In this document: positions 1-35,881 of the stretch, in pieces
Layout of the letters: each line of letters starts with the position of its first letter
How positions within the stretch are numbered: position 1 is the stretch's first letter
NCBI GenBank assembly: GCA_017881025.1
Contig: JADGRJ010000010.1
Span: 1 to 35,881 of the forward strand
Reading direction: 5' to 3'
Origin: Rhizobacter sp.
Lineage (GTDB): Bacteria; Pseudomonadota; Gammaproteobacteria; Burkholderiales; Burkholderiaceae_C
Length of the DNA stretch: 35,881 nt
Made by a program: the position numbers and the translations under genes
Notes under the pieces: generated by a model
The model's input: only the letters and a program-made list of their open reading frames with translations
Database searches by the model: none
What the model was told of the DNA's origin: nothing

Positions 1-243
1 GTCGTCGCCTGCTCGCTGCGCGCGGCGTGGATCCTCGCGCCGGCGACGGTGCGCCGCTCAGTCGCGCGGGTCTTGCTCGCCTGGCCCTTGCCGCGCGTGC
101 TGGCGACACCGCTGCGCAAGCATGCCCAGGCGACGAGTGCCGGCTGTGCCTGCGACGGTTGCGACGGCGCGCCCGCAACGGCCAAGCCGCAGGCAGCAGG
201 CGGGGTCGCGCCGATCACGTTCCATCGCCGCGTTCCGCGCTGA
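1..243 (+). CDS. Partial small cysteine-rich protein, DUF6587-like (C-terminal part)
   Basis: The frame is open from the window edge to a TGA at 241-243, so the start is missing. The 80 visible residues begin with a hydrophobic stretch that looks like the end of a single membrane helix, followed by a basic segment. Then comes a small cysteine cluster (CACDGCD, about residues 53-59) and a C-terminus PITFHRR. This layout matches small bacterial proteins I associate with DUF6587, often near ferrous-iron transport genes. That family call is from memory and no neighbour here supports it. The Cys/Asp cluster could bind a metal or a disulfide partner. A function cannot be given. Confidence 0.5.
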   Translation, partial: VVACSLRAAWILAPATVRRSVARVLLAWPLPRVLATPLRKHAQATSAGCACDGCDGAPATAKPQAAGGVAPITFHRRVPR

Positions 244-288
244 AGGAGCGCCAAGGCGGCCGCGTCGTCGAGCGACGCGAACGATCCG

Positions 289-497
289 CTAGGGCCTGTT
301 CACGCTATGGGAGGGCTCGCGCAGGTGTGCTGCCGGCCGCCGGGCAAGGCGCACCTGCCCTTCGGGTGATCTCGGCAAACAGGCGCCCGCCGCGTTGCAA
401 ATGCTCGCCGTAGCTGCGGCTACGGCTGCGCTTTGCGCCTTGCGGGCGCCTGTTTGCCAAGTCACGCGAGCCCTCCCATAGCGTGAACAGGCCCTAG
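289..497. mobile_element. Palindromic MITE-like element at the 3' end of ispH
   Basis: A perfect 33-bp inverted repeat (289-321 and 465-497) bounds the element. Inside lie nested stems: an imperfect 10-bp stem (321-330 with 349-358), a perfect 17-bp stem (374-390 with 442-458), a 5-bp stem (397-401 with 432-436) and a perfect 8-bp stem with a 4-nt loop (407-414 with 419-426). Both ends carry CTAG. Because CTAG is its own reverse complement, it could be a 4-bp target duplication or part of the repeat. No protein is encoded. Size, terminal repeats and lack of coding capacity fit a non-autonomous MITE. The right-hand CTAG supplies the TAG stop of ispH. As RNA it would fold strongly and could stabilise or terminate the ispH transcript. 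Confidence 0.7.
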
Positions 498-1447
498 TTC
501 GGCAGCTCGCGCATCGCCTTGTCGCCAAGCCCCATCGGCAGCGGGAAATGGACGCGCTCGGGGGGGCCCGCGACGCTTCGAACCGACACCGCGCCGAGCG
601 CGCGCAGGCGCGCGACCACCGCCGCGACGAGCACCTCGGGCGCCGACGCGCCGGCGGTGAGGCCGACGCGGCGCTTGCCTTCGAACCACTCCGGGCGCAG
701 GTCGTCGGCGGTGTCGACCATGTAGGCGTCGGCGCCGAGCCGCTCGGCGAGCTCGCGCAGGCGATTGCTGTTCGACGAGCTCGGGCTGCCGACGACGATG
801 ACGACGTCGACATCGGGCGCGAGGACCTTGACCGCGTCCTGACGGTTCTGCGTCGCATAGCAGATGTCCTGCTGCTTCGGCTGGCGCACGTCGGGGAAGC
901 GCCGCTTCACGGCGGCGAGGATCTCGGCGGCATCGTCGACCGACAGCGTCGTCTGCGTCACGACCGCGAGCGGCTGCCCCGCACGCACCTCGACGTGCTC
1001 GACGTCGGCGACTTCCTCGACGAGGTAGATGCCATGGTCGAGCTGGCCCATCGTGCCCTCGACCTCGGGGTGTCCCTTGTGGCCGATCATGATGAACTCG
1101 TAGCCCTCGCGGGCGAGCTTGGCGACTTCGATGTGCACTTTCGTGACCAGCGGGCAGGTCGCGTCGAAGACCGAGAAGCCGCGCGCCGCCGCCTCCTTGC
1201 GCACCGCCTGCGACACGCCGTGGGCGCTGAAGACGAGCGTCGCCCCGGGCGGGACGTCTTCGAGGTCCTCGATGAAGATCGCGCCCTTTCGCTTCAGGTC
1301 GTCGACGACATAGGTGTTGTGGACGATCTCGTGGCGAACGTAGATCGGCGCGCCGAACTTGTGCAGCGCCCGCTCGACGATCTCGATCGCGCGATCAACA
1401 CCGGCGCAAAAGCCGCGCGGCTCGGCGAGGAGGACTTCTTCGAGCAT
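494..1447 (-). CDS. ispH: 4-hydroxy-3-methylbut-2-enyl diphosphate reductase (IspH/LytB)
   Basis: This is the last enzyme of the MEP isoprenoid pathway, a cytoplasmic [4Fe-4S] enzyme that reduces HMBPP to isopentenyl and dimethylallyl diphosphate. The three cluster cysteines are visible at Cys14 ([10 protein letters not shown]), Cys98 (DATCPLV) and Cys196 ([10 protein letters not shown]). The substrate-binding histidine motifs SAHGVS and [11 protein letters not shown] (with Glu128) are present, as is [11 protein letters not shown] near residue 222. Length (317 aa) is normal. The ATG overlaps the stop of the upstream FKBP gene by one base (TGATG), so the two are an operon with coupled translation, a common pairing in proteobacteria. 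The stop codon lies in the edge of the palindromic element at 289-497. Confidence 0.97.
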
Positions 1448-1887
1448 CAGAGGACGCCGATCAGTTTCACATCGAAGGTCAGCGGACGACCGGCGAGCGG
1501 ATGGTTGAAGTCGAAGACCAGGGCATCGTCCTCGATGCTGCGAACCACGCCGGCGATCGTTTGTCCGTCGGGCGCCGGGAAGCGGACGACGTCGCCGACG
1601 CGGTAGTCGCCGTCGGCATCCCCTTCGGCGTCGAGCACGGCGCGGCTGACGCGATGGACCAGCGCCGCATCGCGCTCGCCGAACGCCTCGCCGGCGGCGA
1701 GCGCGAACGACTCCTCGCTGCCCGCGACCAGGCCGATCAGGCGTGCCTCCATCGCCGGCGCGAGCTCGCCGGTGCCGAGCGACAGCGTCGCCGGCGGCGT
1801 GCCGAAGGTGTCGACGAAAGCGACGCCGTCGCCATCGCGCAGCCGGTAGTGCAAGGTGAGGAAGGAGCCGGGCTCGACGCGCTTCAA
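1447..1887 (-). CDS. fkpB: FKBP-type peptidyl-prolyl cis-trans isomerase, SlpA/FkpB family
   Basis: A 146-residue SlyD/SlpA-type prolyl isomerase. It opens with the FKBP strand (FLTLHYRL), followed by a central inserted flap domain (about residues 65-120). It ends with the family signature [16 protein letters not shown], which returns to the FKBP fold. There is no metal-binding histidine tail as in SlyD, which favours SlpA. The start is TTG, chosen because the frame has no ATG or GTG upstream and an AAAGG Shine-Dalgarno-like sequence lies about 8 bases before it. It is the first gene of the fkpB-ispH operon and is divergent from radC. Confidence 0.92.
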
Positions 1888-1920
1888 GGCGTGCGCCTTT
1901 CGGGAGATAGACTGGGTTGC

Positions 1921-1926
1921 ATTTTA
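1921..1926 (-). promoter_or_regulatory. Candidate -10 box for fkpB-ispH
   Basis: On the minus strand this reads TAAAAT, five of six matches to TATAAT, 33 bases before the fkpB start in the 72-bp gap between divergent genes. No convincing -35 hexamer lies 16-18 bases upstream, so the call rests on the -10 match and its position. Confidence 0.25.
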
Positions 1927-1959
1927 CGAGCCGGGTGCACGGGCCCGTTTCGACCCGCC

Positions 1960-2631
1960 ATGTTCAAGGACATTCCCGCCTCGGCGCGACCGCGCGAGAA
2001 GCTCCTCGCCCTCGGGCCGGCGGCCCTCGCCGACGCCGAGCTGATCGCCCTGCTGCTGCGCACCGGCCTGGTCGGCACCGGCGTGCTCCAGCTCGCCGAG
2101 CAGCTGCTCGGCGCCTTCGGCGGCCTCGCCGGCCTGTTGCGCGCCGATCCGGAGCAACTGAAGAAGATCAAGGGGCTCGGCCCGGCCAAGCGCGCCGAGG
2201 TCGCGGCGGTGCTCGAGCTGGCGCGCCGCTCGATCGCGGCCGAGCTCGGAACGCGGCCGCTCTTCGATTCGCCCGGCAAGGTCAAGGAGTACCTGCACCT
2301 GCAGCTCGGCGGCCGCGAGCACGAGGTGTTCGCCGTCCTCTTCCTCGACGCACAGAGCCGCCTGGTCCGCCTCGAGGAGATGTTTCGCGGCACGCTGACG
2401 CAGACGAGCGTCTACCCGCGCGAGGTCGTCAAGCGCGCGCTCGAGCTCGGCGCCGCTGCCGTGATCCTCGCCCACAACCATCCGTCGGGCGCCGCCGAGC
2501 CGTCGCGCGCCGACGAGTTCCTGACCCAGACGCTGAAGAGCGCTCTCGCCCTCGTCGACGTCCGCGTCCTCGATCACCTCGTCGTCGGCCAGGGCGCGGT
2601 CGTGTCGTTCGCCGAGCGGGGGCTGCTGTGA
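1960..2631 (+). CDS. radC: RadC family JAB1/MPN metalloprotein
   Basis: A 223-residue RadC protein. The N-terminus ([10 protein letters not shown], then [14 protein letters not shown]) and helix-hairpin-helix segment ([14 protein letters not shown], about residues 67-80) are typical. The C-terminal JAB/MPN domain carries the zinc motif HNHPSG followed by the downstream Asp in LDHLVVG. The name is historical: the original DNA-repair phenotype was traced to recG, and the biochemical role is not settled. I chose the ATG at 1960 because the family motif starts right after it, although the frame is open further upstream. The GTGA overlap with the next gene implies translational coupling. Confidence 0.93.
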
Positions 2632-3296
2632 CGGCGCCGGTCAAGGGCGGCGCGCTCGCCGACCTGGCGCGGATCCGCGCCGCTTTGCTCGACGAGCGCC
2701 GTCGCGCCGAGTCGCTCGCCGCCGGCGAGCGCGATCGCCTCGCCGCCGAGCGGCGCGAGAAGGATCTGTTCGCGGACGCCGTCGGCGCGGTCGTGCCGCT
2801 GCGCAAGAGCGCGACGCCGCACTTGCCGCGGGCGCGGCCACCGGCCGTCGCGCGCCAGCGCCAGCGCGACGAAGCCGCGGCGCTGGTCGAATCGATCTCC
2901 GACGCGTTCGACGTCGAGTCGCTGCTCGAGACCGACGACGCGCTCTCGTTTCGCCGCCGCGGCGTCGGCCTCGACGTCGTTCGCAAGCTCCGCCGCGGTG
3001 TCTGGGTGTTGCAGGACGAGATCGACCTGCACGGCCTGCGCAGCGACGCGGCGCGCGAGCGCGTCGCCGACTTCCTGCGCGATTCAGCCCGCGCCGGGTT
3101 GCGCTGCGTTCGCGTCGTCCACGGCAAGGGCCTGGGCTCGCCCGGACGCGAGCCGGTGCTGAAGGCGAAGGTGAAGTCGTGGCTCATGCAGCGCAGCGAA
3201 GTGCTTGCGTTCACCCACGCGCGGCCGGCCGACGGCGGCCACGGCGCGTTGATCGTGCTGCTGAAGCCCGGCCCGAGGAACGGCGTCTCGGGCTGA
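2628..3296 (+). CDS. Smr domain protein (C-terminal Smr/MutS2-type)
   Basis: A 222-residue protein starting at a GTG that overlaps the radC stop (GTGA). The first 110 residues are charged, rich in Arg, Glu and Ala and probably helical. The C-terminal 90 residues are an Smr domain: [16 protein letters not shown], then [18 protein letters not shown], then HGALIVLLK. Stand-alone Smr proteins of this layout (SmrA/SmrB type) are nucleases acting on RNA or DNA; E. coli SmrB cleaves mRNA at collided ribosomes. The DLHG and HGKG motifs expected for activity are intact. It converges with the MinD-like gene across only 12 bases. Confidence 0.88.
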
Positions 3297-3308
3297 GACC
3301 CAGCGTCG

Positions 3309-4094
3309 CTACGACGCCATGCGACCGGCGATCGCGACCACCGCGAGCGCCGCCGGCGAGCCGGGCATGCTCTCGAGCAGCAACTTCCGCTTCTGAACGG
3401 CTTCGCGCACGGAAAAATCGGTCGGGATCTCGCCCAGCAGCTCGAGCGGCACGGCGGCCCCCCGGCCGTCGTCGAGCGACGGGCAGACGAAGCGGTCGAC
3501 GACGAGTTGCAGCTGCTTCCTGATCGTCCTGCCCTCGCCGTTGACGCTGACCTGGTTGACGACGACGCGTATCGCCCTTCGGCCCTGCTGCATGGCCAGC
3601 ACCTTGATCGTCGCGTAGGCGTCGGTCATCGATGTCGGCTCGGGGGTGGCGATGACAAGCACGTCGTCGGCGAGCGAGATCGCGTGCAGGACGACGTCGG
3701 AGATGCCGGCGCCGGTGTCGAGCAGGATGCGGTCGAAGCGCGGCGCGACGCGCTCGATGATGTCGACGAGCTGCTCTCTGACCTGCGGCGTCAGGCGCGA
3801 GTACTCGACCAGACCCGAGCCGGCGAGCAGCACCGAGAAGCCGCCGGGCGCCGGCAGGATCGCCTCGTCGAGGCTCGCCTTGCCGGTGAAGACGTCGTGC
3901 AGCGTGATCTTCGGATGCAGGTTGAGGACGACGTCGAGATTGGCCAGGCCGAGATCGGCGTCGATGACGAGGACGCGGTCGCCGCGTCGCGCCAGGGCCG
4001 CCGCCAGGTTCGCCGCGAAGAACGTCTTGCCGACGCCTCCCTTGCCGCTCGTCACCGCGAGGATTCGTGCCCGAGGGCTGGTCGGGACGGTCAT
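3309..4094 (-). CDS. MinD/ParA-family ATPase, FlhG (FleN)-like
   Basis: A 261-residue deviant-Walker-A ATPase. The motif SGKGGVGKT spans residues 16-24 with the signature lysine, DADLGLANLD starts at 45, and the switch segment LLDTGAGISD follows near residue 120. The DLGLANLD-VLNLHP and TPEPTSMTDAYATIK patterns are those of FlhG/FleN, which set flagellar number and place. The short C-terminus (AIAGRMAS) lacks the amphipathic KGFLKRLF helix of true MinD. Its ATG overlaps the stop of the diguanylate cyclase gene by one base (TGATG), so both are made together. No flagellar genes are in the window, so a role in another polar or partition process is possible. Confidence 0.85.
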   Translation of the reverse strand: MTVPTSPRARILAVTSGKGGVGKTFFAANLAAALARRGDRVLVIDADLGLANLDVVLNLHPKITLHDVFTGKASLDEAILPAPGGFSVLLAGSGLVEYSRLTPQVREQLVDIIERVAPRFDRILLDTGAGISDVVLHAISLADDVLVIATPEPTSMTDAYATIKVLAMQQGRRAIRVVVNQVSVNGEGRTIRKQLQLVVDRFVCPSLDDGRGAAVPLELLGEIPTDFSVREAVQKRKLLLESMPGSPAALAVVAIAGRMAS

Positions 4095-4819
4095 CAGAGC
4101 TCCGAGAACTGGGACGTGCCGAAGAGGAGGCCTTTTTCCTCGGCGCTGACGTGGGAGACGATCGGCTGCTCGAGGCAGGCGCGGTTGCGCCCTTCCGACT
4201 TGGCGCGGTAGAGCTGCTGATCGGCGCGCTCGACCCAGAGCAGCGGCGAGGAGCGAACCCATTGCGGCGCGAAGGCGCCGCCGATCGACACGGTGACCGA
4301 GACCTCCTCGCCGGGGCCGATGTCGATGCGGCGCGAGCCGACGTGGGTGCGGATCCGCTCGGCCACGTGCTGGGCAAAGAACGGCGCGCAGTTGGGCAGG
4401 ATCATGGCGAACTCCTCGCCGCCGAAGCGCGCGACGGTGTCCATCGGCCGGATGCATTCGCCGAGCGCGACCGCGACCGCCTTCAGGACGATGTCGCCGG
4501 CCTGGTGTCCGTGCGCATCGTTGACGCGCTTGAAGTGGTCGATGTCGATCATCAGCACCAGCGCCGGCTCGCCGGCGCGCGCGACGCGATCGACCTCGCT
4601 CGCCAGCGTCAGCTCGAAGTGACGCCGGTTCGCCAGGCCGGTGAGCGGATCGCGGCTCGAGAGCTGGCACAGGCCGTCGATCACCGCCTGCAGCCAGGCC
4701 GCGTCGCCAGCGCTGCGGCGCTCCGGCAGGACATGGCCCGATTGCTGCAGCAACTGCAGCGCCCCGTCGAGGCTGAGCGTGCCTCGATCGCTGAGCGGAG
4801 GGTCGATCTTGGACGGCAC
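4094..4819 (-). CDS. Diguanylate cyclase (GGDEF domain)
   Basis: A 241-residue cytoplasmic protein with no membrane helix. Residues 1-50 are an uncharacterised N-terminus. The GGDEF domain starts at DPLTGLANRRHFE (residue 57) and includes DIDHFKRVND, the active-site GGEEF at 133-137 and the closing YRAKSEGRN. An RxxD inhibitory site (Arg124-Asp127) lies exactly five residues before GGEEF, so product feedback by c-di-GMP is expected. It should make c-di-GMP from two GTP. There is no recognisable sensor domain. It is the first gene of a two-gene unit with the MinD-like ATPase. A TAGACT -10-like box (4843-4848, minus strand) lies in the 140-bp upstream gap. Confidence 0.92.
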   Translation of the reverse strand: MPSKIDPPLSDRGTLSLDGALQLLQQSGHVLPERRSAGDAAWLQAVIDGLCQLSSRDPLTGLANRRHFELTLASEVDRVARAGEPALVLMIDIDHFKRVNDAHGHQAGDIVLKAVAVALGECIRPMDTVARFGGEEFAMILPNCAPFFAQHVAERIRTHVGSRRIDIGPGEEVSVTVSIGGAFAPQWVRSSPLLWVERADQQLYRAKSEGRNRACLEQPIVSHVSAEEKGLLFGTSQFSEL

Positions 4820-4959
4820 GAAGTGGGCGTGAGCTTCGGGTCAGTCTAGCAGCGGGGTCTCGCGCTGGGCGCAGGCGAGCGTCGACGAGCCATCGAGTGC
4901 GGCGAATGCACGCGAACCGGTGCGTGGCCGCAACGCGCGCGGATCGTGAGGAGCCGACC

Positions 4960-6216
4960 TCAGCGAGGCTCGGCGAGGAAGAGCTGCTGCAGGTCGTTCA
5001 GGAAATCGAAGCCGAGCGGCGTCGGCCTGACGTGCTTCAGGTCGCGCTCGACGAGGCCGCGCCGCTCGGCCTCGGCGAGCGGCTGCTCGATCGTCGAGAG
5101 CGGCAGGCCGGTCCGCTCGGCGAAGCGGGCGGTCTCGAAGCCCTCCTTCAGCCGCAGCGCGTTGAGCATGAACTCGAACGGCAGGTCGGTACGCGCGATC
5201 TCGCTCTCGGAGGCGATCGCCGCGCCGGCCTCGGCGCCCGCCATGTAGGCCGCCGGATCGCGCAGGCGCACCTGGCGGGCGATCCGGTGCGGGAAGCTGA
5301 TCTTGCCGTGAGCGCCGGCGCCGATGCCGAGGTAGTCGCCGAACTCCCAGTAGTTGAGGTTGTGCCGGGCGCGGTGCCCGGCGCGCGCGAACGCCGAGAC
5401 CTCGTAGCGTTCCAGACCGGCGCCCTGCGCCCGCTCGACGATGTGGTCGAGCATGGCCGAGGCGAGGTCGTCGTCGGGCAGCGGCGGCGGATGCACCGCG
5501 AAGTAGGTGTTCGGCTCGATCGTCAGGTGATAGAGCGACAAGTGCGGCGGCGCAAAGGACAGCGCGGCTTCGACGTCGGCGCCGCACTCGGCGAGCGTCT
5601 GCCCCGGCAGCGCGTACATGAGGTCGAGGTTGAAGGTCGCGAACGCCGCCTTCGCTTCCTCGACGGCGGCGTGCGCCTGCGCCGCGTCGTGGACGCGGCC
5701 GAGGGCGAGCAGCTTGGCGTCGTCGAAGCTCTGCACCCCGATCGACAACCGCGTGACGCCGGCCTCGGCGTAGGCGTGGAAGCGCTCGCGCTCGAACGTG
5801 CCGGGGTTGGCCTCGAGCGTGATCTCGCAGCCGGGCTCGAGCGGCAACCGGGCGCGGATCGCGGCGACGAGCCGCTCGATGGATGCCGGCGCGAACAGGC
5901 TCGGCGTGCCGCCGCCGATGAAAACGGTGTGGACGCGCCGGCCCCAGACGAAGGGCAGCGACGCTTCCAGGTCGCGAACGAGGGCGTCGACATAACGCGA
6001 CTCGGGGAGCGCGCCGGCGTCGCCGCGCCAGGCGTGCGAATTGAAGTCGCAGTACGGGCACTTCTTCAGGCACCACGGCAGGTGGACGTAGAGCGACAGC
6101 GGCGGCAGCGCCGCCAGGGTCAGCGCGCCGGGGCGCATGAATCGCGCGAGTCGCTCGGCGACGTCGCCGAGGGGACGCGCCGCCGCCGGCTCGACGACGA
6201 TCGGCACGGCGGCCAT
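4960..6216 (-). CDS. hemW: Radical SAM heme chaperone HemW (HemN-like)
   Basis: A 418-residue radical SAM protein. The CX3CX2C cluster motif is Cys49, Cys53 and Cys56 (WCLKKCPYCDFNSH). It is followed by FIGGGTPSL, LEANPGTFE, SIGVQSF, LDLMYALPGQT and the HemW motif HNLNYWEFGDYLGIGAGAHG. The next residue after the third Cys is Asp, as in HemW, rather than the extra Cys of genuine HemN oxidase. HemW delivers heme to respiratory enzymes. The assigned start gives about 38 residues before the core. A second in-frame ATG at 6138 would give a length closer to the E. coli protein. It lies two bases after rdgB in the rph-rdgB-hemW operon. Confidence 0.93.
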   Translation of the reverse strand: MAAVPIVVEPAAARPLGDVAERLARFMRPGALTLAALPPLSLYVHLPWCLKKCPYCDFNSHAWRGDAGALPESRYVDALVRDLEASLPFVWGRRVHTVFIGGGTPSLFAPASIERLVAAIRARLPLEPGCEITLEANPGTFERERFHAYAEAGVTRLSIGVQSFDDAKLLALGRVHDAAQAHAAVEEAKAAFATFNLDLMYALPGQTLAECGADVEAALSFAPPHLSLYHLTIEPNTYFAVHPPPLPDDDLASAMLDHIVERAQGAGLERYEVSAFARAGHRARHNLNYWEFGDYLGIGAGAHGKISFPHRIARQVRLRDPAAYMAGAEAGAAIASESEIARTDLPFEFMLNALRLKEGFETARFAERTGLPLSTIEQPLAEAERRGLVERDLKHVRPTPLGFDFLNDLQQLFLAEPR

Positions 6217-6218
6217 CG

Positions 6219-6881
6219 CTAGCGCCCGCTCGCGCTCGCCTCGCTCAGCGCGCGCAAGCCCCAGGCCTCGCGCAGCAGCGAGAGCATCCGCTCGGCGGCC
6301 TGGGCGCGATGGCTGAGGTGGTTCTTGGTGTCGGCGTCGAGCTCGGCGACGGTGCGGCCGAACGATGGCAGGTAGAGCAGCGGGTCGTAGCCGAAGCCGC
6401 CCGATCCGCGCGGTGCCTCGAGCAGCTCGCCGCCCCAGCGACCGATGGCGACGACCGGCTCGGGGTCGTCGGCGCGTCGCACCGCGACCAGCGCCGCGAC
6501 GAAGTGCGCGGCGCGGTGCCGTTCGCCGCGCAGCAGCTCGAGCAGGCGCCGGTTGTTGGCGACGTCCTGGCGGCGCCGGAACGTCTCGCGCTCTTCGCCG
6601 GGCTCGCGCTCGATCGGCGCGAAGTGCGCCGAGGCGACGCCGGGCGCGCCGCCGAGCGCGTCGACGCACAGGCCCGAGTCGTCGGCGATCGCCGCCCCGC
6701 CGGCGGCGCGCGCCGCGTGGCGCGCCTTGGCGAGCGCGTTCTCGATGAAGGTGACGTGCGGCTCGTCGGCCTCGCCGATCGCGAGCGCGCCCTGCGCGAC
6801 GAGATCGACGCCGAGCGGCGCGAACAGGTCGGCGAGCTCGGCGAGCTTGCCGGGATTGTTCGAAGCGAGGACCAGCCTCAC
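6219..6881 (-). CDS. rdgB: dITP/XTP pyrophosphatase, RdgB/HAM1 family
   Basis: A 220-residue nucleotide-pool sanitising enzyme that hydrolyses dITP, dXTP and ITP to monophosphates so they are not built into DNA or RNA. The HAM1 motifs are visible: [11 protein letters not shown] at the N-terminus, [28 protein letters not shown] with the catalytic Asp, and the C-terminal [14 protein letters not shown] followed by [10 protein letters not shown]. The start is a GTG overlapping the rph stop (GTGA), which places the family motif at residue 4. It is slightly longer than E. coli RdgB. Confidence 0.95.
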
Positions 6882-7621
6882 GCCGCGACCGGCAGCGGCG
6901 CGGCCAGGGCCCGGCGCTGCGCTGCGACCAGCTCGCCGATGCCCTTGCCGGCGAGTGCGAGCAGCGCGTCCATCTCGGCGCGCGAAAAGGTCGCGCCTTC
7001 GGCCGTTCCCTGCAGCTCGACGAAACCCCCGGCGCCGGTCATGACGACGTTCATGTCGGTGTCGCAGGCCGAGTCCTCGACGTATTCGAGGTCGAGCAGC
7101 GGCGTGCGGTCGACGATGCCGACCGAGACCGCGGCGACGAAGTCGCGGATCGGCGCGCGGGCGACGCGGCCCTGCGCCATGAGCCAGGTGACGGCGTCGT
7201 GCGCGGCGACGAAGGCACCGGTGATCGCCGCGGTGCGCGTTCCGCCGTCGGCCTGGAGCACGTCGCAGTCGAGCGAGATCGTCCGCTCGCCAAGGGCGGA
7301 CAGATCGAAGACGCAGCGCAGCGACCGGCCGATCAGGCGCTGGATCTCCTGCGTTCGCCCGCTCTGCTTGCCGCGCGCCGCCTCGCGATCGCTGCGCGTA
7401 TGCGTCGAGCGCGGCAGCATCCCGTACTCGGCGGTCAGCCATCCCTCGCCGCTCCCCCGCTTGTGCGGCGGCACCTTCTCCTCGACCGACGCGGTGCACA
7501 GCACCTTGGTGTCGCCAAACGCGACGAGCACGGAGCCTTCGGCGTGCCGCGTGAAGCCGCGCACTATCGAAATCGGCCGCAGCGCGTCGTGCGCACGGTC
7601 ATTGGATCGTTTGAATGTCAT
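6878..7621 (-). CDS. rph: Ribonuclease PH
   Basis: A 247-residue phosphorolytic 3'-5' exoribonuclease that trims the 3' ends of tRNA precursors. The sequence carries the family landmarks [69 protein letters not shown] and [10 protein letters not shown]. Length is normal and, unlike the K-12 allele, the C-terminus is intact. The ATG at 7621 gives the usual [17 protein letters not shown]-type opening. It is the first gene of rph-rdgB-hemW. The preceding 149 bp contains hairpin-forming repeats. Confidence 0.96.
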
Positions 7622-7640
7622 GCCCGGATTGTCGCCGCCC

Positions 7641-7700
7641 GAGAGGGGCGCCAGCGGCGCCCGCCCCTCCCTCTCGGAGGGAGGGGAGCGAAGCGGGGAG
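7641..7700. repeat. Cluster of GC-rich hairpins upstream of rph
   Basis: Two adjacent stem-loops: GGCGCC-AGC-GGCGCC at 7647-7661, and a perfect 10-bp stem with a 3-nt loop at 7664-7673/7677-7686. They sit between the PP2C gene and rph, so would be in the 5' leader of rph if transcription starts upstream. The composition resembles dispersed intergenic palindromes common in Burkholderiales, but I cannot count copies in the genome. Confidence 0.4.
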
Positions 7701-7747
7701 GGAGCGATCCTGTTAAGGCGAAGCGAAGCGAGCAAGCGGTTCGAGCG

Positions 7748-7773
7748 AGCAAGAAAGGTTGACCGAACGGTCA
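7748..7773 (-). terminator. Possible terminator overlapping the PP2C stop codon
   Basis: On the minus strand the PP2C stop TGA begins a palindrome (TGACCG/CGGTCA, 7760-7773; five pairs around a 4-nt loop) followed by a pyrimidine run ACCTTTCTT. It is short for an intrinsic terminator, so readthrough into rph is possible. Confidence 0.35.
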
Positions 7774-8688
7774 GCTTTTCTTGTGCTGCGAGGACCGCTT
7801 GATCGCTTCGTTGATTTCCTTGATCGAGCGCTCGATCTCGGCATCGTCGAGCTCGTCCGGCGAGACATCGGTGCCGAGCACGCTCGCCTGGATCGTCGAG
7901 GCGAACACCGCCTCGCCGAGCGACGTCGTCTGGATGCCCGAGCCACTGTCGTTCTCGACGCCTTCCCACTCCATCGCCAGGACCGAGACGTTGTCGGACT
8001 TCGGGCCGCCGTTGCGCAAGGCCTGCTCGACCAGCTCGGGCACCGAGTCGGAAAGCGGCAGCGACGTCAGCTGGTCGGTGATCTCGCTGTCGCTCACCGT
8101 CCCCCAGAGTCCGTCGGAACAGAGCAGGAGCCGGTCGCCGGCCTGCATCAGCAGCGGGCCGACCGTATCGACGACGGGCTTGCCGGGGCTGCCGAGGCAG
8201 GTGAAGAGGACGTTGCGATTGAAGCGGTCGCCCATCGGCACGACCTGGCTCATCGTCTGCTGCAGCTCCGAGTACGAGTGGTCGCGCGTGCGGGCAATCA
8301 GCTTGTCGCCGCGGACCATGTACAGGCGCGAGTCGCCGCAGTGCGCCCAGTAGGCGGCGTTGCCCTGCATCAGGCAGGCAACGATCGTCGTGCGCGGCGT
8401 GTCGATCAGCGCCTTCTGCGTCGCGTAGCGAAGCAGCTGGTGGTGGCCGGCGACGATCGCCTCGTGCAGGAAGCGCAGCGGGTCGGGAAGCGTCGGCTTG
8501 CAGTCGCGCTGGAACATCGCGGCGAGGGTCTGCAGCGCGAGCTGCGAGGCGACCTCGCCTTCCGGATGGCCGCCCATGCCGTCGGCGAGGGCGAACAGGC
8601 CCGCGTCGCGCGTGTAGCAATAGCCCATGCGGTCTTCGTTCTTCTCGCGGCCGCCCTTGCGGCTGACCTGGTAGACGGAGAAGCGCAT
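7771..8688 (-). CDS. PP2C-type Ser/Thr protein phosphatase (PppA/Stp-like)
   Basis: A 305-residue metal-dependent phosphatase. The PP2C motifs appear in order: KNEDR (Asp19), ADGMGG (Asp36), [22 protein letters not shown] and [10 protein letters not shown], so the metal ligands are complete. After about residue 240 the protein has an acidic extension ending in a basic SSQHKKS tail. The gene follows the Ser/Thr kinase at 8799-9767 on the same strand with 110 bp between. The pair is a classical bacterial kinase-phosphatase couple, and the phosphatase likely reverses the kinase's work and its autophosphorylation. Targets are not evident. Confidence 0.93.
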
Positions 8689-8715
8689 CTGACTAGCGAC
8701 GCGTGGAGGCGAGCC

Positions 8716-8785
8716 GCGCCCGAGCGCCGGGCCGCCCCAAGCCGGGCGCCGCCCCCTCGGGGGGCAGCGAACGCAGTGAGGGCGC
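8716..8785. repeat. REP-like palindromic repeat between kinase and phosphatase
   Basis: The 110-bp gap contains a very GC-rich segment with a stem GCCCCC-TCG-GGGGGC (8751-8765) followed by CAGCGAACGCAGTGAGGGCG. This sequence style is a frequent dispersed intergenic repeat in Burkholderiales genomes (from memory). It could act as a transcript processing or partial termination signal between the two genes. Confidence 0.45.
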
Positions 8786-8798
8786 CATCGGGCCCATG

Positions 8799-9767
8799 TC
8801 AGGCCTTTGCGCTCGCCGTCAGGTTCTCGAGCTGCAGCTTCAGCCGCTCGCTGAAGCTGAGCTTCGTGTACTGCCGCTCGGTCTCGCGCGAAAGCTCCTT
8901 CTGCAGCGCGAACACGCTCTGCGGGCGCGACAGCGGATCGAGCGACATGCACCACTCGGTGACCTCGATCAGGTTGTCGCTGTAGACGTTTCGCAGGCGC
9001 GAGAGCGAGAGCGCGAGGCGGTCCTTCTCGATCCGCTGCGGCGCGTCGTTCGGCGGATAGCCCTGCATGCAGGCGTAGATGCAGGCGCCGATCGCGTAGA
9101 TGTCGGTCCACGGCCCGAGCGTGCCGTCGCGGCGGTACATCTCGGGCGCGGCGAAGCCCGGCGTGTACATCGGCCGGATGAAGTTGCCTTCCTTGCTCAG
9201 CACCTCGCGCGCGGCGCCGAAGTCGAGCAGGACGGCCTTGTTCTCGTTGGTGATGAAGATGTTCGCCGGCTTGATGTCCAGGTGCAGCATCTTGTGCTGG
9301 TGGACGATGCGCAGGCCGCGCAATATCTCGTCGAACAACGAACGAATCGTCGATTCTCGAAATACTTTGTCACGTTTGAGGTCGCGCGCGGTGACGATGA
9401 AATCCTGCAGGGTATCGCCCTGCAGGTAATTCATCACCATGTAGACGGTTTCGTTCTCGCGGAAGAAATTCAGCACCGAGACGACGCTCGTGTGCGATAT
9501 CTGGGCGAGCGATCGGCCTTCCTCGAAAAAGCTCTTCAGGCCGAGCCGGTAGAGCGGCTGCTTTTCAGGCTTGACACGGGGCGTCAGCTCGCCCGGCGAG
9601 CGCTCGGCGAGCGAGGACGGCAGATACTCCTTGAGAGCGACCAGCTTCCTCTCGCCGTCTTCGCAGAGGTAGACCACGCCGAATCCACCGGCCGCCAGTT
9701 TCTTGATGACCTGGTAGCCGCCCACGACCGTGCCGGATGGCAATGGCGCGGGCTTTGGCTTTGACAT
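8799..9767 (-). CDS. Hanks-type Ser/Thr protein kinase
   Basis: A 322-residue cytoplasmic kinase without a transmembrane helix or extracellular sensor. Visible landmarks are the glycine loop LAAGGFGVVY (24-33), the ATP lysine in VALKEY (Lys46), the catalytic loop HLDIKPANI (162-170, Asp164), LLDFGAAR (190-197), and PGFAAPEMY with DIYAIGACIY. The residue before the catalytic Asp is Leu rather than Arg, so this is a non-RD kinase. The C-terminal 50 residues are charged and helical. It forms a unit with the downstream PP2C gene. Its start is only 22 bp from the divergent yicC start. Confidence 0.92.
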   Translation of the reverse strand: MSKPKPAPLPSGTVVGGYQVIKKLAAGGFGVVYLCEDGERKLVALKEYLPSSLAERSPGELTPRVKPEKQPLYRLGLKSFFEEGRSLAQISHTSVVSVLNFFRENETVYMVMNYLQGDTLQDFIVTARDLKRDKVFRESTIRSLFDEILRGLRIVHQHKMLHLDIKPANIFITNENKAVLLDFGAAREVLSKEGNFIRPMYTPGFAAPEMYRRDGTLGPWTDIYAIGACIYACMQGYPPNDAPQRIEKDRLALSLSRLRNVYSDNLIEVTEWCMSLDPLSRPQSVFALQKELSRETERQYTKLSFSERLKLQLENLTASAKA

Positions 9768-9789
9768 AATCGATGGAAAATGGGAGCAA

Positions 9790-10737
9790 ATGCGCGTGGC
9801 AGTTTACAGCATGACCGGCTACGCGAATGCCTCGGCGAGTGCTCCGACAGCGCCTGCGGCAGCATTGCACGAAGCGTCGCGCGGCATGGCCGCGAAGGCC
9901 TCCCCGGCGCCCGCGCTCGCGGTCGAGATCCGCTCGGTCAACGGGCGCTTTCTCGACATCGCGATGCGCCTGCCCGACGAGTTGCGCGGCCTCGAGCCTG
10001 CGCTCAGGGCGATGCTCACGGCGCGCTTCAAGCGCGGCAAGATCGAGCTGCGCCTCGCCGGCACGGGCAGCGCCGAAGGCGCCGTTCCCGAGCCGACGCC
10101 CGAGCAGCTCGCCCACCTGGCGCGCGTCGACGCCGGCGTGCGCGAGCACCTGCCGCACGCGCGCGCGTTGTCGGTCCACGAGGCGCTGCACTGGTGCCGC
10201 AGCGCTCCCGAGGCGCAGCCCGAGCACGCCGTCCTCGAAGCCGCCGAGCTTTGCGTCGAGCGGCTTGCCGTGGCGCGCGCGCGCGAAGGCGAGCGGCTCG
10301 CCGCGGTGCTCGCCGAGCGCGTCGCCCACCTGCGCGCCCTCGCCGACGCGGCCGAGCCCCTCGTGCCCGGCGCCGTCAGCCGCATGCAGCAGCGCTTCCT
10401 CGAGCGCTGGAAGGAAGCGCTCGACAAGGCCGGCGCGGCGCAGTCGGTGGCGCGCGAGGCGATCGAGGAGCGCGCGCTCAACGAGGCCGCGGCGTACGCG
10501 ATCCGCATCGACGTCGCCGAAGAGCTGGCGCGGCTGCGCTCGCACCTCGACGAGATCGCGCGGCTGCTCGACAAGGGCGGCGAGATCGGCAAGCGCCTCG
10601 AGTTCATCATCCAGGAGCTGCTGCGCGAGGCCAACACGCTCGGCTCGAAATCGCCGTCGATCGAGATGACGGCGATCTCGGTCGACATGAAGGTCGCGAT
10701 CGAGCAGCTGCGCGAGCAGGTGCAGAACGTCGAGTAG
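9790..10737 (+). CDS. yicC: YicC family endoribonuclease
   Basis: A 315-residue YicC protein. It opens with MTGYA near the start and EIRSVNGRFLDIAMRLP, and ends with the DUF1732 block: LDEIARLLDKGGEIGKRL, then FIIQELLREANTLGSKS. E. coli YicC is an endoribonuclease that participates in decay of the RyhB small RNA. I chose the ATG at 9790, preceded by GGGAG; the ATG at 9811 (SMTGYA) is the alternative. A 30-residue Ala/Pro-rich insertion after MTGYA is not in the usual family sequence. Together with gmk, rpoZ and spoT downstream it belongs to a conserved neighbourhood, here interrupted by two metabolic genes. Confidence 0.92.
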   Translation: MRVAVYSMTGYANASASAPTAPAAALHEASRGMAAKASPAPALAVEIRSVNGRFLDIAMRLPDELRGLEPALRAMLTARFKRGKIELRLAGTGSAEGAVPEPTPEQLAHLARVDAGVREHLPHARALSVHEALHWCRSAPEAQPEHAVLEAAELCVERLAVARAREGERLAAVLAERVAHLRALADAAEPLVPGAVSRMQQRFLERWKEALDKAGAAQSVAREAIEERALNEAAAYAIRIDVAEELARLRSHLDEIARLLDKGGEIGKRLEFIIQELLREANTLGSKSPSIEMTAISVDMKVAIEQLREQVQNVE

Positions 10738-10747
10738 CGCGGCGGCG

Positions 10748-11770
10748 ATGGTCACCGTCTTCGTCAGCCACCCGTCCGACAAGCTCGACACCTACTTCGG
10801 CGCCAAGGCGACCCGGGCGCTCGGCGCGATCGCCGAAGTGCGCTTCAACGACGCGCCGGGCGATCTCTCGCTGCCCGCCCTCGTCGCGGCGGCGCGCGGC
10901 TGCGATGCGCTCATCGCCTACCGGCAGACCGCCGCGCCGGACGCGCTCTTTCGCGATCTTCCCGAGCTGTTCGCGTTCATCCGCTGCGCGGTCGACATCC
11001 GCACCGTCGACGTCGCCGCGGCGAGCGCGCACGGCGTCCTCGTCACGCAGGCGAGCCCGGGCTTCGTCGCCGCGGTCGCCGAGTGGGTCGTCGCCGTGAT
11101 GATCGATCTCGGCCGCGGCATCGTTCGCTACGCCGAGGCGGCGCGCGCGAACCGGCCGCTCGCGCCCTTCGTCGGCCGCGAGCTGCGCGGCGCGACGCTC
11201 GGCGTGATCGGCCTCGGCCGCATCGGCGCGCACCTTGCCGACCTCGCCCTCGCCTTCGGCATGCGCGTGCTCGCCGCGACGCCGCAACCGATCGACGATC
11301 GCGGCGGCCGCATCCGCCCCGTCCCGCTCATGGAGCTGCTCGCCGAGTCGGACTTCGTCGTCTGCCTCGCGCCCGCGCAGGCCGACACCGACCGGCTGAT
11401 GAACGCAGCGGCGTTCGCGGCGATGCGGCGCGGCGCGTTCTTCGTCAACGCCGCGCGCGGCGAGCTCGTCGACGACGCGGCGCTCCTCGCCGCGCTCGAT
11501 TCGGGACACCTCGGCGGCTGCGCGCTCGACGTCGGCCGCGCCCCCGACCAGATGCCGGCGCCCGAGCTCGTGCGCCACCCGCGCGTGATCGCGACGCCGC
11601 ACATCGGCGGCCTGACCCAGCCCGCGATCGAGCACCAGGCGCTCGAGACCGTCGCCCAGCTGACGCTGCTGCTCGAGGGCGAGATGCCGATCGGCGCCGT
11701 CAACCCGACCCATGCCGATCGCTGGCGACGCTGGCGCGACCGGCAAGGCGACCGAGGGAGTTCTTCATGA
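10748..11770 (+). CDS. D-isomer-specific 2-hydroxyacid dehydrogenase family protein
   Basis: A 340-residue NAD(P)-dependent dehydrogenase of the D-2-hydroxyacid family. The Rossmann motif [10 protein letters not shown] (151-160), the catalytic-Arg segment [12 protein letters not shown] and the histidine segment TPHIGGLT are present. Where the family usually has DVFxxEP with the catalytic Glu, this protein has [10 protein letters not shown], so that Glu is not at its usual place; I recall the same variant in betaproteobacterial homologues. The family interconverts 2-oxoacids and D-2-hydroxyacids; the substrate is not identifiable. The gene follows yicC by 10 bp and overlaps the amidohydrolase by four bases (ATGA), so the two probably act in one pathway. 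Confidence 0.88.
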
Positions 11771-12603
11771 GCATCACGAGCTCGCCGTGGCCGGGGGCCT
11801 GCGATTGCCACATGCACGTCTACGAGGACTCGTATCCGCTAGCCGCGACGGCGACGTTCAAGCCGCCGCACGCGCCGACGTCGTCGTATCGCGCCGTGCA
11901 GCGCGAGCTCAATCTCGCGCGCACGGTCGTCATCCAGCCGACCGGCTACGGCTTCGACAACCGCTGCACGCTCGCCGCGCTGGCTGCGCTCGGCCCGGAT
12001 TCGCGCGCGGTCGTCGTCGTTGCGCCCGACGTCGCGCCGGCCGAGCTCGAGTCGCTGCACGACGCCGGCGTGCGTGGCGTCCGCTACATGATGCTGCCGG
12101 GCGGCGTGCTGCCGTGGTCGGGCCTCGAGGACGCGGCCGCCGCCATCGCGGCTCTCGGCTGGCACATCGACCTGCAGCTCGACGGCCGCGAGCTGCCGCT
12201 GCGCGAAGCGATGCTGCGCCGCCTGCCCTGCCGGCTGGTGATCGACCACGTCGGCCGTTTCATGGGCCCGGTCGATCCCGACAGCGACGCCGTGCTCGCG
12301 CTCTGCCGCCTGCTCGACACGGGAACGTGCTGGGTCAAGATTTCGGCGCCCTACGAAAGCTCGCGCAGCGGGCCGCCGGGCTACGACGACATCGCCTGGA
12401 TCGCCCGCCTGGTCGCGCGGCGCTACCCCGAACGGTGCCTGTGGGCGAGCAATTGGCCGCATCCGAACCAGGCGCCGGCGCCCGCGAACGCGGCGATGCT
12501 CGACTGGGGACTCGGCTGCATCGCGGACACGGCGACGCGGCGCAAGGCGCTCGTCGACAACCCGGCCGAGCTGTACGGCTTCGCGCCGACGGCCGCCACG
12601 TAA
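11767..12603 (+). CDS. Amidohydrolase family protein (PDC-hydrolase-like)
   Basis: A 278-residue TIM-barrel hydrolase of the amidohydrolase-2 family. The metal motif HMH is at residues 15-17 (CDCHMHVYE), with IDHVGRF in mid-protein and WASNWPHPN near the C-terminus. The pattern resembles 2-pyrone-4,6-dicarboxylate lactonase (LigI) and related lactonases. Members hydrolyse lactones or cyclic amides. The ATG overlaps the dehydrogenase stop (ATGA). The pair suggests a small catabolic step, lactone opening plus hydroxyacid oxidation or the reverse, inserted between yicC and gmk. The substrate is unknown. Confidence 0.85.
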
Positions 12604-12617
12604 ACTGCGCGCATCGC

Positions 12618-13238
12618 ATGGACTATCCCGGAAACCTCTATGCCGTCGCCGCGCCGAGCGGCGCCGGCAAGTCGAGCCTGGTCAAGTCGCTCCTCGAGCT
12701 CGACTCGCACCTGACGCTCTCGATCTCGCACACGACGCGAAAGCCCCGCGGCCAGGACCAGCAAGGGCGCGAGTATCACTTCGTCGACGAGCCGACCTTC
12801 CGCGCCATGGTCCAGCGCGGCGAGTTCGTCGAGTGGGCCGAGGTGCACGGCCACCTCTACGGCACCTCGCGCGGCGCGATCGAGGAGCGCATCACCCGCG
12901 GCCACGACGTCCTCCTCGAGATCGACTGGCAGGGCGCGCTGCAGATCAAGCGGCTCTTTCCGAACGCGGTCCTGATCTTCGTCCTGCCGCCGAGCTGGGA
13001 CGAGCTGCGCCTTCGCCTCGAGCGCCGCGGCGAAGATGACGCCGAGACGATCGAGCAGCGGATGGCCAACGCGCGCATCGAGGTCTCCAAGGCGGATCAG
13101 TTCGACTTCGTTATAATCAATGCCCTGTTCGAGACGGCGCTTTTCGATCTGAAGGCGATCGTCCATTCGCAGCGGCTCAAGTACGCAGCGCTGCGGCGGT
13201 CCCGGCCCGCGATCTTCGCCGCCCTCGATCTGCCCTGA
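12618..13238 (+). CDS. gmk: Guanylate kinase
   Basis: A 206-residue essential enzyme converting GMP and ATP to GDP and ADP. The P-loop [10 protein letters not shown] (12-21), the GMP-binding segment [37 protein letters not shown] and [12 protein letters not shown] are all typical. It is 14 bp after the amidohydrolase gene and first of gmk-rpoZ-spoT, the order found in E. coli and many betaproteobacteria. Its grouping with spoT links guanine nucleotide supply to (p)ppGpp metabolism. Confidence 0.97.
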
Positions 13239-13284
13239 GTCCACGCCAGCGCGTGCCCTTCATCTTCCGCACACCGGTATTCCC

Positions 13285-13488
13285 ATGGCCCGCATCACCG
13301 TCGAAGACTGCCTCGTCAAGATCCCGAACCGGTTTCAGCTCGTCCTCGCCGCGACGTATCGCGCACGCATGCTGAGCCAGGGCCACGCGCCCAAGGTCGA
13401 GACCAAGAACAAGCCGGGCGTCACCGCCCTGCGCGAGATCGCCGCCGGCGAGATCGGCATCGAGATGCTGAAGAAGGTGCCGGTCTAG
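13285..13488 (+). CDS. rpoZ: RNA polymerase omega subunit
   Basis: A complete 67-residue omega subunit: [28 protein letters not shown], then [16 protein letters not shown]. Omega helps assemble the beta' subunit and forms part of a ppGpp site on RNA polymerase. It lies 46 bp after gmk and 140 bp before spoT. No strong Shine-Dalgarno is visible in front of the ATG. Confidence 0.97.
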
Positions 13489-13628
13489 CCGCGGCCTTTC
13501 CCGACGCCCGGCGCCCGCCCGGGCTCCCTCGCGGGATGCCGCCGCCGCCCTGGCGCTCCCGCCACCACCCTGCTCCCGCCCCGGCGCCCGACGCCGATGA
13601 CAGCGCGCGATCCGCGCTAAATTCGGGC

Positions 13629-15914
13629 ATGGCTACGCGCTCCACCACCGCCGTGCCCGGGCTGACCAAGCCCGCGGCGAGAAAGCGGCCGAGCGCACCG
13701 CCCGCCTACCCGCTCACGCCCGGCGACGCCGCAGCCGCCTCGTTCGCGGCGCTGACCGTCAAGCTCGACTACCTCGACGCCGCCGACATCCGGCGCGTCC
13801 GCGACGCCTACCGCTTCGCCGACGAGGCGCACCTCGGCCAGTTCCGCGCCAGCGGCGAGCCGTACATCACCCACCCGATCGCCGTCGCGGGCCTGTGCGC
13901 CGAGTGGAAGCTCGACGCGCAGGCGATCATGGCCGCGTTGATGCACGACGCGATGGAGGATTGCGGCATCAGCAAGGCCGAGCTGATCGAGCGCTTCGGC
14001 GCGCCGACCGCCGACCTCGTCGACGGCCTCACCAAGCTCGACAAGCTGCGCTTCTCGACGCGCGAGGAGTCGCAGGCCGAGTCGTTTCGCAAGATGCTGC
14101 TGGCGATGACGCGCGACGTCCGCGTCATCCTCGTCAAGCTGGCCGACCGGCTCCACAACATGCGCACGATGGACGCCGTCGCCGCCGCCAAGCGGACGCG
14201 GATCGCCGCCGAGACGCTCGAGATCTACGCGCCGATCGCGCACCGCCTCGGCCTCAACCAGACCTACCGTGAGCTGCAGGAGCTCTCGTTCAAGCACCTC
14301 AAGCCGTGGCGCGAGGCCGCCCTGTCGAAGGCGGTGCAGAAGGTGCGCGGCCATCGGCGTGACATCGTCGACCGGATCCAGAAAGACGTCGAGAAGGCGT
14401 TCGCTCAGGCCAAGCTGAAGGCGCAGATATTCGGCCGCGAGAAGACGCTCTATTCGATCTACGCCAAGATGCGCGAGAAGCACCTGTCGTTCGCGCAGGT
14501 CAACGACATCTTCGGCTTTCGCATCGTCGTCGGCACCTTGCCCGAGTGCTACATGGCGCTCGGGGTCCTGCACCAGCTGATGAAGCCGGTGCCGGGCCGC
14601 TTCAAGGACTACATCGCGATCCCGAAGGCCAACGGCTACCAGTCGCTGCACACGACGCTGGTCAGCCCGCTCGGCACCGCGGTCGAGTTCCAGATCCGCA
14701 CCGAGCCGATGCACGCCGTCGCCGAGAAGGGGATCGCCGCGCACTGGCTCTACAAGGAGAGCGACGACGGCCCGGCCCAGGGCACCGAGGCGCAGCGGCT
14801 CGGCGCGCTCTGGCTGCAGTCGCTGATCGACATCCAGGACGAGACGCGCGACGCTGGCGAGTTCCTCGAGCACGTCAAGATCGACCTCTACCCCGACGCG
14901 GTGTACGTCTTCACGCCGATGTCGAAGATCCTCGCCCTGCCGCGCGGCGCGACGCCGGTCGACTTCGCCTACGCGATCCACACCGACGTCGGCGACCACT
15001 GCGTCGCCGCCAACGTCAACGGCGAGCCGGTGCCGCTACGGGCCGAGCTGAGGAGCGGCGACGTCGTCGAGATCATCGGCGCGCCCAATGCTCGGCCCAA
15101 TCCGGCGTGGCTCAACTTCGTCTGCACCGGGCGGGCCCGCTCCAAGATCAGGCACTACCTGAAGAACATGGAGCAGGAGGAATCGCAGGGCCTGGGCGAG
15201 AAGATGCTGGCGCAGGCGCTGCGCGCCGAGGGCCTGTCGCTGCCGCCCGAGGACGGCAGCGGCGTGGGCGTCTGGCAGCAGCTGATCCGCTGGACCGGCA
15301 ACAAGAGCCGCGACGATCTCTTCGTCGACATCGGCGTCGGCCGCAAGATCGCGACGATCGTCGCGACGCGGCTGGCGCGCCTGCTCGCCGAAGGCGGCGT
15401 CCGCGCCGACGCGCTGACGCTGACGATGGGCCGCTACGCCGTCGACGATTCGGCGCCGTCGCAAGGCCTCGTGCTGATCGACGGCAGCGAAGGCGCGTCG
15501 GTCCAGCTCGCGCCATGCTGCCGGCCGATCCCGGGCGACGCGATCGTCGGCAACCTCGGCCGCGGCGAAGGCCTCACCGTCCACACCGCCGATTGCAGCG
15601 TCGGCAAGCGCCTGCTCGAGCGCGACAGCGAGCGCTGGATGCGCGTCGACTGGGCCGAGCAGCCGACGCGGCCGTTCGAGACCGCGGTCTCGCTGCTCGT
15701 CAAGAACGGCAAGGGCGTGCTCGCGCAGGTCGCGTCGGCGGTGAGCCAAGCCGAGGCCGACATCACCCACATCGACATGGGGCAGGAGCCGGCGAGCGAG
15801 ACGACCGAGCTGAAGCTGCTTCTGAGCGTGCGCGACCGCCTGCACCTGGCCGAAGTGATGCGAACGCTGAAGCGCTCGCATGCCGTCCTGCGGGTCGCGC
15901 GCGTCAAGCCCTGA
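13629..15914 (+). CDS. spoT: Bifunctional (p)ppGpp synthetase/hydrolase (Rel/SpoT)
   Basis: A 761-residue stringent-response enzyme. The N-terminal HD hydrolase domain has an intact HDAMED at 106-111 and KLADRLHNMRTM, so ppGpp hydrolysis is expected. The synthetase domain carries RFKDYIAIPKANGYQSLHTT (Arg324-Asp327). The RxKD loop marks the bifunctional type, as opposed to ExDD in synthetase-only RelA. A TGS domain starts near residue 423 (VYVFTPMSKILALP). The C-terminal ACT domain occupies roughly the last 80 residues. I chose the ATG at 13629 because the upstream in-frame extension is Pro/Arg-rich and unlike the family. Its last 11 bases overlap the convergent greB gene. Confidence 0.96.
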   Translation: MATRSTTAVPGLTKPAARKRPSAPPAYPLTPGDAAAASFAALTVKLDYLDAADIRRVRDAYRFADEAHLGQFRASGEPYITHPIAVAGLCAEWKLDAQAIMAALMHDAMEDCGISKAELIERFGAPTADLVDGLTKLDKLRFSTREESQAESFRKMLLAMTRDVRVILVKLADRLHNMRTMDAVAAAKRTRIAAETLEIYAPIAHRLGLNQTYRELQELSFKHLKPWREAALSKAVQKVRGHRRDIVDRIQKDVEKAFAQAKLKAQIFGREKTLYSIYAKMREKHLSFAQVNDIFGFRIVVGTLPECYMALGVLHQLMKPVPGRFKDYIAIPKANGYQSLHTTLVSPLGTAVEFQIRTEPMHAVAEKGIAAHWLYKESDDGPAQGTEAQRLGALWLQSLIDIQDETRDAGEFLEHVKIDLYPDAVYVFTPMSKILALPRGATPVDFAYAIHTDVGDHCVAANVNGEPVPLRAELRSGDVVEIIGAPNARPNPAWLNFVCTGRARSKIRHYLKNMEQEESQGLGEKMLAQALRAEGLSLPPEDGSGVGVWQQLIRWTGNKSRDDLFVDIGVGRKIATIVATRLARLLAEGGVRADALTLTMGRYAVDDSAPSQGLVLIDGSEGASVQLAPCCRPIPGDAIVGNLGRGEGLTVHTADCSVGKRLLERDSERWMRVDWAEQPTRPFETAVSLLVKNGKGVLAQVASAVSQAEADITHIDMGQEPASETTELKLLLSVRDRLHLAEVMRTLKRSHAVLRVARVKP

Positions 15915-16500
15915 CGGTGGCGGCGGCTCCGGGCGCTTCCGGTCCCGGCGCCGGATAGCGCACCTCGAGCACCTCGAGCGTCTCGACGCCGCGCGGCGTC
16001 ACCAGGCGGACCTCGTCGCCGACGCGCGCCCTCAGCAGCGCGCGCGCGATCGGCGCGATCCAGCTCACCTCGCCGCGCGCGCTCTCCGCCTCGTCGACGC
16101 CGATGATGCGGATCGTGCGCTCCTCGCCGTGGTCGCTCGCGTAGCGAACCGTCGCCCCGAAGAAGACCTGCTCGTTGCCGTGGTGCCGCGACGGATCGAC
16201 GACCTCGGCGAGGTCGAGCCGCTTGGTCAGGAAGCGGATGCGGCGGTCGATCTCGCGCAGGCGCTTCTTGCCGTACAGATAGTCCCCGTTCTCCGAGCGG
16301 TCGCCGTTCTTGGCCGCCCACGAGACCGCCTCGACCACCTTCGGGCGCTCGTCGTCGAGGAGCGTCATCAGCTCCTCGCGCAGGCGCCGGTAGCCGGCGA
16401 CGGTGATGTAGTTCTTCGCGCCCTGCGGCAGGACGGCGGCCTCGACGTCGTCGTCTTCATCGTCTTCGCGATCGACCTCGCGCGTGAAAGCCTTGTTCAT
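15904..16500 (-). CDS. greB: Transcription elongation factor GreB
   Basis: A 198-residue Gre factor that enters the RNA polymerase secondary channel and stimulates cleavage of backtracked RNA. The N-terminal coiled coil carries ITVAGYRRLREEL and SWAAKNGDRSENGDYLYGKK, whose acidic tip is the catalytic part. KRLREIDRRIRFLTKRLD favours GreB over GreA. The C-terminal FKBP-like domain ends with VGDEVRLVTPRGVETLEV. An acidic Asp/Glu run near residues 9-17 precedes the coiled coil. The ATG at 16500 was chosen from the MNKAF opening common in betaproteobacterial GreB. The gene converges on and overlaps spoT by 11 bases. Confidence 0.94.
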   Translation of the reverse strand: MNKAFTREVDREDDEDDDVEAAVLPQGAKNYITVAGYRRLREELMTLLDDERPKVVEAVSWAAKNGDRSENGDYLYGKKRLREIDRRIRFLTKRLDLAEVVDPSRHHGNEQVFFGATVRYASDHGEERTIRIIGVDEAESARGEVSWIAPIARALLRARVGDEVRLVTPRGVETLEVLEVRYPAPGPEAPGAAATVRA

Positions 16501-16579
16501 GACGTGGCGCTGCAGACAAATCCGGGCTGGACGATGATTCTGCCGTCGCATCCATCTCCCTTCTGAAAGGAATTCCAAT

Positions 16580-17146
16580 ATGACCAGCACTCGTCGCGTC
16601 GCCGTGGTCGTCGGCAGCCTGCGCAAGGATTCGTTCAATCGCAAGATGGCGAAAACGCTCGCGGCGATGGCGCCGGCGCCGCTCTCGCTCGAGATCGTCG
16701 AGATCGGCCAGCTGCCGCTCTACAACCAGGACGACGACGCGACCCCGCCGGCAGCATCGGTCGCCTTCAAGGAGAAGATCGCCGGCGCCGACGCGGTGCT
16801 GTTCGTGACGCCGGAATACAACCGCTCGGTCCCTGGCGTGCTGAAGAACGCGATCGACGTCGGCTCGCGTCCGTACGGCAAGAGCGCCTGGAAGGGCAAA
16901 CCCGCTGCCGTGATGACGGTCTCCCCGGGCGCCATGGGCGGCTTCGGCGCCAACCATCACCTGCGCCAGTCGCTGGTCTTCCTCGACATGCCGGTGCTGC
17001 AGCAGCCCGAGGCCTACGTCGGCAGCGCAGGCGATCTGTTCGACGACGCCGGCGGCCTCAAGAAACCGGAGACGCAGCAATTCCTCGCCAAGTTCCTCGC
17101 CGCGTTCGCGGCCTGGATCGAGCGGACGGCGAAGACGCCGGCCTGA
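16580..17146 (+). CDS. NAD(P)H-dependent FMN reductase family flavoprotein
   Basis: A 188-residue flavodoxin-fold reductase of the ChrR/YieF/SsuE-like superfamily. The FMN phosphate loop GSLRKDSFNRKMA is at residues 12-24, the flavin motif PEYNRSVPGVLKNAIDVGSRP begins near 79, and the segment SPGAMGGFGANHHLRQ follows. Members reduce quinones, azo dyes or chromate using NAD(P)H, and many serve in oxidative-stress defence. A clear AAGGA ribosome site lies upstream of the ATG. It is a single-gene unit divergent from greB (79-bp gap). Confidence 0.93.
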   Translation: MTSTRRVAVVVGSLRKDSFNRKMAKTLAAMAPAPLSLEIVEIGQLPLYNQDDDATPPAASVAFKEKIAGADAVLFVTPEYNRSVPGVLKNAIDVGSRPYGKSAWKGKPAAVMTVSPGAMGGFGANHHLRQSLVFLDMPVLQQPEAYVGSAGDLFDDAGGLKKPETQQFLAKFLAAFAAWIERTAKTPA

Positions 17147-17155
17147 GGCAGCCGG

Positions 17156-18103
17156 TCAGCGTCGCCTTGCGGCCTTCTTCGCCGTGTTCGCGGCGCTCAC
17201 AGACTTCGTCACCTTCGTCGCTTTCGCTGGCTTCGGGGCCTTCGATGCTTTTGCCGCCTTCGGTGCTTTCGCGGCCTTCGATGGCTTCGCTTTCGCGGCC
17301 ACGGTGGGCTTCGCGGCGCCGCCGGCCTTGGCCTTCTTCAGCTGCGCGAGCCTGACCGGCTTGGCCTTCCCCTTCGCCGGCAGGGCTCGCGCGCCGCGTG
17401 ACGGGACGGCCTCGGCCGCAGGAAAGCGGACGCCCTTGGCGAGCTGCAGGTAGGCGAAGTAGTTCTCACCGTAGTACTTCGCGCCGTCGAAGTAGCCCTG
17501 CTTCAGGCCCTTGGCCGGGTCGTAGCGGCCGGTGTTGTAGGCGATCGCGACGCCGGCCATCTCGGCATCGCTGAGGGAGGTCTTCGCCTGCCAGCCGACC
17601 CGCTTCAGCGCTGCCTTCAGCTCGCCGATGCACTTGGCGAGCGCGGCATCGAAGTCGGCGTAGCGACGCGAGAGGAAGTAGTCGGGCTCGGTCTTGAAGA
17701 ACTGCAGGTCGAGCTGGAAGATCCCGAAGCCATGACAGAACTTGTCGGGCCGAGCCGCCGCGCCGCGGTAGGCCGGGATGTAGCTCGCCATGTCGACCAG
17801 GCCCTGGCGCGCGATGTCGAACATGCGATCGCCCTGCGGCGCCTGAAGCAGCTCGGCCTTGTTCTTCGGGAAGGCGCGCCGCCCGCCGCCCGTAGGCGAG
17901 GCGTCGATCGTGTCGCCGACGCAGAGCTCGAGAATGCGCGAGGTCGGCAGCCCCTGGCGGCGCAGCGCCGGCCAGATCTCGCCGGTTTCCTGACAAGCGA
18001 ACGCGGTGATCATGTCGACGCTGAACGGCGTTCCGGCGATGGCTCTTTCGATCGCGGGCTGGAACTGGCTCTTGAACCAGAACGCATCCTGGGCGTTGGG
18101 CAT
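17156..18103 (-). CDS. Lysozyme-like protein with histone-H1-like C-terminal tail
   Basis: A 315-residue protein whose family I do not recognise with certainty. Residues 1-215 look like a compact helical domain: FACQETGEIW has a Glu-Thr-Gly (Glu39) like a transglycosylase catalytic motif, and KFCHGFGIFQLDLQFF resembles the GxxQ strand of goose-type lysozymes. Residues 216-315 are low-complexity, built from Lys-Ala-Pro repeats (KAAKAPK style) like bacterial histone-H1-like proteins. There is no signal peptide, so an exported murein role is uncertain. The tail could bind DNA, RNA or polyanionic cell wall. A GAGGAA ribosome site precedes the ATG. The gene is flanked by unrelated genes. Confidence 0.7.
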   Translation of the reverse strand: MPNAQDAFWFKSQFQPAIERAIAGTPFSVDMITAFACQETGEIWPALRRQGLPTSRILELCVGDTIDASPTGGGRRAFPKNKAELLQAPQGDRMFDIARQGLVDMASYIPAYRGAAARPDKFCHGFGIFQLDLQFFKTEPDYFLSRRYADFDAALAKCIGELKAALKRVGWQAKTSLSDAEMAGVAIAYNTGRYDPAKGLKQGYFDGAKYYGENYFAYLQLAKGVRFPAAEAVPSRGARALPAKGKAKPVRLAQLKKAKAGGAAKPTVAAKAKPSKAAKAPKAAKASKAPKPAKATKVTKSVSAANTAKKAARRR

Positions 18104-18215
18104 GTCGCATTTCCTCTGCTGGGTGAAACGGTGCAGCCTAGCCGCACGAACCGAAAAATGTTAAGCGTCGCGGTGCCCCTTGTCACGTAAGCTCTGCACC
18201 CATGAGGCCCACGCG

Positions 18216-19187
18216 ATGCTGAAGCGACGGCAGTTCGTCGAAGCCGTCTCAGGGTCCGTGCTGGCCGTAACGTGCGGCGGCGCGATCGCGCAGTCGCGCA
18301 AGATGCCGCGCGTCGGCATCCTGCTCTTCAACTCCCCGTCCTCGGAGCCCCTCGGCCCGCTGCTCGACGGTCTCAAAGAGGCCGGATACGTCGTCGACAG
18401 GACGCTGGCGGTCGACTACCGCTATGCCGAAGGCCGGCAGGAGCGCCTCCCCGCGCTCGCCGTCGAGCTGGTGCAGCTCAACCCCGATGTGATCTTCTTG
18501 GTGGGCGGCGACGTCGCGCCCTACGCCAAGGCCGCGACGACGACGATCCCGATCGTCGTCGTGGTCAGCAACGATCCCGTCAAGGCCGGGCTGGTGGCGA
18601 ACATCGGCAGGCCGGGCGGCAATGTCACCGGGATCACGCTGATCTACGACGAGCTCGCCGGCAAGACGCTCGGCTTCCTGAAGGAAGCGGCGCCTTCGAT
18701 GACGCGCGTCGCCGTCCTGTGGAATCCCGAGCATGCCGACCCGGAGTTCCAGGAGACCAAGCGCGCCGCCGACCTCCTGAAGGTCAGGCTCCAGTCGCTC
18801 GAGGTCCGTCGGCCGGAGGACTTCGTCGCGGCCTTCAAGGCCGCCCTCGCCGAGCGGGCCGAAGGGTTGGTGATCGTGTCGTCGAGGCTGATGTCGCGCG
18901 AGCGCCCACGCATCATCGAATTCGCGGCCAAGAACCAGATTCTGATCGCCGGCGGCTGGGGCGAGTGGACCCGGGACGGCGCCCTCTTGACCTATGGTCC
19001 GAACACCGTCGAGCTCATGCAGCGCGCGGCCGTCTTCATCACCAAGATCATCAAAGGGGCCCGACCCGCCGATCTGCCGATGGAGCGCCCGACGCGGTTC
19101 GAGCTGGTGATCAACCTCAACACCGCACGCACGTTCGGCCTGACGTTGCCGCCGAACCTCCTTGCGCGTGCCGACCGGGTCGTCTGA
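18216..19187 (+). CDS. ABC transporter substrate-binding protein (DUF534/TrpX-like)
   Basis: A 323-residue periplasmic binding protein of the PF04392 type. The signal region contains a twin-arginine-like LKRRQFVEAV with a likely cleavage after GGAIA near residue 26. The mature part shows RVGILLFNS, GRPGGNVTGIT and a C-terminal FELVINLNTARTFGLTLPP, the usual ending of this family. No permease or ATPase gene adjoins it, so it is an orphan, common in Burkholderiales and Bradyrhizobium. The ligand is unknown. I chose the ATG at 18216 since it puts the twin Arg at residues 4-5. It is the last gene before the tRNA-Arg fragment. Confidence 0.86.
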   Translation: MLKRRQFVEAVSGSVLAVTCGGAIAQSRKMPRVGILLFNSPSSEPLGPLLDGLKEAGYVVDRTLAVDYRYAEGRQERLPALAVELVQLNPDVIFLVGGDVAPYAKAATTTIPIVVVVSNDPVKAGLVANIGRPGGNVTGITLIYDELAGKTLGFLKEAAPSMTRVAVLWNPEHADPEFQETKRAADLLKVRLQSLEVRRPEDFVAAFKAALAERAEGLVIVSSRLMSRERPRIIEFAAKNQILIAGGWGEWTRDGALLTYGPNTVELMQRAAVFITKIIKGARPADLPMERPTRFELVINLNTARTFGLTLPPNLLARADRVV

Positions 19188-19217
19188 AAGATCAGGCGAT
19201 CACGCCGTCAAAGAAAG

Positions 19218-19313
19218 ACGGCCTCGACGCAGTGTCGTCCAGGCCGTCGATCCGAAGCTGAAAAGAGGTGGTGCGGCTGGCAGGATTCGAACCCACGACC
19301 CGTTGGTCGTAGC
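19218..19313 (-). repeat. Direct repeat copy A (tRNA-Arg 3' end plus flank), att-like
   Basis: This 96-bp stretch matches 33204-33300 with roughly 90% identity and the same orientation. It covers the last 45 or so bases of a tRNA-Arg and about 50 bases beyond its CCA end. Homology stops abruptly at 19313, inside what would be the anticodon loop and 5' stem. This is the layout of the distal attachment site left by integration at a tRNA 3' end. Confidence 0.75.
19269..19313 (-). pseudogene. Truncated tRNA-Arg (3' fragment)
   Basis: On the minus strand the CCA tail, acceptor 3' strand, T arm and variable loop are identical to tRNA-Arg(ACG) at 33255-33331. The anticodon stem carries one substitution and the loop has lost one base. 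The D arm and acceptor 5' strand are absent; the sequence that should hold them (19314-19360) is unrelated. It cannot fold as a tRNA. Confidence 0.85.
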
Positions 19314-19422
19314 TCGTTGCCTGATAGCAAGTTGTTGATCCCATTCTTGGCATTTGCTGGGAACGGCGCTTGCTGCACTTCTGCTAGAGCCGCGCCGTTG
19401 CCATGCTCCAAGTCAATTCTGC
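19314..19422. other. Non-coding island edge with an 8-bp inverted repeat
   Basis: The 109 bp between the tRNA fragment and the CoA-transferase stop hold no gene. An inverted repeat AACGGCGC/GCGCCGTT (19362-19369 and 19392-19399, 22-bp loop) lies downstream of the operon end. It is not followed by a T run, so it is a poor terminator; it might instead be an arm of the former attachment site. Confidence 0.35.
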
Positions 19423-20697
19423 TCAGATGACCCCGTCTGCGTGCAACTGCGCGAAGCGGGTAGGCGCCATGCCGAGCCAGTCGACATAGACCTCCCGATT
19501 GTGCTGACCTAGCAACGGTGCATCGCCGGCCACGAGCGCAGGCGTTGCCGAAAGCTTCATCGGCGAGCCGAACACCTCGACCTCGATCCCGCCGACACCG
19601 ACGGGTACGAACATCTCACGCGCCCGCAAGTGCGGATCGCCAACCACCTCGTCGATCTTCTTGATCGGTGTCAGCGCGATCCGGTTGCCCGCCATGGCCT
19701 CGAGCTCCGCCTTGGTTCGCGGCAGGAACCAGCGATCGATGATCGGCTCGATGCGGCGCTTGTACGTCGCTTCGTCGAAGCGCTTCACCATGGTGTCGAT
19801 CTCCGGATCTTCGGCGAGCTCGGGTTCGCCGAAGATCGCGCAGGTTTCGCGCCAGAGCTTGTCGCTGTAGGAACCGAAGAACACGAAGCCGTCCTTGCAT
19901 GGAAACTGGCCGTACGGCCGCGCGAACGGATGGGCGCTGCCGAGCGGCGTGGCGACCGCACCGTTGACCGTGAAGTTGACGATCGCGCTTTCGGTCAGCG
20001 TGACGACCGAGTCCTGCTGCGAGATGTCGACTCTCTGGCCGACGCCGCTGCGTTCGACCTCGCGGAGCGCCGCGAGCGTGCCGATGGTCGCGTAGAACGA
20101 CGCCGCGAGGTCGCCGATGATGCTGCCGACCCGCACCGGCGGGCGGCCCGCCTCGCCGTTCATAGACCACAGTCCGCCTGCGGCCTGCGCCGTGCTGTCG
20201 AACGACGGCCGCGGCGAGTGCGGCCCGGTTTGGCCGAAGCCGCTGATCGCGGTGTAGATCAGGCGCGGGTTCGCGACCTGCAGCGTCGGCCAGCCGAGCC
20301 CCAGCTTGTCCATGGTGCCGGGCCGGAAGTTCTCGACGAAGACGTCGGCCTTGGCGATCATCTCGAGCAGCAGCGCCTTGCCGTCGGGATGCTTCAGGTC
20401 CAGGCTCACGCCGAGCTTGTGGCGGTTGTACTGCGCGAAATACGCGCTTCCGCCGGGAGCCGCGCCCGATTCCAGCGCAGCGCCAGGGCGCGCCGCGGCG
20501 CCGACGTGCGGCGGGAAGTCGCGCACGTAGTCCGGATCGTTCGGGTGCTCGACCTTGATCACGGTGGCTCCGAGGTCGGCCAGCATCATCGTGCAGTACG
20601 GCCCGGCGACGACGCGGCTGAGGTCGATCACGGTGATGCCGGCGAGCGGCAGCACGCGCCTGCCCTGGTCTGCTTCGGCCTGCCCTTCCTGCGCCAT
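19423..20697 (-). CDS. Class III CoA-transferase (CaiB/BaiF/Frc family)
   Basis: A 424-residue family III CoA-transferase, which moves CoA between carboxylic acids. It opens with LAGITVIDLSRVVAGPYCTMMLADLGATVIK-type sequence and continues with VENFRPGTMDKLGL and ISGFGQTGP. GDLAASFYA contains the Asp equivalent to the catalytic Asp of formyl-CoA transferase. Two ATGs lie six bases apart; I chose 20697 because GAGG is about 9 bases before it, and 20703 is the alternative. It is the last gene of the island cluster, 11 bp after the isomerase-like gene. It probably activates an organic acid of the pathway using a CoA-thioester donor. Confidence 0.92.
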   Translation of the reverse strand: MAQEGQAEADQGRRVLPLAGITVIDLSRVVAGPYCTMMLADLGATVIKVEHPNDPDYVRDFPPHVGAAARPGAALESGAAPGGSAYFAQYNRHKLGVSLDLKHPDGKALLLEMIAKADVFVENFRPGTMDKLGLGWPTLQVANPRLIYTAISGFGQTGPHSPRPSFDSTAQAAGGLWSMNGEAGRPPVRVGSIIGDLAASFYATIGTLAALREVERSGVGQRVDISQQDSVVTLTESAIVNFTVNGAVATPLGSAHPFARPYGQFPCKDGFVFFGSYSDKLWRETCAIFGEPELAEDPEIDTMVKRFDEATYKRRIEPIIDRWFLPRTKAELEAMAGNRIALTPIKKIDEVVGDPHLRAREMFVPVGVGGIEVEVFGSPMKLSATPALVAGDAPLLGQHNREVYVDWLGMAPTRFAQLHADGVI

Positions 20698-20708
20698 GTG
20701 CATCGCCC

Positions 20709-21365
20709 TCACCAGCCGCCGCGCGCGAGCCAGTCCTCGACCTGCTCGAGCCGGTCGGAGCCCCAGAACGGCTCGTCGTCCACGAACACGAAGGGCGAGC
20801 CGAAGACGCCGCGCTCGAGCGATGCCGCAACGGCAGCGCGGAGATCGGTGCGCGCCTCTTCGCTGTCGATGCCCTGCCGCAGGGCCGCGCCATCGAAGCC
20901 GAGCGCTCCGGCGGTGGCAGCGAGCTCGTCCGATGACGACAGGTCGCGACCGAGCCGCCAGTAGCGGTCGAATACCTCGTGCGCGAAGGCGCCTTCGTGC
21001 CCCGGGTGATGTCGTTTGACCCAGCAGAAGGCGCGTGCCGCGGGGCGCGGGTCCATCATCGGGTCGCTGACCTCGCGCGCCAGCGCGAGGCCGTGACGGC
21101 GCGCGTAGCGAGGGAGGTCGCGCCGGACGTAATCGCCCTTCAGCGGCGTTTCGAGCAGCGGCTTCAGGCCCATCACCTTCATCACGGCGACACCGAGCAG
21201 CATGCAGTGCCAGTTGACGCTGCGGCCGTGGCGCGCGGCGATCGCCTCGATGCGCAGGCTCGCGACGTAACCGTAACTGGAGATGAAATCGAAGTAGAAG
21301 TCGATCGGTGCGGCGCCCGGTGCGCCTGGGTTCGAGACTCGCGGCGGTTGCAGTTCGGCGGCCAT
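20709..21365 (-). CDS. DsbA-like oxidoreductase/2-hydroxychromene-2-carboxylate isomerase family
   Basis: A 218-residue cytoplasmic protein of the DsbA/kappa-GST superfamily. The opening FYFDFISSYGYVASLRIE matches HCCA isomerases (FYFDFxSPYxY), where the Ser replaces the redox Cys of DsbA. The C-terminus GVFGSPFVFVDDEPFWGSDRL, here with the usual cis-Pro in GSP, is typical. HCCA isomerase acts with glutathione in naphthalene breakdown, but many family members occur in other catabolic clusters with unknown substrate. It lies 17 bp after the ABC ATPase and before the CoA-transferase. Confidence 0.86.
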   Translation of the reverse strand: MAAELQPPRVSNPGAPGAAPIDFYFDFISSYGYVASLRIEAIAARHGRSVNWHCMLLGVAVMKVMGLKPLLETPLKGDYVRRDLPRYARRHGLALAREVSDPMMDPRPAARAFCWVKRHHPGHEGAFAHEVFDRYWRLGRDLSSSDELAATAGALGFDGAALRQGIDSEEARTDLRAAVAASLERGVFGSPFVFVDDEPFWGSDRLEQVEDWLARGGW

Positions 21366-21382
21366 CGTCTTCGCCCCGCGGC

Positions 21383-22900
21383 TCAGTGGATCGCCGCGTA
21401 CATGATCTTCTCTTCGGTGGCCTCGAGCGCGGAGTACTCCTCAACCACCTTGCCCATCCGCTGGACCAGGATCCGGTCCGAGAGCGCCATGATCTCGGGC
21501 AGGTACGACGAGATCACGACCACCGCCTTGCCCTCGTCCGCCAGCCGATTGATCAGCTGATGGATCTCGGTGATCGCGCCGACGTCGACGCCGCGCGTCG
21601 GCTCGTCGAAGATGATGATCTCGGGCTCCTGAACGAGCGATTTGGCGATCACGAGCTTTTGCTGGTTGCCACCGGAAAGCTCGATCGCCTTGACCTCCTC
21701 GCCGATGGCGCGGATGTTTAGGCGCTTGATCCAGTGCGCACCGACCTCGGCAGCCTCCTTCCTGGACACCAGCTTGCGCTTGCCGCGCAGCTTGGCGAGG
21801 AGACCCAGGTAGACGTTGCCGGCGATCGACTGGGTCTCGAAGAAGCCTTCGATCTTGCGGTCCTCGGTGACGTAGACGATGCCGTCGCGCACCGCCGAAG
21901 CCGGCACGAAGTAGCGCACCGGGCGGTCGTGCAGCAGGACCTCGCCGCCGTGCATGAAGTCGCGCTTGATGACGCCGGCGACGACTTTGAAGGTCTCGGT
22001 CCGCCCCGAGCCGACCAGCCCGAACACCCCCGTGATCTGGCCCGCGAACACCGACAGCGAGTTGTTCTTCACCATCGCCGCCATGCGCAGGTTCTGCACC
22101 GAGAGGACGCGCTTGCCCTGCGGCCGCACGCTGGTCTTGCGCTGGCCGTAGAGCGTCTGCGACAGGTCGCGGCCGACCATCGCCTGGACGATCCGGGCGC
22201 GGTCGAAATTCACCTTGTCGTCGGTCACGACGTGCTTGCCGTCGCGCAGGATCGTGATCCGGTCGGAGACGAGGAGCGCCTCCTCGAGCGCGTGCGAGAT
22301 GAAGATCACCGAGACGCCGCGCGCCTTCAGGTTGTAGACCAGGTCGAAGAAGTACTTCTTCTCCTCGGGCGTCAGGCTCGCGGTCGGCTCGTCGAAGATG
22401 ATGACCTTGGCGTTGTGCAGCACGGCGCGCGCGATCTCGACCATCTGCTTCTTGGCCGCGCCGAGGAGGCTCACGACCGCCGTCGGGTCGACGTCGAACT
22501 GGAGCGACTGCAGGAACTGCTGCGCCGCGATGTAGATGCCGCGCAGGCGATTGAAGAACTTCTCCTGGCCGAGGAAGAGGTTCTGCGCGACCGTCATCGT
22601 CGGCACCAGGCTCGTCTCCTGGAACACCATCGCCACGCCCAGGTGCAAGGCCTCGTTCGGCGTGCGCGGGTTGACTTCCTTGCCGTCGACCAGCATCTGG
22701 CCCGACGTCAGGTTCACGACCCCGGCCATCACCTTCGTCAGCGTCGACTTGCCGGCGCCGTTCTCGCCGACGATGGCGTGGATCTCTCCCGTGCGCAGCG
22801 CGAAGTCCACGGAGTCGATCGCCGGCACACCGGCGTACTTCTTGGTCGCCTGGCGCAGCTCGAGGATGGTCGGCGTGACGACCTGCGGGTTCGGGCTCAC
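21383..22900 (-). CDS. Ribose-type ABC importer ATPase, double domain (RbsA/XylG-like)
   Basis: A 505-residue protein with two ABC cassettes in one chain, as in RbsA and XylG. The first has Walker A GENGAGKST and Walker B VIIFDEPTAS, but its signature reads LLGAAKKQMVEIARA instead of LSxGxQQ. The second has the family's degenerate Walker A GLVGSGRTE, signature LSGGNQQKLVIAKS and Walker B IIIFDEPTRG. So, as in related importers, ATP hydrolysis is asymmetric. It should energise the permeases at 24012-26177 and 27271-28242. The start is a GTG overlapping the propeller gene stop (GTGA). Confidence 0.93.
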   Translation of the reverse strand: MSPNPQVVTPTILELRQATKKYAGVPAIDSVDFALRTGEIHAIVGENGAGKSTLTKVMAGVVNLTSGQMLVDGKEVNPRTPNEALHLGVAMVFQETSLVPTMTVAQNLFLGQEKFFNRLRGIYIAAQQFLQSLQFDVDPTAVVSLLGAAKKQMVEIARAVLHNAKVIIFDEPTASLTPEEKKYFFDLVYNLKARGVSVIFISHALEEALLVSDRITILRDGKHVVTDDKVNFDRARIVQAMVGRDLSQTLYGQRKTSVRPQGKRVLSVQNLRMAAMVKNNSLSVFAGQITGVFGLVGSGRTETFKVVAGVIKRDFMHGGEVLLHDRPVRYFVPASAVRDGIVYVTEDRKIEGFFETQSIAGNVYLGLLAKLRGKRKLVSRKEAAEVGAHWIKRLNIRAIGEEVKAIELSGGNQQKLVIAKSLVQEPEIIIFDEPTRGVDVGAITEIHQLINRLADEGKAVVVISSYLPEIMALSDRILVQRMGKVVEEYSALEATEEKIMYAAIH

Positions 22901-24015
22901 GACCGCAGGCTCCGTTCCGCATCGGCAACCGACAGACGCAGGATCCGGCGACAACCCTTGGCGAGCACGAACAGGTCGCCCCGGCATTCGACCGCGGCGA
23001 CGACGCCGTGGTGCTTGCCGTCGAAACGGCTGTGCAGCGAATAGCGCACCAGGCCTTCATCGGTGAGGCGGATGACGAGGCCGTACGAGCGTGGCGGCGC
23101 CCACGGCTTGACGACGCCCATCATCTTGAGTTGCGCCCCCTGCATCGGCTCGAGGAAGGTGTTGCCCGAGTTCAGCGCCGGCGCGATCCAGTGCTGCGGC
23201 TCGATCTCGGCGAGCATGCGCTCGCGATAGGCGTGCTCGCGGAGCACGAACTCGACCAGCTGCGTTCGCAAGGTGAAGCAGGTGAGCCAGAAGCCGCCGC
23301 CCGCGGCAGGCGCGATGCGCGAGGGGTAGCCCGGCAGCGAGTCGGTCACCGCGCGCCCGCGCTTGCCGTCGGCGACGGCGCGCACGCGGTGCGACCAGCT
23401 CTCGCTGACCCAGACTTCCGCGCCGGCCGCGCACGCGCCGAACGCGCAGGCGAGCCCGCTCGCGAGCACGCGCGCGGAGCCGTCCGCGGCTTGCATCTCG
23501 AACACGCGGCCGCTCCGACCGAGCCCCATCAGGTCGTGGCGCCAGTGGTCCACCGGATGCTCGAGCGAGCCGTCGGTGACGAGGAGGAGGCGGCCGTCTT
23601 CGGCGACGGAGATCGCATTGACCGCATTGAGCTTCGACCCGCCGACCGCGTCCCATCTGCGGCCGTCGTGCGCGCCGCCGACGATGCGAACCTCGCGGCC
23701 GCCGAGCGCGACCGCGAGGCCCCCGCCAGGAAGGCAGGCGAGCGCAGTCACGGGCTGGTCGAAGCGCTGGACTTCGCTCGACGTCTTGCCGCTCCCCGCA
23801 GTCGACACGTCGTAGCGCAGCACCGTGACGCCGTCGGCGACATACAGCGCGTCGCCGTCCGTGGCCAGGTCTTCCGGTGCTTCCAGCGCAGCGAACGGCG
23901 GCGCTTGTTCGAGGATGTTGTTCGACTTCAGCGCGCCGTCGAACACCGGCACCGTGATCGACGCGTCGCCGCGGCCGAGGAGCCGCTCCTTCCAGTCGAG
24001 GATCGCGCCGATCAC
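22897..24015 (-). CDS. SMP-30/strictosidine-synthase-like beta-propeller protein
   Basis: A 372-residue protein with repeated propeller blades: APEDLATDGDALYVAD, LNAVNAISVAEDGRLLLVTD, GRVFEMQAADGSARVLASGL, VWVSESWSHRVRAV and LPGYPSRIAPAAGGGFWLT. These resemble the strictosidine-synthase/SMP-30 superfamily, whose members hydrolyse lactones or phosphotriesters in a six-bladed fold using a divalent metal. There is no signal peptide, so it should be cytoplasmic. It starts at a GTG overlapping the permease-propeller fusion stop (GTGA) and overlaps the ATPase start in the same way, placing it inside the transporter operon. It is a divergent paralogue of the propeller fused to the permease. Activity is inferred. 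Confidence 0.82.
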   Translation of the reverse strand: MIGAILDWKERLLGRGDASITVPVFDGALKSNNILEQAPPFAALEAPEDLATDGDALYVADGVTVLRYDVSTAGSGKTSSEVQRFDQPVTALACLPGGGLAVALGGREVRIVGGAHDGRRWDAVGGSKLNAVNAISVAEDGRLLLVTDGSLEHPVDHWRHDLMGLGRSGRVFEMQAADGSARVLASGLACAFGACAAGAEVWVSESWSHRVRAVADGKRGRAVTDSLPGYPSRIAPAAGGGFWLTCFTLRTQLVEFVLREHAYRERMLAEIEPQHWIAPALNSGNTFLEPMQGAQLKMMGVVKPWAPPRSYGLVIRLTDEGLVRYSLHSRFDGKHHGVVAAVECRGDLFVLAKGCRRILRLSVADAERSLRS

Positions 24016-26177
24016 GCAGCCTTCCCCCAGCGCCGGTCGTACTGGATGAAATCGGGGTCGGCGCCTTCGAGCTTGAGCCGGCCGACGCGGTTGTTCATGA
24101 TGCCGCCGAGGTACAGGTAGCCGCGGTGCTCGCGCATGGAGGTGATCATCGGGTGGTTCTGGCCGCCGAGGTCCCACATCGTCTCGAGAACCTCGCCCTT
24201 CTCGTTGAACTTCAGCACGCAGCCGGTGTTGATGTTCGGGAACAGCCACTCGTCGCGCGCCACCCGCTTGGCCATCCGCTTGCGAAAGCCCGGCATCTTC
24301 CACGCCAGGTCGAGCGCCGGGCAGCGCATGCCGACCAGCGACATCCAGTAGTTGCCGTCCGAAGAGTTGTTGATGTTGTCGGGAAAGCCGGGAAGGTTCT
24401 CGAGCACGATCTCGGTCTTGCCTTTCTTCGGGCCGTCGAACCAGTGGCGCTTGACGCTGCAGCCCCAGGTCTCGGCGAACAGGAACGAGATGCCGTCGCT
24501 GGCGATGCACACGCCGTTCGGGAACTTCAGGTCGCGAATGACGGTGTGCGTCTTGCCGGTGTTGGTGTCGAAGCAGATGATGCGGCCGTTGCCGCGCGCC
24601 TCGAGCCCGTCGGTCGCCCACTCGTGCATCTCGAAGCGCACCGTCGCTTCCGAGAAGAAGATGCGGCCGTCGTCGGTGATGTCGAGGTCGTCGGCCAGCC
24701 GCAGGCGGCTGTCGTCGTTGATCGACGTGTAGCTGCGGTTGGTCTCGTCGGTCGCCTTCTCGACCTTGCGCTCGGGCGTGACGCGGTACAGGCCCATGCC
24801 GCCGATGCAGACGTAGAGGTTGTCCTGGCGGTCGAACGCCATGCCGAGCGGCGTGCCGCCGATGTGCGCGAAGACCTCCATCCGCTCGTAGTCGGGCGCG
24901 AGGAAACGGATGATGTCGCCATGGCGCGAGCCGGCGTAGAGGTTGTCGTAGCGATCGAGGATCACGTCCTCGGGGCCTTCTATGCGGCCGAGGCCGATCG
25001 GCGTCGCCGGCCGCAGCCGGTCGTTCAGCGCCCAGGCGGTGCCGCAATCGGGCGCCGTCGACGGCAGCGGCGGCATGCCGTGGTACGTCGGGCTGACGTA
25101 GACCTTGTTGACGATCCGGTGCCTGTTCTTCAGCCAGCGGATGTCGATCGTCGCGGCGAGCAACAGGATGCCGGCGAGCACCATCCGGTTGTAGCCGCCG
25201 TGCAGCGACATCGTCGTCAGGCCGTTGATGATCAGGAGCACGATCAGGGTGCCGACGAGCGCCTTCATCACCGAGCCCTTGCCGCCGCCGAGGCTGATGC
25301 CGCCGAGCACCGCCGCCGTGAGCACGGTGATCTCGAGGCTGACGCCGATGTCGCCGCCCGCAGTCGCCAGGCGCGACGCGAAGAAGACGCCGCCGAGAGC
25401 GGTGAGCACGCCGCTCGCGACGTAGCAGAGGGCGACCGTGCGACGCACGGCGATGCCGGTGTTGTAGGCCGATCGACGCGAGCCGCCGATCGCGGTGACG
25501 TGCCAGCCCGGGCGCAGCCGCGTCAGGAAGATGTGGCCGAAGATCGCGACCGCGGCGTAGACGAAGACGACCGTCGGCACACCGAGCCAGTCGCCGTTGC
25601 CGATGAAGTCCCACGCCTTCGATTCCGGGAAGCCGCCGGCGATCGCGGTGGCGTAGTCGGCGGTGAGGAGGTCGTAGAGCGCTCGGTAGATGATCAGCGT
25701 GATGAGCGTCGTCAGGAAGGCGCGCAGGCGGAAGTAGCCGATCAGCACGCCGTTCAGCGCGCCGAGCGCGGCGCCGCACAGCAGCGTGACGACGACGGCC
25801 GGCGCCACCGCCCACTTCAGCACGTGCATCAGGTAGAGCGCGCAGAAGTTCGTCAACGCGAACATCGAGCCGACCGAGAGATCGATGCCGCCGACGATCA
25901 TCACCAGCGCCATGCCGAGCACGATGAAGCCGATCTCGCCGGCCTGCCGCCCGGTGTCGGCGAGCGCCGCCGGCGAGAGGAAGTTCGGGATCGCGCGCGA
26001 CAGCGCGAACGCGACCAGTACCAGCACGATCACCGGGATCGCGGTCTCCATCCAGCGCTTGGCAAGGATCTCGCCGAGCGCGTGGTCGGGCCAGTACCGG
26101 TAGCGCCAGCGCGTCAGCGTGTCGGTCCAGCGCTCCTCGACGGGCGCCGGCGCGAGCGATGCGGCCGTGCGATCCAC
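24012..26177 (-). CDS. ABC permease fused to strictosidine-synthase/SMP-30-like propeller
   Basis: One 721-residue frame with two parts. Residues 1-350 are a complete ribose-type permease with about eight to ten membrane helices, including MIVGGIDLSVGSMFA (near 93-107) and VLGGISLGGGKGSV. After a 45-residue linker, residues 396-721 form a beta-propeller domain: GPEDVILDRYDNLYAGS, LADDLDITDDGRIFFSEA, DLKFPNGVCIASDG, then GKTEIVLENLPGFPDNI. These are strictosidine-synthase (PF03088)-type blades. RbsC-type permeases have a cytoplasmic C-terminus, so the propeller should hang at the channel exit inside the cell. No stop or frameshift separates the parts. The GTG start directly follows the binding-protein stop (no gap). 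Confidence 0.88.
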   Translation of the reverse strand: MDRTAASLAPAPVEERWTDTLTRWRYRYWPDHALGEILAKRWMETAIPVIVLVLVAFALSRAIPNFLSPAALADTGRQAGEIGFIVLGMALVMIVGGIDLSVGSMFALTNFCALYLMHVLKWAVAPAVVVTLLCGAALGALNGVLIGYFRLRAFLTTLITLIIYRALYDLLTADYATAIAGGFPESKAWDFIGNGDWLGVPTVVFVYAAVAIFGHIFLTRLRPGWHVTAIGGSRRSAYNTGIAVRRTVALCYVASGVLTALGGVFFASRLATAGGDIGVSLEITVLTAAVLGGISLGGGKGSVMKALVGTLIVLLIINGLTTMSLHGGYNRMVLAGILLLAATIDIRWLKNRHRIVNKVYVSPTYHGMPPLPSTAPDCGTAWALNDRLRPATPIGLGRIEGPEDVILDRYDNLYAGSRHGDIIRFLAPDYERMEVFAHIGGTPLGMAFDRQDNLYVCIGGMGLYRVTPERKVEKATDETNRSYTSINDDSRLRLADDLDITDDGRIFFSEATVRFEMHEWATDGLEARGNGRIICFDTNTGKTHTVIRDLKFPNGVCIASDGISFLFAETWGCSVKRHWFDGPKKGKTEIVLENLPGFPDNINNSSDGNYWMSLVGMRCPALDLAWKMPGFRKRMAKRVARDEWLFPNINTGCVLKFNEKGEVLETMWDLGGQNHPMITSMREHRGYLYLGGIMNNRVGRLKLEGADPDFIQYDRRWGKAA

Positions 26178-27206
26178 TCAGGTCTTGCCCAGCTTCCAGC
26201 AGGTGCCTTCGTTGCCGGCGTTGGCCTTCGTGATCGGGATCAGCGTGGTGTAGATCGATCCCTTCGCGGTTCCCGTCTTGCCCGGGTTCTGCAGCAGCCA
26301 CTTGATCGACGCTGCCATGTTGCTCGCCTGCGTCGGCACGTCGTAGCTCAGATCGAGGTCGAACGCGCCCGACTTGACCTGGTCGCACGCGCCCTTCTGC
26401 TCGCCGCCGCCGGACGTCGCGAGGAAGACCTTGCCCGTGAGGCCGGCCTCCTTGATCGCCGCCGCGGTGCCCGAGTCCATGCCGTCCCAGAAGCCGACGA
26501 TGCCGCACAGGTCCGGATGCTGCTTGAGCACGGTCTGCGTGATGCCCTTGGCCTTCGCCGCGTCCCAATCCGCCGCCTGGCTCGAGACGACCTTGATGTC
26601 GGGGTGCTTGGCGAGCACGTTCTCGACGCCCTTCAGCGTGTAGGCGCTGGCTGCCGCCGACAGCGCGCCCTGCACGACCGCGATCTTGTTCGACTTGCCC
26701 TTGCAGGCGTCGACCACGGCGTTGGTCGCCTTCTCGCCGACCTCGATCCAGTCGGCGCCAACGTAGACGACCGAGGGATACGCCGAGCGCATGTTGATCT
26801 GCACGATCTGGATGCCCTGCGACTCCGCCTTCTGCAGCAGCTTCGCGTAGGTCTGCACGTCGGGGTTGTGGACGACGATGACGTCGGGCTTCTCGCTGAT
26901 CAGCGTCGTCACGGCCTGGGCGCCGGCGTTGGTGTTCCAGTTCGGATCGCGGACGACGATCTTGACGCCGAGCGGCTCGAGCTCCTTCTTCAGGCCCTCG
27001 AGCCAGCCCTGCGCCAGGTCGAACCCGAGCGCCACCGGGACATAGGCGACCGTCTTGCCCGCGAGCGTCTTGCGATAGGCGTCGCGGAACGGCTCGTCGA
27101 TGCCCTTGCCCTGGGCGAACGCGAGCTGCCCGAAGGCCATGCCGGCGAGCAGCGTCAGCGCCGCGAGGCCGGTGCGAAGGCGTGTGGAGGTGGGGTGCAG
27201 CGTCAT
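26178..27206 (-). CDS. Periplasmic sugar-type substrate-binding protein (RbsB-like)
   Basis: A 342-residue binding protein with a clear signal peptide (hydrophobic core LAALTLLAGMAFG, cleavage likely after residue 31, LAFA/QG). The mature part follows the ribose-binding (peripla_BP_4) pattern: VAYVPVALGFDLAQGWLEGL, TLISEKPDVIVVHNPD, KIAVVQGALSAA, DLCGIVGFWDGMDSGTAAAIKEAG. An insertion around GGGEQKGACDQVKSG contains a Cys pair partner (Cys near 231, 278 and 337). It delivers the ligand to the two permeases. The ligand cannot be named; such proteins also bind polyols, purines and lactone-like compounds. It lies 64 bp after the first permease. Confidence 0.92.
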   Translation of the reverse strand: MTLHPTSTRLRTGLAALTLLAGMAFGQLAFAQGKGIDEPFRDAYRKTLAGKTVAYVPVALGFDLAQGWLEGLKKELEPLGVKIVVRDPNWNTNAGAQAVTTLISEKPDVIVVHNPDVQTYAKLLQKAESQGIQIVQINMRSAYPSVVYVGADWIEVGEKATNAVVDACKGKSNKIAVVQGALSAAASAYTLKGVENVLAKHPDIKVVSSQAADWDAAKAKGITQTVLKQHPDLCGIVGFWDGMDSGTAAAIKEAGLTGKVFLATSGGGEQKGACDQVKSGAFDLDLSYDVPTQASNMAASIKWLLQNPGKTGTAKGSIYTTLIPITKANAGNEGTCWKLGKT

Positions 27207-27270
27207 GCGTGTCTCCTGTCTTGGTGGAAGGGAGGCGGCACGGGGCCGCCGTCGGGATTGCGAGCGGTCG

Positions 27271-28242
27271 TCAGATGTCTCCCTGCTGCGCGGTCTCTTC
27301 GTTGCGGGGATTGATGAACGAATCGATCAGGATGGCGATCAGCAGGATCACGCCCTTGACCAGGTTCTGCGCCGAGTACGAGACGTCGAGGATCGTCATG
27401 CCGTTGAGCAGCGTGCCGATCAGGAGCGTGCCGATGACGACGTTGACGACGCCGCCGCGCCCGCCCGACAGGCCAATGCCGCCGAGCACGACGACGAGGA
27501 TCACGTCGTAGATCAGGGTCGAGTTGTAGATCCGCGTCGGCATGCTGTTGACCGACGCCGCCATCACCATGCCGGCGAACGCGCCGATCAGCGCCGCGAG
27601 CACGTACTGCAGCACGATCACGGGCCGCGTCGGGATGCCGGTGACGCGCGCACCGAACGGGTTGTCGCCGATCGCGTAGACGTAGGTGCCGAGGCGCGTC
27701 CGACGCAGGAAGAACGACACCGCCGCGGCGACGACGCCGAACATGATCACCGGCATCGGCACGCCGAGCAGCGTGCCGCGGCCGACCCACGCGAAGCGGT
27801 CGAGCTGCGGGCTCCACTGGACGATGTCGAGGCGGAAGAACGCGACCTGGCCGAGGCCGGCGAGGAAGAGCCCCGAGGCGAGCGTCGTGAAGAGCGAGGG
27901 CACCTCGGCGTAGGCGACCAGCCAGCCGTTGACCAGGCCGAACGCGAGCGCGAGCGCGAGCGCGGCGAGAAACGCCATCGGCGCCGAATGACCGTCCTGG
28001 ACCAGCTGCAGCACCAGGCCGGCCGGCACCGCGAGCACCGCGACCATCGAGATGTCGATGCCGCGGCCGATCACGACGATCGCCATGCCGAGGCCGAGGA
28101 TGCCGAGGATGGCCACGTTCTGCAGCAGCCCGAGCAGGTTCCCGGCGGTGAGGAAGCCCGTCAGGAACAGGCTGAAGCCGGCGAACATCAGCACGAAGAT
28201 CGTGAAGACGATCGTCTGCTGCGAGATCTGCGGCAGCTTCAT
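27271..28242 (-). CDS. ABC transporter permease, ribose/xylose type (RbsC-like)
   Basis: A 323-residue integral membrane protein with about eight to ten helices. The family motifs are GMAIVVIGRGIDISMVAVLA, AYAEVPSLFTTLASGLF, YAIGDNPFGARVTGI and VVVLGGIGLSGGRGGVVNVVIG. It has no fused domain, so with the permease at 24012-26177 it would make a heterodimeric channel carrying the propeller on one side only. The ATG overlaps the TetR stop (ATGA), so the regulator and transporter are translationally linked. Confidence 0.94.
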   Translation of the reverse strand: MKLPQISQQTIVFTIFVLMFAGFSLFLTGFLTAGNLLGLLQNVAILGILGLGMAIVVIGRGIDISMVAVLAVPAGLVLQLVQDGHSAPMAFLAALALALAFGLVNGWLVAYAEVPSLFTTLASGLFLAGLGQVAFFRLDIVQWSPQLDRFAWVGRGTLLGVPMPVIMFGVVAAAVSFFLRRTRLGTYVYAIGDNPFGARVTGIPTRPVIVLQYVLAALIGAFAGMVMAASVNSMPTRIYNSTLIYDVILVVVLGGIGLSGGRGGVVNVVIGTLLIGTLLNGMTILDVSYSAQNLVKGVILLIAILIDSFINPRNEETAQQGDI

Positions 28243-28892
28243 CGCGGGGTCGCGGCGGCGCGGCGCCCGCGCGGCGCCAGGCCGTTCATCAGGATCGCGA
28301 TGCTTTGCTGCGCGACGTCCGCCGCGCCGAGCTCCCCCTCGGGGTCATACCATCGGCCGATCCAGCTCAGCGCACCGGCCAGCGTGAACGCGGCGAGCTT
28401 CGGATCGCAGCGGGCGATCGAGCCTTCGGCGAAGCCCTGCTCGATGAGCGCGCGGAACTCATGGTCGAGCTCGGCCTTCAGCCGGCGCAGCTGCTTGCGC
28501 GCCGCCGGCGCGAGCGGGTCTTCGCCGACGCGGATCAGGCACATGCCGAAATCGCAGGTGACGATCAGCGCGTATTCGTGCATCGCCGCCTCCAGCTTGT
28601 CGACGGCGGTGCCGCCCGACGCAGCGGCGCCGGCGATCGCCGAGCGCAGCAGCTCGAGGCCGAGCCGGACGCACTCGAACAGGATCTCTTCCTTGTTGTG
28701 GATGTAGTAGTAGAGCGTCGGCTTGGTGACCTGCAGCCGCTCGGCGACCATGGCGAGCGAGGTCGCGTGATAGCCATGCTCGTTGAACAGCTGCGCCGCC
28801 GCGCGCAGCACCGCATCGCGCTTGACCGCGCGCTCCTGCCCGCGGTCGAGCGGATGGGCCCACGGCGAAGCGAGGACAGCGGCAGCGGGCAT
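28239..28892 (-). CDS. TetR/AcrR family transcriptional regulator
   Basis: A 217-residue repressor-type regulator. The helix-turn-helix lies at about residues 26-70: RDAVLRAAAQLFNEHGYHAT, SLAMVAERLQVTKPTLYYYI, then HNKEEIL. The C-terminal ligand domain resembles that of regulators next to acyl-CoA dehydrogenase clusters. It is the first gene of the transporter operon and overlaps the permease by four bases. An AGGAG ribosome site lies five bases before the ATG. A candidate operator and promoter are found 67-121 bp upstream. It probably represses its own operon and responds to an acyl-CoA or the imported compound. Confidence 0.92.
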   Translation of the reverse strand: MPAAAVLASPWAHPLDRGQERAVKRDAVLRAAAQLFNEHGYHATSLAMVAERLQVTKPTLYYYIHNKEEILFECVRLGLELLRSAIAGAAASGGTAVDKLEAAMHEYALIVTCDFGMCLIRVGEDPLAPAARKQLRRLKAELDHEFRALIEQGFAEGSIARCDPKLAAFTLAGALSWIGRWYDPEGELGAADVAQQSIAILMNGLAPRGRRAAATPR

Positions 28893-28958
28893 CAGGTCTC
28901 CTGGCGAGCCGGGTCCGCACGAGGGCGCGGCGAGGCTTCTTGCTGTTCGAGAAGCGCG

Positions 28959-28974
28959 GTTACTCGTCGGTAAC
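28959..28974. promoter_or_regulatory. Candidate TetR operator
   Basis: Inverted repeat GTTAC-N6-GTAAC, 67 bp before the TetR start, flanked by CGCG on both sides. Size and symmetry suit a TetR dimer, and the site lies just downstream of the putative promoter, a good position for repression. Confidence 0.4.
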
Positions 28975-28984
28975 GCGAAGTGGG

Positions 28985-29013
28985 ATAGTGGTCGCCGGGC
29001 TGGCCTCGCGCAA
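28985..29013 (-). promoter_or_regulatory. Candidate sigma-70 promoter for the TetR-transporter operon
   Basis: On the minus strand: -35 TTGCGC (29008-29013), 17-bp spacer, -10 CACTAT (28985-28990). It lies in the 143-bp gap after the acyl-CoA synthetase gene. Matches to consensus are moderate. A 7-bp stem (28995-29001 with 29013-29019) overlaps it. Confidence 0.35.
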
Positions 29014-29035
29014 GCCCGGAGCGCCAAGGATTTCC

Positions 29036-30658
29036 CTAGGTCACCGGGAGCCGGCGCAGCTCGCGGCGCATGATCTTGCCGGTAGCCGTGAGCGGCAGCG
29101 ACTCGACGAACACGACGTCGCGCGGGCACTCATGGCGCGCCAGGCGCGTTCGCACCGAGTCTCGGATCGCCTCGGCGAGCTCGGCGCTCGCCGTGTTGCC
29201 GGGGCGCAGCAGCACGAAGGCGCGGATCGCCTCGGTCTTCACCGGATCGGGAACGCCGATCACCGCCGACATCGCCACCGCGGGGTGACCGTTCAGCGCA
29301 TCCTCGATCTCGCCCGGGCCGATCCGGTAGCCGGCGCTCGTGATGACGTCGTCGGCGCGGCTCATGTACCAGTAGTAGCCATCCTCGTCGCAGCGGCCGA
29401 GGTCGCCGGTGAGCAACCAGTCGCCGGCGAACTTGTCGCGCGTCGCCTCGGGCTTGTTCCAGTACTCGAGCAGCATCACCGGGTCGGGGCGGCGGAACGC
29501 GATGTTGCCGACCGTGTCCGCCGACAGCGGATGCCCGTGGTCGTCGACGATCGCGGCGACGTGGCCGGGCAGCGCCTTGCCGAGCGAGCCGGGCTTGGGC
29601 GCCAGCACCTGCGTGCAGTTGCCGAGGACGATGTTGCACTCGGTCTGGCCGAACACTTCGTTGATCTCGATGCCGAGCGCGCCGCGCGCCCATTCGAGCG
29701 TCTCGCGTCCGACCGATTCGCCGCCGCTGATGACCGAACGCAGCGCGACGCCGTGGCGACGCAGTGGATCGGGGACGACGCTGAGCCGGCGCAGCATCGT
29801 CGGCGTCAGCAGGCTGATGCGCACGCGGTGCTTGCCCATCAGATGGAACGCCTCTTCCGGGTCGAAGCTCGTGTTGCGATAGGTCAGCACCGGCAGGCCG
29901 CAGAACCACGCCGGCATCAGCACGTCCATCAGCCCCGCAAGCCAAGACCAGTCGGCCGGCGACCACATCACGTCCCCCGGTTGCGGCAGAAAGTCGTAGA
30001 CGAGCTCGAGGCCCGGCATGTGGCCGAGCATCGAGCGATGGCCTTGCAAGGTTCCTTTCGGCTGGCCGGTGGTGCCCGACGTGTAGTTGATGAAGGCGGG
30101 CGTGTCGGGTGTCAGCGCGAGCGTTTCGAACTCGTCCGTGGCGCGCGCGAGCTCGGCCCAGAAGTCGAGCGTGCCGGCGCCCTTGCCGTCGACCAGCATC
30201 ACGTGCGCGAGGTGGGGCGCCTGCTCGCGCACGGCGGCGACGTTCGGCCAATGCGCGGCATCGGTGATCAGCAGCTTCGCGCCGCTGTCGCGCAGCCGGT
30301 AGGCGAGCGCGTCGGTGCCGAACAGGAGCGAGGTCGGCACCGAGATCAGCCCCGCCTTCCAGCAGGCGACGTGCGCGACCGCCGTCGCCGGGTCCTGGCC
30401 GAGATAGATCAGCACGCGATCGCCCTGGACGAGACCGAGATGGCGCAGCGTGTTCGCGCACTGGTTGGCGAGGCACCGGATCTGGCGGAAGCTGTAGTGT
30501 GCGACGCTGCCGTCGCCGCGCTCGTGGATCAACGCGGTGCGAGCCGGGTCGGCGGCATGACGATCGCAGACATCGCGCGCGATGTTGTAGCGCTCGGGCA
30601 GATTCCAGCGGAACGCGCGGTGGATCTCGTCGAAGGTGGCGGCGCGGGTGATCAGCAT
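29036..30658 (-). CDS. Acyl-CoA synthetase (AMP-forming), medium-chain/benzoate-CoA-ligase type
   Basis: A 540-residue ANL-superfamily ligase that activates a carboxylic acid to its CoA thioester through an acyl-adenylate. Core motifs: INYTSGTTGQPKGT (P-loop), EVFGQTECN, GDWLLTGDLGRCDEDGYYW, then RADDVITSAGYRIGPGEIE, and the catalytic-lysine ending LPLTATGKIMRREL. The N-terminus (NLPERYNIARDVCDRHA) is typical of medium-chain acyl-CoA or acetyl-CoA-like synthetases. It lies six bases after the acyl-CoA dehydrogenase, so the product probably feeds that enzyme and the APH-like kinase upstream. The acid is not identifiable. Confidence 0.93.
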   Translation of the reverse strand: MLITRAATFDEIHRAFRWNLPERYNIARDVCDRHAADPARTALIHERGDGSVAHYSFRQIRCLANQCANTLRHLGLVQGDRVLIYLGQDPATAVAHVACWKAGLISVPTSLLFGTDALAYRLRDSGAKLLITDAAHWPNVAAVREQAPHLAHVMLVDGKGAGTLDFWAELARATDEFETLALTPDTPAFINYTSGTTGQPKGTLQGHRSMLGHMPGLELVYDFLPQPGDVMWSPADWSWLAGLMDVLMPAWFCGLPVLTYRNTSFDPEEAFHLMGKHRVRISLLTPTMLRRLSVVPDPLRRHGVALRSVISGGESVGRETLEWARGALGIEINEVFGQTECNIVLGNCTQVLAPKPGSLGKALPGHVAAIVDDHGHPLSADTVGNIAFRRPDPVMLLEYWNKPEATRDKFAGDWLLTGDLGRCDEDGYYWYMSRADDVITSAGYRIGPGEIEDALNGHPAVAMSAVIGVPDPVKTEAIRAFVLLRPGNTASAELAEAIRDSVRTRLARHECPRDVVFVESLPLTATGKIMRRELRRLPVT

Positions 30659-30664
30659 GCAGCC

Positions 30665-31836
<1,172 letters not shown>

Positions 31837-31840
<4 letters not shown>

Positions 31841-32925
31841 CGAGACCCTCCGTTGGTGATCGGCAGATCGTGGACGATCGCAGCGGCGCGCGCAAACATC
31901 GGCTCGATCGCGAGGGCGAATCGTTCCCAGGTGTCGTCGGGGTGCCGACCGCTGCGATGCAAGTAGACGTTCAGGCACGAGATCGCGCCCAGGCGGTAGC
32001 CGGCATAGGCCTGATACCACGGCAGATCCTCGCAAGACTCGCCCATCGCCTGCTCGTAGCGCGCTGCCACCTCTGAGGGTGTCATGGGGCAGACGGGCCG
32101 CCACTCGTCCGCCCAGCTGTCGCGGTCGGCGAGCATCATCATCCAGCCGGCATCGATGCGGCGGCTGCCGATCGATGCGAGCTCCCAGTCGATCAGGCCG
32201 GTCAGGCGGCCGCCGTCGAAGAGGGCGTTGCCGGGCTGGCAGTCGCCGTGCACGAGGCCGACCGGCGCACCGTCCGGCCGGGTGGCGATCAAGGCCTCGC
32301 GCAGGGCGCGGCCGCGTTCCATCCAGTCGACGCGCGGCGACTTGGCGAGGACGGCATCCCAGCGGACAACCTCGTCGACGAGCGCGCGTGGCGCCTCCCA
32401 GTCCGGCAGATGTCGGCGCCAGTCGAAACGGTGAAACGCGGCCATCGAGTCGATCGTCTGCTCGTAAAGCGGTCTCACTGCCGCGGCAGACCTGTCGAAC
32501 GTCGGATCAGGTTGCCAGACGAAAAACGGCAGGCCGGCCAGGCGGTCCATCACGATGAACGGCGTCCCGAACCACGATTCGCCGGGGTCGGCATACGGTA
32601 CATCGGGCGCAGGCAAGCCTGTGGCGTGAAGCGCGCGCAGCAACGGCGCCTGCTTGTAGACATCGGTATTGCCCGATCGGCGCACGCCGGGCGGCGCGAG
32701 CTTCAAGACCAGGCCGCGGCGCCGGCCCGGCTCGGGCCCGAGCAGGTCAAAGCCGAAGGTCAAGCCGGCATGTCCGACCTCCATCACACGAAAGGCTTCG
32801 ACCGTGCTTCCCACACCGCACGTGGCACTGACGAATCCTTGGAGGCTGCGCGCGACGGAGCCGACGTCGAGAGGTAAACGAGTGCGTGGCGACGTGTGTC
32901 TCCTGATCTGATCCAAGGCCAGCAT
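31837..32925 (-). CDS. Aminoglycoside-phosphotransferase-like small-molecule kinase
   Basis: A 362-residue APH-fold kinase. The ATP lysine segment is LVLKLAPP. The catalytic Brenner loop is LVHGDCQPGNALFDGG with Asp and Asn in place, followed by the metal-binding LIDWELASIG. Members fused or adjacent to acyl-CoA dehydrogenases (human ACAD10/11, LvaA) phosphorylate 4-hydroxyacyl-CoA, and the four-base overlap with the ACAD gene points the same way; antibiotic resistance is unlikely. The start is uncertain: ATG 32925 has no ribosome site, and an AGGAG lies inside codons 8-9 with no standard start codon just after it. Family homology begins near residue 18. Confidence 0.85.
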
Positions 32926-32949
32926 AGGCCGCGGTGGCGATCATGGCAA
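32921..32949 (-). promoter_or_regulatory. Candidate promoter overlapping the kinase start
   Basis: Minus strand -35 TTGCCA (32944-32949), 17-bp spacer, -10 TATGCT (32921-32926). The -10 box covers the assigned ATG. If this promoter is used, that ATG would not be in the mRNA and translation would start later. Confidence 0.35.
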
Positions 32950-33203
32950 TCGAGGAACCGCGGCTCCATTGGTTGTTCGATCACTGCATGCGATCAGCTC
33001 GTGGAGTCCATAACGGCCTTCCTCTCTTCGACGAACTGTGCCATCCCGGCCGGCTGTGCGAAGGGCCAACGATGAGGGACCGGTCACGAGAGTCACCGCG
33101 TCGCCAGGTGCATGACGAAACTCTCGATACGTTCATCTCCGAACGGCTGGCACAAGCCGATCGCAAAGACCGTGACCAGGGCAAAGTCCCGCAGGCAGAA
33201 GAA
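32926..33203. other. Intergenic stretch between kinase gene and tRNA repeat, no gene seen
   Basis: I see no supported gene on either strand in this 278 bp. Short open frames exist but lack ribosome sites and family similarity, and they run into tRNA sequence. No integrase remnant is recognisable, although this is where an integrase next to the tRNA would be expected. Confidence 0.6.
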
Positions 33204-33300
33204 ACGGCCCAGACGCAGACTCGTCCAAGCCGTCGATCCGAAGCTGAAAAAAGGTGGTGCGGCTGGCAGGATTCGAACCCACGACCCCTTGGTTCGTAGC
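33204..33300 (-). repeat. Direct repeat copy B (3' part of intact tRNA-Arg plus flank), att-like
   Basis: Homologous to 19218-19313 in the same orientation, with scattered mismatches and two small indels. It runs from about 50 bases beyond the tRNA CCA end to the anticodon loop. It is the tRNA-proximal boundary of the accessory block. Confidence 0.75.
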
Positions 33301-33331
33301 CAAGTACTCTATCCAACTGAGCTACAGCCGC
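33255..33331 (-). tRNA. tRNA-Arg (anticodon ACG)
   Basis: A complete 77-nt tRNA with encoded CCA. Acceptor GCGGCTG pairs with CAGCCGC, and the discriminator is A. The anticodon stem is CTTGG/CCAAG with loop CTACGAA, giving anticodon ACG (33295-33297; read as inosine, CGU/CGC/CGA codons). The T arm is GTGGG-TTCGAAT-CCTGC (about one weak pair). It lies 30 bp after hemY on the same strand and forms the edge of the accessory block. Confidence 0.96.
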
Positions 33332-33341
33332 TGAACTCGAA

Positions 33342-33347
33342 ATTGTA
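33342..33347 (-). promoter_or_regulatory. Candidate -10 box of the tRNA-Arg gene
   Basis: TACAAT on the minus strand, five of six to consensus, 10 bp before the tRNA 5' end. The -35 region would lie in the end of hemY and shows no good match. Cotranscription from hemY is an alternative. Confidence 0.35.
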
Positions 33348-33361
33348 GCAGCGCGACCCGT

Positions 33362-34609
33362 TCAGGCCTGGCGTGCGGCGCTCTCGTAGCAGCGCGCGGC
33401 GCGACTCGCATCGCCCTCCTGCGCGGCGAGCTCGGCGAGGGCGATCCACGCCTTGCGGCGCGCCGCCGTGGCGAGCGCGACGTCGCCGGCGGCCTGCTCG
33501 AGGAGCGACCTCGCCTTGCCCCACAAGCCGCGCGCGGCCAGCGCCCTGCCGGCGGCCAGCGCGATCGCGCCGTCGCGCGGCAACGCCTGCACCGCCGCCT
33601 CGAGTCGCGGCAGCCATTCGGCGCCGATGCCGGCGGCGGCGCCGGCGAGCGCTTCGGCGACCGCGGCACGGTCCTCGGCGCCGATCTCGGCGACTCGCTC
33701 CCAGTGCGGCCGCAGCCAGGCGCGGGCGTCGTCGTGGGCACCGAGCGCGCTCGCCTGCGTCGCCGCGCGCGCGGCGATGAAAGGATCGCGCCGATCGGCC
33801 GGGTCGAGCGAGAGCCAGAGGCGACGCAATTGATCGACGTCGTGGACCGTGTCGAGCGATTCGAAGGCGAGCGAGCGGACCAGGCCGGCCGCGGCGACGG
33901 TCGAGAACCCCTGGTGCTTGATCAGCAGCCGTGCCGTCTTCAGCGCTTCCTGCGGCTGGCGCCCGAGCCGCGCCGCCTGCAGCTTCAGGCGCAGCGCATG
34001 GGTGCGGCGGGCGACGCCGAGCGGCAGGGCGTTGAGCAGCTCGATCGCGCGCGGCGCATCGCGGTCGTCGAGCGCCCACTCGGCGGCGAGCAGGCGCGCG
34101 CCCTCCTCGGCCGAGCGCGCTGCCGGGCTGCGGTGCGCAAGGTCGAGCGCGCGACGCAACTCCTCGTCGCGCAGGGGGCGGTTCTGGACCCGGTGCGCGC
34201 TGCCCGCGGCGAGCAGGTGACCGAGGACGGTGAACTCGTTGTCCTGCGCCAGCTCGGGCGTTTCGGCCTGGATCGCGAGGGCGCGCTGCGCCGACTTCTG
34301 CGCCCGCGTGTAGCGACCGCCGAAATACTGCGCGAGCGCGTCGCGCAGCGCCGCCTGGCCGGTACGGTCGCGCCGCGCGGTGCGCCATTCGCGCGCGCGT
34401 TGCGGCAAGGCGATGAGCGTGTTGATCGCCTGGATCACGGCGACGAGCAGGAAGCACGTGCCGACGAGGATCAGGATGAAGAAGTTCAGCGACAGGTCGA
34501 GCCGCCACGATCCCCAGTAGAAGCTCGCCAGGCCGTCGTTGGTGCCGAAGGTCGCCGCCGCGACCACCGCGACCGCGAACAGCAGGACGAACCAGATCGC
34601 GAGGCGCAC
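33362..34609 (-). CDS. hemY: HemY, heme biosynthesis-associated TPR membrane protein
   Basis: A 415-residue protein with two N-terminal membrane helices (about residues 3-22 and 41-63) and a long helical TPR-like C-terminal region. The opening LAIWFVLLFAVAVVAAATFG, followed by GSWRLDLSLNFFILIL, is the proteobacterial HemY_N pattern. This is the enteric-type HemY of the hemCDXY cluster, not the Bacillus protoporphyrinogen oxidase of the same name; it is thought to scaffold heme-synthesis enzymes. It lies six bases after hemX, and its stop is 30 bp before the tRNA. Confidence 0.9.
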   Translation of the reverse strand: MRLAIWFVLLFAVAVVAAATFGTNDGLASFYWGSWRLDLSLNFFILILVGTCFLLVAVIQAINTLIALPQRAREWRTARRDRTGQAALRDALAQYFGGRYTRAQKSAQRALAIQAETPELAQDNEFTVLGHLLAAGSAHRVQNRPLRDEELRRALDLAHRSPAARSAEEGARLLAAEWALDDRDAPRAIELLNALPLGVARRTHALRLKLQAARLGRQPQEALKTARLLIKHQGFSTVAAAGLVRSLAFESLDTVHDVDQLRRLWLSLDPADRRDPFIAARAATQASALGAHDDARAWLRPHWERVAEIGAEDRAAVAEALAGAAAGIGAEWLPRLEAAVQALPRDGAIALAAGRALAARGLWGKARSLLEQAAGDVALATAARRKAWIALAELAAQEGDASRAARCYESAARQA

Positions 34610-34615
34610 GAAGGT

Positions 34616-35773
34616 CTAGCGCGCGACGGCCGCGAGCGCGGCGAAGGTGTCGTCGGGCCGCACCGGCGCCGACTGGCGCGACTGCTGCTCGACCTGCATG
34701 ACCAGGTCGAGCGCGATCTGCGTGCGCCGCGACGATCGATCGAAGTAGCGCTCGATCGCCCCCTTGGCCCCCCTCAGGTCACCGCGTGCGGCGTCGAACT
34801 GGCGTGCGAGCAGCGACAGCCTCGCGTTGAGCAGGCGCAGCTTCAGGTTCTCCTTGAGGAAGAACGCCTGCTCGGGCGCGACCAGCATCGCCTCGGGCTG
34901 GTCGATTCGCGTGATGCGGACAAGCGAGCGGACCTCCGACCATGCACTGTCGACGACGAGCCGCCCGGCCTGGCCGAACTCGCGCGACAGCCAGTTGCCG
35001 AAGCCGCTCGGCGGCGCCGGCGCCGATGCCGATGCCGCCGGCGCCGCGCCGGCCGCGCCGCGCGCCAGGTCGCGACGCGGCTCGGCCGCCGACAGCAGCG
35101 GCAGCTCGTCGACCAGGCGAACTGCCTCGTCGAGCTTGATCGAAAGCGTCGCGACGTCGGCGACGCTCGCCGCCTTGACGCGGTCGAGGTCCCGCGCGAC
35201 GGCCCGCCGCACCGGCTCCAGGCGCGCCTGGTTGGCGCGCGCGAAGCGCTCGTCGATCTGCTTCAGCGCGGCGACGACAGGCTCGGCGCTGCCGGTGAGC
35301 GCGCCCTGCTGCAGGCCGGCGCGCAAGGTCGCCTCGCTGTCGGCGACGAGGTTCTCGTCGCGCGAGCGGGCGACCGACTGGACCAGCGCCTCGAGCTGGC
35401 TGCGCTGCACGGTGACCTCGTTCAGACGCGCTTCGAGCAACGCGACCTTGGCCGCGGCATCGCGCGCACCTTCCTGCGCTTGCCGCGCGAGCAGGTTCGC
35501 CTCGGTGGTGAGGACGGCGCTGTCCTGCTGGCGCTTGACGAGCTCGCGCTCGCTGCCGCGGACGCGCTGGTCGGCACGCCAGGCGAAAACGATGGCGACG
35601 ATCGCGAGCAAGGCGACAACGAGGACCGCGAGCGAGAGCCCGCGCGTCGACCGCGAGCGGGCCGCTTCGGCGGCATCGATGGCGGCCGTCGGGGCGGGGA
35701 CGGAAGACGCGGAAGAAACCGGCGAGAAGGCGAGGTCGCGAGGCGCGGAGGCTGGCGAAGGATCGTCGTTCAC
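34616..35773 (-). CDS. hemX: HemX, membrane protein of the hemDXY operon
   Basis: A 385-residue protein with a Ser/Ala/Pro-rich cytoplasmic N-terminus and one membrane helix (about residues 47-66, LSLAVLVVALLAIVAIVFAW). A coiled coil follows (about 75-135, VRGSERELVKRQQDSAV). The rest is the HemX domain, including SWLSREF-type segment GFGNWLSREFGQAG and LRLLNARLSLLARQFDAARG. It is often named uroporphyrinogen-III C-methyltransferase, but no methyltransferase motif is visible, so that name is misleading. The GTG start overlaps the hemD stop (GTGA). Ala/Pro repeats lie near residues 240-256. Confidence 0.9.
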   Translation of the reverse strand: MNDDPSPASAPRDLAFSPVSSASSVPAPTAAIDAAEAARSRSTRGLSLAVLVVALLAIVAIVFAWRADQRVRGSERELVKRQQDSAVLTTEANLLARQAQEGARDAAAKVALLEARLNEVTVQRSQLEALVQSVARSRDENLVADSEATLRAGLQQGALTGSAEPVVAALKQIDERFARANQARLEPVRRAVARDLDRVKAASVADVATLSIKLDEAVRLVDELPLLSAAEPRRDLARGAAGAAPAASASAPAPPSGFGNWLSREFGQAGRLVVDSAWSEVRSLVRITRIDQPEAMLVAPEQAFFLKENLKLRLLNARLSLLARQFDAARGDLRGAKGAIERYFDRSSRRTQIALDLVMQVEQQSRQSAPVRPDDTFAALAAVAR

Positions 35774-35881
35774 GGTTCGATCGATTGTATGCAGGCGATC
35801 ACCGCCTCCAGCCCCGGCGCGGCCTCGACGACGACGCCGAAGCCGAGCGAGCGCGCTCGCGCCGCGATGCGCGGATGGGTC
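35770..35881 (-). CDS. hemD: Uroporphyrinogen-III synthase, C-terminal end only
   Basis: The last 36 codons of a gene that enters from beyond the window. The residues THPRIAARARSLGF and then VVVEAAPGLEAVIACI match the C-terminus of HemD, which cyclises hydroxymethylbilane to uroporphyrinogen III. The TGA overlaps the hemX GTG start. Identification rests on this short piece and on the hemX-hemY neighbours. Confidence 0.85.
   Translation of the reverse strand, partial: THPRIAARARSLGFGVVVEAAPGLEAVIACIQSIEP

Follow-up and report, generated by a model that had tools for sequence, protein, structure and literature searches.

Within the window, a 35,881-nucleotide stretch of Rhizobacter sp. DNA (contig JADGRJ010000010.1), a single open reading frame joins an ABC importer permease to a six-bladed propeller. 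The fusion is real and conserved, and it occurs in some soil and marine bacteria. The surrounding genes are read here as a five-gene RbsC/RbsA-class importer with a cytoplasmic hydrolase propeller on one permease and a degenerate free paralogue beside it, in which hydrolysis would be carried out by a tethered enzyme; we regard this reading as evenly balanced between right and wrong. The fused gene and its importer partners are as follows.

24012..26177, minus strand: fused gene encoding a permease::strictosidine-synthase-like propeller protein of 721 aa, from a GTG start to a TGA stop (frame and Pfam; intact in 47 different proteins)
25128..26177, minus strand: residues 1-350, the permease part, with ten spans predicted (Pfam residues 78-341; spans counted by eye from AF2 helices together with hydropathy peaks)
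24015..25037, minus strand: propeller part, residues 381-721, with metal-site positions E403, D496, N554, D600 and N601 (Pfam SSL_N, SGL and Str_synth; TGW6 structural match; ligand conservation)
24012..24015, minus strand: GTGA overlap of the fused gene with the next gene, read in the window
22897..24015, minus strand: second, free propeller, 372 aa, a paralogue with most metal-site residues lost (hhalign, site count, AF2)
26178..27206, minus strand: periplasmic sugar-type substrate-binding protein, 342 aa (Pfam Peripla_BP_4, E 3.7e-42)
27271..28242, minus strand: first RbsC-type permease (323 aa), with which the fused one is partnered (Pfam BPD_transp_2, E 4e-30)
21383..22987, minus strand: RbsA-type double ATPase of the importer (Pfam ABC_tran, two stretches); the listed start is that of the longest ORF, and the true start is probably near 22882

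The earlier note had described one 721-residue frame comprising a ribose-type permease and a propeller, giving no strand; the frame and its domains were confirmed, on the minus strand. Pfam placed BPD_transp_2 at residues 78-341 (107.6 bits against a cut-off of 26.8), SSL_N at 381-425, SGL at 427-617 and Str_synth at 496-582 (59.5 bits against 25), all above cut-off. The gene is tightly packed between its neighbors, its start abutting the stop of the binding-protein gene (TGA|GTG) and its TGA stop overlapping the GTG of the next gene. This GTGA overlap, also noted earlier, lies at 24012..24015; ATGA or GTGA was found at the fused-gene stop in 42/47 loci, and the second-propeller frame is able to start at the overlap in 41.

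The same domain order is kept in 46 further distinct fusion proteins from alpha-, beta- and gammaproteobacteria. With the window included, 47 different proteins thus carry one uninterrupted frame over permease and propeller, 685-733 codons as cut, many starts having been set by the match and not by a gene call. One locus cut by a contig end (L035) was excluded from the 47; coverage reached 80% or more in 15 plasmid records, of which 12 are in the set and H7, H9 and H13 are not. The structure alignment omits A5, L041, L042, L065, L082 and L086, which have a stop in the stretch, and, by choice, L049, L054, L067, L084 and L095. The earlier note had named a sequencing error hiding a stop between residues 350 and 396 as one of three findings that would refute its proposal. 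Nothing was found in favor of such a sequencing or assembly artefact, and the 46 other proteins, all unbroken and differing in sequence, make it virtually inconceivable; 12 of these come from plasmid records whose titles say complete sequence. The gene order is also kept, running from a permease through the binding protein, permease::propeller and second propeller to the ATPase: the binding protein and the second propeller were present at all 47 loci, and the first permease and the double ATPase at 46 each, the records of L028 and L022, respectively, ending before the gene. The design was rightly called a fusion; what the earlier note missed is that it forms a conserved family already in RefSeq. 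Many members are named there "SMP-30/gluconolactonase/LRE family protein," a public name that hides a transporter subunit and is now qualified. No title among those listed by our literature searches, several of which gave 8-20 of up to 2,440 papers, pointed to a permease::propeller fusion; one putative gluconolactonase gene of Bradyrhizobium, which may or may not belong to this family, is named in PMC6759348. Among 62 non-fused loci (61 plus L137), propeller and transporter genes occurred together only at L064, with a weak ATPase match (24-26%) about 8 kb away.

In a phylum sample of 398 genomes, our own included, with at most five candidates scored per genome, 18 clade permeases were found at E <= 1e-45, of which 17 were propeller-fused, one was ATPase-fused and none stood alone. 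An earlier search with two candidates per genome had missed two fusions that the five-candidate search found, and a scan of genome contigs left 80 loci, at least 18 of them full fusions. That 17 of the 18 clade permeases in the phylum sample are propeller-fused, with none free, speaks against the idea that the tether serves co-expression or co-localisation only, the propeller being an ordinary cytosolic lactonase or esterase that would work equally well cut free, with no channelling. The identities of the permease and propeller parts are likewise correlated (r 0.89 over 1,081 pairs), although shared descent alone would give the same value. That idea draws on the AF2 model of the fused protein (pTM 0.64), in which the stretch joining the last helix to the propeller (residues 361-390) lacks regular structure and the relative placement of the two domains is not firm, and on the 4-base overlaps that in most loci already couple the fused gene to the next. 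We consider it quite unlikely.

The propeller is very likely cytoplasmic, as judged from sequence features of the permease. Residues 345-362 carry a mean of 4.7 Lys plus Arg in the 47 proteins, against 0.1 in the 181-202 loop, and the number of predicted spans is even. Moreover, a sister permease, 43% identical, has an ATPase fused at its own C-terminus. The positive segment after the last helix and the ATPase fusion at the same end argue for a cytoplasmic C-terminus, as had been proposed, and a periplasmic propeller was set aside as very unlikely in view of the charge pattern, the span count and the sister fusion together.

Foldseek and VIA-align matches indicated a six-bladed propeller fold. 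Of the earlier description as strictosidine-synthase/SMP-30-like, the first half stands, the nearest solved structure being TGW6, while SMP-30 proper is the poorer name. Strictosidine synthase activity itself was rejected as unlikely: at the position of the catalytic Glu, which we take to be Glu309 in the numbering of that enzyme, the fused propeller has T679, invariant in 9/9 sequences, and Pictet-Spengler chemistry is therefore not expected. In the alignment, E403, N554, D600 and N601 were invariant in all 47 fused propellers, and position 496 was Asp in 36 and Asn in 11. D600 presumably corresponds to a ligand position of PON1 and DFPase. Positions 403, 496, 554 and 601 align with E59, N167, N226 and N272 of TGW6, reported as an IAA-glucose hydrolase, whose authors identify these residues as Ca2+-chelating positions of relatives (PMC10958001). 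By the same authors' account the crystal of TGW6 contained no visible Ca2+ (PMC10958001), so that metal use is not readable from residues alone. The metal ligands, on which the earlier note had made its proposal depend, thus appear to be kept, with five PON/DFPase/TGW6-type positions conserved in the 47 proteins as judged by alignment and not by model geometry.

The free propeller encoded next is recognizably a relative of the fused one (hhalign probability 99.8, E 7e-30), and its AF2 model is confident (pLDDT 85.8, pTM 0.86). When its sequence profile was compared with the PDB, designed Pizza propellers ranked top, with TGW6 and strictosidine synthases below. The D600/N601 pair is absent from it at all 47 loci. 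The position equivalent to 403 is acidic in 45/47, and the loss therefore concerns most of the site and not all of it. Since the downstream paralogue has lost most of the site, each importer appears to combine one metal-competent and one degenerate propeller, a feature new relative to the earlier note.

A different account, unlikely though a serious contender, would make both propellers regulatory: the fused one would bind the imported compound or its product and slow the importer (trans-inhibition), the degenerate one would help gating, and the conserved pocket would serve binding and not catalysis. A binding or structural role would suit a second propeller that is always present yet always without the D600/N601 pair, and the Ca2+-free TGW6 crystal (PMC10958001) points the same way. 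So does the sister importer L137, which has neither propeller, as expected for an add-on regulator; it presumably works nonetheless, and this counts against the hydrolase reading. However, the whole metal-site set is strict in the fused copy and mostly lost in the partner, as would be typical of a working enzyme paired with a decayed copy. Trans-inhibition is mediated in some ABC importers by C-terminal domains of the ATPase; the domains known to us are on ATPases and not on permease C-termini, again to the disadvantage of the regulatory account.

Under the hydrolase reading, the binding protein would deliver a small hydroxy-acid ester or lactone, which the two permeases would carry across the membrane. 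The tethered propeller would bind and hydrolyse this cargo beside the channel exit, a plausible site for the reaction, with the degenerate propeller possibly acting as its subunit or lid, and the acid product would enter the CoA-thioester catabolism encoded nearby. The sequences themselves display the fusion, the gene order, the kept ligand positions and the loss of these in the partner, and they make a strong case for the cytoplasmic side; hydrolysis, the substrate class and coupling to transport are what we infer here. A bolder version, speculative and held well below an even chance, is a covalent import-and-hydrolyse machine in which the permease passes its ester or lactone cargo directly to the active and degenerate propeller pair, cleavage makes import irreversible and the cargo is of mevalonate type in some lineages. 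If true, vectorial trapping by hydrolysis would be the ABC-importer counterpart of group translocation.

Clues to the substrate were sought among the remaining neighbors, which in the window are the following (all assigned by Pfam).

28239..29129, minus strand: TetR-type regulator, upstream of the transporter (TetR_N, TetR_C_24)
29036..32925, minus strand: upstream catabolic genes for an AMP-binding acyl-CoA ligase, an acyl-CoA dehydrogenase and an APH-type phosphotransferase
20709-21365, minus strand: downstream DsbA-like thioredoxin-fold protein
19423-20628, minus strand: downstream class III CoA-transferase

The phosphotransferase, dehydrogenase and ligase genes may resemble the levulinate/4-hydroxy-acid pathway (Lva), which we take as a lead only. 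All three were matched in just one of the other 46 loci (Sulfitobacter L013, 27-40% identity), and L021, a homologue from Comamonadaceae, also has the DsbA-like protein (66% identity) and the CoA-transferase (73%) beside it. The binding protein reached no equivalog cut-off in NCBIfam. For the RbsC-type permease, compared with the named sugar equivalogs (ribose, arabinose, allose and others), the best score was 155.3 bits against a cut-off of 398; with scores far below every listed cut-off, the system is not classed as an importer of ribose, arabinose or allose. Neighbors were counted with one query per gene at E <= 1e-12, half the query covered, over a flank of about 9-12 kb where the record allowed. 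A degradative HMG-CoA reductase was found beside 3/47 loci, two of which also have HMG-CoA lyase: the reductase scored above cut-off beside L015 and L024 and the lyase beside L024, while L126 has homologues of both. At those three loci mevalonate-type compounds are thus pointed to, giving a concrete substrate guess of mevalonate and its relatives. A review states that mevalonolactone opens quickly in water unaided (PMC13064465), so that a lactonase would be less needed at such loci. Across the loci the flanks vary among CoA ligase and dehydrogenase, HMG-CoA reductase and lyase, and alcohol and aldehyde dehydrogenases, with a CMD-family gene at 11/47, and no single common substrate was obtained from genes that differ so between loci. 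This variation, like the loose domain placement in the AF2 model, counts against the hydrolase reading.

A transporter fused to a hydrolase-like domain would offer a direct test of whether cargo cleavage helps to drive or trap import, and the fusion is present in named cultured bacteria, e.g., Shinella, Mesorhizobium and Bradyrhizobium. The family is defined by its fixed five-gene order together with an active-looking and a degenerate propeller. It shares with RbsABC-class importers the permease family, the binding-protein family, the double ATPase and the operon logic, but differs in having two distinct permeases, of which one bears the propeller at its C-terminus. Sequence search found no solved RbsC-type permease for comparison, and the structural matches listed were propellers. 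The closest solved structure to the fused propeller is rice TGW6 (PDB 8kg3; Z 36.4 over 278 residues, 2.3 A, 27% identity), which in contrast is a free plant protein and has N167 where 36/47 fused propellers have Asp at 496. Strictosidine synthase shares the Str_synth match and the fold, but the one shown in the alignment has Gly at both the N554 and D600 positions, which the fused propeller keeps. PON1, Drp35, RPA3624 and DFPase have the same six-bladed fold (Z about 29-31) and similar ligand positions; sequence identity to paraoxonase, DFPase and SMP-30 propellers is 14-19%, and these lack the permease fusion and the degenerate copy found here. In the Deinococcus Cu/Zn-SOD::beta-propeller lactonase, as it is described in PMC12362111, a propeller is likewise fused to an unrelated protein, which there is not a transporter.

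The single 721-residue frame proposed in the earlier note, joining an importer permease to a propeller, was found to be real and is followed by the gene of a second, free propeller:

26177..24012, minus strand: fused permease::propeller gene, 721 codons, GTG start, TGA stop
22897-24015, minus strand: second propeller, assigned by profile comparison and its own structure model

The fused gene begins directly after the stop codon of the binding-protein gene that precedes it, and its own stop shares a GTGA overlap with the start of the next gene. All 47 proteins of different sequence (the window's and 46 others) were uninterrupted, which bears out the note's exclusion of a missed-stop artefact. 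Pfam placed BPD_transp_2 at residues 78-341, with SSL_N, SGL, and Str_synth matches all inside residues 381-617. Among the NCBIfam sugar-permease equivalogs, the best match was ribose, at 155 bits against a cut-off of 398; because all these scores fell far under their cut-offs, the permease was assigned to none of them. A 1062-codon open frame antisense to the importer operon (24126-27314, plus strand) was interpreted as a shadow ORF, an effect of high G+C content in the coding sequence.

A database search for the same domain order revealed a family, found on plasmids and in genomes. By tblastn, 15 plasmid records from Rhizobiaceae, Rhodobacterales, Paraburkholderia, and Pantoea had one place covering at least 80% of the fused protein at 50-59% identity; 10 bore the name SMP-30/gluconolactonase/LRE family protein, 2 were annotated as permeases, and 3 had no annotation. 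Each component family is known, and public databases already list the fused protein under the name of an enzyme; among the titles listed in searches of a library with few subscription journals, none described the fusion or operon. Scanning of species genomes added at least 18 full-length fusions to these, out of 80 retained loci. Counting the window's genome, the full fusion was detected at E ≤ 1e-120 in 11 of 398 genomes sampled across the phylum, and at full length in 3/100 relatives; no full-length copy was found in 5 further genomes of its genus, of which several are incomplete. This patchy occurrence was read as probable horizontal movement. The 47-protein set comprised the window's protein, 18 from the species-genome scan, 12 from plasmids, and 16 from further genomes.

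The importer order was permease, binding protein, fused permease::propeller, second propeller, and ATPase. The binding protein and second propeller were present in 47/47 loci and the first permease and ATPase in 46 each, every exception being a locus where the sequence ends. The fused gene's final four bases were ATGA or GTGA in 42/47, and a start at the stop overlap was possible for the second-propeller frame in 41/47. Elsewhere in the window, on the opposite strand and outside the operon, lies an ABC_sub_bind solute-binding protein gene (18180-19187, plus strand).

The top structural match of the fused propeller was TGW6, the rice IAA-glucose hydrolase (Z 36.4, 278 residues, 2.3 Å), followed by strictosidine synthases (Z 33-35), DFPase (∼31), the bacterial propeller lactonase RPA3624, whose fold it resembles at Z 30, and PON1 (29). 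According to its authors, TGW6 residues E59, N167, N226, and N272 are Ca2+-chelating positions in relatives, and by their account the TGW6 crystal showed no Ca2+ (PMC10958001). In a profile alignment, these residues matched E403, D496, N554, and N601, respectively. E403, N554, D600, and N601 were invariant (47/47), D600 being a neighbor of N601 at what is presumably the position of a PON1/DFPase ligand, and position 496 was D in 36/47 and N in 11/47. The putative metal ligands, whose loss from the structural model the note had named as counterevidence, are thus retained in the alignment. Where strictosidine synthase has its catalytic Glu309, the fused propeller has T679, with T invariant in 9/9 aligned sequences.

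No Pfam or NCBIfam model matched the window's second propeller, and that of the Mesorhizobium locus L024 gave a marginal match to one NHL repeat. Profile comparison nevertheless related the window's second propeller to the fused one (probability 99.8, E 7e-30), and its model was a high-confidence propeller fold (pLDDT 85.8, pTM 0.86), closest to strictosidine synthases. The D600 position was S, G, or A in 47/47 loci, that of N601 was R in 46/47 and K in 1/47, and that of N554 was N in only 3/47; position 496 was T in 33/47 and N in 12/47, and position 403 was acidic in 45/47. With these residues retained in the fused copy and mostly replaced in the second, each of the 47 importers has one copy that keeps the metal-site residues and one degenerate copy. 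A tree of 34 propellers separated three groups: the 15 fused sequences (support 97/95), the 11 second propellers (100/100), most of them on longer end branches, and the 8 free propellers. Among second propellers, the loop at ∼286-312 was strongly conserved around QGG, KPWAP, and SYGL. Its conservation, set against its low confidence in the monomer model, hints that another subunit may contact the protein here.

In the reading we favor, at roughly even chances, an incoming ester or lactone would be hydrolyzed by the propeller tethered to the permease. Its chief rival, a ligand-sensing or gating role, is rather unlikely, though the degenerate propeller in every locus and the TGW6 crystal, reported to be metal-free (PMC10958001), speak for it.

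Neighboring genes, read for clues to the substrate, vary from locus to locus. Directly upstream of the importer in L024 and L126 are a degradative HMG-CoA reductase, a class III CoA-transferase, and an enoyl-CoA hydratase, with HMG-CoA lyase downstream (opposite strand in L126); together these genes make up a mevalonate degradation set. HMG-CoA reductase is also directly upstream in L015 (Shinella HZN7), and in L024 both the reductase and the lyase scored above NCBIfam cut-offs, as did the L015 reductase. Mevalonolactone, however, opens fast in water without enzyme, according to PMC13064465, which counts against it as cargo to hydrolyze. The window's class III CoA-transferase shares 57% identity with the L024 enzyme, and genes for an acyl-CoA ligase, an acyl-CoA dehydrogenase, and an APH-type kinase lie upstream. 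Alcohol and aldehyde dehydrogenases were directly downstream in 3/47 loci with the queries used, and other such annotated pairs occur in L116 and L117. A carboxymuconolactone-decarboxylase-family gene was near the operon in 11/47 (L028, L029, L031, L016, L118, L119, L125, L128, L129, L130, and L136), and the Pantoea locus had sugar-type catabolic genes instead. In Sulfitobacter (L013), a DUF7064/DUF7065 protein (8871-9878, plus strand) is encoded directly upstream. Across loci, the neighbors seem to point to a cargo of small hydroxylated compounds or acids that in many cases feed into CoA metabolism.

The AF2 model of the fused protein (45-row alignment, pLDDT 86, pTM 0.64) and hydropathy gave ten plausible spans for the permease part, including a broken one near 281-300. 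Over the 47 proteins, loop 220-244 had a mean K+R of 4.5 and residues 345-362 one of 4.7, compared with 0.1 for loop 181-202; by the positive-inside rule, this places the propeller in the cytoplasm. A permease-only query of the 398-genome sample (E ≤ 1e-45, up to 5 candidates scored per genome) found 18 relatives, 17 fused to a propeller and 1 to an ABC ATPase:

L137 7933-10473, minus strand: sister fusion permease::double ATPase, 846 aa, in a genome (G084) of the same order as the window's

Since this permease C-terminus can bear an ATPase, that of the clade should be cytoplasmic, and the propeller very likely lies on that side, as the note had held. In the L137 importer, the first permease and the binding protein are arranged as in the window, and no propeller match was found in the 20 kb examined around it; the propellers may therefore have been added to a core importer. 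The two systems differ at the C-terminus of the second permease, which in L137 carries the double ATPase and in the window the propeller.
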